Origin: Planctomycetota bacterium | GTDB lineage: Bacteria > Planctomycetota > Planctomycetia > Pirellulales > UBA1268 | DNA length: 64,000 nucleotides | Reading direction: 5' to 3' | Assembly: GCA_003669585.1 (NCBI GenBank) | Contig: QWOQ01000007.1 | Location: 1 to 64,000 of the forward strand | In this document: piece by piece, positions 1 to 64,000 of the stretch | Layout of the letters: the number at the start of each line of letters is the position of its first letter | Position numbering within the stretch: position 1 is the first letter of the stretch | Notes under the pieces: generated by a model | Database searches by the model: none | The model's input: the letters and a program-made list of their open reading frames with translations, nothing else | Told to the model about the DNA's origin: nothing | Position numbers and translations under genes: made by a program

Positions 1-3000
1 GAAACGTTTTTGATCGACTTTGTCGTCGAGCAAACGGGTTATCCTCGCGAGATCGTAGAAATGGACGCCGATCTGGAGGCAGATCTGGGGATCGACAGCA
101 TCCGCAAGGCTCAGCTCTTTGGCGAGATCGGGCAGAAGTATGGCCTGTCAGTAGACGACTCCGTATCGCTGGATGACTTCCACACGTTGCGGCATCTGTT
201 GGCCTACATGCTCCCCAAAGTGGGCATCGTAGAAGGCGATGCATCGCCAAAGAAGCAGGAGTCTTTGCACCGCGATGCGATGGCAGATAGTTCGGCATTT
301 CAAAACAGCGAAGCGTTTTGCCTCGGCGTCGAGATCGGGCAAACGCACGGCCAGGCTATCCGGCTGTGGGCTAGGCAGGTGGCTGGCAAGGGCAGACATG
401 CAGGCGGCGCGCATGCAACATTTGGAGATCAACTCGCCGGCGTGGCGCACGCCGCTGGAGTGGATCATAAAATTCTGCAGATTGCGTTGGAAAATCCATC
501 CGCTGCGCTCGGAGGCTTCGACACGCTGATCGTCGCTGGGGACGGGCCGGTTGGAATGCGAGGGATTGCCGTGGGCTTCGGCCGACACGCCGATCCATCC
601 GTGGAATCGTTTGATGAAAGTGGCTTAAAGGGCACGCTGATCGGCATCAAGGGGCTCCCCGGCGGGATCGTTGGTTGGAATAGCGCGGGGCTATTGATCG
701 TGGCCGGTGAGCCTAGGGCCGATAGACCTGCGGTCTCTTCTGGGATGGATGCAGTGCCGGTGACTTCTGCCATCGAACAACTGGTGCGCACGTGCCAGTC
801 AATCCAAGACGTCGAACGAATTCTCAAGGGTTATTCACTGCCGGTGCCGAGCCTATTGGTACTCAACGCATGGGTGGGTGGTATGTATGAAGTGCGGCCT
901 GACGGCAGTATGAATAGAGCGTCTGGGGTTCGTCAGAGTGGCGATGCCCGTGCCGCTCTGGCTCGCATTGCCTGTGCCGACAGCAGTGTGGGGCCGGCCG
1001 ACGCCTTGGCTACGCTGATCGATCCTGCACGTGAGAGCAACGTTCGGGATGCAATGTCTGCTGCCTGCACCTGGCTGGCAGTAGGCGTGGATCGTGGTCA
1101 GGCGATGGCCGCTTCAGGCGGGCCGCTGCCCATGGGCGCATGGCTCACTGGCGACATCGCACTGCTGGGCGAGAATTGTTCCAGCCATAATCCGCGAACC
1201 GCTGCAGCGAATGAATTAGCTTTTTCGCCAAGCGCGCAATCCACACCATCAGTCACCTGTCGGTATAGCATTGCGATGCGTCAGGCACAGGCCATCGGGC
1301 CATGCCGCAGCCTCTCGGGCGAAACAGTTTTGATTCTTGGCGTGGGGCCAATTTCCAGCCAGCTTGCAGATGCCGTTCGACTCGAGGGCGCACGAGCAAC
1401 AATCGTGGCCTGCGGTTCACAGCAAGAGGCATTTGCGGCGGTCGAAAAGGCGGAGGCTGCCGGGCCGGTGCGTCACCTCGTCGTGGCAGCAGCGTGGTTG
1501 GCCAACGACGTCGACTGGCCTGCAAACCGGCAAGCCACAATCATCGCTCCCTACTTCGCCTGTCAGCGGTGGATCTCGCTGCGGGCCAAGGCTGGCGATC
1601 TCGGCGAATCAACGCTTACGGCGGTCACTCATTTGGGCGGTGATTTTGGCATCTCCGGCCGCATTGAATGTGTCGAGAGTGGAGCGATGACAGGACTCCT
1701 GAAGGGCATTGCCCGCGAGTTTTCCAGCTTGCATGTACGGATCGTTGATTGCGATGCCAACACGCCACTGAATTTTGTCACAAAACACATAGTGGCAGAA
1801 ATGCGGGACGGCAGCGGGCCTGTTGAGGTTGGCTTTGTCGATGGCCGGCGGCAGACAACGGTTCCCTGTAAAACTGTTGCACAGTCTTTTGCGAAGCCGC
1901 AGCCGCCTCGTGCGACGCCAGTTGCCAACGGATCGCAGCGGCCCCTGTCGCGCGGCAGCGTGTGGCTCTTTACCGGTGGCGCCAGGGGCGTTACGGCCGC
2001 ATGCGCCCTCGAGCTTGCCAAACGGCATGGCGTGAGGCTCGCGTTGGTTGGCTCCACCCGGCCGGTTGATCTTGAAAAGGCGTGGCTTTCACTGGACGAA
2101 GCAGGGCTTCGAGAACTCAAAGGCAGTGTCATGCTCGCCGCTCGCGGCCGCAACACCGATCCCCGGAATGCATGGAAGACGATCGAAAAATCTCTTGAGA
2201 TTGCGAAGTCGCTGGCACGTTTTTCGGCTGCTGGTGTGGAGGCCGACTATTTTCCATGTGATATGTCACAGCCGGCGGAGGTGGCGTTGCTCGTGCAGCA
2301 AGTTGCGAAAGAGTTGGGGCCGGTGCGAGGCATCGTCCACGGAGCAGGCTTTGAATCGGCTTGCCGCTTTGAAAAGAAAACGCTCCAAGGCCTCGAGGCG
2401 ACGCTTGGTCCCAAGTGCATCGGCTTGGAGAACCTCTTGCGCATGATCGATACCAAATCGCTTGAGTACCTTGTGGCTTTTGGATCTACCAGCGGCCGGA
2501 TGGGTGGTGTCGGTCAGGCCGACTATTCTATGGCCAACGACATGCTTGCCAAAATCGTCTGTAAGGCACGCGGAGAAAAGAAAGGTTTCAAGGCGACCGT
2601 ATTTCACTGGCACGCCTGGGACGAAGTGGGAATGGCCAGTCGGCCGGAGAGCCGGTTTGTGCTGGAGCAGTTCGGACTCAAGTTTATGCCGCTGGCCGAG
2701 GGCGTCGGCAGGTTCATGGATGAGATTGAAGCCGGCCTGCCGGATGTGGAGGTACTCGTCACGGAGAGCGTTCTGTGTCCAGATGCCGTCAGTGGTCCGT
2801 TGCCATCGGCTATCAGTGCGACAGATGCAGTCGGCGTTGAAGCTGTGATGAATCGTTTGCAAGTAGGCAGCCTTGTTGGGGCTGTGGAGAAAAAAGGCGA
2901 TGCCACGTGGGTGAGTTTTCATCTGAATCCGACGAGTGATTGCTTCTTACGCGAGCACACGCAGCACGGGCGGCCGCTCCTGCCGGCCGTGATGGGTGCA

Positions 3001-3717
3001 GAATTACTCGCCCAGGCGGCGATTGCAGCTGGAGCGTGCCAGCAGGTGCAGGAAATCCGCGACTTTGTCGTTGAGCGCGCGGTGGGGTTTTCATCGGATC
3101 AAGGTCGCCAACTGCGAGTCGAAGTGTCGGCTGCACAGGATGGACTGGTGCGAGTCCAGGGTTGGTCTCGAATGAGGAGTGCCACCATTGCGGTTGAAAG
3201 TGATGAGCGGGTTCATCTTTCGGGAGTAGTCGCTGGAGAACTGGAGGAACCAATTCTCTCATCGCTCGACTCGATGCCGTTTCCATTCAATCCGATGGTG
3301 TATCAAAATGATGCACCACTCAAGCACGGTCCGGCATACCGAACGCTCTCGGGTCTTCTTCTGGACCGCGACGGTGGTTGGGGTCGATTAGTGGCAACGG
3401 ATCCCGAAGTGCTCGCCCATCCCCGCGGTGCCGCCGGGTGGACGCTACCGATCGCGCTCCTGGATGGCTGTCTGGTCGGCTGCGCTGTCTACTCCTACAT
3501 CCTGCTTGGAAAACGCGTCGAAGTGCCACTGCGTTTTGAACGCCTACGGATCGTGTCTCAGCCGAGTATCGGTGAAAAATGCACGCTGCGGCTCTTTTAT
3601 TGCTCCCACGATCATTCTGAAAGCATCTATAACTTCGTGCTCTATGGTGCCGATGGTCGTGCAATCCTTGCCGTAGATAAACTGCATCTTGCGGTCACAT
3701 CCGATCGGAGCCGGTAA
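1..3717 (+). CDS. PfaA/HglE-like iterative type I polyketide synthase, C-terminal part (ACP / C45-like / KR / DH); 5' end outside window
   Basis: The reading frame is open to base 1, so the ketosynthase and acyltransferase expected upstream lie outside the window. Counting from codon 10-12: an acyl carrier protein comes first, with phosphopantetheine site LGIDS (Ser30). Residues about 100-380 resemble peptidase C45 / isopenicillin-N acyltransferase (EIGQTHGQAIR near 109, WNSAGL near 223), which is very unusual here. A ketoreductase structural half lies at about 430-640, and its catalytic half at about 645-900, with nucleotide loop TGGARG and the PfaA-like FGSTSGRMGGVGQADYSMAN segment carrying Ser and Tyr. 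A double-hotdog dehydratase follows at about 960-1225 (LREHTQHGRPLLPAVMG with the His, LLDGCL with the Asp). The stop overlaps the next start (TAATG), so the next gene, a PPTase, is translationally coupled. The product is unknown; a long, partly reduced acyl chain is inferred. Confidence 0.88.
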   Translation, partial: ETFLIDFVVEQTGYPREIVEMDADLEADLGIDSIRKAQLFGEIGQKYGLSVDDSVSLDDFHTLRHLLAYMLPKVGIVEGDASPKKQESLHRDAMADSSAFQNSEAFCLGVEIGQTHGQAIRLWARQVAGKGRHAGGAHATFGDQLAGVAHAAGVDHKILQIALENPSAALGGFDTLIVAGDGPVGMRGIAVGFGRHADPSVESFDESGLKGTLIGIKGLPGGIVGWNSAGLLIVAGEPRADRPAVSSGMDAVPVTSAIEQLVRTCQSIQDVERILKGYSLPVPSLLVLNAWVGGMYEVRPDGSMNRASGVRQSGDARAALARIACADSSVGPADALATLIDPARESNVRDAMSAACTWLAVGVDRGQAMAASGGPLPMGAWLTGDIALLGENCSSHNPRTAAANELAFSPSAQSTPSVTCRYSIAMRQAQAIGPCRSLSGETVLILGVGPISSQLADAVRLEGARATIVACGSQQEAFAAVEKAEAAGPVRHLVVAAAWLANDVDWPANRQATIIAPYFACQRWISLRAKAGDLGESTLTAVTHLGGDFGISGRIECVESGAMTGLLKGIAREFSSLHVRIVDCDANTPLNFVTKHIVAEMRDGSGPVEVGFVDGRRQTTVPCKTVAQSFAKPQPPRATPVANGSQRPLSRGSVWLFTGGARGVTAACALELAKRHGVRLALVGSTRPVDLEKAWLSLDEAGLRELKGSVMLAARGRNTDPRNAWKTIEKSLEIAKSLARFSAAGVEADYFPCDMSQPAEVALLVQQVAKELGPVRGIVHGAGFESACRFEKKTLQGLEATLGPKCIGLENLLRMIDTKSLEYLVAFGSTSGRMGGVGQADYSMANDMLAKIVCKARGEKKGFKATVFHWHAWDEVGMASRPESRFVLEQFGLKFMPLAEGVGRFMDEIEAGLPDVEVLVTESVLCPDAVSGPLPSAISATDAVGVEAVMNRLQVGSLVGAVEKKGDATWVSFHLNPTSDCFLREHTQHGRPLLPAVMGAELLAQAAIAAGACQQVQEIRDFVVERAVGFSSDQGRQLRVEVSAAQDGLVRVQGWSRMRSATIAVESDERVHLSGVVAGELEEPILSSLDSMPFPFNPMVYQNDAPLKHGPAYRTLSGLLLDRDGGWGRLVATDPEVLAHPRGAAGWTLPIALLDGCLVGCAVYSYILLGKRVEVPLRFERLRIVSQPSIGEKCTLRLFYCSHDHSESIYNFVLYGADGRAILAVDKLHLAVTSDRSR

Positions 3718-4469
3718 TGGTACAGGCTGCTCGCGTGCTCCCGGTTGATCAATTGTGCCCAAACGCGTGCGTTGGCGATTGGCAATGCACCGTGCTCTTG
3801 GAGTCGTGCCATCACCTAAAACAGACGCCCTCAATCGGTGTTCGACGACTGGCAGAAAAAGTCGCTGATGCATGCTTGACCCAAGGTTTGTCACCGCATC
3901 AAGATCAATTGCACGGAGACCTCGGTGATACGGTGCGTGTGGCGACACTCATGCCCTCGGGGCGGCCAGTCGTGACGGTTTCCGGCCGAGTGGCGCCGGT
4001 ATACGTTTCGGTTTCGCACACTCGGCGTATGCGGGCAGCTGTGGCCTGCGTCGACGCTTTTGTGGGCATCGATTTAGTCGAGACGTGCGTGTCGGCAACA
4101 ACACCGTTGAAGGAAAACACTTGTCGTCGGGATCAGAATCTTGATGCGTGGTTTACAAAGGCGGAGGTGGAGTTGCTTGCAGACCGCACGGATCTCACGC
4201 CACGGATGCTCTGGGCAGCGAAAGAGGCAGCGTATAAAGCGGCTCGCATCGACACTGAATTTCGCCCGCGAATGATACACATTTCGTATTCGTCCGGCGA
4301 CCGATTTCAATGGAGCATGTGCAATCGCTGGTTGAACATGAGCGGGGCAGGCATGTTTTTTCTCGCGGGCGATCACTCGGTGGCGATTGCCGCTACGAGA
4401 ATGCCTCACCGAACTATTTTCGCTCATCACCGCGATTCACAAAGCATGCAGGTGGCCGAATGTTTTTGA
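3717..4469 (+). CDS. 4'-phosphopantetheinyl transferase (Sfp/AcpS superfamily)
   Basis: This 250-residue protein has the usual length of a Sfp-type transferase, which moves phosphopantetheine from CoA to a carrier-protein serine. Two family motifs are visible: VGIDLVE near residue 115, supplying the magnesium-binding Asp, and WAAKEAAYKAARI near residue 165, corresponding to the (W/F)xxKE(A/S)xxK motif. The N-terminal 90 residues are poorly conserved, as is usual. The start codon shares one base with the stop of the synthase gene, and the 3' end overlaps the start of the Rieske gene by ten bases. This arrangement points to dedicated activation of the ACP encoded just upstream. No signal peptide is present, so it should act in the cytoplasm. 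Confidence 0.88.
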   Translation: MVQAARVLPVDQLCPNACVGDWQCTVLLESCHHLKQTPSIGVRRLAEKVADACLTQGLSPHQDQLHGDLGDTVRVATLMPSGRPVVTVSGRVAPVYVSVSHTRRMRAAVACVDAFVGIDLVETCVSATTPLKENTCRRDQNLDAWFTKAEVELLADRTDLTPRMLWAAKEAAYKAARIDTEFRPRMIHISYSSGDRFQWSMCNRWLNMSGAGMFFLAGDHSVAIAATRMPHRTIFAHHRDSQSMQVAECF

Positions 4470-5647
4470 GCGACACGCACCTTCCGCAGCTCCTCCCACC
4501 GAGTGCATATACTGATCCCACTTGGTACATCACAGAGCGTGAGCACGTGCTCACGCCGGCTTGGCATGTGGTGGCCACTACGTCGCAGTTCCCCCGCGAC
4601 GGCAGTTTCATAACGTTTGATTTTTTTGGTTGTCCAATTATTCTTCGGCGACACTGCGGTGAAATCCGTGGATTCCTCAACGTCTGTGCGCATCGCCTTG
4701 CAAAACTGACAAGTCAACCAACGGGCTATTGCAGTGCCCTGCGGTGTGGATACCACGGCTGGGAGTACGACGAAGTTTCAGGTGCAACAAAAAAAATTCC
4801 TGATGCACCATCGTTTAAGCCCCTTGAGAAGGGAATGTTGGGGCTCACCTCTGTTCGGGTAGAGACATGCGGCGGGCTCGTGTTTGCAACCCTTTCCGAA
4901 GACGCCCCGAGCGTGGGAAAGAGTCTTTTGGAATGCGGCATCGACGTGGCTCGCACGATGAGTCCTGCGGGCTTCCTTGGCATGAGAGAAATCTGTTTTC
5001 CGGTGAACTGGAAGGTGGCGATTGAGAACACGCTGGAAAGCTATCACGTTGGAGAGGTGCATCCAAAGACATTCAAAACAGCACCTGCGGAGGAGCAGTG
5101 CAGCCATCAGTTATTTCCGGCTATCTCGATTTTTTGCGGCCCCGGCGACACCGTGCCTTGGATTCAGAGATTGGAAAGAGTGTTGCTCTCAGGCGCGGCC
5201 ATCCCGCAGACCGGTGGCTACCGACACGTTCATCTTTATCCCACATGTACGATTGCGGAAACCGATACCTTCACGATCATTCTCAGCTTCCTGCCGGAAT
5301 CGGCCAACCGCACCCGGTTGTTCATGACCTGGTTTGCGTCTCAGCGTGCCGGTGCCTCGGCAGTCTGGAACGGCTTGATCCGAAACTGGGGCCGTGTCCA
5401 GTCGGGCTTCTGGCTGACGGTCGTCAACGAAGACCTCTCGATGCTGCCAACTGTGCAGCAAGGGCTCGCGTCGTCGAGTCATCCAGGAACGGGCCTCATC
5501 TCCCGTCGAGAGGAGCGGATCACGCACTTTCAGCAATGGATTCTTGACCGCATACAGACGGATACAACAGCGACTCAACCAGCCACCATGCTGGTAACAC
5601 ACTCAAGCCCGTCGGCCGTCTCACCTATGGAGAATGTATTGACATGA
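4460..5647 (+). CDS. Rieske [2Fe-2S] aromatic-ring-hydroxylating-type oxygenase, alpha subunit
   Basis: The frame opens earlier, but ATG 4460 starts the Rieske fold and overlaps the PPTase stop, so it is preferred (395 residues). The Rieske ligands are complete: CAHR near residue 72 and CGYH near residue 93. The C-terminal catalytic domain has the mononuclear iron motif in ESYHVGEVH (His-x4-His) and the distal acid in NEDLSMLPTVQQGL. Such enzymes use electrons from a reductase to activate oxygen for hydroxylation, desaturation or demethylation. No ferredoxin or reductase is encoded nearby, so the electron donor would come from elsewhere. Its position inside the PKS operon suggests it oxidises the acyl product. 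The stop overlaps the next start (ATGA). The substrate cannot be read from sequence. Confidence 0.9.
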   Translation: MFLSDTHLPQLLPPSAYTDPTWYITEREHVLTPAWHVVATTSQFPRDGSFITFDFFGCPIILRRHCGEIRGFLNVCAHRLAKLTSQPTGYCSALRCGYHGWEYDEVSGATKKIPDAPSFKPLEKGMLGLTSVRVETCGGLVFATLSEDAPSVGKSLLECGIDVARTMSPAGFLGMREICFPVNWKVAIENTLESYHVGEVHPKTFKTAPAEEQCSHQLFPAISIFCGPGDTVPWIQRLERVLLSGAAIPQTGGYRHVHLYPTCTIAETDTFTIILSFLPESANRTRLFMTWFASQRAGASAVWNGLIRNWGRVQSGFWLTVVNEDLSMLPTVQQGLASSSHPGTGLISRREERITHFQQWILDRIQTDTTATQPATMLVTHSSPSAVSPMENVLT

Positions 5648-6408
5648 TCGACCTCACAGGAAAAGTTGCATTGGTGACCGGCTCCAGCCGTGGCATCGGC
5701 CGGGCCTGCGCTGTGCGTCTGGCCGAGGCCGGCGCCGACGTTGTCATCAACTACGTCACGAGCAGCCGCGAGGCTGAGAACGTGGCCGAGGAAATTGCTG
5801 CGATGGGCCGCCGGGTGGCGTGCGTGCGTGCGGATGTTGGCCAAGAAGAAGATGTCGAGGATATGGTGGCGTTCGTGCGAGATCAGTTTGGACAGCTTGA
5901 TATCCTCGTCCACAACGCGGCCACCGGCGGATTTCGTCCGCTGGCGGCCACATCGCAGCGGCATTTTGATGCGGCTATGCACACGAATGTTCTGTCTCTG
6001 GTGCACCTGCTCAAAGCCGCGGCCCCAATGCTGGAGAGTGCCGATGGCCGCGGAAAGGTGGTCGTCCTGTCGAGCCACGGCACGCACATGGCGCTGCCGA
6101 TGTATGGTTTGATCGGTGGATCAAAGGCAGCGCTTGCAGCGCTGGCTCGCCACTGGGCGCTTGAACTTGGGGATCGCGGCGTGAACGTGAATGTAGTAGA
6201 GGCTGGCCTTGTGGAGACCGATTCGACGCGACGCCTGCCCGGAGCGGCCGAGATGTTTGCCGGCCGTGCGAGCAAAACAATGATGGGTGAGCGGATGCTC
6301 GAAGCAACCGATGTTGCCGATTGCGTGCTTTTCCTGGCATCGTCGCTCTCGGATCTGGTGCAGGGGCAGACGCTCGTGGTGGATGGTGGCAGCGCGATCC
6401 ATATTTAA
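5644..6408 (+). CDS. Short-chain dehydrogenase/reductase, FabL-like (enoyl- or 3-oxoacyl-ACP reductase)
   Basis: A classical SDR of 254 residues. The cofactor loop TGSSRGIG is at residues 12-19 and the HNAAT motif near residue 89. The active site reads SSHGTH followed by YGLIGGSK, so Tyr and Lys are separated by six residues instead of the three of ordinary SDRs. Y-x6-K is the spacing of enoyl-ACP reductases such as FabI and FabL, and the surrounding text (YxxxGxSKAALxAL) is closest to Bacillus FabL as I recall it. It may therefore saturate the double bond left by the PKS dehydratase, a step for which the visible part of the synthase has no enoyl-reductase domain. The start overlaps the Rieske stop by four bases. 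The alternative is a divergent FabG-type ketoreductase. Confidence 0.85.
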   Translation: MIDLTGKVALVTGSSRGIGRACAVRLAEAGADVVINYVTSSREAENVAEEIAAMGRRVACVRADVGQEEDVEDMVAFVRDQFGQLDILVHNAATGGFRPLAATSQRHFDAAMHTNVLSLVHLLKAAAPMLESADGRGKVVVLSSHGTHMALPMYGLIGGSKAALAALARHWALELGDRGVNVNVVEAGLVETDSTRRLPGAAEMFAGRASKTMMGERMLEATDVADCVLFLASSLSDLVQGQTLVVDGGSAIHI

Positions 6409-6473
6409 TTGTTCTTCTGCCTCGCTGCGGCAGCGCAGCTGTTCAAACTCAGACCACTCAATCGGAGACAGGC

Positions 6474-7988
6474 ATGACCGGAAGTAATTCGTATCTGTTG
6501 CTGACGGGAGCCACCGGGCTTCTGGGCCGTTCGCTGCTGCGAGATCTTTCCGCGAGAGGCCGCCGGATCGCGGTGCTGGTGCGGAGTTCGAAAACGGCCC
6601 ACGCCGTCAGCCGCGTCGACGAGATCCTCCAAGACTGGCGCGAGGTCGCTGGAGTCGAGGTTCCCTGCCCGGTGGTACTCGAAGGGGATATCACTTCTGC
6701 CGCGCTTGGATTGTCGTCCGATCAAGCCGCATGGGTGTCCCGAAATGTAGACGAGGTTGTGCACTGTGCAGCCAGCTTGTCGTTTCAGATGCGGGAAAGC
6801 GATGGCGAGCCGTGGAATAGTAATGTGCACGGCACCGCCCATGTGCTTGAGATGTGCCGCGTGTCGGGCATCAAGCGGCTGCACCATGTGTCGAGTGCGT
6901 ATGTCTGCGGGCTGCGACGCGGAAAGATCCTCGAGACCGAACTCGACGTCGGGCAGACGCCCGGTAACGACTATGAGCGGAGCAAGATCGCATCGGAAAA
7001 AGCAGCCGTCAGTGCATCATTTCTGGACGTGTGTACGGTGCATCGCCCGAGCATCATCGTCGGCGACTTGGTAACGGGATTCACCAACACGTTTCACGGC
7101 TTCTACAAGCCGCTGCGAATCATCCAGCCGTTTGTACAGGCATTTGTCGATGCCGCGCTCGAGTCTGGTTCGCTGCTCGATGTGCTCGGTATGAAGGGGG
7201 ATGAAAAGAAAAATCTGGTGACGGTCGACTGGGTGTCGGCTGTCATGACGCGAATCATTGGGGATCGTTCGCTGCACGGTCGGACGTATCACCTCACCGC
7301 CACAAAGCCCACCAGCGTAGCGGCGCTGTGCCGCGTGTTTGAACAACTCGCCGGGGAGATGGCCCAGTCCCACGAGCAGGAGAAGCTCGAGAACCTCGCC
7401 GCCGGCAAGCCAGCCGCAGTGTTTGATCCCGCCATGCTGGTTCGACTCTTTGGCGACCAGATGCACGTGTATCGCGCGTATTGGAGCGATGACCCGCAGT
7501 TTGACTCAACCGAAGTCAGTCGAATCGCACCAGATATCCCGTCACCCGAATTGGACGAGCAGACGCTGATGCGGCTGTGCCGATTTGCGATTACCAATAA
7601 GTTTCGTTGGCCACCACCCAGCCGCCAGCAGCGGCAGACATCGGCCCGGCACTGGCTTGAACAGACCGTCGGTGAGCCGCAGTGGTCGCCGCCGAGCGGC
7701 AGTTCTGCTCTTGGCATTGCGGCAATTGGTGCCGGTGGCGGTCAGTGGACTCTTTGCTGCGACCAGGATCGGCCGTTGTCGCTGCACGTCGGCCTGCCCG
7801 GAGTGGAAGTGCCGACAATGTGGCTGGCGTCGGAAACGCTTGAAGATATGCTCGCTGGGCGAGAGTCAGCGAAGTCGGCCCGTGCCAGAGGCGGCATGGC
7901 CATTGAGGCTCCCGACATCACGCGCCGCGACGAAGCGATTCGAATTGTTGGGCATCTTGTGACGGATCGCCGGGTTCAACCCGCTTAA
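6474..7988 (+). CDS. Thioester-reductase-like NAD(P)-binding protein (NAD_binding_4 / extended SDR)
   Basis: ATG 6474 is chosen over earlier in-frame starts because it immediately precedes the Rossmann motif TGATGLLG at residues 11-18; the protein is 504 residues. The SDR active site is visible as HVSSAYVCG near residue 137 and YERSK near residue 165. The sequence resembles the reductive release domains of carboxylic acid reductases, NRPS/PKS terminal reductases and fatty acyl reductases, which reduce an acyl thioester to an aldehyde or alcohol. The C-terminal 180 residues have no motif I recognise. It lies 65 bases after the SDR gene on the same strand and ends the operon, consistent with release of the ACP-bound chain. 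Confidence 0.82.
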   Translation: MTGSNSYLLLTGATGLLGRSLLRDLSARGRRIAVLVRSSKTAHAVSRVDEILQDWREVAGVEVPCPVVLEGDITSAALGLSSDQAAWVSRNVDEVVHCAASLSFQMRESDGEPWNSNVHGTAHVLEMCRVSGIKRLHHVSSAYVCGLRRGKILETELDVGQTPGNDYERSKIASEKAAVSASFLDVCTVHRPSIIVGDLVTGFTNTFHGFYKPLRIIQPFVQAFVDAALESGSLLDVLGMKGDEKKNLVTVDWVSAVMTRIIGDRSLHGRTYHLTATKPTSVAALCRVFEQLAGEMAQSHEQEKLENLAAGKPAAVFDPAMLVRLFGDQMHVYRAYWSDDPQFDSTEVSRIAPDIPSPELDEQTLMRLCRFAITNKFRWPPPSRQQRQTSARHWLEQTVGEPQWSPPSGSSALGIAAIGAGGGQWTLCCDQDRPLSLHVGLPGVEVPTMWLASETLEDMLAGRESAKSARARGGMAIEAPDITRRDEAIRIVGHLVTDRRVQPA

Positions 7989-8005
7989 GCATGGCTGGCT
8001 GACAT

Positions 8006-8090
8006 GCCCCCCTTAAACGGCACCACTCCAAGAGAGAGAATCTGTTGGTGTTGACGCTGCCCCAACTTGGTACCAGCCGGGTTGTTAGCC
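8006..8090 (-). repeat. Dispersed ~85-base repeat, copy A (inverted relative to copy B)
   Basis: Read on the - strand this segment runs AACCCGGCTGGTACCAAG ... GATTCTCTCTC ... GTGGTGCCGTTTAAGGGG. It matches 12542-12632 on the + strand with only scattered differences over about 85 bases. It lies 18 bases after the thioester-reductase stop and 135 bases before the stop of the LamG/gingipain gene. With copy B it brackets that single gene as inverted repeats, the GTTTAAGGGG ends facing outward. No coding function is apparent. Confidence 0.8.
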
Positions 8091-8224
8091 ATGCCGGGCG
8101 AATTCGAACGGTGGCTGGTTGCCCAGAGCACCATGCGGACGCACGCAAAAAGTAATCGTCCCTCCAAGCTTCTGTCACGCTCCTTGCTTCATCGGTGCGA
8201 TAGACCTGGCTCTACTCCCTTGCC

Positions 8225-11200
8225 TTACGTGCCTTTTTTCGGGATGGGCTTTTTATTACCTCCATCCCCCTTCACTCGACTTGGACCCGCTGGTTTATTC
8301 GAGTTGTGATCGGCAAAAAAGTATTCGATTTTTTCCCTGGACTGGAGAATCGATCCGGTCTTGCCGTCGTGCTCATGAAAACGAACCCAGAACCGGACGG
8401 TTACAGTTCCATCTTGGTTGTGATCAAGCTTGTATCCTTGCCATCCAAGCGGTGCGGGAACGCCTGCTTGCTGTGACAAGGCTGTAATTTTTTTCCTCGT
8501 GGTCCAGGCCACGGTGAGGACGGGGATATGGCTGCCTAACGCCGCGAGCCCTGGCCCCGTCAAAAAGTGATTGCCATCCGTAGCTGAGGGATCTACCCAG
8601 GGGAAAATTTTCTCCGGGGCGTGGGCGATCAATCGGTCGTTGAGAACTTCGATGCGCGCGGGTTGTATCCTTGGCGGCGTGGGTATGTGGATCTGCAATG
8701 CCGGGTCGGTGTAGTTGGCGAGTCCATAGAGAATATAGTAATAGTAGTTGTCGTTGTTTGCCGCAACGAGACCGTTGAGCCCGTGTAAAAAGGCCTCTCC
8801 GGTGGTCATCCCAGCCGCCATCCCGACGAACAGGTTTTGGCGGTGGTAGTTCTTTTGCTCGCCAGTGCCGCGAACGCTGGCCATCAGACCGACTGCCCCC
8901 TGACGCGTGATTGTGTTTCCAAAGGTCGCTGGATAGAAATCTTCATCAAGACCGGCTACGTTGCACCCACCCGCCTCTACCAGCATCGGTGCTAACAACT
9001 CCGTCGTGTCTGTACTAAGACCTGCAAAACCGCCAGGACCGCCGTGGTCGTCTTGAACGGCAATATTCGCGGTTGAGATATCGAAATTCGGCTCGGCGAG
9101 CTCCTTCGGAAACGTGTGGTAGTGCACGTCGAATCCCACATTGTCGAGGTTGGTGGAGACCTGAGAGTACACATCGCCGAACTCCCCGATGTGAAGGTAG
9201 TTCCGTGCCGAGGTGGCAGAAACCAAGTCACGGTAGGTGACAGAACGGGTCGCGAGTAACGTGCTCAGGGTCGTGTCGAGCCCCAGGATACGCCCCATCG
9301 CGATCTCGTAGAACGGATCCTCGTCGACATTGGCGAGGGGTTGATCCGAGATCAAGTAGTCCACGTCATCATGCCCCGCGGCGTATGTGATACCCATGGG
9401 CAAAACGTCCGGAAGTCCGACCATCGCCATATATTTCGGGTGGCCCCGTCTCACGACATAGTATTTGGCCAATCTTTCTTTCAGCTCTGCTGATGTTGGA
9501 TAGGTGAATCGCACATGGCCTGGAGCCAGTCTTTCCCATGTTCCAGTGGCCACTGAGTAGCGTTTGCCGCCGATGGGCACCACGTCTGCGCGATGTATCA
9601 GTTCACCGGCGTCACCAAAACGCCCATTGCCGTTCAAATCAATATTGATAATGTCGTAATTGTTTTTGTCAGGATTCTGTATGGCTGACAGACTGATCAC
9701 AAAGGGGTGCGATTTATCGTTCAGACGCACGGTGCCGGTGTACCATATCCCACTGGCGCTGTCGGCTGCGCCGTTAGGACGCGATGAGGTTTGGTTGTCA
9801 TACCAAAATGGGTGATTGAAATCAGCCTCGAAGTCAAGGGCGACCACGGCGCCTTGATGGCTTGCCGCGAGCAACGCTGCGCTGAGGGATGCTTTCTTCG
9901 TAAAGCCTGTTATGCGGTCGTTGATGTTGCAGACCGCGAAATAGTCCACAGGAAGCTGATTGGCCACCATCCAACGGATGACAGATTTGTCGTCAGGCAG
10001 GGTTGTTAACTGGAGGCCAGCGTTCGACAGTTGTGACTTCACTCCAGCGTCTTGGCCCACGATGATGGCGCGCTTGGCAGACAGCTCCTTGAAAGTCGCA
10101 GCAACCGCTTGGGAGATGCCCTGCGTTTGATCGTAGAAGAACAGTGGGCTTTGCAATCTGGCCGCCAACGTCGAAGCCGCGAGACCGGCGCCATATTCAT
10201 CGCGCGAAGCGAGCACCACGGTGTCGGCTGTGCTCCAGAAACTGCGGGCGAGAATGATGGTGGTTCGGTCGAGATTCGATGAGTCGACAACGACGTGCTT
10301 ATCGTGGTTTTGCCCTGCGGCGCCTACCATGCTCGCGATTTCGTCACTATTCAAGGCAACATTATAAATTCCGACGTCTCGGAGCGTGCCGCGCAGGAAA
10401 TCCGACTTTTCAAAAGACCCGAGTTGCAGGTGCGTTGTAGTCACCGTGTCGATCACGGTGCCGTCGCTGGCAATGGGACACCCATTGCCGCCGCTGTAGA
10501 GCGCTGCCACATCGGTCTCTGTCAGCGGTCGACTCCACATGGCGACTTCGTCGATGAGCCCATGGAAAAAGCTCTCTGTGTTGCCCCCGTATTCCTTGGA
10601 TCCAAGGCAAATACTGTGTGCGCCCTGCGACACCGGGTTTGCAATCGCCGCAGATCCAGCATTCGCACCGTTGAGATACATCGTCACGTTTTTGCTGCTG
10701 CGCGCATCGTATGTCATCACCACGTGGGTCCATTGACCGTCGACAAATGCGGGTGCGTTCGTATTGATATCGCTACCCTGTTGGTCCTCGCCGAACCAAC
10801 GCATTCTGATCCGCTGACTGGACGAGTCGCGATCGAGGTACCACCCGTGGTACCAGGCTTCTCCCTTGGAGAAAACACCGCACCATTCCGGCAACACAGT
10901 CGTGTCGGGTTTCATCCAGAAGGACACCGAGAATTGGTCCTTGAGATCCAAGTGGGCCTTGCCAGGAATTTCGACCCAGTTCTGGTCTTGGCTGTTGAAT
11001 TTTAGGCAACCGCCTATCTTTCCGCCGTTCACGTAGACAGGTCCAGGGTAGGCCAACTTTCGCGCATCTTTGGTATGTAGCTTCCCGTTGGTACCAAACC
11101 CGGACGAGTCCAGTGCGATGAGCCCTCCACCGTCATCGAGAGCCCAGTAGCCTCTGAGGCCTATGGTCAAGCCAGATCCTTGTTTATCCGAGATCGCGTT

Positions 11201-12301
11201 TATCGCTTCGCGTTTGCCATCGACATAGAACACAATTTGACTAATGGCTGTCGCGCCGCTGTCCTTGACTGCGGCAACGTGATGCCACTTGCCGTCCGTC
11301 AGGCAGGTCGCCCCTAGCACCTCAGCCCCCCCCACGTCCACCGCCAGCTGCCCGGAATCGTTCAGTCGAACGACCCACTTCTGCCCGTTGTTTGTCGATG
11401 AACCAAACCCGGCAATTGTCCCGGATGCGCCGGCAGTCGCCTTGACCCAGGCGGTAACGGTGCGAGCCGCGTTGCCTGCTACCCCGTTGTATGTGGCAAC
11501 GTCGACAGTGTCATCCACACCGTCGAACGCAAGTCCCCCTTCGCTCCAAGTGGCGCCCAAAATGGTGCCATTGTGGCCATTTTGAGAGCTATCGAAGAAC
11601 TCGTCTTTCCCCGCGACATTGGCCTTGTAACGAACATCGGCGAACTCTGCCTCTTGGCCGACAAGAATGACATTGTCCGGATGATAACGCTCGATGTAAT
11701 GATCGACATACTGGTTTATGTAGCCGCTTGCATTCAGAGCGATCACTGCGGGTGTTCCCTTGTTCATCTTGGTCGCCGCCGGAAGAGCAGCCATGAATCG
11801 AAAATCGTGCCACAACGGTTGCTGGCTCACGGGAACCAAAAACAGATTCCTGTCGCCCTGAATATTCACCAACTCTTCATGATCGCCGGAACGTGCATTC
11901 CCTGAGAATTGATCGGGTGTCGTTGCTGATTTAGTGTTGGTTGACTTGACGCTCATTGATGATCGCGATGCGGTTTGCTTGTTGTCTTTCCGGAGGTCGC
12001 TTTCTCGCTTGGCAAGTTCAAGGCTTGCGGAACTGAGCTTGTCTGCGGGAACAACCACCTGCTTGCCGTCTGTTCGTTGAAGAACCAATTGTTTTCCATC
12101 GAAGCTTTGAAAACTCGCCTCAACGCTGAACTTTTCAGTATTATCCACCCAACGGAGAATTCGATCTTGCCCGAATAAGTCGACCGACAAAAGAGACGAC
12201 CCCGTGACGATTGCAGCCCAGACCAAAAGCAACCTGCTCGCTTTCCAAGTGGCGACAGTTACTGTTGTATTAAGCGTTCCTCTCAGGATATGTGTCAGCA
12301 T
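8225..12301 (-). CDS. Large exported SHD1 / LamG / gingipain-like (peptidase C25) protein
   Basis: This 1,358-residue protein begins with a signal-peptide-like stretch (RLLLVWAAIVTGSSLLSV, about 24-41). An SHD1 (SLA1 homology 1) domain, common in planctomycetes, follows at about 45-100 (ILRWVDNTEKFSVEASF). Two concanavalin-type LamG domains lie at about 225-380 and 385-620 (FDGVDDTVDVA; HGLIDEVAMWSRPL). Segments before and after them (PDNVILVGQEAEF; AASTLAARLQSPLFF, AKRAIIVGQDAGVKSQL) resemble cell-wall-binding repeat 2. The C-terminal part, about 960-1270, looks like the gingipain/C25 fold, with candidate catalytic residues in DDHGGPGG and GGCNVAG. It is probably an exported or surface cysteine peptidase or adhesin. 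It is alone between inverted repeats A and B. The enzymatic assignment is less certain than the domain layout. Confidence 0.75.
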   Translation of the reverse strand: MLTHILRGTLNTTVTVATWKASRLLLVWAAIVTGSSLLSVDLFGQDRILRWVDNTEKFSVEASFQSFDGKQLVLQRTDGKQVVVPADKLSSASLELAKRESDLRKDNKQTASRSSMSVKSTNTKSATTPDQFSGNARSGDHEELVNIQGDRNLFLVPVSQQPLWHDFRFMAALPAATKMNKGTPAVIALNASGYINQYVDHYIERYHPDNVILVGQEAEFADVRYKANVAGKDEFFDSSQNGHNGTILGATWSEGGLAFDGVDDTVDVATYNGVAGNAARTVTAWVKATAGASGTIAGFGSSTNNGQKWVVRLNDSGQLAVDVGGAEVLGATCLTDGKWHHVAAVKDSGATAISQIVFYVDGKREAINAISDKQGSGLTIGLRGYWALDDGGGLIALDSSGFGTNGKLHTKDARKLAYPGPVYVNGGKIGGCLKFNSQDQNWVEIPGKAHLDLKDQFSVSFWMKPDTTVLPEWCGVFSKGEAWYHGWYLDRDSSSQRIRMRWFGEDQQGSDINTNAPAFVDGQWTHVVMTYDARSSKNVTMYLNGANAGSAAIANPVSQGAHSICLGSKEYGGNTESFFHGLIDEVAMWSRPLTETDVAALYSGGNGCPIASDGTVIDTVTTTHLQLGSFEKSDFLRGTLRDVGIYNVALNSDEIASMVGAAGQNHDKHVVVDSSNLDRTTIILARSFWSTADTVVLASRDEYGAGLAASTLAARLQSPLFFYDQTQGISQAVAATFKELSAKRAIIVGQDAGVKSQLSNAGLQLTTLPDDKSVIRWMVANQLPVDYFAVCNINDRITGFTKKASLSAALLAASHQGAVVALDFEADFNHPFWYDNQTSSRPNGAADSASGIWYTGTVRLNDKSHPFVISLSAIQNPDKNNYDIINIDLNGNGRFGDAGELIHRADVVPIGGKRYSVATGTWERLAPGHVRFTYPTSAELKERLAKYYVVRRGHPKYMAMVGLPDVLPMGITYAAGHDDVDYLISDQPLANVDEDPFYEIAMGRILGLDTTLSTLLATRSVTYRDLVSATSARNYLHIGEFGDVYSQVSTNLDNVGFDVHYHTFPKELAEPNFDISTANIAVQDDHGGPGGFAGLSTDTTELLAPMLVEAGGCNVAGLDEDFYPATFGNTITRQGAVGLMASVRGTGEQKNYHRQNLFVGMAAGMTTGEAFLHGLNGLVAANNDNYYYYILYGLANYTDPALQIHIPTPPRIQPARIEVLNDRLIAHAPEKIFPWVDPSATDGNHFLTGPGLAALGSHIPVLTVAWTTRKKITALSQQAGVPAPLGWQGYKLDHNQDGTVTVRFWVRFHEHDGKTGSILQSREKIEYFFADHNSNKPAGPSRVKGDGGNKKPIPKKGT

Positions 12302-12541
12302 GGCGAAAGCTCTACCTGTTTGTCAGTGTCTTGGTTCACCGCGAGGTGGAATGGGTCATCGCAGAGTGAACGAGAAAAGGAAAAAGGATAGCCCGATCAA
12401 CGGCACTTCCACAAGCGTCGAACCCGCGATGAGCGATCGACGAGATGAACCCGACCTATTTCTTGGCTCCTCAAGCCCAGATAGACTTAGCGAAAATCGC
12501 TCCAAGCTATCGCAAGCCGGGTTTGGAAAAGAGCAGCGCAG
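12302..12541. other. Non-coding stretch upstream of the LamG/gingipain-like gene
   Basis: The gap between the start of the - strand gene at 12301 and the end of the next - strand gene at 12685 is 383 bases. The part next to 12301 should hold the promoter of that gene, but I see no clear sigma-70 boxes. The rest carries repeat copy B, listed separately. No credible short gene is seen on either strand. Confidence 0.5.
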
Positions 12542-12632
12542 GCAACCCGGCTGGTACCAAGTTGGGGGCAGCGTCACACCACCAGATTCTCTCTCTGAAA
12601 GTGGTGCTGTTTAAGGGTGGAAGGTCGGCAGC
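12542..12632 (+). repeat. Dispersed ~85-base repeat, copy B
   Basis: The segment starts GCAACCCGGCTGGTACCAAG and runs through CAGCGTCACACCACCAGATT to GTGGTGCTGTTTAAGGG. It is the inverted counterpart of copy A at 8006-8090, and its right half matches copy C at 42572-42633 and the short copy D at 37884-37917. A small internal inverted repeat (CACCAC ... GTGGTG) is present. It lies 50 bases beyond the end of the beta-helix gene. Confidence 0.8.
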
Positions 12633-12684
12633 ATCACGCGCGATGAGTGGGAAGGCGTGTTTTAAGAATTTGTCTTCGGGTAAC

Positions 12685-15672
12685 CTACGGGGCAATCACC
12701 TGGACTTCTTGAAATGAAGTGTTCTCGCCGAGGGGCGTGATCGAGTAGACGTGCCACACAAGCCAGCGGAATTGACCCAGTGGTTGATTGGTGGAAGATC
12801 GGATGCTCGTCGCTTGGAAGGGTTCGGCGGCAATGTGGGTTGAATCGACTTCGATCAGCGGCGTGAAGAGCTTGCGGTCGCTGGTGTTCCAGCCGGGATT
12901 GGTTTCGCTCGTGCTGCCGTAGAGGCTGAAGTGTTGCGGGCCGCGGATTCCGTTTTGTTGGAACGACCAGGTGCTGATTGTCTGGATGTCGCGGCGTTGG
13001 CCGAGGTCGACTTTGGAGAGACCACCTTCCACGCCGTTGCCGAACACGGGGCCGTAGTTGCGATCCAGCTTGCCATCGAACAGCGTTTGTGGCGGTTCGT
13101 TGTTGGTGGCGGGTTGAGTCGTCAGCGCGGTGATCGGCAGCACATCCTTCGTCGCTGCCAGCGGGATTGTCTTGAAGCCATCGGCATCGGCGGACTCGGT
13201 TGTCGCGAAGAGGTAATGATCGACGGCAATCAGATTGGGCGTTTGGGCTCGCACGAGCCGAATCTCAAGTCGCTTGCCTGCCGCTGCGTTTTGAAGCCTC
13301 AGCAGGTCTGCAACGGTCTTCAACGGTTGATCATTGAGCGACTGAATGAGGTCGTTCGATTTGAAGCCGTCGGCCGCCGCTTCGCAATCGCTCGGCACGG
13401 ACTTCAGATGCACGCCGCCCGCATCCTTCGTGACGCCGAACGCCGAAAACTCATCGCCGGCGATGTTGCGAATGATGGCTCCTCGCCAGACGTGCTCGAT
13501 CGATTGTTGGGATCGTTGACCAATTGCTTGTAGCGGTGGTTCGTTGCCCGGCAGCTTCGGTGTGCGAGCGACCTTTTTTAGCTCGGGCTTCTGTACTCCG
13601 AAGTCATCCATCGAAAAGTTTTGGAAGCCGAGTTTAATCGCGGGGGATTCGCCCTTCACTTGGTAGTCGCCAGCCTCGCGGTTCGTGAAGAGCGGATCGC
13701 CGGTCAGCGAATTTGCGTCGCAGCCATTGGCCGCAAACTTCAGACGGTCGGCCTCAGAGGTGGTAAAAAGATTGAAGTCGACCTCGCGTCCCCACTTGCC
13801 CGACTGCATGATCGCCGGCGCATGCGCTCCCGCCCAGATGTTGCGGGTGACCTCGTCGTTGCTGATGCCATCGCCTTTTATGTGATACCAGACATGCGGA
13901 TGGAAGCCGCAGTCGACGCCGATGTTGTTGGTGACTCGCCGATGAAAGCCTTCTCGCAGCTTCAAGCCGCCGTGCAGGAAGACGTTGTTTGTGATTTCGT
14001 AGTTGCTCGAACCGTCGTCGAGATCCACGTCCCAACCGTGATCGCAGCGCCAACGATTGTGACGCAGGACCGTCGGCTTCACGGCGTCGAGCTTCGCGAG
14101 CTCCGGCAGCGACTCGGTCGCGGCGTTCTGTAAACCCCAATAACGATCGCGGCCCCATGAGTTGAACGAGCCATGATCGCCGGTCTCTTGCACGGTGTCG
14201 AAGACGTCGCAGTGCTCGATGAGATGCCCGCCCCAGCATCCGTCGCCGATGTTGATGCCCGCTCGCGATGCGTCGTAGATCGAGCAATGCCGCACAGTGA
14301 TGCCCGATGCCATCGCGATCTGCACTCCCGCCGCTTGCTTCTCGACCAGACCGATGCCACGAATCAAACAGTCCTCGACCGTGCAATCTACCGGATAGTT
14401 GTCGGTCTGCGGTCCCGGCTGTTTGTCGATCTTCTCAAGGCTTTGTCGCTGACCGTATTCGAAGAGCGGATTTCGCACGGATAGTGGATCACCCACGAAG
14501 GCTACGCCGCTCGCTCCGGTATCGCGGATGTCGCAACCAGCAATCCGCACGCGGCGGTTAGAGTTGCTGACAAAGATCGCATTGCCGCCGATTTGATCGA
14601 ACTCGCAATCGAGGAGGCTGCAATCTTCAGTCCCTTCCAGAAACACCGCGCCTTCGCGAGCCATCGTCCAGTCACTGCGGAGCAACGGCTCTTTGGTCTG
14701 CATGAAGGTGCGAGCGGCATGACGAAACGTCAGTCCGCGCAGGGTCACGTTCTTCACCGGCTGCTTCTGAGTTCCGTCGATCCGCATCAGTTGGCTCGAG
14801 ATCGGGAACTCGACCGTAGCGTTTGCGAGATCAAGCCCTTCCGGCGGCATGAAGTAAAGCGTGTTCGACGTCTGGTCATAGAACCATTCGCCGGAGGCAT
14901 CGAGTTCCTCGAAGATGTTTTCGACATAGCGATGTTGCTTGTGCATGTCGCAACCGCGGTTGTTCTGCCTGCCGCCGTCAGTCAGCACATCGCCGTTCTT
15001 GTCCTTGCCCGTGATGAGAAAGTGAACTCCGCCCCACGCGCCCGGATGCAAGGCATGCAGATAACCGCCAGCGGGATTGCTCCAGCGCGCCGCACGCTCG
15101 CGACTGATAGCGTCCGCCGCGAAACCACCGAGTGGTCGAATCTCCGGATCAAAGTTTGGATAGCGAGCCATCCTCTGCCGCTGACCATTTACGAAGAGTT
15201 CGTCGACCTGCAACTTGAATTGAAACCGAGCTTCTTCGGCCCGATTCGGATGAGAGTAAATCTGCATCCCAAGATCAGCTTGCCAGATGCCGTCACGAAA
15301 CGGCTGCCACTTCAGCTCGAGCTTGCGGTCGCTCGTGACAACGACCTTCTCACCGGGAGCCGCGCGGAACTCGACCCCTTCATCCTCATGAGTCAACTCC
15401 AACCGGCGTTCGATGCGATACATGCCACCGTGAATGACGACTGTCGTCCCGCGAGCTGTCCGCGCGAGCAACTGAGCGATCTGCAACGACGCGACCGGAT
15501 TGGCCGCGCTGCCATCGTTCTGGTCGTTGCCTTGTGTCGAGACATGGATCTCACGAATTCCCTGCACGGCTTTCGACGCCGTCTTTGCAGTTGATTCCTG
15601 CGCAGCAACGATGCCGAATGTGGCGATGCTGAACGAGGCAAAGAGTACGACGGTGTGTTTCGCGAGCGTCAT
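12685..15672 (-). CDS. Secreted right-handed beta-helix protein with PDZ and discoidin-like C-terminus (GH141-like)
   Basis: This is a 995-residue protein with an N-terminal signal peptide (TVVLFASFSIATFGIVAAQ). Residues about 40-660 read as a right-handed parallel beta-helix of the polysaccharide-lyase / GH141 type. It opens with the typical EIHVSTQGNDQNDGSAANP segment, and many short turns repeat (VRHCSIYDASRAGINIGDG, EITNNVFLHGGLKL). A PDZ-like domain lies at about 700-790 (GGVHLKSVPSDCEAAADGF, LIQSLNDQPLKTVADLLRL). The C-terminal 130 residues resemble a discoidin/F5-8C fold (LFDGKLDRNYGP, HFSLYGSTSETN). It probably acts on a polysaccharide outside the cytoplasm; the substrate is unknown. 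It belongs to a - strand run of exported enzymes, but 246 bases separate it from the next gene, so a separate promoter is likely. Confidence 0.75.
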   Translation of the reverse strand: MTLAKHTVVLFASFSIATFGIVAAQESTAKTASKAVQGIREIHVSTQGNDQNDGSAANPVASLQIAQLLARTARGTTVVIHGGMYRIERRLELTHEDEGVEFRAAPGEKVVVTSDRKLELKWQPFRDGIWQADLGMQIYSHPNRAEEARFQFKLQVDELFVNGQRQRMARYPNFDPEIRPLGGFAADAISRERAARWSNPAGGYLHALHPGAWGGVHFLITGKDKNGDVLTDGGRQNNRGCDMHKQHRYVENIFEELDASGEWFYDQTSNTLYFMPPEGLDLANATVEFPISSQLMRIDGTQKQPVKNVTLRGLTFRHAARTFMQTKEPLLRSDWTMAREGAVFLEGTEDCSLLDCEFDQIGGNAIFVSNSNRRVRIAGCDIRDTGASGVAFVGDPLSVRNPLFEYGQRQSLEKIDKQPGPQTDNYPVDCTVEDCLIRGIGLVEKQAAGVQIAMASGITVRHCSIYDASRAGINIGDGCWGGHLIEHCDVFDTVQETGDHGSFNSWGRDRYWGLQNAATESLPELAKLDAVKPTVLRHNRWRCDHGWDVDLDDGSSNYEITNNVFLHGGLKLREGFHRRVTNNIGVDCGFHPHVWYHIKGDGISNDEVTRNIWAGAHAPAIMQSGKWGREVDFNLFTTSEADRLKFAANGCDANSLTGDPLFTNREAGDYQVKGESPAIKLGFQNFSMDDFGVQKPELKKVARTPKLPGNEPPLQAIGQRSQQSIEHVWRGAIIRNIAGDEFSAFGVTKDAGGVHLKSVPSDCEAAADGFKSNDLIQSLNDQPLKTVADLLRLQNAAAGKRLEIRLVRAQTPNLIAVDHYLFATTESADADGFKTIPLAATKDVLPITALTTQPATNNEPPQTLFDGKLDRNYGPVFGNGVEGGLSKVDLGQRRDIQTISTWSFQQNGIRGPQHFSLYGSTSETNPGWNTSDRKLFTPLIEVDSTHIAAEPFQATSIRSSTNQPLGQFRWLVWHVYSITPLGENTSFQEVQVIAP

Positions 15673-15735
15673 CGGTCGTTGGCATTCGGTTGTGGTACTG
15701 CGTCTGGCTCTGGCTGGTTCGTGGCCTACGTGAAC

Positions 15736-15884
15736 TCAGCGAAGATTCAGTGGGGACTCTATGTTCAATTTAAGTCTGATGAGTTTCGTGGCATCCGTCG
15801 AGGTTTCAATCGGCGTGATCGTTTCGCGGATGCTCTTGGCCTGCATGCGCAACAGATGGCAGTGCGGCGGGGGCGGTGCCGGAC
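15736..15884 (-). pseudogene. Relic of the 3' end of a DUF6288-like gene
   Basis: The - strand frame ending at stop 15736-15738 reads HLLRMQAKSIRETITPIE, then TSTDATKLIRLKLN. The intact gene at 23318-25687 ends with DLMRMKGESVRETIAAIE, then SSTDSPELVRLKEN. The match is collinear over more than 30 residues but there is no gene body in front of it: the frame breaks into proline-rich nonsense and then meets the end of the S9 peptidase gene. This is the degraded tail of a second copy, probably left when the neighbouring region was rearranged. Confidence 0.65.
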
Positions 15885-15918
15885 TGGAGGAAGCGAAGGC
15901 GGTTATGTGGGCGTGAGT

Positions 15919-18192
15919 TCATCGCGGTCCCGGAGGCAGGTGTTCAATGAGATAGCGGGCGATGAGCATTTGCACGTGGAGCGTGGTGCCCTTGCCTTCA
16001 GAGAGCCCGTGATCACGATTGGGATAGACGAAGTAGTCGAAGCGTTTGCCCAGTTCGATGAGTCGGTCCACCAGCCCTTCGGTAATCTCTATGTGCGTGT
16101 TGGTTTCGCCGGAGCCGGTGATGATCAGCAGGTCGCCGCGCAAGCCCTCGGCGTAGTTGATTGCCGATCCGGTACGGTAACCTTCGGGATTCTCCTTTGG
16201 TGTGCGCATGAAAATTTCCTGATACTCGGCGTTGTAATACTGCGCCTGAGGCTTCGGTACGACGGCGATGCCGACATGGTAGGTGTCTGGCTTGCGGAAC
16301 AGCGCGTTGAGCGTGTTCGAGCCGCCGCCGCTCCAGCCCCAGATGCCCACTCGCGAGAGGTCCACGAATGGACAGAGCCGCGCCAGTGTCTTCAAACCGG
16401 CGGCCTGCTCGTCGGTCGAGAGCGGCCCGAGACTGCCATACACCGATCTTCTCCACGCCGCGCCCTTGGGCCCCGGAGTGCCCCGGTTATCAATTGAGAC
16501 GACGAGATAGCCGAGGTCCGCCACTGCCCTGTGAAAGAGAGAGAATCCTTGCCCGCCGCGCCAGTCATCCAGCACCGTTTGATCGGCGGGCTCGCCATAG
16601 ACGAACACAAAGACCGGATACTTTTTCGCCGGATCAAATTCGCGTGGTTTGATCATCCAGGCATCCATCACCACGCCGTCGCCGATGTCGAGTTGGAGGA
16701 ACTCGGTAGGCCGCACGATGAGCGGCTTGATTCGGGCGGCCGCCGCCGCGTTGTCCTCGAGCATGCGCACGCTGCGGTGTTCCGGCAGTTCCACCAGGTC
16801 CGTGACCGGCGGCTGGTCGAAAGTGGACCATGTGTGAAACGCCCAACGGCTGTCGGGTGAAAACACATACTTGTGTGAGCCGGGTTGGTCCGGAGGCGTC
16901 AAGCGTTTGGGCGTGCCAGTTCCATCGAGGCGCGAGCGGTAGAGATAACGCTGGGTCGCGTTGGTCGGCGAGGCGTAGTAGTAATACCATCCGTTCTTCT
17001 CATCAATCTGGCCGGGCGCGATGAGGTCGCTGCCCGCTGCGGTGATCGGGGTCTGGCTCGCACCGTCGCGCGAGACGACGTAGGCGCGCCTCCAACCATC
17101 CCGCTCGCTGAAGATGACAAAGGTCTTGCTACCGCGAATCCACTCCAGGCCTCCGGGTTCCATATCGACCCAAGACACCACCCAGGCGGGATCGGTTGCC
17201 GCGTAGGCTTTGGTGATTGCGTCGGTGCGATGATTGGCGAGCATGACTTCCCGCGCATCACGGCCTCGGCTCAACTTATCGATCACCACTTCGTCGGACC
17301 TCCCGGCCCAGCTCAGTGAGTTGAGGTAAAAAGTTCCCGCTTCATCGGCCAACTCGATCCAGCGAGTGGGGCCACCATTCACGCCAACAACGCCGATGCG
17401 CAGCGTGGGGATCGGCCCACCGATCCGTCCAAATCGAGTCTCTTGGAACGTGCGATACGTCGGGTCGCCGGGCACCAGGACCGCCCGTTTCGGGACGGCG
17501 GAGGAATCGGACTGGACATAGGCGATCCACTTCCCGTCGGGACTCCAACTCGCGCTGCCGTTGTTGATCGCGTCAGAATCGCTGTCCTGGGTCAGCGGGG
17601 TGACCTGGCTGCTGGCGATGTCATACACGAGCAAGTCCGCGCCGCGCGAACCGAGCAGCCGCTCGCCATCCGGCGAAAATGCATTCGCCTCGAATCCCAC
17701 CCCGTCACCGGCCTTTACTGGAAACAAGTCGCCGGACTCCACCTCATACAGCCAGCGATCGCTGCCGCCAACCTCGTCCGTGTGCAGCAAGAACCGCTTC
17801 ACCGTTGGCGAGCAGACGAACCGATGGATTCTGAGCCGTTGGTTCGTGTCGGGCACGAGGAGTTTCTCTCTGGCAACCACGACACTGCGTTTGCCGCTGG
17901 CGGCATCGTAGTGTGCGATCTCCGGACCGGACTCGCCGTCGGTCGTCTCCAACTTCAGATAGCCCGAGCTATCTGGCAGCCAAGTGGCGTTAAAGGATCG
18001 CATGCGAAACTCGTCCGTTTCGTAGATCGCCTTGATCCGCGGCTCGACTTGGGACAACAAGCGGGCCATCGACTCCGCCGCGGTTTCGCCACGCACCTGA
18101 TTCTCCTTTGCGACAACAGCGGGAACGCCACCAAACGCTGAAACAAGCAGCGATAACATTGTCACACGCAGGAATAGGGTCGATGTTTGCAT
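15919..18192 (-). CDS. Prolyl-oligopeptidase family S9 (DPP-IV-like) serine peptidase
   Basis: The protein has 757 residues with an N-terminal signal peptide (LFLRVTMLSLLVSAFGGVPA). Residues about 50-500 form the DPP-IV-type beta-propeller (WLPDSSGYLKLETTD, SWSPDGKWIAYVQSD). The alpha/beta-hydrolase domain follows from about 510. The nucleophile elbow GWSGGG is near residue 620 and the His is in NRDHGLSEG near 727. At the position of the catalytic Asp, where DPP-IV has GTADDN, this protein has GSGETN, so Glu appears to replace Asp. Activity is possible but not assured. It would cleave peptides in the periplasm or outside. Its start lies two bases beyond the stop of the upstream esterase gene, so the two are probably co-transcribed. 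Confidence 0.85.
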   Translation of the reverse strand: MQTSTLFLRVTMLSLLVSAFGGVPAVVAKENQVRGETAAESMARLLSQVEPRIKAIYETDEFRMRSFNATWLPDSSGYLKLETTDGESGPEIAHYDAASGKRSVVVAREKLLVPDTNQRLRIHRFVCSPTVKRFLLHTDEVGGSDRWLYEVESGDLFPVKAGDGVGFEANAFSPDGERLLGSRGADLLVYDIASSQVTPLTQDSDSDAINNGSASWSPDGKWIAYVQSDSSAVPKRAVLVPGDPTYRTFQETRFGRIGGPIPTLRIGVVGVNGGPTRWIELADEAGTFYLNSLSWAGRSDEVVIDKLSRGRDAREVMLANHRTDAITKAYAATDPAWVVSWVDMEPGGLEWIRGSKTFVIFSERDGWRRAYVVSRDGASQTPITAAGSDLIAPGQIDEKNGWYYYYASPTNATQRYLYRSRLDGTGTPKRLTPPDQPGSHKYVFSPDSRWAFHTWSTFDQPPVTDLVELPEHRSVRMLEDNAAAAARIKPLIVRPTEFLQLDIGDGVVMDAWMIKPREFDPAKKYPVFVFVYGEPADQTVLDDWRGGQGFSLFHRAVADLGYLVVSIDNRGTPGPKGAAWRRSVYGSLGPLSTDEQAAGLKTLARLCPFVDLSRVGIWGWSGGGSNTLNALFRKPDTYHVGIAVVPKPQAQYYNAEYQEIFMRTPKENPEGYRTGSAINYAEGLRGDLLIITGSGETNTHIEITEGLVDRLIELGKRFDYFVYPNRDHGLSEGKGTTLHVQMLIARYLIEHLPPGPR

Positions 18193-18194
18193 CT

Positions 18195-19325
18195 CTATTT
18201 CATCTCTTTCAGTAGCTCAACCATCGCGTTGCCCATCGCTTCGCCGACATCCATATAGACTTCGGCTTTGCCGCCGTAGTGGCCGTTGCCGCTGCCGCCT
18301 TGCGCAATGTCATGGGTGTAGATGGTCGCGACGTTGCCTTTGAACTCGGGATATTTGCCCGCGGTGCCGTCCACGGCGAGATGCGCTTCGAGAATCTGAT
18401 TACCAAGTCCGGTGCCACCCTTTACGGATTCCCCCATGGTGGCAAGCACAAATTTAGCATTTGGAGCATCGAAGTCCTTGCGCAGTTGTTTGATGAAACG
18501 CACTAGATTTTTTTCGTAGAGAGCGGCGTGTCCGGGATTGCCCGCGTCTTTTTCACCCTGCCAGAAGAAGAATCCTGCGACTTCATACTTCGTTGCGTCG
18601 GGGTAATATTTGGCAAGATCTGCAAGCACCTTCTTGGCATCTGAGGTGTCATCGTCCCATTGCTTGCCTGCATACCATTGGATGGGCTTACCGCTCTTAT
18701 CAACCCAAGGGGCAGGTTCTGTCTTGAGGCCCTCCGCAGGGTCCATTTCCCATGACTCGGGTTTGTCTTTGTATCCTGCATATACCATCTTTTTTTCCAC
18801 GCCCGTCTTATCTTTGATGACAAACTCGAAACGCTCGCTGCCTGGCGGGAGAAGATCCCAGCTCAGGCTGCGATTGCCTATGCAACTCTTAAGTATCATC
18901 ACGGGGGCATCGATGGAATTCCCTACGACATGTCCAATTCCGAATTCAGGTCCGATAGTGCCACTTTTAACAGCCATCCATTCATTATTGAGCAGACCTC
19001 TGCCTTGCATCATGCGAACAAAGCGGACGTCGTTGCGTTGGGTCCACTTGCCTGCATCATCTACGAGGTAGGAATATTTGTTTTTGGTCTTCACTGCATT
19101 CTCGAGTGAGCTATCAGTGCCCGCAATCTTTCCGAGACCAACCATGTTGGATTGCCCAAGCAGGATAAATACCTGTATGGGCTTGGTCATATCCGCAGGC
19201 TTGCCGTCCGGCTTCGGGATTGCCTGCTCCGCTGCAAAGACGGTGGCAAATGACGACAGGGCGAGCGCCGTGATCGCGATGAATAACAGGGCAAAAGGTC
19301 TGCGGGTGATGTGATTCAGTTTCAT
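18195..19325 (-). CDS. SGNH-type carbohydrate esterase (CE6 / sialate O-acetylesterase-like)
   Basis: ATG 19325 is chosen over 19358 because it has a ribosome site (AAGG, 7 bases upstream) and starts a signal peptide (FALLFIAITALALSSFATVFA). The protein has 376 residues. The SGNH block I is VFILLGQSNMVGLG near residue 37, with the Ser nucleophile in GQSNM. The central FFWQGEKDAG segment and a C-terminal NGHYGGKAEVYMDVG segment with the likely catalytic His complete the fold. Family members remove acetyl groups from xylan or sialic acids. It is the last of three such esterases in tandem and shares its leader and first codons with the neighbouring lipoprotein gene, although the mature proteins are unrelated. 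Confidence 0.82.
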   Translation of the reverse strand: MKLNHITRRPFALLFIAITALALSSFATVFAAEQAIPKPDGKPADMTKPIQVFILLGQSNMVGLGKIAGTDSSLENAVKTKNKYSYLVDDAGKWTQRNDVRFVRMMQGRGLLNNEWMAVKSGTIGPEFGIGHVVGNSIDAPVMILKSCIGNRSLSWDLLPPGSERFEFVIKDKTGVEKKMVYAGYKDKPESWEMDPAEGLKTEPAPWVDKSGKPIQWYAGKQWDDDTSDAKKVLADLAKYYPDATKYEVAGFFFWQGEKDAGNPGHAALYEKNLVRFIKQLRKDFDAPNAKFVLATMGESVKGGTGLGNQILEAHLAVDGTAGKYPEFKGNVATIYTHDIAQGGSGNGHYGGKAEVYMDVGEAMGNAMVELLKEMK

Positions 19326-19347
19326 TTTGGCGCCTTGTTTGTATTGC

Positions 19348-19385
19348 GAGGCCGTCAAATGGACCTGACCCCTTTTCCTACTCAG
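19348..19385 (-). repeat. Intercistronic repeat, copy 1 (GGGGTCAGGTCCATTTGAC)
   Basis: Read on the - strand it is CTGAGTAGGAAAAGGGG followed by TCAGGTCCATTTGACGGCCTC. It overlaps the stop codon of the lipoprotein gene and ends 22 bases before the esterase start at 19325. It is nearly identical to 21076-21113 and, over its core, to 20013-20041. The GGGGTCAGGTCC core resembles short dispersed repeats I associate with REP-like elements, but no RAYT transposase lies nearby. Confidence 0.85.
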
Positions 19386-19990
19386 TCTCTAAACAAATAG
19401 AACGCTTTGCCTGTCTTTGGTGAAACAACGACAAGGCACATACCACGGTAAGAACCGTAAGCATAATAATTGCCGGGCGTGGAAATAGCCGTCTGAAAGG
19501 AATCAGCATAGTCAGGTGATATCGATGAGATAAATTCATCATTGCCATCATCATTTTCGTAAGATTTATAGAAAGTTGCGATGGAAGGTTCCCACCCCTT
19601 CTTCTCGAAACGTTGCTCGTCCTCATATCGCAGCCATCTCGCCGCCTTAGAGACGGGTGTCGCAAGCCAATTAACAAAAGGTCCACTGAATGCTGTCTTG
19701 TCGGGAGCTTTCTTCCCCAGCGCTGAGGGCAGGGAATTGAGGTAGGTTAGACCTTGATCCGCAATCGTTGCGGAGACTTCCTTTGGGAGTTCGTAGACAG
19801 TAAAGGAATGATTTCCCCCTCCCGGTCCCATCAAGTGTGTTACTTTTTTTTGATGTAGCACTCGCGTCAGTTTGAACTCCGTTGGAAGCGACTCATTGTT
19901 TGAGCAACCAACAATCGCCGTGAGCGCGAGCGCCGCTAGCGTGACGAATGACAGAGCAAAAGCACTGCGTGTGGTGTGATTCTGTTTCAT
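19382..19990 (-). CDS. Predicted lipoprotein of unknown function
   Basis: ATG 19990 is chosen because AAGGAG stands 5 bases upstream; the frame opens 11 codons earlier without a site. The 202-residue protein starts with a lipoprotein signal (FALSFVTLAALALTAIVGC, Cys at about 33), so it should be anchored to a membrane. The mature part has no motif I recognise; it is mixed and polar, with SGPFVNWLATPVSKAARW and YGSYRGMCLVVVSP as notable stretches. The first 20 codons are close to those of the esterase at 18195-19325, indicating that a promoter/leader/signal segment was duplicated in front of a different gene. It lies inside the esterase array and is likely co-transcribed with it. Confidence 0.65.
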   Translation of the reverse strand: MKQNHTTRSAFALSFVTLAALALTAIVGCSNNESLPTEFKLTRVLHQKKVTHLMGPGGGNHSFTVYELPKEVSATIADQGLTYLNSLPSALGKKAPDKTAFSGPFVNWLATPVSKAARWLRYEDEQRFEKKGWEPSIATFYKSYENDDGNDEFISSISPDYADSFQTAISTPGNYYAYGSYRGMCLVVVSPKTGKAFYLFRD

Positions 19991-20012
19991 TTTGGCTCCT
20001 TGTTTGTATTGC

Positions 20013-20041
20013 GAGGCCGTCAAATGGACCTGACCCCTTTT
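20013..20041 (-). repeat. Intercistronic repeat, copy 2
   Basis: The core AAAAGGGGTCAGGTCCATTT and the following GACGGCCTC match copies 1 and 3. The left extension (CTGAGTAGG) is absent here. It sits between the stop of the 325-residue esterase (20059) and the lipoprotein start (19990). The leader after it (GCAATACAAACAAGG) is shared with copy 1. Confidence 0.85.
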
Positions 20042-20058
20042 ACTCCAACGTAAAAGGA

Positions 20059-21036
20059 TTACTTCAACAGGCTCTTCATGCCCTCACCGCACGCTTCGCC
20101 GATCAGAAAGTAACTCTCCGCATTGGCGAACCAGTGGTGACCATGGGTGGGACAGGGCGAGAGTTCTGCTGGGCGGGCAAAATCGGTAGTCTTGACGAAT
20201 AGAGCGTTCTTGATCTGCTTGGTTCCTTCTTCCTGCGCCTTTCTGAATTCAAACATCGCGCCCTCGGTCACCGGTCCGCCATTGCCAAGCTGGCCCACAA
20301 CCACCGGCATATTTGGCACATTGAATTCCTTGCGGAGATCGCTGACCAAATTGACGAGAAGCTGCGCATATTCGGGTATCGCCTGTGGGGTGACCATATC
20401 GTTAAAGCCCTGCTGCCAGTAAAAACCCGCGATTTCATATTTCTGATCCCCGAGATCCGCCAAGGCGGCGCGAACTTCTTTCACCATTTGGCGATAAGAC
20501 TGCCCAACATCCTCCGGTTTTGGCCAGTTGCCGGTGTCATAGGCCGGCTTGCCGGAACTTGGCGAACGGAAATGCCCGTGCAGGCTGTGCCCGCCCCATG
20601 CAGTCTTGATCAACAGCACCGGCTCTTCGTAGAAGTCGCCCAGAACAAAACCGAACCCAAGCTCGGGTCCCATGTGCCTTCTTGATCCGTCTGCGGCATA
20701 GCCGGTGTAGCCCACCGTGAGGCCACCCTTCAGGAGCTTGTCGCCGCCCACCTTGAATGACACCTGCACATCATCCCGGACGACCCATTCACCTTTCTCG
20801 TTCTTGAGCTTCTTCATCCTGTCGGCGCTCTTCGAATTCGCCATCGACCAGACCAGGTTGCCCTTGCCTTCGTTGTAATCATGATCAACCGAGCCTTGCC
20901 CTTCCATGTTGGATTGACCGGCGAGGATGAAGACCTTGATCGGATTCGCTTCGGCGCTGGCAGCAGCAAAGAGTGTCGTGATGAGTAATGTGGCGATGTA
21001 TTTCATTTTGATGTGCCTGAAGGTGTTCTGTTTCAT
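20059..21036 (-). CDS. SGNH-type carbohydrate esterase (CE6 / sialate O-acetylesterase-like)
   Basis: ATG 21036 has AAGGA 6 bases upstream; an inner ATG at codon 11 is a weaker alternative. The 325-residue protein has a signal peptide (YIATLLITTLFAAASAEA). Block I is IKVFILAGQSNMEGQG near residue 32. The middle has GFYWQQGFNDMV, and the C-terminal segment THGHHWFANAESYFLIGEA provides the likely His. The first 45 codons are almost identical to those of the larger esterase upstream (21120-23273), and the proteins diverge afterwards, so the pair derives from duplication. The predicted role is deacetylation of a glycan outside the cytoplasm. It is in a - strand array with shared intercistronic repeats. 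Confidence 0.83.
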   Translation of the reverse strand: MKQNTFRHIKMKYIATLLITTLFAAASAEANPIKVFILAGQSNMEGQGSVDHDYNEGKGNLVWSMANSKSADRMKKLKNEKGEWVVRDDVQVSFKVGGDKLLKGGLTVGYTGYAADGSRRHMGPELGFGFVLGDFYEEPVLLIKTAWGGHSLHGHFRSPSSGKPAYDTGNWPKPEDVGQSYRQMVKEVRAALADLGDQKYEIAGFYWQQGFNDMVTPQAIPEYAQLLVNLVSDLRKEFNVPNMPVVVGQLGNGGPVTEGAMFEFRKAQEEGTKQIKNALFVKTTDFARPAELSPCPTHGHHWFANAESYFLIGEACGEGMKSLLK

Positions 21037-21075
21037 TGTTAATCCTTGTTTGTGTTTGTTTTGCTCGGTGGTTCT

Positions 21076-21113
21076 GAGGCCGTCAAATGGACCTGACCCC
21101 TTTTCCTACTCAG
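21076..21113 (-). repeat. Intercistronic repeat, copy 3
   Basis: This copy has the full form CTGAGTAGGAAAAGGGG followed by TCAGGTCCATTTGACGGCCTC, and begins six bases after the stop codon of the 733-frame esterase. It matches copy 1 at all but about one of 38 positions. It precedes the leader of the 325-residue esterase. Confidence 0.85.
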
Positions 21114-21119
21114 CGAGGT

Positions 21120-23273
21120 TTATTTCTTCCTGAAGAGCGTTTTCCCGCCGCCTAACGTATTCGTGCCGTCCGCGATCTTCCCGAACTCCTCGTATCCAGG
21201 AGCCGTCGGTTTGTACGGAAACACCTCAACTGTCCCTTTTCCGAAAGCCATTGGGTTGTTGACGACTAGATCAACCGTCTTCACCTTGAACTTGGAGTCT
21301 CTTGCATATTTCACTTTGGCAACAAAGTAGTGATGGCTCGCGTCGCTACCGACATAGTCGTAACCGAGAAATGTCGGTGACGAGTTTACGATGAAAAGTT
21401 GATTAAGATTCGTCTTCGATCCGTCGGCTGCGGCAAAGTCATCAGCGCACCCGGTCAGGCCCAATGCGATCAAGGCCTCTGCAAATGCTTTGCCCATCTG
21501 GGCAAAGATCTTCGCACTGCCCAAATAGTGGTAACCGCCATTGGAAGAGCCTTTGAGGGCCTCCCTGTCTTTGGGCGAAAGGACTTCCTCCAAGGCGAGG
21601 TCGAGCTTCTCCTGGTCTGCTTTGGTGATACCCTCAATCCGCAGATCTATCGCGGCATAATGTTCTGGGGAGTTAAGGTCATATTGGTCATTGGCATAGG
21701 CCGCCAATACGTTCTTCCCCTTCTTCAAATGCTTGATCTGTTCTTTTCCAAGGACGATGGAACCGTATTGCGGCTTGTCCTGCCACCAGATGTAGGTGTG
21801 TATCTTTTGTCCGTTCAAATAAATGTGGAATCCTTGTCTCGCCAAAACCGCGATGCGATACGAATCAAAGTTGAGGTCTTCGACTTCAAACTTTGTGCGC
21901 ATCAGCAGGAATTCGCCATCTCCCCATGTTGAGGGGGATTTGTCCAAGGTGATTCCGCTGTGTTTCCAAACGCCCTTTCCGATGGGGGCCTTGCCGGATG
22001 CCCACTTGCTGTCATCGAAGTCGGGCATGTACCAATTTTCCATCCCGGCTGGCAGCGTGATGTCACGGAATCGCCTGCCGTCATATTTTTGCAGCGTGTC
22101 TTTCTTCTCAGTGGCATTAATCGTAGCGAAGCGCCAGATCCGGTCCTCTGGCAGAGGTTTGCCAACTGGCTTCCAGTAATTCTCCCATTTCCAATCCTTG
22201 TCGAAAGTGCCATCTGCCTTCAATGTGTGAGCGGTCCCGACGATATTGTTGTATTCACCCTGCTTGGGTTGTGCGGCGGCAATGGCATCATCCCAGAAGG
22301 GAGCGGTCTCAACGGCAACCACATTGCCCTTGAACTCGGGCATGTCGGCCGGTGCGGCCATGGCCTTGCGGAAATTCACATTTTTGCTCTCACCGTCGAC
22401 TCCCAGCACGCCGATCACGAATGGCATCTTCGGGGCCGAAAGATCGTTGCGCACGTCCCGAATGAAGTGTGCCAGCAGGCGCGAGTATTCTTCGTATTTT
22501 CCAGGTTGGTCGGGGCCGGGATACGTAGTCCCATCGACCAGATCGTTAAAACCCTGAAGCCAGACAAAACCGGCCACTTCATAGCCAGCCTTCTCGTCAT
22601 ATTCCGGACAGACCCGCTTGGGATCTGCCAGCACCTTTTTAACATGTTCGATCATCATTCGGTAAAACACACCCGAGGCGGCATTCTTGTCATCCTGCCA
22701 TTTTTTCCGGTCTTCAGCTTTAGGAATCCCGTGGGCACCCTGGGGATGCTTGTCCCACAATTCCTGGATCTCCTTGGGCAGCTTGTATTGCCCGGCACTG
22801 GGCGGACGGAATTCGGTGTTGAGTGACCTGCCGCCCCAGGCGGTCTTGATAATCAGGATCGGCTCCTTCAGCTCTTTCTCCATAGAGATGCCGAACGTGA
22901 ACTCGGGACCAATCTTGCCGCCATCCTTGGTCGGTTGATCTCCGCGTGCGCCAAAGCCGGCGGTCAATTTCCCCAGCCCCTCGCCATTTGCACTGCCATC
23001 ATAAGGACCGGTCAAATAGGACATCCAGACTTTGTCACATACCCGAGGGGTTCCATCGGGACTGCGCATCTCCTTAAGAATGGGCGCCGTCAGTGGATCC
23101 TTGCCGATGTAGTCAAAAGTGCGAACCTCCGCATGCCCCTCCATGTTCGACTGCCCGGCGAGGATGAAGACCTTGAGGGGTTTCGCTTCCGCGCCGGTGG
23201 CGGCAAAGAGTGTCGTGATGAGTAATGTGGCGATGTATTTCATTATGACGTGCCCGAAGGTGTTCTGTTTCAT
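21120..23273 (-). CDS. Large SGNH-type esterase with an internal beta-sandwich insertion and a C-terminal extension
   Basis: ATG 23273 has AAGGA 6 bases upstream, so it is preferred to GTG 23321; this gives 717 residues and a signal peptide (YIATLLITTLFAATGAEA). Block I is KVFILAGQSNMEGHA and the middle block GFVWLQGFNDLVDG, as in the smaller paralogues. The block that should close the SGNH fold (NGGYHYLGSAKIFAQMG) occurs only some 250 residues later than expected. The intervening part, about 350-580, reads as a galactose-binding-like beta-sandwich (WYMPDFDDSKWASG, GFHIYLNGQKIHTY, NVLAAYANDQYD). A further 110-residue domain of unknown type ends the protein. The inserted module probably binds sugar. 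It follows the DUF6288-like gene in the same direction with a 44-base gap. Confidence 0.8.
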   Translation of the reverse strand: MKQNTFGHVIMKYIATLLITTLFAATGAEAKPLKVFILAGQSNMEGHAEVRTFDYIGKDPLTAPILKEMRSPDGTPRVCDKVWMSYLTGPYDGSANGEGLGKLTAGFGARGDQPTKDGGKIGPEFTFGISMEKELKEPILIIKTAWGGRSLNTEFRPPSAGQYKLPKEIQELWDKHPQGAHGIPKAEDRKKWQDDKNAASGVFYRMMIEHVKKVLADPKRVCPEYDEKAGYEVAGFVWLQGFNDLVDGTTYPGPDQPGKYEEYSRLLAHFIRDVRNDLSAPKMPFVIGVLGVDGESKNVNFRKAMAAPADMPEFKGNVVAVETAPFWDDAIAAAQPKQGEYNNIVGTAHTLKADGTFDKDWKWENYWKPVGKPLPEDRIWRFATINATEKKDTLQKYDGRRFRDITLPAGMENWYMPDFDDSKWASGKAPIGKGVWKHSGITLDKSPSTWGDGEFLLMRTKFEVEDLNFDSYRIAVLARQGFHIYLNGQKIHTYIWWQDKPQYGSIVLGKEQIKHLKKGKNVLAAYANDQYDLNSPEHYAAIDLRIEGITKADQEKLDLALEEVLSPKDREALKGSSNGGYHYLGSAKIFAQMGKAFAEALIALGLTGCADDFAAADGSKTNLNQLFIVNSSPTFLGYDYVGSDASHHYFVAKVKYARDSKFKVKTVDLVVNNPMAFGKGTVEVFPYKPTAPGYEEFGKIADGTNTLGGGKTLFRKK

Positions 23274-23317
23274 CGTTGTTCCTTGTTTGTGTTTGTTTTG
23301 CTCGGTGATTCTGATTT

Positions 23318-25687
23318 TCACTTGGGACTCTTGTTCTCTTTGAGTCGGACAAGTTCCGGGGAGTCTGTCGAGGATTCAATCGCAGCGATTGTTTCGCGGA
23401 CGCTCTCGCCCTTCATACGCATCAGATCCGGTGGAAAGTCTTTCTCATCTTTCTCGAAGTAGTTCGCGATCCTGGTCAGTTCCGGAATGGCCGCCTTGGC
23501 GTGGGTGCCATAGGTGAGAAGGATCTTCATGAGTTCCGGTGTACGCTCCTGGCTTGCCCAGGGATTTTGATCGCGGGTGTAGATCACCAGAGCGTTGATG
23601 CCTTCCTCAATGTGGTGCTGCGACAAGAGACGCAGGCCTTCCAAGCGAATCCCGTCGGCGAACATCTCGCCGCTCGGCGCGGGCTGGACGATCGCCTCGT
23701 GAATGGCAGGCAGCAAAGGCTTGATCTCTTCGAGCGAAAGATGGCGATAGACCGAACCAATGCTGCCGCGAGCACGACCGTCTTGGTTCTTCAGCCCGGC
23801 CCGCACGGCCTTGTAAAGCGCGGGGCGATCCACGGCTTCCAGTGAGCGGCCAAGCAATCCTTCATTGTCGAATAGAGCGAACGAAAGATAGCGCTGCTGC
23901 ATGCCGCGCGGGTCGTTCTTCGCATCGACGCGTGCCAGCAGTTCGAGCAGTTGCGGCACCACCTTCGTGGCCGGCGCGCCGATAGCTGCGAGTGCTTCAG
24001 CCGCTTTGATGCGGAGCCAGAGGTCTTCGTGCGACAACGTCTTCTGCAGAGCATCCACGGCAGGCGCTCCACGACCGCGAAGGAAGATCAACCCCTGACA
24101 GGCACCATAGCGAGCATCGAGGCTGGGAGAGTCGAGCATCTCGACCAAAGGTGTCACGGGAGCATCCTTGCGGCGCCCCAGAGCCATCGCCGCTCGCTCG
24201 CGCACGACGGGCGACCAATTGCCAAGACGCTCGAGAATCTGTTCGTCGCTCAGCGCATCGTAGAAACTGTGGCGATCTTTGTTGTTCCAGCCACGCCCAT
24301 CGACGATGAGTGATTGAGCGGCGGCGGCATCGAGTTGCGGCACTGCATCAGGCTTTTTGCCAGTGAGATAAAGCTTCTCGAGCGGCATTGCGTAGGCCAG
24401 CAGATAGCCGCCGGTGCAATCCCATCCCGCGTAGCTATCTTCTTCGGGTTCTGGCGGGCCTTGATGCAGGAAATTTCCGTCCGCACCGCGCGCAAGGTCG
24501 AAATACCAACTTCCAAACTCACTCATCCATGCGCCGGTCGCATTCGAGCCAGACTGGGCGACGCCTGGCATCGCCCAAAGCATGTTGAAGAAATTGCCGG
24601 TGTGTCCGGTGTCCCGTTCCGCTCCGTGAGAAGCGACGCTCATGCGTGAGAAGAACTCCGCGCCTTTCGATTCACCGAGCAAGTTGAACAGCACGGCGGC
24701 CATTCCGCACTTGCCGTTGTCCTCGTGGTTCTCAATCCAGGGATGATGGTCGCCGTAGGGAATCGCGCCTTTGCCGATGTAAAAGCGCAGCAGCTTGGCA
24801 CTGCGCTCGATCGCCAGATCCAAGGCCGGGTCTTTCACGCCCGCCTCGCGAGCCATCACCAGCGAAATCGTCAGAGGCAAACCGGGGGAGTTCATCATCC
24901 CGTAGCCGCCCAGACGGCCGTCGGGCCGAGCGAACCCGTGGCCCCACGAACCGACCGCGCTTTGACCATGAGCGGCTTCGAGGGCCAGTCGGGTTAAGCC
25001 GGGCATGACCGAATCATCGCCCGTTGCGATCTTGTATTCGGCCAGGAACATCATGACGTAGCCGTAATACCAGGTTGCCATTCCTTCGGTTCTATAGTTC
25101 GCGGCCCACTCAGATTCCTTCTTGATCAGCGGGAGGTAGCTCGGGTCACCGCTGGCTAACAGAGCGAGCGCATTGAGCGATCGTGGAATGGGATCCAACT
25201 CTTTGGCATAGGAAGGTTTCGCCATTCGCTTGGCGAGATCCTTGCACCCTTGTTCGAGAATGAGTTTGGACTTCGGGCAATCATAAGGCGCCGTATCGCT
25301 ATAACTTCCGAGCACCGGAAGCTTCACCACGACTTCCGCCGAGCTGCCTGCGCGCAACCGAGTCAGGGTGAGATTGCCTTGGCCGGCTTCCGATTCGGCC
25401 AGGGTCAGAGCCTTGCCCATTTCGGTCCGCGGGTCATAGGAAAACGGCTTGCCGCCGACGCCGAGAATCGAGTCGCCGACCGCGAGAACGCCGTCAGCGG
25501 GAGAATCATTTTCCACCTTGGTAATTGTGATCTCGCGGGCATCGGATGTGACCATCTTCTCACTACGAATCCAGCCTCGCAGGCCCGTGGCACCGAGATT
25601 CCAGTCGTGCTTCGCGCCTACTGCAGAGCTTGAGCCATGCGCCGCGAAAACGACGGTGAGTGCGAGGAGGATGAGCCTGTTTTTCAT
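23318..25687 (-). CDS. Exported PDZ + HEAT-repeat protein (DUF6288-like)
   Basis: The protein has 789 residues and a signal peptide (LILLALTVVFAAHGSSSAVG). A PDZ-like domain covers about 55-120 (ITITKVENDSPADGVLAVGD, ILGVGGKPFS). The middle, about 150-480, is alpha-helical and resembles alpha/alpha-toroid proteins (LNALALLASGDPSYLPLIK, TWYYGYVMMFLAEYKIATGD). HEAT-type repeats follow from about 490 (WSPVVRERAAMALGRRKDAP, LWLRIKAAEALAAIGAPATK). The layout fits DUF6288 family proteins of planctomycetes and verrucomicrobia, whose activity is unknown to me. It heads the esterase array on the - strand and may be its first gene. A relic of a second copy is at 15736-15884. Confidence 0.72.
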   Translation of the reverse strand: MKNRLILLALTVVFAAHGSSSAVGAKHDWNLGATGLRGWIRSEKMVTSDAREITITKVENDSPADGVLAVGDSILGVGGKPFSYDPRTEMGKALTLAESEAGQGNLTLTRLRAGSSAEVVVKLPVLGSYSDTAPYDCPKSKLILEQGCKDLAKRMAKPSYAKELDPIPRSLNALALLASGDPSYLPLIKKESEWAANYRTEGMATWYYGYVMMFLAEYKIATGDDSVMPGLTRLALEAAHGQSAVGSWGHGFARPDGRLGGYGMMNSPGLPLTISLVMAREAGVKDPALDLAIERSAKLLRFYIGKGAIPYGDHHPWIENHEDNGKCGMAAVLFNLLGESKGAEFFSRMSVASHGAERDTGHTGNFFNMLWAMPGVAQSGSNATGAWMSEFGSWYFDLARGADGNFLHQGPPEPEEDSYAGWDCTGGYLLAYAMPLEKLYLTGKKPDAVPQLDAAAAQSLIVDGRGWNNKDRHSFYDALSDEQILERLGNWSPVVRERAAMALGRRKDAPVTPLVEMLDSPSLDARYGACQGLIFLRGRGAPAVDALQKTLSHEDLWLRIKAAEALAAIGAPATKVVPQLLELLARVDAKNDPRGMQQRYLSFALFDNEGLLGRSLEAVDRPALYKAVRAGLKNQDGRARGSIGSVYRHLSLEEIKPLLPAIHEAIVQPAPSGEMFADGIRLEGLRLLSQHHIEEGINALVIYTRDQNPWASQERTPELMKILLTYGTHAKAAIPELTRIANYFEKDEKDFPPDLMRMKGESVRETIAAIESSTDSPELVRLKENKSPK

Positions 25688-26254
25688 GCTGATCAGTTCC
25701 TGGGTTGGATGGGGAGCTTGGTCATGAAGTCTGTTCTTGATTCAGATTGAATGTAACTGATACGGACAGAAACTTCATTCATGACATCGCAAGTCACACT
25801 GCCTGATTCATGGAACGATTCGGTGATACTACGGAGTGAGACAATTGGTTTCGCGACAAAACAGTTCGAATTCAAGACAGATTCTCTTGTGCCCCGATCT
25901 CGTCGAGTTGCCCTTCTGTTGGATTTGAACTGAGGGCTGAAGTGGAACACTCTCATCCATCTTCCCGGGAACTCATCGCTCCGCCGACGCGTAAGGCTGG
26001 AAATCGATTATCGATAAGTATGTCGCCGAGCGCCTTGTGGATGAGATGATGGCCGACATGACTTCACGTAGCACCGGTCTGACAAACGACTTCCGAACCC
26101 AGACGAATAATCCACGTGCGAAAGCAGCAACCTGGCGAGTCATGTCTTATGGCAATAAACGCTTGTTCATGTGCCGCTTGAAACGTACATTAAGCCAAAC
26201 GCCCGATGGTCGCGCGACTTGATGCCCTCCTCCAACGCTCCTGCGTCCGCCACA
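25688..26254. other. Intergenic region between divergent transcription units
   Basis: This 567-base gap separates the - strand DUF6288-like gene from the + strand cytochrome-type gene and should contain promoters for both. I see no recognisable gene. The stretch near 25995 (ATCGATTATCGAT) is a small inverted repeat of unknown meaning. The open frames here have no coding-like composition or motifs. Confidence 0.5.
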
Positions 26255-28663
26255 ATGATTCGTTATCTTCCGGTCATCATTCTGCTGTCCTGCTTGGTCG
26301 TCGATAACTGCGTTGCCGATGATCCTTCGTTCGAAAGGGATCTCGAGCCTTGGCTTCAGGCGCACTGTCTCTCCTGTCATGGCTCAGAAAAACAGGAAGG
26401 AGAATTTCGGATCGATACGTTGTCTCGCGAAGTCGGGATGCAGGATACTTCGCACTGGTCCGAGATTATCGAACGAATCAACTCCGGTGAGATGCCTCCC
26501 AAAGATGCAAAAACGCAACCCTCAGCGGTCGAAATCGCGAAGGTTGTAGAATGGCTGGCGGCTCGTATTAAAGAAGGCGAAGCGACACGGATGGCTCGTC
26601 GTGATCGAGTTTCCTATCACCGGCTGACACGGGAAGAGTATGTCAACTCGGTGCGAGATTTGATCGGCGTCGAGTATGACGCATCGGATCCCGGCGGCTT
26701 GCTCGAGGATCCGGAATGGAATGGCTTCGAGCGATTGGGGTCTGTGCTGACTCTGTCCGGAACCCACATTGAAAAATATATGACAGCGGCCGAAATTGTG
26801 CTGGCTGAGGCGTACCCGGACAAGAAAATTGAGTATCTCGACCTGAGTCACCGCGCGGTGGAGATGAGGCCTGGGCAACCCCATTACGAGCGTCTGGAAA
26901 AGGCTGGCCTGCTCGATAAGGTGCGTTATCCAATGTCGACGTCAGGTGAACTGTTTCGTTCGTCGAGTCCCTTTCACGGCCCTGGACGCACTTTTCCCGG
27001 CCCCGGAATTTATGAGATCAGTTACACCGTCAGTGGATTGAAGCCGGAGAATCAAAGGCCGCCACGAATGCAGGTGTATGAGCACAAACTGGATCGTGTT
27101 TTGTTTGAACGGGATATTATCGCGCCGGAGGATACGCCGATAACGGTAACCTTCCGAACTCATCTGGTGCGTCACCCCGAGATTCATGTGATCAACATCG
27201 CGGCCGGACCACGGCATCCACGAAACAATGCAGAAAGCCGAATTCCCTTCATCACCACCGCGGATCCTCGCGCACCATGGCAAATGAAGATCATCGATGA
27301 ACAGGGTCTCCCGAGAGTTCCCATCCTGATTATCGATTCGATTTCCATGCGTGGACCGATCGTGACAAAAGAAGAACAGACCCGGCGTGATGAATACATG
27401 GCTGCCGAGGATGGCAACATGGAGCAGGTCCGCGTCGGACTGGAAGCCATGGCAAAGCGGGCATTTCGGCGGCCGTTGAAAGAAGGCGAGTTGCAGAATT
27501 GGCTGAAGATCGTTGAAGAGGAAATCGCTGCCGGTGAAAAATTGACTGATGCGATTAAATCAGCGGTGACCGCAATCCTGTGTTCGAAGAGTTTTCTGTT
27601 TTTGATAGAGGGTGATTCAAACGAAGATCGACACACATTGAACGACTGGGAACTGGCATCGCGTATGTCGTATCTCCTCTGGAGCACAATGCCGGACGAT
27701 GAACTGATGCAGGCTGCCGAACAAGGTCGATTGCATGAAAAAGCTGAACTTCAGCAACAGCTCGTTCGCATGCTGGCGGATTCACGTTCAGATCGTTTCA
27801 TTCAATCGTTTCCGACTCAATGGCTGCGACTACGGAAAGTTGGCATGTTCGCGCCAGATAAAAACATCTATCCCAATTACGACAGTCACCTCGAAAAAAG
27901 CATGATTGAGGAGCCGTTGGCGTTTTTTGGTGAAGTGTTAAGGAAGGGCCTGACTCTACGCGAATTTATCAACTCCGAATGGACCATGGTGAATTCGCGG
28001 TTAGCCGGTTTCTATGGTCTGCCGGAGGTGACCGTCGACGAGTTTCAACGGGTCTCTCTCAGGCCTGATGATCATCGTGGTGGTCTGCTGACTCACGCGG
28101 CGGTTCTTTCGCTTACGTCAGACGGCACTCGTCATCGTCCGGTTCATCGTGGAGTTTGGTTGTCGGAATCGATTTTCGGTAAGACGCCACCGCCACCGCC
28201 AGCCAACGTGGATCCGATCGAACCGAACCCGGTAGATGCTCCGAAGGCAACGATTCGAATGAAACTGCAGGCTCATATTCATGACGAGCGATGTGCTTCG
28301 TGCCATAGAAACATTGATCCGCTGGGTATGGCATTCGATAATTACAATGCGATTGGCGAATGGCGTACGCACGAAAAAGTCGAAGGGACAGGAGATGATC
28401 CGCCAGTTGATCCCAGCGGCGTGCTGCCGGACGGTAGAAAATTCGCCAATACTGAGGAGTTTAGGCAACTGTTGATGGCTGACATGAGCGCGTTCAATGT
28501 GGCCTTTATTGAGAAACTGGCAACCTACGGAATGCGGCGCACAATGTCGTTTGAAGATCGTGACGAGTTGAAAGAAATTGCACGGATCAGTCGCGAGAAG
28601 GATTACCGGGTCAAAGACATACTCGAAGCGTTTGTGCTTTCAGATCTATTTCAGAAAAGATGA
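26255..28663 (+). CDS. Planctomycete cytochrome-type DUF1587/1595/1592/1588/1585 protein
   Basis: ATG 26255 starts the signal peptide (RYLPVIILLSCLVVDNCVA); the frame opens earlier at GTG 26171 but nothing there looks coding. The protein has 802 residues. The order is typical: a PSCyt1 haem-binding CLSCHG near residue 38; DUF1587 with RLTREEYVNSVRDLIG; a carbohydrate-binding-like stretch; DUF1595 (AFRRPLKEGELQNWL); DUF1592 (ELASRMSYLLWSTMPDDELM); DUF1588 (GGLLTHAAVL, CASCHRNIDPLG); DUF1585 (KLATYGMRRTMSFEDRDEL). Two CxxCH motifs suggest a c-type cytochrome in the periplasm. Its function is unknown, but such genes nearly always precede a DUF1552 gene, as here, though a small extra gene lies in between. 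Confidence 0.9.
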   Translation: MIRYLPVIILLSCLVVDNCVADDPSFERDLEPWLQAHCLSCHGSEKQEGEFRIDTLSREVGMQDTSHWSEIIERINSGEMPPKDAKTQPSAVEIAKVVEWLAARIKEGEATRMARRDRVSYHRLTREEYVNSVRDLIGVEYDASDPGGLLEDPEWNGFERLGSVLTLSGTHIEKYMTAAEIVLAEAYPDKKIEYLDLSHRAVEMRPGQPHYERLEKAGLLDKVRYPMSTSGELFRSSSPFHGPGRTFPGPGIYEISYTVSGLKPENQRPPRMQVYEHKLDRVLFERDIIAPEDTPITVTFRTHLVRHPEIHVINIAAGPRHPRNNAESRIPFITTADPRAPWQMKIIDEQGLPRVPILIIDSISMRGPIVTKEEQTRRDEYMAAEDGNMEQVRVGLEAMAKRAFRRPLKEGELQNWLKIVEEEIAAGEKLTDAIKSAVTAILCSKSFLFLIEGDSNEDRHTLNDWELASRMSYLLWSTMPDDELMQAAEQGRLHEKAELQQQLVRMLADSRSDRFIQSFPTQWLRLRKVGMFAPDKNIYPNYDSHLEKSMIEEPLAFFGEVLRKGLTLREFINSEWTMVNSRLAGFYGLPEVTVDEFQRVSLRPDDHRGGLLTHAAVLSLTSDGTRHRPVHRGVWLSESIFGKTPPPPPANVDPIEPNPVDAPKATIRMKLQAHIHDERCASCHRNIDPLGMAFDNYNAIGEWRTHEKVEGTGDDPPVDPSGVLPDGRKFANTEEFRQLLMADMSAFNVAFIEKLATYGMRRTMSFEDRDELKEIARISREKDYRVKDILEAFVLSDLFQKR

Positions 28664-28673
28664 TGGCGAGCAG

Positions 28674-28794
28674 TTAGCAGTTAGCGGTTAGCGGTTGAGC
28701 AAAGGAATTCGAAACACATCTATTTGGAGAAGCGTGAAATGTCAGCAACCATTTTGCGTTCGTGCTAACCACTATCAGCTAAAAGCTAACTCTC
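28674..28794. repeat. GTTAGC repeat cluster flanking the four-helix-bundle gene
   Basis: Bases 28674-28696 carry tandem GTTAGC units (CAGTTAGCAGTTAGCGGTT and on). Bases 28770-28793 carry the same word in the opposite direction (GCTAACC, AGCTAAAAGCTAAC). A weaker run (CCGCTAACGACTAAAAGCC) follows the small gene at 29146-29165. Such runs are absent from the neighbouring genes, so they mark the edges of an inserted segment. Confidence 0.65.
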
Positions 28795-29154
28795 ATGAAG
28801 GATTTTCGAGATCTGAAGATTTGGGGCCGCTCACATCAGCTGACACTTCAGGTGTATAAATTGACTCGTAGTTTTCCCAAAGAAGAAATGTATGGATTGG
28901 TGAGTCAGATGCGTCGCTCGGCTTCGTCGGTACCAACCAACATTGCTGAGGGTTGCGGACGGAACACCGACGCTGACTTTGCACGTTTTCTGGATGCGAG
29001 TATGGGTTCCGCATCCGAATTGGACTACCAGCTCATTTTGTCTCGCGACTTGGCCTATCTCTCACTCGATGCATACGAAACAATCAACACTGAACTGGTC
29101 GAAATTAAAAAGATGCTCAACGCTTTCATCCAAAAGCTCCGAGCTAGCCGCTAA
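28795..29154 (+). CDS. Four-helix-bundle protein (23S rRNA intervening-sequence / S23 type)
   Basis: This 119-residue protein matches the family first described as encoded in 23S rRNA intervening sequences. Diagnostic stretches are DLKIWGRSHQLTLQVYKLTR, MRRSASSVPTNIAEG and FLDASMGSASELDYQL, all predicted helical. The fold is a pentamer-forming four-helix bundle, and the same fold is used by the Avd accessory protein of diversity-generating retroelements. This member looks like the IVS type. The gene sits between two genes that normally adjoin and is flanked by GTTAGC repeats, so it was probably inserted. The cellular role of the family is not established. Confidence 0.88.
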   Translation: MKDFRDLKIWGRSHQLTLQVYKLTRSFPKEEMYGLVSQMRRSASSVPTNIAEGCGRNTDADFARFLDASMGSASELDYQLILSRDLAYLSLDAYETINTELVEIKKMLNAFIQKLRASR

Positions 29155-29179
29155 CGACTAAAAGCCAAAAGCTCTCCCC

Positions 29180-30547
29180 ATGAACATTCAAACAAACAAA
29201 TGGCTATTGAACCGGCGGCACGTTCTTCGCGGGCTTGGTGCCAGCATCGCTCTTCCGATGCTGAACTGTATGCAGGCCACGGGTAGCCTGCGAGCACCAG
29301 CTTCGCCGAAACGCAGTGTATTTCTCTACATCCCCAATGGCGTCAACACTCTGACCTGGCAGATTGAGAAGCCGGGAACGGATTACGAATTCACCGCGCC
29401 GCTGAAATCTCTGGAACATCATCGCCAGGATATCACTCCCATCAGTGGTCTGCATCATCCGATGGTGATCGGTAAGGCTCACAACTGCGATCAAGTCTGG
29501 CTCACCGGCGCGAACGTTCCGGGTAATGGTGGGGCCTTTCGAAACACGGTGTCTGCTGACCAGTTGATTGCGGAGGTGCAGGGAGAATTCACTCGCTTCC
29601 CATCGCTCGAAATAGCAATTGATGGTTTTTCGCTGGCTTGGTCCCGTGACGGTATTCAGATTCCGGCTGAACGGAATGTGAAGGCCATTTTTGAGCATCT
29701 GTTTGGCGAAGAATCTGGCGGCAAAGATGCCGTTCGCCGTCGTCTGAATCGCCGCGGCAGCATATTGGACGGAGTCCTCAGCGACGCGGAGAGCGTGAAT
29801 CAAAAACTGAGCACAGAAGATCGCAGTAAACTGGACGAGTATCTGACAGCAGTTCGTCAGGTTGAATTGCGAACTGAAAAGGCGGAAACGTGGCTCAATG
29901 TACCCCGTCCCACGCTTGATGGTTCTGTTGCCGATCGATTCACTCGTCAGATGAACCAGGATCAGGTTCGAGAATATCATCGCCTGTTTTATGACCTGAT
30001 GGTTCTGGCTCTTCGCACAGATACGACAAGAGTCATCACCTGCATGATCGGCAGTGAATCCAACGGCGGGGCGATTCCGGACATTGGCATATCACAGACT
30101 CGACATGGACTTTCGCATCACAACGGCGACCCGGAACAACTGCGTCGTCTGACTCAGACCGACACTTTTCATGTGGAACAGTTCAGCTACTTCCTCGACC
30201 AACTCAAAGCCCATCAGGAAGATGGCGGCAACCTGCTGGACACAACTCAGGTGCTGTGGGGCAGCGGCATGTCCTACGGGCACAGTCACGGAAATGCGAA
30301 CCTGCCGACGCTGTATGCCGGCGGACGAAACCTCGGCGTGAAGCACGGCCAGCACGTCGACTTTAACCTGCCGAAGATTGGAAAATACAACGTCGCTGAA
30401 GCGAATGATCACTACAAAATCTGCGGTCGTCCTGTCGATGACAAGGCACGATTGTGCAATCTGCTGCTGACCATGGTACAGCGTTGTGGCGTGGAAACGG
30501 AAGAATTTCAGGATAGTGTTGGCGTCATTTCTGAAGTGGTGGCTTGA
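29180..30547 (+). CDS. DUF1552 protein, Tat-exported
   Basis: The protein has 455 residues. The N-terminus carries a twin-arginine-type signal ([18 protein letters not shown]), implying export of a folded protein. The body matches DUF1552: [47 protein letters not shown] and [19 protein letters not shown]. Family members are found beside DUF1592-type cytochrome proteins in planctomycetes and likely work with them, possibly on an extracellular polymer; the reaction is unknown. It starts 25 bases after the four-helix-bundle gene, four bases before the next gene ends its spacer, and reads in the same direction. Confidence 0.88.
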
Positions 30548-30550
30548 TCG

Positions 30551-31783
30551 ATGCGAAACGTATTCCTCGACGAACGTCCACTTGCATTATTGCTGTTCGC
30601 CGTCGCGTTTTTCTCTTGTCTTGCAACCTCCTTTGCGCAAGAACCTCAATTTCGTACTGATGAAGGTGCTGACAAGAAACTGCCGTGGTTCAAACCTGTG
30701 GCCGGTCAGTTTCCGCCGAAGGGTTCGCCCCATTCCATTCAGGGCGAATTGATCCGCATGGATCACCAAGAACGGCAGTTCGTGATTCGTGTCGATCGGA
30801 ACGACTCACAGGATCGGGGCGTCTGGGATCTGCCACTGTCGCTGGACATGTTGCCATACGGTTCCATCTACTACAACGGAGCCTTCGCTGCGCTTTGTGA
30901 TATCCCATTGGGGACTCATCTGCATACATGGTGTTACGTCAAAGGGGAATCGGACGAACGCCCGCCATTGGCTGTGTTCCACGATCGTATTTCACCGGAA
31001 GCCGAGTTCCGACGCTGCATTCTTGTCGAAGATGATTTTACGTTCCGCGTGAGACAGCAACAGATCTGGAGAATTGACAACGTTGATCTGGAGAAAAAGA
31101 AACTGTCAGCGACGTTGTTACAAAACGGAAAACCGGTGAGTGATCTGAAGCTTTTTGATCTGCTCAGCCGGACGCGTGTTTACAAGGAACATGGATTTGT
31201 AACGCTGGAATCACTGGAGAAGGATCAGTTGGTTCAATTCAATCTCACGTGGGTAGGATTGTTTGGGCCGGGTCGCATCCAGGAAATATATCTCGATGAG
31301 ATCAGTCGGAAACTGGCGTTCGATCAACAGATGCAACGTCATCAACTTCATATTCGTGAACGGGGGTTGCCGGCCTGGGTGGACGCAGTCGATGATAAGA
31401 AGCAGATTGTGACAATGACATTCTTTGATAGTGTCGATCCCGTCCTGTTCGATGAATTGACGATTATCAATCCGGAACCTATTGGCTGGCCAGCAACGCT
31501 CTTCGGCAAAGGTGGAGCGAAAGATGATCTGGCTCCAAAAGGCACGATCGCGGTCGCTCGGGAATCCTTGATGACCTACGATCCCACAAACGATCGGAAG
31601 GGCGGCAATATTCTGAAGATCAGCAAAACACCGGTCGTCCCCGGATGCAGCGGTGTGCAGATCCAGCTGGAGTGCGGCATGATGCTGGAAGGTTTCCGTC
31701 CTGGGAAAATCGTCTGCTTCTATCCCACCAGCTGGCCATTTGTAACAGTTCCCATGGAGGAATCCTTTCATGGGCGCGAATGA
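30551..31783 (+). CDS. Exported protein of unknown function
   Basis: The 410-residue protein has a signal peptide (LALLLFAVAFFSCLATSFAQ). I recognise no family. The text suggests mostly beta structure with repeated short barrels (LIRMDHQERQFVIRVDRND, VDDKKQIVTMTFFDSVDP), which may be a duplicated fold. It begins three bases after the DUF1552 stop, so it is almost certainly co-transcribed and probably acts in the same periplasmic process. The end of the gene is 114 bases from the stop of the convergent FGE-fold gene. Confidence 0.7.
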   Translation: MRNVFLDERPLALLLFAVAFFSCLATSFAQEPQFRTDEGADKKLPWFKPVAGQFPPKGSPHSIQGELIRMDHQERQFVIRVDRNDSQDRGVWDLPLSLDMLPYGSIYYNGAFAALCDIPLGTHLHTWCYVKGESDERPPLAVFHDRISPEAEFRRCILVEDDFTFRVRQQQIWRIDNVDLEKKKLSATLLQNGKPVSDLKLFDLLSRTRVYKEHGFVTLESLEKDQLVQFNLTWVGLFGPGRIQEIYLDEISRKLAFDQQMQRHQLHIRERGLPAWVDAVDDKKQIVTMTFFDSVDPVLFDELTIINPEPIGWPATLFGKGGAKDDLAPKGTIAVARESLMTYDPTNDRKGGNILKISKTPVVPGCSGVQIQLECGMMLEGFRPGKIVCFYPTSWPFVTVPMEESFHGRE

Positions 31784-31897
31784 GCAATAAACGTACGATA
31801 TTGCAGCGTATGCTGCACCAATCTACTCTACGCAGTTTGAACCCGCCTCCTCTCGCTCTGAAAACGTCAGGCTTCGGCATCCGTGCCTGCGCTACTG

Positions 31898-32710
31898 CTA
31901 CTGTGCCGACTGACTGCGGGCCACACGGAAACCCAGGCTGCTGTTGCGGAACGACGGGCCGATGCTGCTGCGGTACGCCGACCGGCAGAAGCCCGGGCGG
32001 TCCCTCCAGCCCCCGCCACGAAGCACGCGGCTCGAGCCCCCTCCGGGGCCAATTGGATCGACACCGCCTGAAAGTTTTTTATCGTGCCAATCCGAGCACC
32101 ACTCCCACGCGTTGCCGTGCATGTCGTGCAAGCCCCACGGATTGGGTTTTTTCAAGCCAAACTTGTGGGCGTATTTCTCGTCAACATTTTCAGAATTGCC
32201 GTTGAACCACGCATACTCGCCCAACTGCTTTTCATCATCGCCAAATGAATACGCCGTTGTCGTTCCTGCACGGCACGCATATTCCCACTCTGCTTCTGTC
32301 GCAAGACGATACTCTTCGTCTGCTTTCAGCTTTCCAGCCTTGCGTTCAATCTCTGTCAGGTTCTGGCAAAACGCCGTCGCATCATCCCAGCTCACATACG
32401 TTGCCGGGCAGTCCTTGTCGGCCTTTACCAATGGCTGCTCTTTCCACGGCTCCGTGCCCATCACTTCCTTCCACTGTCCTTGAGTCACTTCCGTCTTGCC
32501 AAGTGAGAATGGCTTTATCAGCGTCACGGTAATCTGTGCCTCGTTCTCTTGACGACCCTTCTCACCCACCGGGCTGCCCATCGTGAACGTCCCAGCCGGA
32601 ATCTCAATCAACTCCATGTCAATTGAATTGGTGACGCTTGGGAGCTTTACGCCCTGTGCGAACACTGGTGCACAAAACAGTATCGCAGCCATGACAAAAG
32701 CGACACGCAT
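31898..32710 (-). CDS. FGE-sulfatase-fold (SUMF1-like) exported protein with DGR-type variable region (copy 1)
   Basis: ATG 32710 begins the signal peptide (RVAFVMAAILFCAPVFAQG), shared with the other two FGE genes; 270 residues. The formylglycine-generating-enzyme fold is plain: SIDMELIEIPAGTFTMGSP, GKTEVTQGQWKEVMG, YRLATEAEWEYACRAGTTTA and DMHGNAWEWCSDW. The C-terminus has the RVLRGGGW ... CRSAYR ... LGFRVARSQ frame seen in targets of diversity-generating retroelements, with variable codons between fixed ones. I see only one of the cysteines near the catalytic site of true FGE, so a ligand-binding role is more likely than sulfatase activation. The 5' leader and the 3' flank also match copy 2. 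Confidence 0.88.
   Translation of the reverse strand: MRVAFVMAAILFCAPVFAQGVKLPSVTNSIDMELIEIPAGTFTMGSPVGEKGRQENEAQITVTLIKPFSLGKTEVTQGQWKEVMGTEPWKEQPLVKADKDCPATYVSWDDATAFCQNLTEIERKAGKLKADEEYRLATEAEWEYACRAGTTTAYSFGDDEKQLGEYAWFNGNSENVDEKYAHKFGLKKPNPWGLHDMHGNAWEWCSDWHDKKLSGGVDPIGPGGGSSRVLRGGGWRDRPGFCRSAYRSSIGPSFRNSSLGFRVARSQSAQ
31910..32035 (-). other. DGR-type variable region VR1
   Basis: The last 42 codons before the invariant end (CGCAGTCAG). Fixed codons (TGG, CCG, TGC CGG TCG GCG, CGC, CCG TCG, CGC, CTGGGTTTCCGTGTG) alternate with variable ones that all end in C here: GAC CGC, TTC, TAC, AGC AGC ATC GGC, TTC, AAC AGC AGC. This fits AAC codons in an unseen template mutated at both adenines. 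Confidence 0.8.
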
Positions 32711-33128
32711 GGAAATTCCCTTGTAAAGTGTGGTGCCCGGGATGAGACCCGGGATTAGATTACAGGCGACACGTGGCAAGCGATAACGACGCCCCGCCCC
32801 GCATTACAAACACATTCGGAGAACTCAAAATGAGTTCTTAAAAAAGACCTGCGATATCGCCCGCATCACTTCACTACTTTTTTAAATCAAAATACACTCT
32901 GCCTGAATTTGATATTGAGTATCGTGCGTAAAAATTGCATCGTCACACTGAAACAGAGGGAGTCGCAATGAGTCAGGAAAGTTCTATTTTTAAATATGAT
33001 GGCCAAGACTTCTGACCGTCGCTGGGTGCACCGGATTCTGCAGCGCCGTTTTGAGAATATGCGATTTTCGCTGTTGTGAAGATACGATCATTCTTCCAAA
33101 GAACGAACAATGTGAAAGCCGATCGCGC
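32711..33128. other. Divergent promoter region between FGE copy 1 and the second DUF1592-type gene
   Basis: This 418-base, relatively AT-rich region (for example ACTACTTTTTTAAATC near 32880) should contain divergent promoters. Next to the FGE start, CCCGGG at 32736 and 32748 can pair across a six-base loop in the leader of the FGE mRNA. The leader is related to those of FGE copies 2 and 3 (GTCGTTATCGC ... ATCCCGGG). No small gene is seen. Confidence 0.5.
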
Positions 33129-35678
33129 ATGAAGATACTGAAACTCGTCATTATCACACTCACTCTGGGAATCTTGCGCGTCACGGCCTCCGAAATTCCA
33201 GTGCCTGTGCGTGAATTCGTTCAGAGAAATTGCATTGAATGCCATGATCAGAGTACGGCCGAAGGTGATTTCCAGATCGATGGTCTTGCAACAGATCTGA
33301 GGGACAGCGTGAACCACAAGGGCTGGACGCGGGTTCTCGCGCGCGTGCAGTGCGGGGAAATGCCACCTGCATCAGCGTCCCGTCATCCATCGTCGGCGGA
33401 AAGTGCAACTGCGTTGCAGGCTTTGAGACTGGTATTCCACGAACAAGCAATAGTGGATCGCAATGATGGTGGTCGAGTCCGAACGCGCAGGCTGAATCGG
33501 CTCGAGTATGAAAACACGGTTCGCGATTTGTTAGGCGTACAAACCCCACTGCAAAATCTTTTGCCCGAGGATGATCTGGCCGATGGGTTCAGCAACAGTG
33601 CGGGAGCGCTCAGCATTTCCCCCGTCCACATTCAGCAGTACATGGCAGCGGCTGACCGTGCGTTGCAGGATGCGACCGTTCACCAACCGCAACCAGAAAC
33701 GAAAAAATATCGATTTTCGTACAACCATGATGACGAAAAACCTTTTCATGGGCATCTGCACAATCAGTTGCAGTGCAATCTGCGCGGCGAGGATCTCCAT
33801 TTTTTTCTGCCGACACACATTGAGGTCCCAGCGTATCTGCTTCGGCTCGAAAAGATCACAAGACAAACGCCGGGAAGGTACACGATCAAGATCACCACCG
33901 AGGCTCGCGATACCACCGACGGTGAGGACTTGATCTATAGCGTTTGGGTTGCGGCAGCTGGAAAACGGCTTGAGCTCATCGGTTATTTCGATGCGCTCTT
34001 CAACAAACCGGCTTCGATCGAGTTGACTCGGTATTTCCAAACCAATGAAACGATTATCATCGCTCCATATCGGATGGACAAAGTTCGCACCGACGCAGGT
34101 TACAGTGTCTATCTTCCGGACAAGCAGGAAAAAATTCCAGAGGGATGGCATTTCATCAGTAACCCTAACCCGCCAATTCCCACCATTGGACCTGCGATCG
34201 TCATCAAACCGGTTGAAATCGCTGGTCCCCTGATTGAGAGCTGGCCACCGGATGGCCATCGCTTGCTGTTCGGCGACGCGGAAATTGTCCCGGTAGATGA
34301 AGCTGCAAAAACGGCACGCGTGACAGACTCGATGCGCCGAAATCAGCTCACTGTTCAACGGACCACCGACGATCGCATCAAGGCCCAGTTATCAACCTAC
34401 ATGAGCCGCGCATTTCGTCGTCCGGTATCCAGTGAAGAAGTCGATAAGTACTTTGCGATTGTTCGGGGAAAGCTTGATCAGGGAGAATGTTTTGAGACAG
34501 CCATGAACGGAGCTCATCTGGCGGTCTTGTGTTCCCCTCATTTTTTGTTTCTCGTCGAAGATGCGCCGTTGCTCAGCGACAATCAACTGGCTTCACGGCT
34601 TTCGTATTTTCTTTGGCGAACTTCGCCCGACGGAACTTTGCGTGAAATTGCCGCAAGAGGTGAACTGACGAAGCCGGAGATTTTGCGTCGCGAAACCGAG
34701 CGTCTGATCAGCTCGCCAAGATTCGACGCATTCGTCGATGACTTTTTGAATCACTGGCTCAATCTGCGAGAGATCGAAGCAACCACGCCAGATCGCGATC
34801 TTTATCCAGAATATTTCGAAAGTTACCATGATGGCACGCAGGACGGACTGCTGCACCAATCGATCGTCATGGAAACTTGCGCGTTCGTTCGCGATTTGAT
34901 TGAGCGCGATGCTGGCATCGAGTATTTAGTCCGTTCTCCAGATGTATTTCTTAACCAGCGTCTGGCGGATCACTACGGTCTTCCTGCCGTCAAAGGAACC
35001 GCACTCCGACGAGTCTCTCTGCCGGCCGATAGTATGCGTGGCGGTTTGCTCACGCAGGCGAGCGTTCTAAAAGTGACTGCGAACGGTGCTAACACATCCC
35101 CTGTCATTCGTGGAGTCTGGATTCTGGAGAGGGTCCTCGGTTCGCCTGCTCCCCCTCCTCCGCCCAATGTTGGTTCGATCGAGCCTGACACGCGGGGCGC
35201 GACAACGATTCGTGAACAACTCGCGAAACACAAAGCCGACAAAAACTGCGCTGGCTGCCATCAGAAAATCGACCCACCCGGTTTCGCTTTGGAAGCCTTT
35301 GATCCCATCGGCCGTTACCGCCCGTTCTATCGGACAACGCAGACTGGCGAGAAGCTCGACAACGTGCAAACTTGGTTTGGTTATCACTACGGACAAGTCA
35401 AATACCTGAAGGGGGCCGATGTCGATACTCGCTCGGTATTGCCGGACGAAAGGACTGTCGAAGGAGTTCGAGCTTACAAAGATATTCTCGCTCAAAAGCA
35501 AGAACAGATCGCACGCAATTTTGTTGGGAAGCTTGTTACTTACGCCACGGGTGTTCACACCGAAGCCGGCGACGCGATGGCGATCGATTCCATCCTCAAG
35601 CGATCTGAGCCAATGAAGTATGGTTTGAGAACATTGATTATCGAAACAGTACAAAGCGATTTGTTCACTCACAAGTAG
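33129..35678 (+). CDS. Planctomycete cytochrome-type DUF1587/1595/1592/1588/1585 protein (second copy)
   Basis: ATG 33129 begins the signal peptide (LKLVIITLTLGILRVTA); 849 residues. The domain series repeats that of the gene at 26255: haem motif CIECHD near residue 35, DUF1587 (RLNRLEYENTVRDLLG), DUF1595 (AFRRPVSSEEVDKYF), DUF1592 (LASRLSYFLWRTSPDGTL), DUF1588 (GGLLTQASVL, PAPPPPPNVGSIEPD, CAGCHQKIDPPG) and DUF1585 at the end. The two proteins are clearly distinct in the middle, so this is an old paralogue rather than a recent duplicate. It lies 11 bases before its DUF1552 partner, the normal arrangement. A periplasmic c-type cytochrome function is inferred. Confidence 0.9.
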   Translation: MKILKLVIITLTLGILRVTASEIPVPVREFVQRNCIECHDQSTAEGDFQIDGLATDLRDSVNHKGWTRVLARVQCGEMPPASASRHPSSAESATALQALRLVFHEQAIVDRNDGGRVRTRRLNRLEYENTVRDLLGVQTPLQNLLPEDDLADGFSNSAGALSISPVHIQQYMAAADRALQDATVHQPQPETKKYRFSYNHDDEKPFHGHLHNQLQCNLRGEDLHFFLPTHIEVPAYLLRLEKITRQTPGRYTIKITTEARDTTDGEDLIYSVWVAAAGKRLELIGYFDALFNKPASIELTRYFQTNETIIIAPYRMDKVRTDAGYSVYLPDKQEKIPEGWHFISNPNPPIPTIGPAIVIKPVEIAGPLIESWPPDGHRLLFGDAEIVPVDEAAKTARVTDSMRRNQLTVQRTTDDRIKAQLSTYMSRAFRRPVSSEEVDKYFAIVRGKLDQGECFETAMNGAHLAVLCSPHFLFLVEDAPLLSDNQLASRLSYFLWRTSPDGTLREIAARGELTKPEILRRETERLISSPRFDAFVDDFLNHWLNLREIEATTPDRDLYPEYFESYHDGTQDGLLHQSIVMETCAFVRDLIERDAGIEYLVRSPDVFLNQRLADHYGLPAVKGTALRRVSLPADSMRGGLLTQASVLKVTANGANTSPVIRGVWILERVLGSPAPPPPPNVGSIEPDTRGATTIREQLAKHKADKNCAGCHQKIDPPGFALEAFDPIGRYRPFYRTTQTGEKLDNVQTWFGYHYGQVKYLKGADVDTRSVLPDERTVEGVRAYKDILAQKQEQIARNFVGKLVTYATGVHTEAGDAMAIDSILKRSEPMKYGLRTLIIETVQSDLFTHK

Positions 35679-35689
35679 GACCAGCCGAG

Positions 35690-37012
35690 ATGAAAAACTC
35701 AATCCCACGTCGTCTTGTCTTAAAATGCTCAGGCATCGCTTTGGGGCTGCCTTTGCTTGAATCGATGCAGCCGACAATGAAGTGCGCAGCCGATTCGACG
35801 AAACCGCATCAGCGAATGGTCTGCATCGGCGTCCCTTTCGGTTTCGATCTTTCGGCCTTCATTCCTGTGAAAGCCGGAAGCGATTACGAGTTGCCATCGC
35901 ATCTAAAACACCTGGAAGAGTTTCGCAACGACTTCACCGTCATGAGTGGACTGAGCCATCCGAATACCGGTGGTGGTGGACACAAAGCAGAAGCGGTCAT
36001 GTTGACCGGTGCACCCTATCCCGACTACTCGTACAATTTGAAGAACACAATCTCGGTCGATCAGGCATTCGCCAGTCATGTGCGTGGTCAAACACGCTAC
36101 GAGAGTCTATGTCTGACGACCTATTACGGCTCACTTTCATCCACGGCCAACGGCGTATCTATCCCTGCCATCGATCGGCCGACCGAAGTATTTAAGATGC
36201 TGTTTCTCGCTTCAACTCCAGCGCAAGCGGAAGAGGAGATACGGAGGATCGACGAGGGCCGCAGCATGCTTGATTTTGTCAGTGCCGAGGCAAAGCAACT
36301 GAATGCCAAGATCAGCACAACCGACCGACAGCGCGTGGACGAATATTTCAATTCCGTGCGAGATGTTGAGCGGCAACTAAAGATGGGCCGTGAATGGGTC
36401 AACCGTGCGAAGCCTGAGCCTATCGGCGGCGCTCCCAGCGACGTCGGAGATAACGCGCAACAAGCGGCGAAGTTTCGTCTGATGGTGGACATGATCCATC
36501 TGGCTTTGGTGACCGATTCAACTCGCGCGATCAGCATTCGGACTTTTGGGATGCACCATGATCTTTCCCATCACGGAAAGGAAGCGTCGAAGCTTGAGGC
36601 GTGCCGGAAAGTTGAGTTGGAACTGATACAAACGTATGGAGGATTGCTGCGCAAGCTCAAGGAATCGAAAGAAGGATCAGGGACCCTTCTGGATGGAACC
36701 ATGGTCATGATGATGAGCAACCTCCGGGACGGCAACACCCATTGGACTTACAATCTGCCTGTTATCCTCGCAGGTGGTGGCTTTCAGCACGGCCAACACC
36801 TCTGTTTCAATCAGCCATACCTTGAGGAAGTCGCCAGCGAGCTGAATCCGCCTCAAGGACAAGCCACCACGGTGGAAAAGAAAATTCCCATCATGGGAAA
36901 AGATCAACAACCACTTTGCAATCTCTACACTTCAATGCTTCAGCGAGCCGGCGTAGAAACAGACCGATTCAGTTCAGCCACCGGACCTTTGAAGGGATTG
37001 GAATTTGCGTAA
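35690..37012 (+). CDS. DUF1552 protein (second copy), Tat-type signal
   Basis: The protein has 440 residues. The N-terminus PRRLVLKCSGIALGLPLLES is a twin-arginine-type signal. DUF1552 landmarks are RMVCIGVPFGFDLSAFIPVK, FTVMSGLSHPNTGGGGHKAE, SYNLKNTISVDQAFA and HDLSHHGKEASKLEACRKVE. It pairs with the cytochrome-type gene immediately upstream, mirroring the pair at 26255-30547, and here no gene intervenes. The reaction is unknown. No further gene follows in this unit: the next 450 bases appear non-coding. Confidence 0.88.
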   Translation: MKNSIPRRLVLKCSGIALGLPLLESMQPTMKCAADSTKPHQRMVCIGVPFGFDLSAFIPVKAGSDYELPSHLKHLEEFRNDFTVMSGLSHPNTGGGGHKAEAVMLTGAPYPDYSYNLKNTISVDQAFASHVRGQTRYESLCLTTYYGSLSSTANGVSIPAIDRPTEVFKMLFLASTPAQAEEEIRRIDEGRSMLDFVSAEAKQLNAKISTTDRQRVDEYFNSVRDVERQLKMGREWVNRAKPEPIGGAPSDVGDNAQQAAKFRLMVDMIHLALVTDSTRAISIRTFGMHHDLSHHGKEASKLEACRKVELELIQTYGGLLRKLKESKEGSGTLLDGTMVMMMSNLRDGNTHWTYNLPVILAGGGFQHGQHLCFNQPYLEEVASELNPPQGQATTVEKKIPIMGKDQQPLCNLYTSMLQRAGVETDRFSSATGPLKGLEFA

Positions 37013-37468
37013 CTCCGAGACCTTCCTGCGACGGTGTTGAGTGCGGGATCTAATGTTTCGCGGTTGGCATTTCAGAAGCGACGAATCCCCCCTTTCCAGT
37101 CACTTTGAATTCTCAAGTCGGAATGGGGTTCGGGCCACTTTGGTATCAATTCAACTTGTAAGACATGTCAACAGGATGCTGGTCCTCGATTAAAATGAGT
37201 GGGAAGAGAGCCGAGAATTTCGTCATGGAACAGGATTTCGAAAGCAGAGCATAAACCGCCCGCCGAGACGCGGCTTCATCCTCGGTTGCAGCCATCGCAT
37301 TCCCGAGAGTTTTCACGAAAACCGTTGCTCTGGGTGTACTGGGAACGAGGCATGGAGTTTCGTTGCCCTAGCAGGAACTCTCACGCATTCTCAACTCCGT
37401 ATCCCAGACTGTGGCTGACGGAAGGCTACGAGTTCGCCTAGGAACAGCCACCAACGACACTCACTCAG
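37013..37468. other. Intergenic stretch with no recognisable gene
   Basis: This 456-base region separates the DUF1552 gene from the HTH fragment. A frame at 37199-37441 has no start context or motif and is not believed. I see no repeat or terminator that I can support. The region marks the beginning of a rearranged, accessory stretch. Confidence 0.4.
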
Positions 37469-37840
37469 TTGCTCAAAAAGAAGCTAAAACGCGATGCGAT
37501 GCTGCCGCAGATCGTACAGATGATCAAGGCGGGCAAGAGCTGCGAGGCTGTCGCAACGGCCTTTGGCATCAGCACCGAAGCCGTTAGCAATGCCCTCGCT
37601 GTGCATCGCGCAGCCAGACGGCCGCCCGCTCGGATTGATGGCAAGAGTCGGCACAAGCCGACCGTGCCTTTCGTGGCCAAGTACAAAATAATCGCTGCGG
37701 AGGTTCTCCGTCGCCGCAAGGCCGGCGAGGTCTTCGAGCAAATAGCCCGCGCGATAAAAGCCAGCATGCGCACGATCCGAGCGGCCCATGCGTTTGCCAT
37801 GCAGACGCAAGCCGATCAGCCCAAGCCAAGGCAGAGGTGA
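37469..37840 (+). pseudogene. Small two-HTH protein, probably a fragment of a recombinase/transposase-related gene (copy 1)
   Basis: The frame starts at TTG 37469 or ATG 37496 and encodes up to 123 residues. Two helix-turn-helix-like segments are visible: GKSCEAVATAFGISTEAVSN and, 60 residues on, GEVFEQIARAIKASMRTIRA. They resemble the C-terminal HTH repeats of planctomycete serine recombinases, but no catalytic domain is present, so this looks like a detached end. Bases 37550-37852 are repeated nearly perfectly at 39341-39643. Whether it is expressed is unknown. Confidence 0.45.
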
Positions 37841-37852
37841 GTGTCACTGCAG
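37550..37852 (+). repeat. 303-base direct repeat, copy 1 (of 39341-39643)
   Basis: The segment from GTCGCAACGGCCTTTGGCAT to GAGTGTCACTGCAG recurs at 39341-39643 with only scattered changes and equal length. It covers the two HTH-like segments and the stop. Two membrane-protein genes lie between the copies. Confidence 0.85.
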
Positions 37853-37883
37853 GAAGGAAACTGCGGGGAGCGATGCGACCTCT

Positions 37884-37917
37884 AAAAGTGGTGCCGTTTA
37901 ACGGGGGCAGGTCAGTG
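37884..37917 (+). repeat. Dispersed repeat, copy D (short)
   Basis: AAAAGTGGTGCCGTTTAACG followed by GGGGCAGGTCAGT matches the right-hand ends of copies A, B and C. The left half of the unit is missing. It begins 31 bases after the 303-base repeat, suggesting that this end belongs to the same mobile unit as the HTH fragment. Confidence 0.65.
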
Positions 37918-38247
37918 TTCGATTCCATCGAAGATGGCCTCAACATCAGTAGCAGTTTCGTGGAAATCCGGACATCGCTGAGCGTGGCCAGCTCCCCCCT
38001 CCGGCCATCCAACGGCGACCGCGAACTGTTTGAGCTGGAGGTCGACGACGGACCGTCGCGGGTCGTGATCGACCGTCTGGCGACCGTTGATCTGCGGGGT
38101 TACTGGGGCAGTCCTTACGACGATGTCAACTTCAACTCGCTCGACATGCCCCCACCGCCCCGCCGCGGATCAAAGAGTGTGTGGTATGTATTCACTGGCA
38201 CTCTGCACAAGGGCCCGGCGATCGTATACTCGCTCAAGGCTGATTAG
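37914..38247 (+). pseudogene. C-terminal fragment of an unidentified protein
   Basis: After repeat copy D the frame encodes about 110 residues (VFDSIEDGLNISSSFVEIRT, then ELFELEVDDGPSRVVIDRL, ending HKGPAIVYSLKAD) with coding-like composition. The frame is fused to the preceding repeat and has no start of its own. I recognise no family. It is most simply the tail of a gene truncated by the insertion or rearrangement that placed the HTH fragment here. Confidence 0.35.
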
Positions 38248-38396
38248 CCGTCAGCGATCACAATCCAAAATCCCTCTCTTAACTGTCCGTGGAAAAAGTC
38301 ATCCATGACCCTCTGGATTGAATACAATCCACTCGGTCGACCGCGGCATCCAGCGGCGGACCACTTTATCCAAAGCCTGCTAACTCTCACTCTCCC

Positions 38397-38825
38397 ATGG
38401 AACGAACTCCCGAAAATTCCCCGCGCACCTCCTGGTGGCTCGTCGCCGCAGGCATCTACAATCTGCTGTGGGGCGCGCTGACAGTTCTCTACCCCGACTG
38501 GCTCTTCGATTTTACCGGCATGCAGCCCCCCAACTATCCCTTCATCTGGCAGTGTGTGGGGATGATCGTGGGCGTCTATGGCATCGGGTATCTGGCGGCG
38601 GCCCGCGATCCGATCCGCCACTGGCCGATCGTGCTGGTGGGATTCCTCGGCAAGATCTTTGGGCCGCTCGGCTATGTCTCGGGGGTGTGGAAGGCGGAGG
38701 TGCCGGTGGAGTTTGGCTGGACGCTGCCGACGAATGATCTGATCTGGTGGATCCCCTTTGGGCTGTTGCTGCTGCAAGCCTGGCGGGCGCATCATCCAGC
38801 GGCAGCCACGCGAAACGGAACCTGA
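38397..38825 (+). CDS. Small integral membrane protein, four predicted helices
   Basis: The 142-residue protein has four hydrophobic stretches: LVAAGIYNLLWGALTVLYP (about 14-32), FIWQCVGMIVGVYGIGYLAA (about 48-67), IVLVGFLGKIFGPLGYV (about 77-93) and LIWWIPFGLLLLQAW (about 114-128). The family is a small inner-membrane protein found in several bacterial groups; I cannot name it securely. It lies three bases before another membrane-protein gene, so the two are surely an operon. No regulator is close. It may have survived the surrounding rearrangements as an older resident. Confidence 0.75.
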   Translation: MERTPENSPRTSWWLVAAGIYNLLWGALTVLYPDWLFDFTGMQPPNYPFIWQCVGMIVGVYGIGYLAAARDPIRHWPIVLVGFLGKIFGPLGYVSGVWKAEVPVEFGWTLPTNDLIWWIPFGLLLLQAWRAHHPAAATRNGT

Positions 38826-38828
38826 TCG

Positions 38829-39287
38829 ATGTTCCCCGAAGCCACAGCCTTTACAGGCACGATCCTTGCCTTGCAGGCACTCGCCTCGGGAAGCATGTGT
38901 GGCCTGATCTGGTTTGTGCAGCTGGTGCACTACCCGCTGTTTTCTCATCTGGAGGGGGAGCAGGCCCAAAAATACTCCCTCGACAACCAGCGTCGCACCC
39001 CGCTGGTTGTGATTCCGCTGATGCTCATGGAGATGGTCGCGGCGCTCTGCCTGGCAGCCTGGCCGCCGGTTTCAATAGGCCGCGGGATGGCGATTGTGGG
39101 CGTGGGGCTGATCCTCGTGATTTGGGGATCGACCGCCGGCATTCAGATGCCGCTGCATGCGCGGCTGGAGCGGGAAGGGCATCCGCCGGAGTTGGTGGCA
39201 AAGCTGGTGGCATCAAACTGGCTGCGCACAGCCCTCTGGACGGCTCGGGCAATCCTAGCTGTGTGGATGATGAGCGTGGCGGGCTGA
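38829..39287 (+). CDS. Small integral membrane protein (DUF1772/DUF4149-like)
   Basis: The protein has 152 residues with four predicted helices: GTILALQALASGSMCGLIWF (about 10-29), PLVVIPLMLMEMVAALCLAA (about 58-77), MAIVGVGLILVIWGSTAGIQ (about 87-106) and the C-terminal ALWTARAILAVWMMSV. The pattern WFVQLVHYPLF near the first helix and NWLRTALWTAR at the end are typical of small membrane proteins related to DUF1772, but the link is tentative. It is translated with the gene just upstream. The stop is 54 bases before the second HTH-fragment repeat. Confidence 0.72.
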   Translation: MFPEATAFTGTILALQALASGSMCGLIWFVQLVHYPLFSHLEGEQAQKYSLDNQRRTPLVVIPLMLMEMVAALCLAAWPPVSIGRGMAIVGVGLILVIWGSTAGIQMPLHARLEREGHPPELVAKLVASNWLRTALWTARAILAVWMMSVAG

Positions 39288-39340
39288 TAAAAAGGTTCCG
39301 GCCAGCAAAAAAATAGATTCGTGGCAATCGCGATCAGGCC

Positions 39341-39643
39341 GTCGCAACGGCCTTTGGCATCAGCACCGAGGCCGTTAGCAATGCCCTCACTGTGCATCGT
39401 GCAGCCAGACGGCCGCCCGCTCGGATTGATGGCCAGAATCGGCACAAGCCGACCGTGCCTTTCGTGGCCAAGTACAAAACAATCGCTGCGGAGGTTCTCC
39501 GTCGGCGCAAGGCCGGCGAGGTCTTCGAGCAAATAGCACGCGCGATGAAAGCCAGCATGCGCACGATCCGAGCGGCCCATGCGTTTGCCATGCAGACGCA
39601 AGCCGATCAGCCGAAGGCCAAGCCGAAGTGAGTGTCACTGCAG
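39341..39643 (+). pseudogene. Two-HTH fragment, copy 2 (direct repeat of 37550-37852)
   Basis: The same 303 bases as at 37550-37852 with a few changes; the encoded segment ends AMQTQADQPKAKPK. The 5' part of the frame is missing, replaced by unrelated sequence before 39341, so only the second half of the first HTH remains. It is a truncated duplicate with no start codon in the right place. Confidence 0.7.
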
Positions 39644-39699
39644 CGTCAGCGGTTAGCGCACTCTCTCTAAAAAGTGTAAAAACCAAAGCAGGACATTCA

Positions 39700-39830
39700 A
39701 TGCCACGCGGAAAGAAAGAACCCGCTGAGCAGATCATCCGCTATTGTACGAGAGGTCGAAGTGGAGGTGGGGAGAGGCAAGACCGTCATTGAGGCGATCA
39801 AGAAGATCGGCGTGACGGAGCATGCGACTC
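39700..39830 (+). pseudogene. IS3-family OrfA relic
   Basis: From ATG 39700 the frame reads MPRGKKEPAEQII; after a one-base frame change it continues REVEVEVGRGKTVIEAIKK and IGVTEH. This is the N-terminus of an IS3-type transposase subunit A. The rest of OrfA and all of OrfB are missing, and the sequence runs directly into the 5' flank of the FGE gene at 39918. It marks an old insertion boundary. Confidence 0.7.
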
Positions 39831-39917
39831 ACTTGCACTTCAGCGCCCCGTCGCTATCGCGTCCCACTTCACGCGTGTAAGCTCATCCCCGGTCACCGCA
39901 CCTTCAAGGGGAATTCC

Positions 39918-40772
39918 ATGCGTGTCGCTGTTGTCGTTGCTGCGATGTTGTTTTGTGCGCCAGTGTTTGCACAGGGCGTGAAGCTCACGAGCGTCACCAA
40001 TTCGATTGGGATGGAGTTGATTGAGATACCAGCAGGGAAGTTCACGATGGGCAGCCCTGAAGATGAGAAGGATCATCAAGAAGACGAGGCCCAAGTGAGC
40101 GTGACGCTGACGAAGCCATTCGGACTTGGCAAGACAGAAGTGACTCAAGGGCAGTGGAAGAGCGTGATGGGCACGGAGCCTTGGAAAGGGCAGCAATTGG
40201 TACAGGCTGACAAGGACTGCCCCGCTACCTTTGTTTCGTACTTCGACGCTGTGGAGTTTTGCGAGAAGCTAACGGACTTAGAACGCAAGTCTGGAAAGAT
40301 GAAGGCAAACGAAGAGTATCGTCTTCCGTCAGAAGCCCAGTGGGAGTATGCGTGCCGTGCAGGAACAACAACAGCATTTTCATTTGGGGACGAATCGAGG
40401 CTGAACTCACATGCGTGGTGGGGTGGTTTGGATTTCGAAGCCGTATTGAAGGGTGAGATAAAGGCAGGCCCGGGCAACGCTGCCCGTGAGCAATACGCCC
40501 ACAAGGTCGGCATGAAGAAGCCCAACACATGGGGCTTGCACGACATGCACGGCAACGTGCTCGAGTGGTGTTCTGATTGGTACGGCGACTTACTTTCAGG
40601 CGGTGTCGATCCAGCGGGCCTCGAAGAAGGCTTGTACCGCGTGAATCGCGGCGGCAGCTGGTGGGGCATCCCTGGCTTCTGCCGATCGGCGGACCGCAAC
40701 GACAGCATCCCGTCGGACCGCGACTACATCGGCCTAGGTTTCCGTGTAGCCCGCAGTCAGTCGGCACAGTAG
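39918..40772 (+). CDS. FGE-sulfatase-fold exported protein with DGR-type variable region (copy 2)
   Basis: ATG 39918 starts the signal peptide (RVAVVVAAMLFCAPVFAQG) and has AAGGGG about 7 bases upstream; 284 residues. The FGE fold is clear: SIGMELIEIPAGKFTMGSPE, LGKTEVTQGQWKSVMGTEPW, YRLPSEAQWEYACRAGTTTA and GLHDMHGNVLEWCSDWYGD. The C-terminus carries the RVNRGGSW ... CRSADR ... LGFRVARSQSAQ frame, ending with the same residues as copy 1. The 70-base leader and the 3' flank are shared with copies 1 and 3, so a whole cassette has been duplicated. A ligand-binding surface or periplasmic protein is inferred, not an active sulfatase maturase. Confidence 0.88.
   Translation: MRVAVVVAAMLFCAPVFAQGVKLTSVTNSIGMELIEIPAGKFTMGSPEDEKDHQEDEAQVSVTLTKPFGLGKTEVTQGQWKSVMGTEPWKGQQLVQADKDCPATFVSYFDAVEFCEKLTDLERKSGKMKANEEYRLPSEAQWEYACRAGTTTAFSFGDESRLNSHAWWGGLDFEAVLKGEIKAGPGNAAREQYAHKVGMKKPNTWGLHDMHGNVLEWCSDWYGDLLSGGVDPAGLEEGLYRVNRGGSWWGIPGFCRSADRNDSIPSDRDYIGLGFRVARSQSAQ
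40632..40760 (+). other. DGR-type variable region VR2
   Basis: Variable codons: TAC and AAT before the GGSW core, then GGC ATC, GGC TTC, GAC, AAC GAC AGC ATC, GAC, and GAC TAC ATC GGC, all NNC or NNT. Fixed codons match VR1. There is one codon more than in VR1 before the CTA GGTTTCCGTGTA block. Confidence 0.8.
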
Positions 40773-40810
40773 CAGTAAGCGCAGGCATGGAAGGCGAGGC
40801 GGATGCCGAA

Positions 40811-40835
40811 GCCTGACGTTGCCGCAGCGTCGGGC
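40811..40835 (+). other. Hairpin downstream of VR2
   Basis: GCCTGACG (40811-40818) and CGTCGGGC (40828-40835) can pair with one G-T wobble across the nine-base loop TTGCCGCAG. It lies 38 bases after the stop codon of FGE copy 2. A stronger version with the same loop follows FGE copy 3. No T-run follows, so it does not look like an ordinary terminator. Confidence 0.65.
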
Positions 40836-40910
40836 AGGTCTCGTCGCTATCGCGTCCCACTTCTCGCGTGTAAGCTCATCCCCGGTCACCGCACCTTCAA
40901 GGGGAATTTC

Positions 40911-42512
40911 ATGCGTGTCGTCGTTGTCGGTGTCGTTGCTGCGATGTTGTTTTGTGCGCCAGTGTTCGCACAGGGCGTGAAGCTCAAGAGCGTCACTAAT
41001 TCGATTGGCATGGAACTGATTGAGATACCAGCGGGGAAGTTCACGATGGGCAAAGACGCGGGTGTTGATGTAACGCTGACGAAGTCATTTGTGCTTGGCA
41101 AATACGAAGTGACTCAAGGGCAGTGGAAGAGCGTGATGGGGTCGGAGCCGTGGGAAGGGCAGTCATCAGTTCAAATTGGTGAGGACAACCCTGCAACGTA
41201 TGTAAGCTGGGACGATGCTACAGAGTTTTGTAAAAAGTTGACTCAGCGAGAGTTGACGGGCGAAGAGTATCGCCTTCCGACGGAAGCGGAGTGGGAGTAT
41301 GCGTGTCGCGCAGGAACAGAGACAGCGTTTTCATTTGGAAACGATGAATCAAAGTTGGGCGAGTACGCGTGGTTCGACGGCAATACGATAGTTGTTCGCG
41401 AGCAATATGCCCACAAGGTCGGCTTGAAGAAGCCGAACCCATGGGGGCTTTACGACATGCATGGAAATGTGTGGGAGTGGTGCTCGGATTGGTACGGCGG
41501 AAACCTTTCGGGTGGCGCTGATCCGACAGGCCCTTCGGGGGGCTCGAACCGTGTGTTTCGCGGCGGCAGCTGGTGGTTCTACCCAGGCCTCTGTCGGTCG
41601 GCGTTCCGCTTCTTTCTCGACCCGTCGAACCGCGGCGACTACCTGGGTTTCCGTGTGGCCCGCAGTCAGTTGGAAACAGTGACAGCAGCGGAGCGCAGGC
41701 AGCAAGGGACGCAGGCGAAGCCCGCCCCGCAGGTTGCCGTAGAGACGCGGCCGGTGATGGAGAAACCCGAACCGGTTCGAAAAGTTTTTAAATCAGGTGA
41801 GAGCGTCACTAATTCGATTGGCATGGAGTTGATTGAGATTCCGGCAGGGACGTTCACGATGAGCAGCCCTGCGAGTGAAGCAGGACATCAAGACGACGAG
41901 GCTGCTGTTGGCGTGACGCTGACGCAAGGATTTTTACTGGGAAAGACAGAAGTGACTTTGGGTGAGTGGCAACAAGTGATGGGAAAAGTTTGGAAAGGTC
42001 AGCGATATGATGTGGCTAGCAAAAACTATCCGGCAATAGAGATCACGTGGGATGACGCGACGGAGTTTTGCGAGAAGCTTTCGCAGAGTGAGTCGGTCGG
42101 TGAGCCGTACCGGCTTCCGACGGAAGCAGAGTGGGAATACGCGTGCCGTGCTGGAACAACGACAGCGTTTTCATTTGGGGACGATGAATCAAAGTTGGGC
42201 GAGTATGCATGGTTCACGGGTAACACAGGCAGCGAGCAATACGCCCACAATGTCGGCACGAAGAAGCCTAACCCGTGGGGCTTGCACGACATGCACGGCA
42301 ACGTGTTTGAATGGTGTTCGGATTGGTATGACGAGTCTCTGCCGGGTGGCACAGATCCAGTTGGCCCCGACTACGGCTCCTCCCGCGTGCTTCGCGGCGG
42401 CGGCTGGTGGCGCAACCCTCGCGACTGTCGGTCGGCGAACCGCGACTGCGCCGTCCCATCGATCCGCCGCGCCCTGGGTTTCCGTGTGGCCCGCAGTCAG
42501 TCGGTTCAGTGA
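40911..42512 (+). CDS. Exported protein with two tandem FGE-sulfatase domains, each ending in a variable region
   Basis: ATG 40911 starts the signal peptide (RVVVVGVVAAMLFCAPVFAQG), AAGGGG upstream; 533 residues. FGE domain 1 spans about 25-255 (SIGMELIEIPAGKFTMGKD, YRLPTEAEWEYACRAGTETA, DMHGNVWEWCSDWYGG). A 45-residue linker follows (GTQAKPAPQVAVETRPVMEK). FGE domain 2 spans about 300-533 (SIGMELIEIPAGTFTMSSPA, YRLPTEAEWEYACRAGTTTA). Both end in the GFRVARSQ frame with their own variable regions, so the protein carries two diversified faces. The DNA of the linker resembles the 3' flank of the single-domain genes, suggesting fusion of two cassettes. The gene lies 138 bases after copy 2, same strand. 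Confidence 0.88.
   Translation: MRVVVVGVVAAMLFCAPVFAQGVKLKSVTNSIGMELIEIPAGKFTMGKDAGVDVTLTKSFVLGKYEVTQGQWKSVMGSEPWEGQSSVQIGEDNPATYVSWDDATEFCKKLTQRELTGEEYRLPTEAEWEYACRAGTETAFSFGNDESKLGEYAWFDGNTIVVREQYAHKVGLKKPNPWGLYDMHGNVWEWCSDWYGGNLSGGADPTGPSGGSNRVFRGGSWWFYPGLCRSAFRFFLDPSNRGDYLGFRVARSQLETVTAAERRQQGTQAKPAPQVAVETRPVMEKPEPVRKVFKSGESVTNSIGMELIEIPAGTFTMSSPASEAGHQDDEAAVGVTLTQGFLLGKTEVTLGEWQQVMGKVWKGQRYDVASKNYPAIEITWDDATEFCEKLSQSESVGEPYRLPTEAEWEYACRAGTTTAFSFGDDESKLGEYAWFTGNTGSEQYAHNVGTKKPNPWGLHDMHGNVFEWCSDWYDESLPGGTDPVGPDYGSSRVLRGGGWWRNPRDCRSANRDCAVPSIRRALGFRVARSQSVQ
41544..41669 (+). other. DGR-type variable region VR3a (internal)
   Basis: The variable region of the first FGE domain lies in the middle of the gene. 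Variable codons are AAC, TTT, TTC TAC, CTC, TTC, TTC TTT CTC GAC, AAC, GGC GAC TAC. Fixed codons agree with the other copies. Confidence 0.78.
42378..42500 (+). other. DGR-type variable region VR3b
   Basis: The variable region of the second FGE domain, ending four codons before the stop. Variable codons: TCC, CTT, CGC AAC, CGC GAC, AAC, GAC TGC GCC GTC, ATC, CGC GCC. It has one codon fewer than VR1 before the LGFRVARSQ block. Confidence 0.8.
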
Positions 42513-42542
42513 CAATAAACGCAGGCAGGAGGGCAAGGCGGA

Positions 42543-42581
42543 TGACGCTGCCTGACGTTGCCGCAGCGTCAGGCAGCGTCA
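42543..42581 (+). other. Strong hairpin downstream of VR3b
   Basis: TGACGCTGCCTGACG (42543-42557) and CGTCAGGCAGCGTCA (42567-42581) are perfect reverse complements separated by the loop TTGCCGCAG. The hairpin starts 30 bases after the stop. No T-run follows. In known DGRs a hairpin or cruciform just beyond the variable region promotes homing, so this is a candidate, although it lies about 40 bases from the variable region. Confidence 0.75.
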
Positions 42582-42633
42582 CACCACCAGATTCTCTCTC
42601 TGAAAGTGGTGCCGCTAGAAGGGGGGCAGGTCA
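42572..42633 (+). repeat. Dispersed repeat, copy C
   Basis: GGCAGCGTCACACCACCAGA through CTCTCTCTGAAAGTGGTGCC matches copy B almost base for base, then diverges (GCTAGAAGGGGGGCAGGTCA). Its left end overlaps the right arm of the hairpin. The left half of the full unit is missing. Confidence 0.75.
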
Positions 42634-42704
42634 ATTCGTGCCGCATCAGTTCCATCAGCTGAGCAGACATCAGCCGTCCCGCCGGGTGGCACATTTCGGC
42701 CACA

Positions 42705-43460
42705 TCAGTCGCGACGCTGCAACAGGCCCGGCCGCTGTGTTCCCACGACCACCCGCGTCGAAGGCAGGTCCGTGGCAACCCATAATTGCTCAAGCGGCCA
42801 GGAGAGCCCTGTCGTGTCGCAGTCATACAGCCGCATGAGGAATCGCGTCGTGTCGGCGTCCATCTCAAAGCCATTTCCAACCCTGAACGGCCGCGAATAA
42901 ATTTTATTGCCACGACCGGCCACATTCACCCGTACACCGGACACGGCGAGTTGCTTGCAGCACTCGAAGATGTTGCCCACGGGTCGCTGGTTTATCCGGT
43001 TGACCGCGTCGACAAACTGAGCCCGCGTGATTCCGCTGGCGTCGCACAACAGCGTGAGAAACTTGATATACTCCGACGGCGAACTTTTTTCGAGCAGCAG
43101 GTAGTAGCTGTCCCCCTCGATCGTGTCGATCAGGACATCGTTGAAATTGAAGGCCAGCCCCAGAAACCGCTCGATCCTCGTTCCGTCCGCCCCTACGGCC
43201 AACCCCGCATGCTGCCGCACGATCGTCCCCGACTGGTCGACCTTGTGCAGGAACGTGCCGCTGTCGTCGAGCACGTAGAGTTTGATCGCACCACTGCCTG
43301 GCTCATACGAGACGTTGTAGAGCAGGCTGCGGTCGATCTCGGGTGGCACCCACCCAAATCCGCATTCGTCGAAGATAAACGAGAGGTTGTACATGGGAGT
43401 GGTCGCTGCCGGTCCCAGCTGCCACGAACCGGTGTCGATCCGACCGCTGAGCCAACAGTC
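42705..43460 (-). pseudogene. 3' part of an unidentified gene split by the IS630-type element
   Basis: The - strand frame encodes about 252 residues from the edge of the insertion element to stop 42705 (CWLSGRIDTGSWQLGPAATT near the start, then YNLSFIFDECGFGWVPPEI and FLTLLCDASGITRAQFVDAV). The native 5' part continues beyond the element at 44478-44598 in the same frame after removing one TA. I recognise no family. The composition is coding-like, so it was a real gene before insertion. Confidence 0.6.
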
Positions 43461-44477
43461 TAGAGCGCATCTGGACATAGGCCTAGCGCCATCTGCGAGG
43501 GCTGGGTAATGTAGGCACATTCAAGGAGGTGCCTATGAAACCGTATTCGAAAGAGTTCCGTGGCCAAGTGCTCGCAGCGTGCGACAATTGGCGAAGCACT
43601 CGGGAAGTTGCAACGTACTTTGAAGTGAGTGAGTCGTGGGTTCGGCGTATCAAACAGGAGCGCCGGGAACTTAACAAGCGTTGTTGCTCGAGCGGCGGTG
43701 AACGCCCTTGTGGGCGGCACTTGCCGATCGGATGCGTGAGCTCATTCAACAGAAGCCGGACCTGAAGCTGCGTGAACTGAAGGCGGAACTGCACACGGAA
43801 CTGTCGGTTCCAACGCTCTGCGTGGCACTGAAGCGGCTTGGTCTGACTGTTAAAAAAAAGTTCTTATCGCCGCGGAGCCGGAGCGGCCGGACGTCGCGCA
43901 GAGGCGGGAAGAGCTGCAGCGGGAGCAGCCGTTTGTCAATCCGGATCGGCTCGTCTTCATCGACGAAACGTGGGCCAAAACGAATAAAACTCGCCCGCGA
44001 GGACGGGCGCCAAAAGGCCAGCGAGTGCTGGCCAGTGTTCCCCACCGGTCACTGGAAGACGACGACGTTCCTTGCAGCTCTTCGCACGATGGGCCTGACT
44101 GCCTCATTGGTTGTGGATGGAGCCATCAACGGGGAGTTGTTCCTCAGTTGGGTGCAACACCACTGAGGTCCCGATTCTGGAACCTGGAGATATTGTGGTG
44201 ATGGACAACCTCGGTGCTCACAAGGTCTCAGGTATTCAAGAAGCGATTACGGCCAAAGGGGGCGAGGCTCATTTACCTGCCGCCGTACAGTCCTGACTCT
44301 AGCCCAATCGAACTCGTCTTTTCGAAGTTCAAGTGGCTCCTGAAGAGCGCATCAGCCAGAACAGTCGACTCGCTGTGGTCGGTCTGTGGTGACCTGCTCG
44401 ACCGCTTCACCGAAACCGAATGCCGCAACTGCTTCAGGCACTGCGGCTACCGCTACACATTAGCCGAATGCGCTCTA
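43461..44477 (+). mobile_element. IS630-family insertion element (1,017 bases), degenerate
   Basis: The ends are inverted repeats: TAGAGCGCAT at 43461-43470 and ATGCGCTCTA at 44468-44477, with weaker pairing inward for about 28 bases. Insertion at TA is the IS630 habit, and TA is present at both ends. It contains one transposase gene broken by frameshifts and has split a - strand gene. It is probably no longer active by itself. Confidence 0.8.
43535..44477 (+). pseudogene. IS630-type transposase, frameshifted
   Basis: ATG 43535 follows AAGGAGGT. The N-terminal HTH (STREVATYFEVSESWVRRIK) is in the first frame. The coding then moves through at least three frames. The DDE-type catalytic blocks are recognisable but scattered: RLVFIDETW near 43950, [12 protein letters not shown] near 44195, and [18 protein letters not shown] near 44275. 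One change occurs at an A8G run (43852-43860), a site where IS630 members can shift naturally; the other changes (near 43690, 44045 and 44250) look like mutations. It should act on the TA-flanked ends of its own element. Confidence 0.8.
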
Positions 44478-44598
44478 GGCTCGCAGTTCGGGAGTTAGCC
44501 CAATCGGAAAGGTTTGCCACGCGTGCCACCGTACCGGTCCGGTTGACCGTAATACTCGTAAACTTGCGACTAACGCCACCTAACTCGGCCCGGCGATC
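44478..44598 (-). pseudogene. 5' part of the gene split by the IS630-type element
   Basis: Reading on the - strand from the stop at 44599-44601, the frame gives ELGGVSRKFTSITVNRTGTV and [16 protein letters not shown], joining in frame with CWLSGRID at 43460 once the element and one TA are removed. The start codon is not evident; the fragment may be truncated at its 5' end too. Confidence 0.55.
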
Positions 44599-44690
44599 TT
44601 AAGGATAGTTTTGCATTTGTGGATTGGCGTTGCCTGACTCGGCCCCGTTACGGCGTCGGTATGGCGACCCCTGACAGGGAGGTCAGACCC

Positions 44691-45542
44691 GTGAGATATT
44701 CCAAGGCCATATCGGCGTCGTTGGTTTTGCTAGTCGGCTCCTCCGTCGCCATGGCTGAGGATCTGGGGCAACTCATTGACCTGCCGTCTCCCTCGGCCAC
44801 ATACGCGAATGAGCCTGCCGCTGCAGAGGACGTCCTCCCGGTGTCCCTGTCGGACGATACCTCGTCAACGCGGTTTTACGTGGCGGGCATCGTCGGGGCC
44901 TCGTTCGCAACGCTCACCAACGGGGGCTCCTTCGAGGCGATCCCAAGCAACGTCTTTTCACCCACCGGATCGGTCAACGACACGCTCTTTACAGGGGGCG
45001 GCGCCGTCGGCATGGCGTTCGAGAAGCCTTTCGGACAGCTCCGCATGGAACTCGAGGGCCGCGATCGGGGAGCGATGAGCGGCCCGACGACCTTGGCAAT
45101 CTCGGGAGGAACGTTTCTCGACCAAGCGGTGAACACGACCGCCTCCGGCGTCTGGTCATTCATGACAAACTTCTGGTGCGACTATGACCTGACCGACACC
45201 GTGGGCCTGTATGGTGGCGGCGGCATCGGCATCGGTGGCTATCAGTACCAGACTACCTCGCCAGATCCACAACTGGTGGTCACGGGCGCCAACACGATCA
45301 ATAGTTTTGCATGGCAGATCGGCACTGGCGTGACCTATCAGATCAGCAGACGAGTGACATTTGACGTTGGCTACCGTTTTTTTTCGATCGGCAACGGTTC
45401 GACTCCGCTACTGACCTCCAATAACTCTGCAACCGGAGGAGCCCCGTATACGTTCCTCGGCAACTCGCTCTCCGCCTTCACGGCCAGCGAACTGCTGCTC
45501 TCCGTCCGCATCTATGAGCCGTTCCGCGGGCTGATTCGGTAG
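44691..45542 (+). CDS. Outer-membrane beta-barrel protein (porin/OMP_b-brl-like)
   Basis: GTG 44691 is chosen because GGGAGG stands 8 bases upstream and the signal peptide starts directly (AISASLVLLVGSSVAMA); the frame opens 24 codons earlier. The protein has 283 residues. After a short linker, alternating amphipathic strands rich in Gly and aromatic residues run to the end (FYVAGIVGASFATL, GLYGGGGIGIGGYQYQTTS, FAWQIGTGVTYQISRRVTFD). The protein ends in SELLLSVRIYEPF, a strand-like C-terminus, as outer-membrane barrels do. It supports a cell envelope with an outer membrane. No partner gene is adjacent. Confidence 0.75.
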   Translation: MRYSKAISASLVLLVGSSVAMAEDLGQLIDLPSPSATYANEPAAAEDVLPVSLSDDTSSTRFYVAGIVGASFATLTNGGSFEAIPSNVFSPTGSVNDTLFTGGGAVGMAFEKPFGQLRMELEGRDRGAMSGPTTLAISGGTFLDQAVNTTASGVWSFMTNFWCDYDLTDTVGLYGGGGIGIGGYQYQTTSPDPQLVVTGANTINSFAWQIGTGVTYQISRRVTFDVGYRFFSIGNGSTPLLTSNNSATGGAPYTFLGNSLSAFTASELLLSVRIYEPFRGLIR

Positions 45543-45740
45543 GCTTCGCGAGAGTGATGCGCATACCGTGCAACCTGCAACCTGATCTCCACAACAGACG
45601 CAACTGGCCTTCAATAGATCACCGGCCGAAGTGGGGTTGTTCCCACCAGATAGTGGGCTCGTATGGTTGCCCCTGGCTTCGGGGAATGCGCAGCCCGGAC
45701 ATTGACTGCCAGCACTCCTGTGACCCCGAAGGAGGCATTC

Positions 45741-45854
45741 ATGGCGGCTGGAAAGGTGCTGCTGATCTGCAAGTCGGTGAGTCACCAGAACACCGCCCGA
45801 GTGGCGAGGGCGATCGGCGACGTCACGCACGCGACCATCGTGCCACCAGCATGA
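45741..45854 (+). pseudogene. Truncated flavodoxin (N-terminal 37 residues)
   Basis: ATG 45741 is preceded by GAAGGAGG at a good distance, so this was a functional start. The peptide MAAGKVLLICKSVSHQNTAR, then VARAIGDVTHATIVPP, matches the FMN phosphate-binding start of flavodoxins (KxLIxYxSxxxxNTxxVAxAI). A stop follows at 45852, and the remaining 100 residues are missing. It is either a relic or, less likely, a short peptide. Confidence 0.6.
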
Positions 45855-45892
45855 CTTCACGTATCAACCCTCATCTAAAACCTTTCTGCGGT

Positions 45893-46261
45893 TCAGGGCA
45901 GCCACTGTTCTGGTTCCCTCGACATGCCTAGAGGGACGTAGGGACAGTGGCGGCAGCCTGAGCCACAGCAAGAGCCTCGTTGCACGTGATAGGCCGTCGT
46001 GTAAACCAGCAGGCCGTTCTCGAAATAGAAGTCAGGCTGAAGCGGTGATGGTTGGCGCATTTCGTCGGGCATCTGTTCGGGCCTCACGCCCGCAGCGAGC
46101 AGGAAACGACTGTCCATAGCATAAGAAACGTTGCCCCTAAAACGGTCCTCGAGAATTCTGGATAAACGAGAAGAAGCCAGTTGAGTCCTCGCTTGCTGCC
46201 GGTCATGCACGTGAATGATCCATTCGCTTTGTAGCGGGACCCTCAAAGCGGCTATCCTCAT
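45893..46261 (-). CDS. Small cysteine-rich protein (DUF5522-like)
   Basis: The 122-residue protein ends in the segment DFYFENGLLVYTTAYHVQRG followed by SCCGSGCRHCPY. The combination of a YxxENGLxVxTxxYHxxRG strand-turn and a CCGSGCRHCPY cluster is the signature of the small DUF5522 domain. The cysteines could bind a metal, which is an inference. The first 60 residues are variable, and the true start may be an internal ATG (codon 49 or 64). It is divergent from the gene at 46324, with 62 bases between them. Confidence 0.65.
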   Translation of the reverse strand: MRIAALRVPLQSEWIIHVHDRQQARTQLASSRLSRILEDRFRGNVSYAMDSRFLLAAGVRPEQMPDEMRQPSPLQPDFYFENGLLVYTTAYHVQRGSCCGSGCRHCPYVPLGMSREPEQWLP

Positions 46262-46323
46262 GGCCGGGCCAACGCGCCGTTAAAGATTCCGGACAACCTT
46301 CGGCCGTGCTCCTGTGAGGCATC

Positions 46324-47241
46324 ATGAACCGTGCCCGAACCTTTCTTTGCGATGCGCTTGCCTTGGCGAGATGCCACGACTCTTGCCATGCCAACATTGG
46401 CATGCCGCCATCCACTCACTCATACAGCGTGTTTCTCGCCTATTTCGTGGCGAGAGCACTTGCAGTCAGCGGCGGCATCGATGCAGCAGCACGATCAGTG
46501 CTCCTGTCTCACCTGCAACAGGCGAAGAAAGGGGCATCGTACAGCTACGACACGCTTGCGCCGATTGATGCCGACGACACCGCATTCGCACTGCGGACGC
46601 TGATTCTGCTGGGAAGTGCCCAATCCGCAGACGACATCCTGTCTGGTCTCGCTCCTTTCGAAAGCCAGCATTCCTGGCAGACCTTCTGCGGCCCCACGCC
46701 TCCGCGGTACATGTGGACGACCGATTACATCAACGACATGTCCGTCTTCGGCTTTCATCCTGAAGTCCATCTGAATGTGGCCCTGCTGCTCCACGAAACA
46801 GGACACCCCTCCAGACCATATCCACCTTTGACATTGAGAAACGGTCTGCCTGCAAACTACCACTACCCCTCGAACAACTACTGCGGATGGCTGCTCTGCG
46901 AGCTTCAGTCCGCACAACCAGAGGCAGCCGTGGGTGTTGAATCCGCTCTGCTCGCCCGCCAACTCCCTGATGGCCGATGGCCCGCCGTGACCGACGGATT
47001 CACCGCATCGCAAGAGACGGCGTTGGCGTTGCTGTCAATTTCAGAGGCCGCCTATGCCGGGGCCGCCGGCCTGAACGGCATTGATTTCCTGCTCTCCCAA
47101 CAACGGGCGGACGGCAGTTGGCCCGGAGGAACGCTCTGGACGTTCCGAGTTCCGGGAACCGGCGGCCAAGTGATCTGGAGTGCCATCGATTCAATGTCGA
47201 TTGTCGCCACAAGCCTCAGTGTCATAGCACTTAAACGCTAA
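46324..47241 (+). CDS. Small terpene-cyclase/prenyltransferase-fold protein with DxDDTA motif
   Basis: The protein has 305 residues with an alpha/alpha-toroid pattern like squalene-hopene cyclases and class II diterpene cyclases. DADDTAFALRTLILLG at about residue 80 contains the DxDD(T) motif that protonates the substrate in class II cyclases. QW-like motifs occur at about 220 (QLPDGRWP) and 260 (QQRADGSWPGG). At 305 residues it is half the length of known cyclases, so one barrel only. There is no signal peptide. The substrate is unknown. It converges with the SapC gene, overlapping it by 11 bases at their 3' ends. Confidence 0.65.
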   Translation: MNRARTFLCDALALARCHDSCHANIGMPPSTHSYSVFLAYFVARALAVSGGIDAAARSVLLSHLQQAKKGASYSYDTLAPIDADDTAFALRTLILLGSAQSADDILSGLAPFESQHSWQTFCGPTPPRYMWTTDYINDMSVFGFHPEVHLNVALLLHETGHPSRPYPPLTLRNGLPANYHYPSNNYCGWLLCELQSAQPEAAVGVESALLARQLPDGRWPAVTDGFTASQETALALLSISEAAYAGAAGLNGIDFLLSQQRADGSWPGGTLWTFRVPGTGGQVIWSAIDSMSIVATSLSVIALKR

Positions 47242-47986
47242 CGGGTGACTTCGACTCCGTTGCCAGGGTTCCGATAAAGCGATCCTTCACCTCATTGAAG
47301 TTCCGCATCGAATAGAGGTGGAGATAGATCAATTCGAGTTCATCGGTCTTTGCGAGCGTCGCCAGGGCCTCTCCGCCAAGCGCCCGGAGCCTGTCACGTG
47401 ACACGGCCAGAAAACCACCGAGTTTGACGCTCTCACCCGCGGGCGTCGTGACCTGTGCCTGCATCGGCTCCAGCAGATCGAGTTCCTTCAGCCGTTTTCC
47501 GAACGCCCGCGTGCGTTCGAAGTGCGCCTGGTATTCCTTCAGAAACGTCAGCACCTGCTCCACGTAGGCTGTGGGCTTCCCGTCGTTGTTCAGCAACCGC
47601 TGGCCGCGGCCTTCCTCATTAAAACCGGGGTGTGTCTCGTCAATACACAGCGTGAGCGTCTTTTTGTTAGCACTGATCGAAAAAACGAACGGATAGCGGC
47701 GGATGAACGCAGGCACGTATTGTGCCTGCCACTTGGAATCGGGGGAGAGGTAGAGATTCTGCTCGGCACGCACCCCGAGCACCGCCGCCGGCATTACGTC
47801 GTCCCCGGCCTCGGTGAACACGATCGCGTATTCAGTGGCCGCAGGAACGATTTCGACAGCCATCACTGGCACGGCATTGATGCCGGCGCTGAACGCGTAG
47901 TCCTGAGCCGGATCAAAACAGACCCTTCCGTGTTTGACGGAAGTGACCGGCACAGCGGACTCATAAATCAGCAACTCCTTGGCCAT
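47231..47986 (-). CDS. SapC-family protein
   Basis: The 251-residue protein matches the SapC family (PF07277), named from S-layer secretion loci: YAFSAGINAVPVMAVEIVPA, EYAIVFTEAGDDVMPAAVLG, QYVPAFIRRYPFVFSI and LCIDETHPGFNEEG. ATG 47986 has AAGGAAA 6 bases upstream. No signal peptide or membrane helix is seen, so it should be cytoplasmic. It lies 64 bases after the giant surface protein gene on the same strand, an arrangement that suggests a role in handling or surface display of that protein. The biochemical function of SapC proteins is unclear. Confidence 0.85.
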   Translation of the reverse strand: MAKELLIYESAVPVTSVKHGRVCFDPAQDYAFSAGINAVPVMAVEIVPAATEYAIVFTEAGDDVMPAAVLGVRAEQNLYLSPDSKWQAQYVPAFIRRYPFVFSISANKKTLTLCIDETHPGFNEEGRGQRLLNNDGKPTAYVEQVLTFLKEYQAHFERTRAFGKRLKELDLLEPMQAQVTTPAGESVKLGGFLAVSRDRLRALGGEALATLAKTDELELIYLHLYSMRNFNEVKDRFIGTLATESKSPVSV

Positions 47987-48050
47987 CGTTCGTTTCCTTG
48001 GTTGTCAACGCAATCCTTACGATCGGCTCACGACGACCTCGTGCCAGCTG

Positions 48051-51000
48051 TCAGACTTTCTTCCACGTCTTCCTGCTGTCGTTCCAAGTGATGCTGCCAT
48101 TGGACACAACCCCGACCGTGCCGTTCCAGTCTTTCACCTGAATCATGCCAGGGGCGATCCACTTCCCGTATGCGGCTTTTCCGGTGGCTTCCACGAAGCA
48201 GAGGTCGCCGTTCGCCGTTTCAAACATCCGCACCCGAGCACCACGAGAGTCTGTATAATCTGCGGTGCTCTCAAATCTCGTGCCGAGCCTGCCAGACGCC
48301 CAATAGATGTCGAATATGGTGCCGCTCAGCAGGCCGCTGGACGCCCTAGGAGTGATGACGCCGTTCGCATCGATGGTGCACGAACCGTAATCGCCGCTGT
48401 CGCTCCACACCCGCAGAGATCGCCCCTGTTGCTGAACGTGAAACAGGGCTCCGCCCTTCTCGTAGGTGCCCGTGACGACAACACGCTGCCATGCGGTCTT
48501 GCCCTTGTTCCAGGCGATCACGCCGCCCTTAATCTCGCCGTTCATCCCTTCCGATGGCACGTTGATGAATCGCGTGCCGACGAGCAGTCCCGTTGCGGTA
48601 TGTCCGTCGGGATAGGTCAACGAGATGTCCTGGCCGTTCTGCGTGATGTATGCCGTTCGGCCGTTGACCAGCCAGAATCCTGTCAGTTCCTTCGCGCTCG
48701 ATACGTTGGTCAGGAAATTACCCGTGACTTTTCCTGTCACATCAAACTTGGTGAGAGCCGAGTTCACGCCAATCGTGCTGCGGTATGCGGCGATCGTCTC
48801 GTCCCGGCCATCGCCGTTGAAGTCGAAGGTGAATGCCGTCTCGTCGTTAGCGCTCTGCCGGCTGAAAATCGTGGTGAATTCGTTCCCCAAAGGGGTCCCC
48901 AGCCTCGCCCCATCGAACACCCGCTGCCTGCCGTAGGCATCATTGGGCCGGCCGACAATGAGGTCCTGCACACCGTCGGCGTTCGAGTCACCGACCGCCA
49001 TCCGCGGCACTCCCCGCCCACTATTGCCGAATGGCTGGAACCTGCCGCCGGGTGCCGCCACCCAAGCATTATTGACAGACAGGGTGAACGACTGGACAGT
49101 CGCGATCTCGTTGACGGCTGAGCCGACGAAGACCAGGCCTCGATTCGCCGGCCCGTTCAGATTCTGATCCGCGACGACGATCGTGAACTCCGCCGCTGCC
49201 GACATACCCATCGGCCACAGATCTGGGCCGATCTTTTCCAGGAAGTGCCCCGGCTCACCGCTGAAGACACGGATCGGTGCCCTCACGGCCCCCGCAGGCG
49301 AGACCACGAGGTCATACCATCCGTCGCCGTTGACATCCCCGACCGCGACGTTGATTCCGCCCATGTAGTTACGGAGATCGCTGTAGGGCCTGAGTTCCGT
49401 CACAAGATGACCATCGCGGCCATCAAAGATTCGCACGAATGCGTTGGGAACACCCTTGTTCAGGCCCACGATCAGATCGGCAAGGCCGTCCCCGGTGAGG
49501 TCGCCCATCACGGCCCGCACGCCCACGAGGCTCGTCGTGCCGTACAACCGCTCCGCGGGTACCTCGAACTTCAGCATGCCGGATGCGGCGTCAAACACCT
49601 TCACGCCATACGTGCTGTCGACGCCCACGTCGGACACCACAGCCACGGTCGAGTCGTTGAACTTCTCGATGCTCGTAAACCGCACGGGTAACGCGTCGCC
49701 AAACGTCCACAGGCCCGATCCAGGCACCGTCGGTGACAACTGCAGGAATGAGTCCGAAACGGTCGTCAGATCGATCAGGAGTTTGTCTCCCGAGCGGGGC
49801 GGCACAGTGCCGGTCGCCGGCAGGTTGCCGTTGATGTCGAAGGTTGTCGCCTGGCTGGGTACGACGACGATCGTATTGGCGACGTTCGTGCCTGCCAGTG
49901 ACAGCCGCTCGGTCGATCCGTCGAATGTCAGGCCGGCAAAGGCCCGCGCCAGCGATCCTGTCCGCAGCGTGGACGTGACTGATGACGGCGTGACGCGATA
50001 GTTGACGCTCTTCGTGTTGTCAGTCGCCCCGTCGTCCACAGAGACACGGTCATTACCGCCGCCGCTCGTGACGGCCACCGCACCCCTCAGCGCATCGAGG
50101 TCGCCGTTACCGACGTTGACTACGTCGTCTCCTTCACCGGCGTTCACCGTTGTGACGCCGCTCGTTGCCAATAGGTTGACGGTATCAGTACCGCCATTGG
50201 TGTTGAGTGTCGTTGCGCCGGCGTGGGTGCTGGCCACGGTAAACGTGTCGCCGCCGCTGCCGAGGCTGACCTTCAGGGCCTCAAACGTGCCGTAGACGAT
50301 CTTGCCAACCATCCCAAGGCCCGTGAGCTCGGTCGAAGTCAGCGTACCGGTGTTGCCGAGCGTGTCGGCGGTATCGACCACGTTCAGCGTGTCGCTGCCG
50401 CTGCCACCGTTGACCGTCAGCAGGGCACTGATCGAGTTGGCATTGCCACCGGCGGTCGGTGCCGTGCTGCCCACGTTCACCGTGTCGGCGCCGTTGCCCG
50501 TGTTGATCGTCGTGGCTGCGGAGATGGCCCGAACGTTGACCGTGTCGGTGCCGGCGGCGGTGTTCACCGTCGTCAGGCCCGCGGTCGATTCGATCGTGAC
50601 CGTGTCGGTGCCGGCCTCACCGTTCACGGTCGTCCCGCCGGCGTGCGTGCTTACGACGGTGATCGTGTCGCCACCGTCGCCGGCGCTGACAGTCAGCGAT
50701 TGAATCTTCGAGTAGGTCGCCGTCACTCCCGCCCCCGACACCGTCGTGCTGGTGATCGAGATGTTGTCGGCAAACCCGGTGCCCGTCACATCAAGCGTGT
50801 TCGCGGTGCCGCCGCCGCCATCGACGGCGACCCCCGCGTTGACCAACGCCAGTCCGGATAGATCGGCAAAGCCATTGACCACGAACGCATCGTCGCCCGT
50901 CCCGCCATGAAGCGTGACGGCCGCGAGATTGCGGCGAACCGTGAAGGAGTCGCCCTCGTCGCCGCCGTTGATCGTCGTCTGGTAACTGACGCCTTTGGTG

Positions 51001-54000
51001 AGGTACTGTCCCCCGGCGATCTTCGTTCCGCCGAGGCTGTTCGTCGCGTAGAGATTTCCGACCGAGTAGGTATTCCGACCCGCTCCGCCATCAATGGTCG
51101 TAACGGCCCAGTTGTCATCGACGACGACATTGTCACTGCCGCCGCCGGCAGCGACCGAGAGCGTGTTGATGCTCTTTGTGTAGTTGACGCGTTGTGCAAT
51201 CGCAGGATTTGTCGCCAGCGAGGCGACGGAGGCGAAGCCGGAGGGGTCGGTGCTTGCGCCCAGCCGCAGCTGATCTGCTTCGTCGGAGGCGGTCACTCTC
51301 AGGATGTCGACGGCGGCGTCATTGCCGCTGTCGGAAACGTCGACCGCATAGCCGGATACCGGCAGAGCGGGATTGCGGAACGTCACATTATAGGTGTCGG
51401 CCCCGCCCAACCCATCGAGCGTCATCGAGTTGGCCCGGTCGTTGAGTTTGATCACGTTGAACACGTCGCTGCCACTGCCGCCGGTCGCGGTCACCGGCCC
51501 GACGATCTGGTTGCCGGGCGTGGACATGTCGATCGTGATCGTATTGGCGGTGGCCACACTGCCGTCGATGGCGATCGACGAGCCGTTGACGCTGCCATAG
51601 ATCAGGATCTTCGTGGCGGTCGTGTCGGCGGTTACGTCATTTCCACGGAGCGTGACGGCCTGCGTTGCCTGGACGGAACCGCCGGACTCGATCGTGAGAT
51701 CGTCGCCGGCGAGCAGCTTCACGTTGCCGGCAACTGCCTGCACAGCACCGCTGGACTTCACCGTCACATTCTGGCCGGAGGCACTGGCGTCTATCGCCCG
51801 GAGAGTGACGTCGCCGCCCGTGGAGGCGACACGCTCGACGATCGACAGCAGTCCCTTGGCCGTGACCGCGACATTCTGGCCGGCTGACACGCCCGAGATC
51901 TTTATCGCGGCCGGCAGGGCGACGCCGTCGATGCCGCCGATCGTCAGGGCCTTGTCGTTGGTGGCGAAGAAGCCGCCGGTGTCGCTGGTTCCCTCGAGAT
52001 TGTCCACCGAGAGCTTGATCGGGGCCGCAGCCGTGCCGACGCCCGTCGCAGCCCGGAGCAGCGCGTTCGCCGCGACGATGTCGCGGGTGCCGGTCGTCGC
52101 CGAAGTGATCTTGCCGACGGTGCTGGAATCATTGTCGGCGCGGAGCGTCACGCTGCCGGTGCCGGTTTTCGTGTCAACCCTACCCGTGCCTGTGAACGCG
52201 ATGTCGTTGTCGACAAGGATTGCGACATCGCCGCCGTTGCTCGTGATAGCCGCTGCCACGACGATGTCGTCCGACGCGGTAAGTAAGACTGGCCCGGCAG
52301 AGTCGATCGCCTCATTGACGGTGATCGTGCTGTGGGCGGAGAGGGTCACCGACGTTGCCGAAAGCCCCACAAGGCTGCTCACGCCGCCGATCTCGACGTC
52401 ACCGGTGTTGTCGATCCAGAGGCCGCCAGTCGTGACGACCGCCTCCAGACGGCTCACCTTGGTGTGAAGTGCGGCCGTCGTACTACCGATCTTCGTAACG
52501 GCCTTCAGGATCGCCGAGCCGGCCGTGATGTCGCCCGGACCAGCAAGGTCGGTAATGCCCTGCGTCGCCTCGATCGTGACGACGCCGCTGGAGGCGGCGG
52601 TGATCACGCCGATAGCCGCATCGCCCTCGACCGTGAGCGTCACCCCGGCGGTCGATGCGGTGGCAGCGTCGACGTCTAGGCTGCCCAGCGACTGGATGAA
52701 CATGCTGCCCGAGCCCGCGTCGGCGTGCAGCGACACCGACTTACGATTCCCGGAGGGGCCGACCAGGAAGAAGTCGTGCGCTGCACCGATCCCGGAGCCG
52801 GCGTCTAGGCTGATGGTCTTGGCCGCAACGTTTGCCTTGTCTGAAGCCACACCGCCGAACCTGCTGTTGATCCCGCTCGTCGCGGTGAGCGCGACAATCT
52901 CGACGGAATCGATGGTGCCGACGGTCATCGCTCCAGCGTCCACCTTGATCGTCACATTGCCGCCCGCGGTCACGCTCGAGACCGTCAGGCCACCAGACAC
53001 CTGCTGCACATCGACGTTGCCGCGCACATCGGCGGCCAACGCCCCGACCTGCATGCGAAGCGATCCGCTCGTGCCCGAGACTCCGCCCCCGGTGCTCGTG
53101 ACACTGAACGCACCTGCTGCCTTGATTGCCGCCGAAACGCCAATCGAATAATGGTCAACGATATCTCCCTTGGCTCGCAGCCGCACGTCACCGCCGGCAG
53201 AAACACTATCGATGTTGATGTGGCCTTCCGAGCCGAGATCGATGGCGTCAGCGGCCGTGGCGACGATGGCACCCGATACCTCGACATTCACGTCATCGAT
53301 GACCTGCAGCGTCACGCTCTTGACTTCGCGACGGTTTTCCAAGTAAGTGCCGGCCGTCATGCTCTTCGTGCCGGACCCGGTGTGGAGGTGCGTGTCGAGC
53401 TTCGCCCAGAGCATCGTGTTCGCGTAGCTCTGCCCCTGCAGAACCATCGCGGCCGGCGCCCCGACGTATTTGTAGAGGCCGAACGTGTCCTTCAGCTGCA
53501 CCCGCACGATGTCATTCGTGGCCACGGGGACAGATCCCGTCGTGGCGCTGGTGGAATACGTTGCCGTCACGGCCTGCCAGAGACTCGTGTCAGCGTAATT
53601 GGCCGTGCCAAGATTGACACTCGCACTGGCGCCGATGTAACGGTAGGTCGCAAAGCTCACCCCAACGATGTCGGTGACGGTCGCCTTCGACAGGAGTTGC
53701 TGGTCAGCGGGGGCCAGACCTTTGAAGCCACTGGTGAGATCGAGGTTGACTAGGCCGCTGCTGCTGCCAATCGAGTTGCTGGCACCGCTGGCGATCAGGC
53801 TGACGTTGGCCCCGACGACGTTTGGCGATTCCGTCCCTGTGGGGTTGTAGACGAACGCGTTCGGGATCGTCGTCTCCGGGTAGATCAACCGGAAAACACC
53901 CTCCGACACCGACGAAGTGAGCGCCGCGGAGTTGAGCGTCCGGTCGGCAATCCGCTGGTTGATCTCCGCCTGAGACAGCAGGTAGACGAAGTCGGGGTTG

Positions 54001-57000
54001 TAGGACTGATTCCCATAGTGGTCGGCGACCACCTGCATCGCTGCGGGCAACTGGAACCGCACGCTGACGCCGGAGAGACTGCCCGCGGCACCCAACGACA
54101 CTGTCACGGGCGTCGATGCGACGGCATCGGCGTAGGTTGCGGAAAGGCCGATGCGGTTGTTGTCGATCTTCACCACGAAGTAGGTCGTGTTGTCCTGCAC
54201 GCCGCCGAGTTGTCCGTTCGTGCCGCTGAACGTGATCTGATCGCCAGTCGTCAGCCCGGGGTTGCTGGCGAAGGAAATCGAGTTGCCCCCCACGGCACTC
54301 ACCGCCGTCGGGACACGCGTGTTGTAGCTGAACAACACGGTTGCGCCGGCCACAGAACCGTTGACCGTGATGTCGACCGTCGCGGGCGACTGGGCCAGGG
54401 CGGCCCGGCGACTGGCCGCCAGCTGGATGTGGGTGGAATCGACTTTCACGACGAAGTAGGCCTGCTCAGCCCACAGGTTTGTGACGCCCGCAACGCCGCT
54501 CAGGAAGACCTGGTCGCCGGTGTTCAATCCATGGCTGGAGGCGAATGCGATGGTGTCGCTGGCCGCATCGATCGCCGACACGCTGCTGGTCGTGACCTGT
54601 GTGGGGTCAGAGCTGGCGGTCGTGTAGCCATATTTGATCAGCGTGACCCCTGTGACCGAGCCGTACACGTTGATCGACAGGGGAACCGGGGGCTCCGCGA
54701 TGGCGGCGCTGACACGGTCGTTGGCAAGCCGGATGTGAGTATCGTCGACCTTCACGACGTAATACGGCACATCGTCATTGAGGCTCGTGACGCCCGCTGC
54801 ACCGCTCAGGAAGATCTGGTCGCCGGTGTTCAGCCCATGGGTGGATGCGAAGGCGATCGTATCGGTGGCGGGGGTTTGGCCGCTTGCGGCGACGTGGACG
54901 ATATCGAGCACGGCGATCGTACTGGCGACGGCGTCGCGCTTTGCATTGCGATAGGTCTGCCAGTAAGTGTGATAGTCCTGGGTCGCGGCGCTCTCCTCCG
55001 CCCGGATGGCAGTCCTCGCGGCCTCCGCCGCCAAGCTGCCGCTGAGCTGGAGGTTGGTATTGAGCGAGGATGCCTCGGTCTGGGACAGCGGCTGCGACTG
55101 CTCGTAGAGGGCGTCGAGAATCCTGCCGCTGGTCGCCTCGAGCCTCACGTTACCGCTTCCGGACCGGACAGACCCCAAGGCGGCGGCCCACAGCGTCGGC
55201 GTGACGAGCCTGAGGTCGTCGGTCGTTTCAAGGATGAAGATGCCGTCCTGCGCATTGGCTGCCAGGCCGCCCAATCCCGTCGTGTTGCTGTTGATTCGGA
55301 CAGACTGACCCGACGAGCCAATGCCGCCCGCCGTGGCCAGTAGTTCGATGCGGTTGCCCTGAATCAACGAATTTCCATCCGCGGCCGTGATGCCACGGGG
55401 AGCCCGAAGGGTGACGTTGCCGCCCGCTTGGAGTGAATTCACCACCAGTCCGTTCTGGTTGTCGGCGGACACGGCCGTGAGATCGATGTCGCCGCCCGCA
55501 GTGATCTTCACGGCACCACCGCCAGCGTCGACGGCCGAGAGGAAATTGCCGGTTACGTCGATATCGACCGAACCAACGGAGAGGCTCTGGCTGGAGACAA
55601 AACTCCGGAATGATAGTGGGCCGGCCTGTTGGCTCGCCGCCTTGGTCAGAATCGCGGCCCCCTGGCCGCTGGTGAACGAAGCGGACTTGATTGCCACGGC
55701 AGCCACGCTCGGGCTGGTGATGATCCCCGACAGGAGGATGTCCGTCTTGCTGTGAATGGTGACCGTCGGGCTGGCTGCTCCCCGTGCGGCGACGATTTCG
55801 ATCGGATTGTCGGCCTTGAGCGTATGCGTGAAGTAGTCCTTCTGGCCTACAACGGTGGTGTTTTCTGTGTGGTAGGACGTCTCCCGCATCCAGCCGCCAC
55901 CTGTCGTCCAACTGCGGTTTGTGGACGAGAAGTTTTTGTAGCCGCTGTCGTGCGTGATGTCGCTCGTGAGAACCGAGTCGCCCAGGTCCGTCCACCGCGT
56001 CGTGTTCTTGTAGTTCTCAGTGGGCAACGACACCTTCGCCGTCGTGCCTATGAAGCGGTAGGCGTGGTTCAGGGTGCCCTTCGACGTGTCGGTTCCCACA
56101 TACTTGATGAGCGACGAGTCTTTGATGACTTCGACGAGCGTGTCGTCGACCAACGAGTAGTTCACCGTGTAGAGGTTGCCCACGGCGTAGCTCAGTTGGC
56201 TGGTCCCGGCAGACATCTTGCCGTCGCCGACGAGTGCCTCCGATTCGAGCAGCGGCTGGCCATTGCTGTAGACGGACGTGGTAGAGGTGGGAAGCTGCTT
56301 GTCCTTCGCGAGGTTGTCGTCGTTGTAGCCCAGTAGATTGAACGAGTTGCTGTCGTACTGGTTTACCGTGGTGGTGGTGAACGACTGGCCTTCAGTCCAG
56401 ACATACAGCAGGCCAGCCGTCGGGTTGTAGGCCACCGGGGTTCCGTCCGGCGTGAAGACCGCAGCACCACTCTGGGAATACACCAATTGGTTGTTCACCA
56501 TCGAAGAGGTGTAGGTGGTCGTCTCGATCCCCGCCTGAGTGACGAGATATTCCGTTTTCTTTACCTGCGGCATCACCGTATCGACGATCGTGATGCGGCC
56601 CTTGCGGAACGTGGTCGTGTCGATGCGGTTGAGAATGAGACCGTAAGCGCTCTGGTTGTCGATGTCGACGCTCGCGTAGCCGCTGGCGACCTTCAGCCTG
56701 CCGTTGCCGGTACTGAAAACCTCACCGGCAATCGTGATCTCGCCCCCCTGTGGGGCAATATCCGAGACGACGATCGCCTGTCTCTGCGCGTCGAAGTATC
56801 CCTTGACGGGAACACCATCGACGCCGAAGGAGATGCCGGTCAGCGGCTTGCCGCTGGCGTCCAGCAGGCTGCTGCCGGTGGCTGTGCCCAGGAAGGTATT
56901 GCCCACATGGAGCGTCACGGTGTCCACGCCGCTCTGCACGAGACCGTCGATGTTCAGATAGCGGGCCGTGATCGCGATGCGTCCCTGGGCGACGACCTTC

Positions 57001-60000
57001 GACGTATCTCGATCGATCGCAGTCTGGAGATCCGGGGCTTGAATCGAGCTCGCAGTGACGAGCGGCTGGTTGGGTTGTAACTTCGCCGCAGCCCGCTTGG
57101 TGCTGTAGCTGACATACTGCCGCGGATCTTGATTAGAGTGGTACCAGTTGTTGGAGTTGAGCGTGAAATCCTTGGCCGACGTGATCGTCACTCCGGCATT
57201 GCCACCGCCACGGATCTCCCCGGAGACGTTGATACTGCCGTTCAAGTTGTTGATCGTGACGCCGCCGGTCTCGTTGACAACCTGCCCGGTGATGTAGATG
57301 TCCGGGTCGATTTGCGGCGGGCTGTTGAGCCCGTTCCACGAGTATTGCGAGAAGCTATAAGCGTCTTGCGTGATGCTGATTTGCTTCGTAGAAGGGGCGA
57401 CAGCGGCCGACGACGACACATTGTTGAAGTAGACCCGACCCGGCGTCAGTTCTGTGTACTTGCCATTGACGACGGTGACTCTTGTCGCATCGTCGATCAC
57501 CGCATCGCCCACGATCAGATTGAAGGGGGACTGGTTGCGAATCGTGATCGACGCATTCGGGGTGGCGTGTAGTTGCGACTGGGTCACCCCGGCCTGGCTA
57601 TCGGCCTCGATGAACACCGATCCGGGGGAAACATAGATTTGCGGAACCTGGATGAACATGGCATCGAGGCTGCGCTTTACGGCCGGTGGACTCGTGCTCA
57701 ACAGGCCGTAGCTGGCCAGCGTCGTCTCGATCTGCTGGAGTTGCACCTGATATCGCGCCACCGCCTCAACGTTCGTGCTATGACTGCTGATCCACGCGAG
57801 AATCTCGTCCCGCTGCTTGACAAGTTGCTCGCCCAGATTATGAATCGTCGCGACGGGCGCCGCCACGCCCACCGGCTTGATGCAATAGAACACGTCCGGC
57901 GTCGAGAACGCGGCCCGCAACTGCAGGCCCTTGTTGCTTTCGATGGCGGCGGCAACGAGGCCGGCGGAAGGTGATGTCAACTTCTGCCAGATGGCGGTAT
58001 TGGCGTAATCCTGCTGCTCCAGGATCAGGTCGGTGGTGCCGTTCTTGAGATACTGGTAGTAACCGCCGACGTCACCGCCGGCCTTCGCGCCGGTCACGAC
58101 GTGCACCACCGCATTCTGAGAGACCGGGAACGTGATCTTGTCTAGGTCGATCCGGGCAAATTCGTACGCGACATCATCGGGAACCAATACTCCCTGCTGC
58201 AACAATGCCGCTTTGTCGACAGCCAACAGCGTCTGTCCAAGTTTTCCTGCCGCAAGTAGGTTTGTCTGGCCGACCTTCATCGGGCTGATCAGCATTACTG
58301 TCTGGCTGTCACTGCCTGCCGTGACATTGGAAGTCGAGTCTACGGTCACGGTGTTCGTGCTGTTCACGGTCGCCCCGTCGGGCACCGGGAAGCCGTACGG
58401 CACCAGGGACACCGAGATCACGCTTCCGTCGGTGCGAGCCCGATTGTTCCCCCCAAGCCCTTGGATCGCCAGCAGATTCACGTTCTTGACGGCCTGCACC
58501 TTACTGCTATTCACCACCGAGACCGAGTCGCGCTCGTTGATGACCGCCTTCACGATCGGCACCGCGATCGTCGGGAGCATGCCCACCGTGGTGATCACGG
58601 CATTTGAGCTGGCGCTTAGCAGATTCGGCACGCCACTTCTGTTACGCCCCGACTGCAGGAAGACTTCGCTCCCCTTGAGCGTTGAGTTGTCGATCGTGAT
58701 GGCGTTGGTGACGTTGGCCGTGGTCTTGGCATCGACCCCGGCACCGCCGCCTGCATAAGAGGCGACGAGCAGGTTGCCGCTCGGCTGGAGGCGCGACTCG
58801 GCGCGGGTTGCCAGCAGCAGGTCGCCCGTCTTATTTTCAAGCGTCGCTCCCGTGACGTTGATCTTCGCGTTGGCGGTCGAGTCGATCCGCGACACCCCAA
58901 CCGCCACGCCGAACCCCGAGACGCTCTCGATGCGGACGCTGTCATACGCCTCCGCGTTGGTCAGCGACTCGATGCGAAACAAGCCATGCGTCTGGCGGGT
59001 GCCGTGGGCGGTCAGGCGGGCCGCCGGACCGATGTCGACGACGGACTGAAAGGGATTTAGGGTGGTGCCGATGTCGGTCGCGCTAGTCAGCGCGGTCACG
59101 TTGCCGAGGCTCGCCGACCCAGAGCGGAGATTGCTCGCATCCTTGTATGCATCCTTAAGGAACGTGTTCCCGGCATTAATCAGGATGTTGATCGCGTCGA
59201 CGGTCGCCCCGGTACCGATGCGGACGTCGGCTTTACTCGTGAATGTGTTCTTCACGCCGGCGCCACTGCCAGCGGCCAACGCGATGGAATAGCTGTCGGC
59301 CGACGCATCAGCGTTTTGGGTGAGTTGGGAATTGACATCCAGCGTCGTCGTCAGGCTGAGAATGGCGTTGTTGCCGATTGTGGCCTGCACACTGTTGTCG
59401 CTCGTCACCTGCGACTCGGCCCCCGCGGCGGCCAAGACCCCACCACCTGCCGCGATGCTCTTTGAGCGCAGCGTGTCGCTGCCGCTGGCGGAGAGATGCA
59501 ACGCGTTTGCGCTGACGTTTGTTCCTGTTCCCACCGAGGCGACGACCTCGTCGGTGGCATTCCCTCTGCCGACCTGAATATTGGCGATCATCGCCCCGAT
59601 TGCGATCGTTCCCAACGCGCCGCCGTAGGCCGACGAGTTGGCGATGTTGTTGGAGGTGGCCTGGATTGTCACATCGCCCGTAGACGTGAGCGTGGCGTTG
59701 TTGGTCGCGCTGGCTTCGACACGGGTGCGGATGATGGCGTCGGAACGGTTGCCCGACGCCGCCCCGCCGCCGGAGGCCGAGACGCCAACGGTTGTGGTCG
59801 TCGGCACGTTGGCGACCGACGCCGCGGTGATCGAGGTGCTGCCGGAAGCGATCGTTGCGTCGTCGACAGTGGCGGTGATCGTGCTTGCGATCGTGTTGTT
59901 GAGGATGGCGACACCGAGCGCCCCTCCCACACTGAAGGCAACGCTCGTGACGGTGGCATCGGCGTTGACGACGGCCTTCTCGTCCGCGTGGACGCTGACG

Positions 60001-63000
60001 GCCCCCCCGGCGGTGACGGTCATGGCACCACTGATGGTGGCGGTCACCGTGTCGTCGATCGTGTTGTAGACCCCGACGCCGCCGCCGCTGGCGCTAAGGG
60101 CACCAAGGGAGACAGAAACTGCCACTACCGTGGTCTTCGTGACCTCGGCATCCATCGTAGCCGACACACTGACTTTACCGCCGGCATTGACCTTGTTCAC
60201 TGAGGAGCCACTGATCGTCGCGCTCACGCTGTCCTTGATCGTGTTGGTCACCTCTGACGCGGCCACCGAAACCGCCCCAAGGCTGGCCGACAACGCCACA
60301 CCGATCGCCGCTGACTTGGTGACCGTACTGCTGCCGGTGGAGACCACCTCGATGTTGCCAACGGCCCCCACGGTGGAGTCGCTGACGTGCGCGTCGATCT
60401 TGTTCGCTATCATGCTCTTCGAACCCACGCCCGCGGCAGCGACTGCGCCGCCAACGCCAATCGCGATCGCCACCGATCCGGCGAAGGCCGTGGCATCGAC
60501 CGTGTCGGTCGCACTGGCCTTGACCGTCACGTTTCCCGACGCAGTCACCACGGAACGCTCGATGGAAGCGAGCACCTGGTTGGCGAGGCCGGCGGTATCG
60601 TCCGAGGATTTGTAGCCGATAAAATTCCGCGAGATCGAGACGCCAACGGAGCCAGCTGCTGAGTTTGCGCCCCCGCTGAAGGCCCCCGCGACAGCGCCCA
60701 CGAGCGAATTGATGGAAGCCGTGCTCTTCGCCACGACGTTCACATCACCGGCGGTCGCGTTGACGTTACTGTCGACGACCGAGGACTGGACCTGGTTGCA
60801 GATAATGTTGTAGGCATCGGCACCGGCACCGCTCAACGAAACTGCGAGCGAACCGGACGCTGCCGACAGGGTCACGGCCACTGACGTCGCCTTGATCTCC
60901 GCGCTCTCGAGGGAACTGAGCGAAACAGCGCCGGCCGTGGCAGTGATACCTGTTCCCTTGTTTGCGTTGGCGATGGAGGCCGAGATGACGTTGGCAACCT
61001 CGTTCCGCGCCAACGACACCCCGATCGCGACGCCGGCGGCGGTGCTGCCGAAGGCGGCTGTCAACGAAGCCCCCACGGCGGTTGCTGTGATCGTGCTCTT
61101 GTCCTGGGCCAGAAGCGTCACGTTGTTGGCCGTGATGCTGCCGTTCGCTTGCTCGTAGACACCGGCCTGCCCGCCCACCACCTGCACGTTGGAGACGTAG
61201 TCGATCGACGCCTTGACGGAGGTCGCAATCTTGTTTTTGGCGGCCGCCCCTGAGCCTGCGACGGCGATGCCGACGCTCGTTCCCTGCGAGATCGCTGCGG
61301 ATACCGCCACGATTACGGCGCTGATGGCTTCTTCCGTCTTGGCGGTAATCGTCAGATGTCCCTGGGCATTGATGGTCGAATTCCGCACGTAGGCGTGCAC
61401 CTCGACACGCTCTGGCGTGTCGCTGTCGAGGCCGTAGCCGATGTAATTAGTCGAGACAGCCGCTCCAATGGCAACGCCGGCCCCCACGCTCGTCCCGCGG
61501 CCGAGTGCCATTGCCAGGGTCACCACCGTCGCGTGGATCGAGGAAGAGTCGCTGCTGGCGAGCACCACGTCTTTGCCCGCCGTCACGAAGCTGTTTTCAA
61601 TGCGGGCGTTCGAACCGGAGAGGATGATGTTCGTTGCCTCTGCGCCACCGCCGCTCAGGCCCACGCCGGTACCGCTCGTTCCGGCGGCGAATGCGACTGA
61701 CGCCGCCACCGAGACGGCTTTGATCGTGCTGCTGCTGGTGCTCGTGAGCCCCACGTCTGTCTTCGATGTCACGTCGGCGTTGAGCAGTTCGGCAGTCACC
61801 TTATCGTCGATGCGATTGCGGGCGATCGATACGCCGATGGCCAGACCGGCGGCGTTGTTGTCGCCCTTCGCAAACGAGAGGCTGGCCCCTACCGCGGTGG
61901 CTGTCACCGTTGCAGTGTCGCTGGCGGTAAGTGCGATCGGGCCACCCAGCGACTGGATCGGTGAAAGGGATTTGATTTGCGGCGGCGTGTTGACGATCGC
62001 GGCTCGAACGGTCGTGTCGATCTCATTCGTGGCGGCCGCGCCCGCACCGGAAGCCGCAGCGGCAGTGGTTCCGCCGCTGGCAAAGGCGAGCGATCCGGCA
62101 AACGCCACGACCCAGATCGTGGGCTGCGAGTTGGCAACGACACTAAGATTGCCAGCTGCCACAACGTACGAATCGCTGATGAAAGCCTGCACCCCGCCGG
62201 ACGCGGTCTTGTCCTTGATCGTGTTATTCGCCACGGACGCGCCCACGGACAAGGCCACGGTCGATTCCCCCCCGCCACCGAGGCCAACGCCGATGGCAAT
62301 CGCCCCGGCGATCGACTTGATCGTCGATTCGTCCTGAGCCGATACAGTCACCGTGCCGCTGTTTTGGCTGGTCACGTTACTGCCATTCCTGATCGACGCC
62401 GTGACGTCTTTGGAGATGGTGTTGAACGTGAACGCTCCGGCACCTGCGAGGGCCGTGGTCGCTCCACCCGCGCCGCTACTGGCGCTGGCGACTGCACCAC
62501 CGATCGCATACGCCTCGATCCGCCCCTTGGAATGGGCTTTCACGACGACACCGCCCACAGCGGTCGTGGTGACATGGGCTTTGTCGAGATATGCCGAGAC
62601 AACGCTGTCGATCTTGTTGAAGGCAAACGCCGCCCCGCCGGCCGCGGCGGTAGCCCCCGCATTCTCCGCCTTGGATAGCCCCACGGCGACGCCGCCCGCC
62701 ACCGTGACAATCCACGAGTCGGCATCGTCGGCCACCACCTTCAGGCTCCCCGCACTCACCAGACGCGTGCCGTCATCGCTCACGTAGGACTTGACGGTGG
62801 CATCGATCGAATTGATCGCGAGTCCGACCGCGAGGGCCAGCCCCTTGGCAGTTGGGTCGTCTTTTGACCCTGTGGCGTCGACGACGGCGATGCCTGCGGC
62901 AACGGCCGTGATGTGCGCGGCATTCGTGGCTGTGACAGTGACGGCACCGGTTACGGTGAGAGCGGAGTTGCTCACGTGGGCATCGATGTTCTCCTTGATG

Positions 63001-64000
63001 CGGTTGATCGCGATGCCGGCACCGATCCCGATCGTGCCGCCATAGGCGAGGCTGCCGGCCACCGTGATGATCGAGGTGCCATCGTTCGCGGCAACATCAA
63101 GACTCGTCCCGGTCAGGGAAGAGTTGGCCAGATATGCGGCCGTGTCGCTGTCGATCGTGTTGTAGGCCACGGAACCGGCGATGCCCGTGCCGCGGGACGA
63201 CCCTCCCAGTCCGGCGGCAACCGAAACAATGTTGGCCGAGCCAGCGGCCGTGACCGTCACGGCGCCCACGCTGGTCAGCGTGGCGTTCTGGATGAAGGCA
63301 TGCGTGCGGTTGGTGACGAGGTTCACCGTCACGGCGCCGGCCAGGCCGACGTTTTTTGCCGAGTCTTTCGAGTTTGTGGAGATCGCGGCACCGCCGGAGA
63401 CCGCAACGATCAACGGCGAGTTTTTCGCCGACATCGTGACGCCCCCCGCCTGCGTCAACGAGATGCCCCGGATGATGGCTTCGCTCGTGTCGTCAATAGT
63501 GTTGACGGATACGCTCCCCGACACCGCCTGCCCTGTCTTCTGATCGCCTCCCGGAACCTGTGGGGCATTGTTATTCCCACTCTCGTCTGATGACTTTGGA
63601 TCCGAAACCACTGCCGCCGCGAGCGTGACGGTGACGATCGTTCCCTTGTTCTCGGCGGCAACGTTGATCACGCCCACCGCGCTCATGGTGCCCGTGCTCG
63701 TATTGGCACTGCCCAGAGAGTGATGTGTGCCGGTGGCCACGGCCGGGTTCAGGCTGACGACCGTACCCGCAAGGTTGGTCTTCGAGGTCGAGAGCTTGAT
63801 GGCGGAATTGCCCACCTTCGTAACGTAATACGTCGTGCCATTCACCAGCCCGCTGATGCTCGTTCCACCGCCATTGTGGTAGACCACGGCCTCGCCGTCC
63901 TGGAACGCATTGGCATTTGCCACGCGGATGGTGTTTGCGACGTCATCGACAGCCGGTATCGCCCGGAATGGACTCGCGATGGTGTGATTTGTCCCGGTGG
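48051..64000 (-). CDS. Giant repetitive surface/adhesin-like protein, C-terminal 5,300 residues (5' end outside window)
   Basis: The frame is open to base 64000, so the start and any signal are outside. Counting from GTG 63923: residues 1 to about 1,450 are tandem 80-90-residue repeats rich in Ala, Val, Ser and Thr (VTVTAAGSANIVSVAAGLGG, ANNTIKDKTASGGVQAFISD). The part from 1,500 to 2,900 is less regular. Three modules of about 85 residues with GLNTGDQ(I/V)FLSG or a variant lie at about 3,010-3,285. RTX-like GGxGxD repeats occur at about 4,130-4,630 (NGGDEGDSF, GGTGDDAF). Four FG-GAP-like calcium loops (DLTGDGLAD, DVNGDGWYD, DSNADGVQD, DFNGDGRDE) span about 4,800-5,050. A repeated WNxxKxxW-type tail ends the protein. 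It is probably secreted or surface-bound and adhesive; no transport barrel is seen. The SapC gene follows. Confidence 0.85.
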   Translation of the reverse strand, partial: TGTNHTIASPFRAIPAVDDVANTIRVANANAFQDGEAVVYHNGGGTSISGLVNGTTYYVTKVGNSAIKLSTSKTNLAGTVVSLNPAVATGTHHSLGSANTSTGTMSAVGVINVAAENKGTIVTVTLAAAVVSDPKSSDESGNNNAPQVPGGDQKTGQAVSGSVSVNTIDDTSEAIIRGISLTQAGGVTMSAKNSPLIVAVSGGAAISTNSKDSAKNVGLAGAVTVNLVTNRTHAFIQNATLTSVGAVTVTAAGSANIVSVAAGLGGSSRGTGIAGSVAYNTIDSDTAAYLANSSLTGTSLDVAANDGTSIITVAGSLAYGGTIGIGAGIAINRIKENIDAHVSNSALTVTGAVTVTATNAAHITAVAAGIAVVDATGSKDDPTAKGLALAVGLAINSIDATVKSYVSDDGTRLVSAGSLKVVADDADSWIVTVAGGVAVGLSKAENAGATAAAGGAAFAFNKIDSVVSAYLDKAHVTTTAVGGVVVKAHSKGRIEAYAIGGAVASASSGAGGATTALAGAGAFTFNTISKDVTASIRNGSNVTSQNSGTVTVSAQDESTIKSIAGAIAIGVGLGGGGESTVALSVGASVANNTIKDKTASGGVQAFISDSYVVAAGNLSVVANSQPTIWVVAFAGSLAFASGGTTAAAASGAGAAATNEIDTTVRAAIVNTPPQIKSLSPIQSLGGPIALTASDTATVTATAVGASLSFAKGDNNAAGLAIGVSIARNRIDDKVTAELLNADVTSKTDVGLTSTSSSTIKAVSVAASVAFAAGTSGTGVGLSGGGAEATNIILSGSNARIENSFVTAGKDVVLASSDSSSIHATVVTLAMALGRGTSVGAGVAIGAAVSTNYIGYGLDSDTPERVEVHAYVRNSTINAQGHLTITAKTEEAISAVIVAVSAAISQGTSVGIAVAGSGAAAKNKIATSVKASIDYVSNVQVVGGQAGVYEQANGSITANNVTLLAQDKSTITATAVGASLTAAFGSTAAGVAIGVSLARNEVANVISASIANANKGTGITATAGAVSLSSLESAEIKATSVAVTLSAASGSLAVSLSGAGADAYNIICNQVQSSVVDSNVNATAGDVNVVAKSTASINSLVGAVAGAFSGGANSAAGSVGVSISRNFIGYKSSDDTAGLANQVLASIERSVVTASGNVTVKASATDTVDATAFAGSVAIAIGVGGAVAAAGVGSKSMIANKIDAHVSDSTVGAVGNIEVVSTGSSTVTKSAAIGVALSASLGAVSVAASEVTNTIKDSVSATISGSSVNKVNAGGKVSVSATMDAEVTKTTVVAVSVSLGALSASGGGVGVYNTIDDTVTATISGAMTVTAGGAVSVHADEKAVVNADATVTSVAFSVGGALGVAILNNTIASTITATVDDATIASGSTSITAASVANVPTTTTVGVSASGGGAASGNRSDAIIRTRVEASATNNATLTSTGDVTIQATSNNIANSSAYGGALGTIAIGAMIANIQVGRGNATDEVVASVGTGTNVSANALHLSASGSDTLRSKSIAAGGGVLAAAGAESQVTSDNSVQATIGNNAILSLTTTLDVNSQLTQNADASADSYSIALAAGSGAGVKNTFTSKADVRIGTGATVDAINILINAGNTFLKDAYKDASNLRSGSASLGNVTALTSATDIGTTLNPFQSVVDIGPAARLTAHGTRQTHGLFRIESLTNAEAYDSVRIESVSGFGVAVGVSRIDSTANAKINVTGATLENKTGDLLLATRAESRLQPSGNLLVASYAGGGAGVDAKTTANVTNAITIDNSTLKGSEVFLQSGRNRSGVPNLLSASSNAVITTVGMLPTIAVPIVKAVINERDSVSVVNSSKVQAVKNVNLLAIQGLGGNNRARTDGSVISVSLVPYGFPVPDGATVNSTNTVTVDSTSNVTAGSDSQTVMLISPMKVGQTNLLAAGKLGQTLLAVDKAALLQQGVLVPDDVAYEFARIDLDKITFPVSQNAVVHVVTGAKAGGDVGGYYQYLKNGTTDLILEQQDYANTAIWQKLTSPSAGLVAAAIESNKGLQLRAAFSTPDVFYCIKPVGVAAPVATIHNLGEQLVKQRDEILAWISSHSTNVEAVARYQVQLQQIETTLASYGLLSTSPPAVKRSLDAMFIQVPQIYVSPGSVFIEADSQAGVTQSQLHATPNASITIRNQSPFNLIVGDAVIDDATRVTVVNGKYTELTPGRVYFNNVSSSAAVAPSTKQISITQDAYSFSQYSWNGLNSPPQIDPDIYITGQVVNETGGVTINNLNGSINVSGEIRGGGNAGVTITSAKDFTLNSNNWYHSNQDPRQYVSYSTKRAAAKLQPNQPLVTASSIQAPDLQTAIDRDTSKVVAQGRIAITARYLNIDGLVQSGVDTVTLHVGNTFLGTATGSSLLDASGKPLTGISFGVDGVPVKGYFDAQRQAIVVSDIAPQGGEITIAGEVFSTGNGRLKVASGYASVDIDNQSAYGLILNRIDTTTFRKGRITIVDTVMPQVKKTEYLVTQAGIETTTYTSSMVNNQLVYSQSGAAVFTPDGTPVAYNPTAGLLYVWTEGQSFTTTTVNQYDSNSFNLLGYNDDNLAKDKQLPTSTTSVYSNGQPLLESEALVGDGKMSAGTSQLSYAVGNLYTVNYSLVDDTLVEVIKDSSLIKYVGTDTSKGTLNHAYRFIGTTAKVSLPTENYKNTTRWTDLGDSVLTSDITHDSGYKNFSSTNRSWTTGGGWMRETSYHTENTTVVGQKDYFTHTLKADNPIEIVAARGAASPTVTIHSKTDILLSGIITSPSVAAVAIKSASFTSGQGAAILTKAASQQAGPLSFRSFVSSQSLSVGSVDIDVTGNFLSAVDAGGGAVKITAGGDIDLTAVSADNQNGLVVNSLQAGGNVTLRAPRGITAADGNSLIQGNRIELLATAGGIGSSGQSVRINSNTTGLGGLAANAQDGIFILETTDDLRLVTPTLWAAALGSVRSGSGNVRLEATSGRILDALYEQSQPLSQTEASSLNTNLQLSGSLAAEAARTAIRAEESAATQDYHTYWQTYRNAKRDAVASTIAVLDIVHVAASGQTPATDTIAFASTHGLNTGDQIFLSGAAGVTSLNDDVPYYVVKVDDTHIRLANDRVSAAIAEPPVPLSINVYGSVTGVTLIKYGYTTASSDPTQVTTSSVSAIDAASDTIAFASSHGLNTGDQVFLSGVAGVTNLWAEQAYFVVKVDSTHIQLAASRRAALAQSPATVDITVNGSVAGATVLFSYNTRVPTAVSAVGGNSISFASNPGLTTGDQITFSGTNGQLGGVQDNTTYFVVKIDNNRIGLSATYADAVASTPVTVSLGAAGSLSGVSVRFQLPAAMQVVADHYGNQSYNPDFVYLLSQAEINQRIADRTLNSAALTSSVSEGVFRLIYPETTIPNAFVYNPTGTESPNVVGANVSLIASGASNSIGSSSGLVNLDLTSGFKGLAPADQQLLSKATVTDIVGVSFATYRYIGASASVNLGTANYADTSLWQAVTATYSTSATTGSVPVATNDIVRVQLKDTFGLYKYVGAPAAMVLQGQSYANTMLWAKLDTHLHTGSGTKSMTAGTYLENRREVKSVTLQVIDDVNVEVSGAIVATAADAIDLGSEGHINIDSVSAGGDVRLRAKGDIVDHYSIGVSAAIKAAGAFSVTSTGGGVSGTSGSLRMQVGALAADVRGNVDVQQVSGGLTVSSVTAGGNVTIKVDAGAMTVGTIDSVEIVALTATSGINSRFGGVASDKANVAAKTISLDAGSGIGAAHDFFLVGPSGNRKSVSLHADAGSGSMFIQSLGSLDVDAATASTAGVTLTVEGDAAIGVITAASSGVVTIEATQGITDLAGPGDITAGSAILKAVTKIGSTTAALHTKVSRLEAVVTTGGLWIDNTGDVEIGGVSSLVGLSATSVTLSAHSTITVNEAIDSAGPVLLTASDDIVVAAAITSNGGDVAILVDNDIAFTGTGRVDTKTGTGSVTLRADNDSSTVGKITSATTGTRDIVAANALLRAATGVGTAAAPIKLSVDNLEGTSDTGGFFATNDKALTIGGIDGVALPAAIKISGVSAGQNVAVTAKGLLSIVERVASTGGDVTLRAIDASASGQNVTVKSSGAVQAVAGNVKLLAGDDLTIESGGSVQATQAVTLRGNDVTADTTATKILIYGSVNGSSIAIDGSVATANTITIDMSTPGNQIVGPVTATGGSGSDVFNVIKLNDRANSMTLDGLGGADTYNVTFRNPALPVSGYAVDVSDSGNDAAVDILRVTASDEADQLRLGASTDPSGFASVASLATNPAIAQRVNYTKSINTLSVAAGGGSDNVVVDDNWAVTTIDGGAGRNTYSVGNLYATNSLGGTKIAGGQYLTKGVSYQTTINGGDEGDSFTVRRNLAAVTLHGGTGDDAFVVNGFADLSGLALVNAGVAVDGGGGTANTLDVTGTGFADNISITSTTVSGAGVTATYSKIQSLTVSAGDGGDTITVVSTHAGGTTVNGEAGTDTVTIESTAGLTTVNTAAGTDTVNVRAISAATTINTGNGADTVNVGSTAPTAGGNANSISALLTVNGGSGSDTLNVVDTADTLGNTGTLTSTELTGLGMVGKIVYGTFEALKVSLGSGGDTFTVASTHAGATTLNTNGGTDTVNLLATSGVTTVNAGEGDDVVNVGNGDLDALRGAVAVTSGGGNDRVSVDDGATDNTKSVNYRVTPSSVTSTLRTGSLARAFAGLTFDGSTERLSLAGTNVANTIVVVPSQATTFDINGNLPATGTVPPRSGDKLLIDLTTVSDSFLQLSPTVPGSGLWTFGDALPVRFTSIEKFNDSTVAVVSDVGVDSTYGVKVFDAASGMLKFEVPAERLYGTTSLVGVRAVMGDLTGDGLADLIVGLNKGVPNAFVRIFDGRDGHLVTELRPYSDLRNYMGGINVAVGDVNGDGWYDLVVSPAGAVRAPIRVFSGEPGHFLEKIGPDLWPMGMSAAAEFTIVVADQNLNGPANRGLVFVGSAVNEIATVQSFTLSVNNAWVAAPGGRFQPFGNSGRGVPRMAVGDSNADGVQDLIVGRPNDAYGRQRVFDGARLGTPLGNEFTTIFSRQSANDETAFTFDFNGDGRDETIAAYRSTIGVNSALTKFDVTGKVTGNFLTNVSSAKELTGFWLVNGRTAYITQNGQDISLTYPDGHTATGLLVGTRFINVPSEGMNGEIKGGVIAWNKGKTAWQRVVVTGTYEKGGALFHVQQQGRSLRVWSDSGDYGSCTIDANGVITPRASSGLLSGTIFDIYWASGRLGTRFESTADYTDSRGARVRMFETANGDLCFVEATGKAAYGKWIAPGMIQVKDWNGTVGVVSNGSITWNDSRKTWKKV

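Follow-up and report, generated by a model that had tools for sequence, protein, structure and literature searches.

The window, i.e., the whole stretch of 64,000 nucleotides analysed here (contig QWOQ01000007.1 of assembly GCA_003669585.1, from a planctomycete of the order Pirellulales), begins inside the gene for a large polyketide synthase (PKS), which is followed by four further genes. The genes and the domains of the synthase are as follows.

1..3717, + strand: 3' part of a large PKS (ACP - C45-like - psiKR - KR - DH), 1238 aa, 5' end cut at the contig edge
10..207, + strand: ACP domain (PF00550, aa 4-69, E 9.5e-7), with the LGIDS motif at nt 85-99
292..1185, + strand: C45 / isopenicillin-N-acyltransferase-like Ntn domain, degenerate (hhalign; AlphaFold and Foldseek; NF040521 in relatives)
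1252..1920, + strand: psiKR, structural ketoreductase subdomain (colinear with the psiKR of ortholog L051; TIGR02813, PfaA-type, from aa 542)
1963..2625, + strand: ketoreductase domain, KR (PF08659, E 3.1e-26, aa 655-875)
2896..3705, + strand: dehydratase domain, DH (PF21089 and PF14765, aa 966-1235)
3717..4469, + strand: 4'-phosphopantetheinyl transferase, PPTase (PF01648), conserved beside the PKS
4310..5647, + strand: Rieske ring-hydroxylase-type oxygenase (PF00848, PF00355), kept in most orthologous loci
5644..6408, + strand: SDR / FabG-like reductase (PF13561)
6405..7988, + strand: thioester reductase of the male-sterility type (NAD_binding_4; PF07993, E 2e-38; longer ORF 6321-7988), conserved, a candidate off-loading enzyme

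The KS-KS'-AT half of the synthase lies terminally on contig C1 of this assembly and is 89% identical to ortholog L046. The end of C1 and the start of the window share an exact overlap of 146 nt (window 1-146) inside the ACP; a contig break with an exact overlap at this place is what several near-identical ACPs in one synthase would lead one to expect. Full orthologs, e.g., L046 and L051, have the order KS - KS' - AT - ACP (1-3) - C45-like - psiKR - KR - DH, and the psiKR of L051 is 58% identical to that of L046, which is a near-identical ortholog of the window's synthase. KS, AT, ACP, KR and DH thus stand on one chain, as is required of the PfaA type, in L046 and L051 and, via C1, in the window's own synthase. 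The enzyme is a lipid-type iterative PKS in which a C45-type Ntn domain, as a constant module, separates the ACP(s) from psiKR-KR-DH. With the PfaA-type or heterocyst-glycolipid-like "secondary lipid" synthases (TIGR02813) it shares psiKR-KR-DH, the upstream ACP and AT, and the proximity of genes for a PPTase, an SDR and a thioester reductase; it differs from them by carrying KS-KS'-AT on one chain and the C45-like domain between ACP and psiKR. A survey of such synthases from 2011 gave the planctomycete type J as KS-MAT-ACP3-KR, and neither "penicillin" nor "AAT" occurs as a word in that survey (PMC3098273).

The set of PPTase, Rieske oxygenase, SDR and thioester reductase is partly conserved around the orthologs. 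For the SDR, identities were 82-87% in the orthologous loci which reach the full gene and 64-68% in three loci of a second PKS group (see below). A divergent gene of the PapA/condensation type is often found near the orthologs and also adjoins the half of the synthase on C1.

The C45-like segment comprises about aa 98-395 of ORF 1..3717, and its HMM bounds of about nt 295-1173 are close to the limits of 310-1150 proposed in the initial annotation. All C45 motifs quoted there are present in frame 1 of this ORF, which contains GVEIGQTHG, QLAGVAHAAGV, LGGFDTLIVAG, GFGRHADP, IVGWNSAGL and SLLVLNAWVGGMYEV, and the position between ACP and KR agrees with the order of the Pfam matches. A direct search with the window segment alone produced no match to a Pfam or NCBIfam family, so that profiles were needed. 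Among ten aligned family members, five matched NF040521 (best E 4.9e-6) and two matched PF03417 (0.0049), and the alignment of all ten, when compared with the PDB, found the C45-like entry 3gvz with an E of 0.0017. Comparison of the orthologous domains with 27 standalone planctomycete C45 proteins by hhalign yielded a probability of 98.3% and an E of 1.8e-14. The profile of standalone C45 proteins scored 24.9 bits on the window domain, whereas none of 500 shuffled versions of that domain exceeded 11.2 bits.

An AlphaFold model of the window domain, built from ten sequences, was of middling confidence (pLDDT 69, pTM 0.63). Its top PDB match in Foldseek was isopenicillin-N acyltransferase 2x1e (E 3.4e-6, probability 1.00, TM-score 0.38); NAAA, CV2077 and acid ceramidase were also among the best matches. 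For the C45-type structures in Foldseek's top ten, TM-scores ranged from 0.26 to 0.45, values so low that the model cannot be relied on in its details. When the Cys-bearing ortholog L052 was modelled as well, the same families came up. The homology of the segment is supported, and it is a genuine Ntn domain of the C45 type; the Ntn fold, whose absence the initial annotation had named as the refuting outcome, was returned by structure and profile comparison alike. With the C45 family (NF040521, AAT PF03417, isopenicillin-N acyltransferase) it has in common the order of secondary structure and motifs, including GG-x and GxN and, with an Asp that varies within the group, the GRxxD region; it is unlike that family in lacking the Cys and the Asn of the TNH motif, in being embedded in a PKS and in staying under the curated family cut-off of 85 bits, since the window domain had no match at all and ortholog L052 reached 25.9 bits. 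The sole PF03417 match in the window's own genome is an unrelated fusion on another contig (L001, 379-3168), a protein of 929 aa which, by eye, consists of a C45-like part and an alpha/beta-hydrolase-like C-terminal part.

The catalytic positions in the window read as follows.

517..519, + strand: Phe173 (codon TTC) in place of the Ntn nucleophile Cys (GG-F-D versus GG-C-S/T)
583..594, + strand: Arg195 and Asp198 kept in the GRxxD motif (GRHAD), the Arg invariant in the group and the Asp variable
679..681, + strand: invariant Asn227 in the GxN motif (GWN versus GMN)

Since hhalign pairs GGFD with GGC(S/T), the nucleophile position is occupied by Phe173, and the initial annotation was right in finding no Cys there. 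Of the C45 motif GRNxD, the window's GRHAD retains R and D, the latter differing among group members. The TNH Asn is absent from all orthologs aligned, including those which bear the Cys. In all full-length copies the residue after the nucleophile position is an invariant Asp and not Ser or Thr; this Asp, the GWN sequence and a helix with IRxWARQ are invariant residues specific to the group. With Phe in place of the nucleophile and without the TNH Asn, neither self-cleavage nor formation of a C45-style acyl-enzyme is expected, and the window domain is predicted from these residues to have lost autoproteolysis and acyl transfer.

The set of orthologs comprised 29 loci from two planctomycete families, with convincing matches in 26 of 72 genomes of one family and in two genomes of another family of the same order. 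The C45-like domain was found, in the same slot, in every orthologous PKS for which enough upstream sequence was available. Homologous synthases which retain the Cys, a search for which had been proposed in the initial annotation, do exist: nine of the 29 loci have Cys in the nucleophile column, and in the others the site is damaged or holds Phe, Leu, Ile or Ser. Mapped on a tree of the psiKR region, the Cys state requires at least four changes. The outgroup family has Cys, which is therefore probably the ancestral state of this column, and its survival in several deep branches suggests that the Cys had or has a use. For 13 pairs, dN/dS of the C45-like domain was 0.13-0.56, as compared to 0.09-0.28 for the downstream part (rough values from Nei-Gojobori counts); the domain was thus mostly slightly higher, and clearly below 1. 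None of the convincing PKS copies contains a stop codon inside the domain. In L077 and L078 its N-terminal part is lost or rewritten, and L078 is shortened. Two further loci, L125 and L126 (G456:C166 and G469:C465), showed, in a frame of 867 aa, a dehydrogenase-like sequence fused to psiKR-KR, with neither KS nor ACP; the dehydrogenase-like sequence has an N-terminal Rossmann motif and, by eye, resembles a 3-hydroxyacyl-CoA dehydrogenase.

A second group of synthases became apparent with the paralogous PKSs L124 and L127, both from one genus of the window's family, which possess a full C45 domain (NF040521, E 2.5e-39). Searching with a C45 domain of this type yielded colinear PKSs, mainly from another planctomycete family; 150 genomes from that family were sampled for a survey, and relatives were sought within the phylum. 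Their order is KS-KS'-AT-(ACPn)-C45-psiKR-KR-DH(-DH), i.e., domain order and slot are those of the window's group, and their first KS (in L140, L141, L144, L127 and others) is 47-53% identical to that of L051. The initial annotation had known of no PKS with this domain; the 29 loci in two planctomycete families and this second group all carry it in the same slot. In contrast to the window's domain, C45 of the second group exceeds the cut-offs of Pfam (L141, L142, L144, L127) or NCBIfam (L140, L144), and about half of the copies contain Cys, NxD, GxN and TNH. Matches were present in 22 of the 150 genomes sampled, and 22 of the 26 matches lay in frames of more than 1000 aa. Eleven of the 21 readable PKS copies from the surveyed family had the Cys together with NxD, GxN and TNH, and ten were without the Cys, so that the same slot holds live-looking and dead versions. 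A single origin of both groups of PKS-embedded C45 domains was not rejected (p-AU 0.143, from data that included a long row which was probably chosen wrongly); the shared slot argues for one origin. No fusion was found among plasmid records.

Four of the matches were separate, Cys-bearing proteins of about 500-540 aa, at least three of them (L158, L167, L168) with an ACP-like N-terminal part which lacks the usual Ser. In three genomes (L167, L168, L169) such standalone ACP-like and C45 proteins with Cys occur beside PKSs whose C45 domain is Cys-less and whose upstream part is without ACP; this co-occurrence is suggestive only. Within the second group, loss of the Cys accompanies absence of in-cis ACPs. 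A connection between the two was set aside, and no conclusion was drawn, since the pattern represents a single event on the tree and is broken by L124/L127, by L166 and by the window's own group.

In the open papers searched, no description of a C45 domain in a PKS was found. Both parent families are known; neither their combination nor the repeated loss of catalysis seems to have been described. Some of these proteins may already carry a C45 label in databases.

The window domain is probably a pseudoenzyme, kept as a scaffold or ACP-facing module and derived from a catalytic domain which handled ACP thioesters; the idea of a non-catalytic scaffold in the initial annotation is borne out to this extent by a C45-like fold without nucleophile between ACP and KR. 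Since sister synthases still bear the Cys, it looks like a catalytic domain which was retired into a structural part. The domain would be retained as a folded spacer, a dimer contact or a scaffold facing the ACP, and the product would be released via the thioester reductase which the operon also encodes. Isopenicillin-N acyltransferase takes its acyl groups from CoA, which makes it plausible that the ancestral module took acyl groups from the phosphopantetheine of the ACP. Catalytic domains kept as non-catalytic structural parts are known from animal fatty acid synthase, as psiME and psiKR; these are a methyltransferase and a ketoreductase, whereas the pseudo-domain here is an Ntn acyltransferase, and the parallel is one of analogy only.

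A broader reading, which we regard as possible but somewhat doubtful, is that planctomycetes possess lipid PKSs with a built-in, self-cleaving Ntn acyltransferase, of which the window type would be a secondarily uncut scaffold form. If the Cys-bearing versions process themselves as C45 enzymes do, those synthases should be cut into two chains at a predicted Gly|Cys site, which would separate the ACPs from the reducing half; the domain would also transfer or hydrolyse ACP-bound acyl chains.

It is unlikely, in our estimate, that the Ntn fold was re-tooled into a new enzyme for which the Cys is dispensable, e.g., for binding of acyl-ACP, gating of chain length, or hydrolysis with Asp174, Arg195 and Asn227. 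The purifying selection on the domain would suit such a function, as would the invariant residues foreign to ordinary C45 proteins (the Asp after the nucleophile position, the Trp of GWN and the IRxWARQ helix), but the GRxxD motif is variable at its Asp, the Asn of TNH is missing, a bulky Phe, Leu or Ile occupies the nucleophile position, and some copies, such as L078, are shortened. Still less probable is a former editing or off-loading domain which drifts towards loss and has no present role: its dN/dS is far under 1, convincing PKS copies are free of stops and every ortholog with upstream sequence has the domain, even though the repeated loss of the Cys, the somewhat higher dN/dS than in flanking domains in most pairs and the lost or rewritten N-terminal parts of L077 and L078 are what would be seen in a decaying passenger. 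That the resemblance to C45 is superficial and the segment an unrelated linker or another fold is highly improbable, since the empty Pfam and NCBIfam searches with the window sequence alone are outweighed by the profile-profile E, the score far above shuffles, the C45 structures as best Foldseek matches of two models and the NF040521 matches of half the family alignment.

The list of PKS parts would be extended by an Ntn acyltransferase module which occurs both live and dead. Cys-bearing and Cys-less sister synthases constitute a natural experiment on the change from a catalytic to a structural domain and on self-cutting of megasynthases, and the synthase marks a widespread planctomycete lipid pathway.

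Far downstream of the synthase, window positions 48051-63923 on the - strand contain an ORF of 5290 aa, of which 4900 aa were scanned with Pfam; this gave weak FG-GAP repeats only, close to the end of the scanned part, and the product is likely a giant surface or secreted protein.
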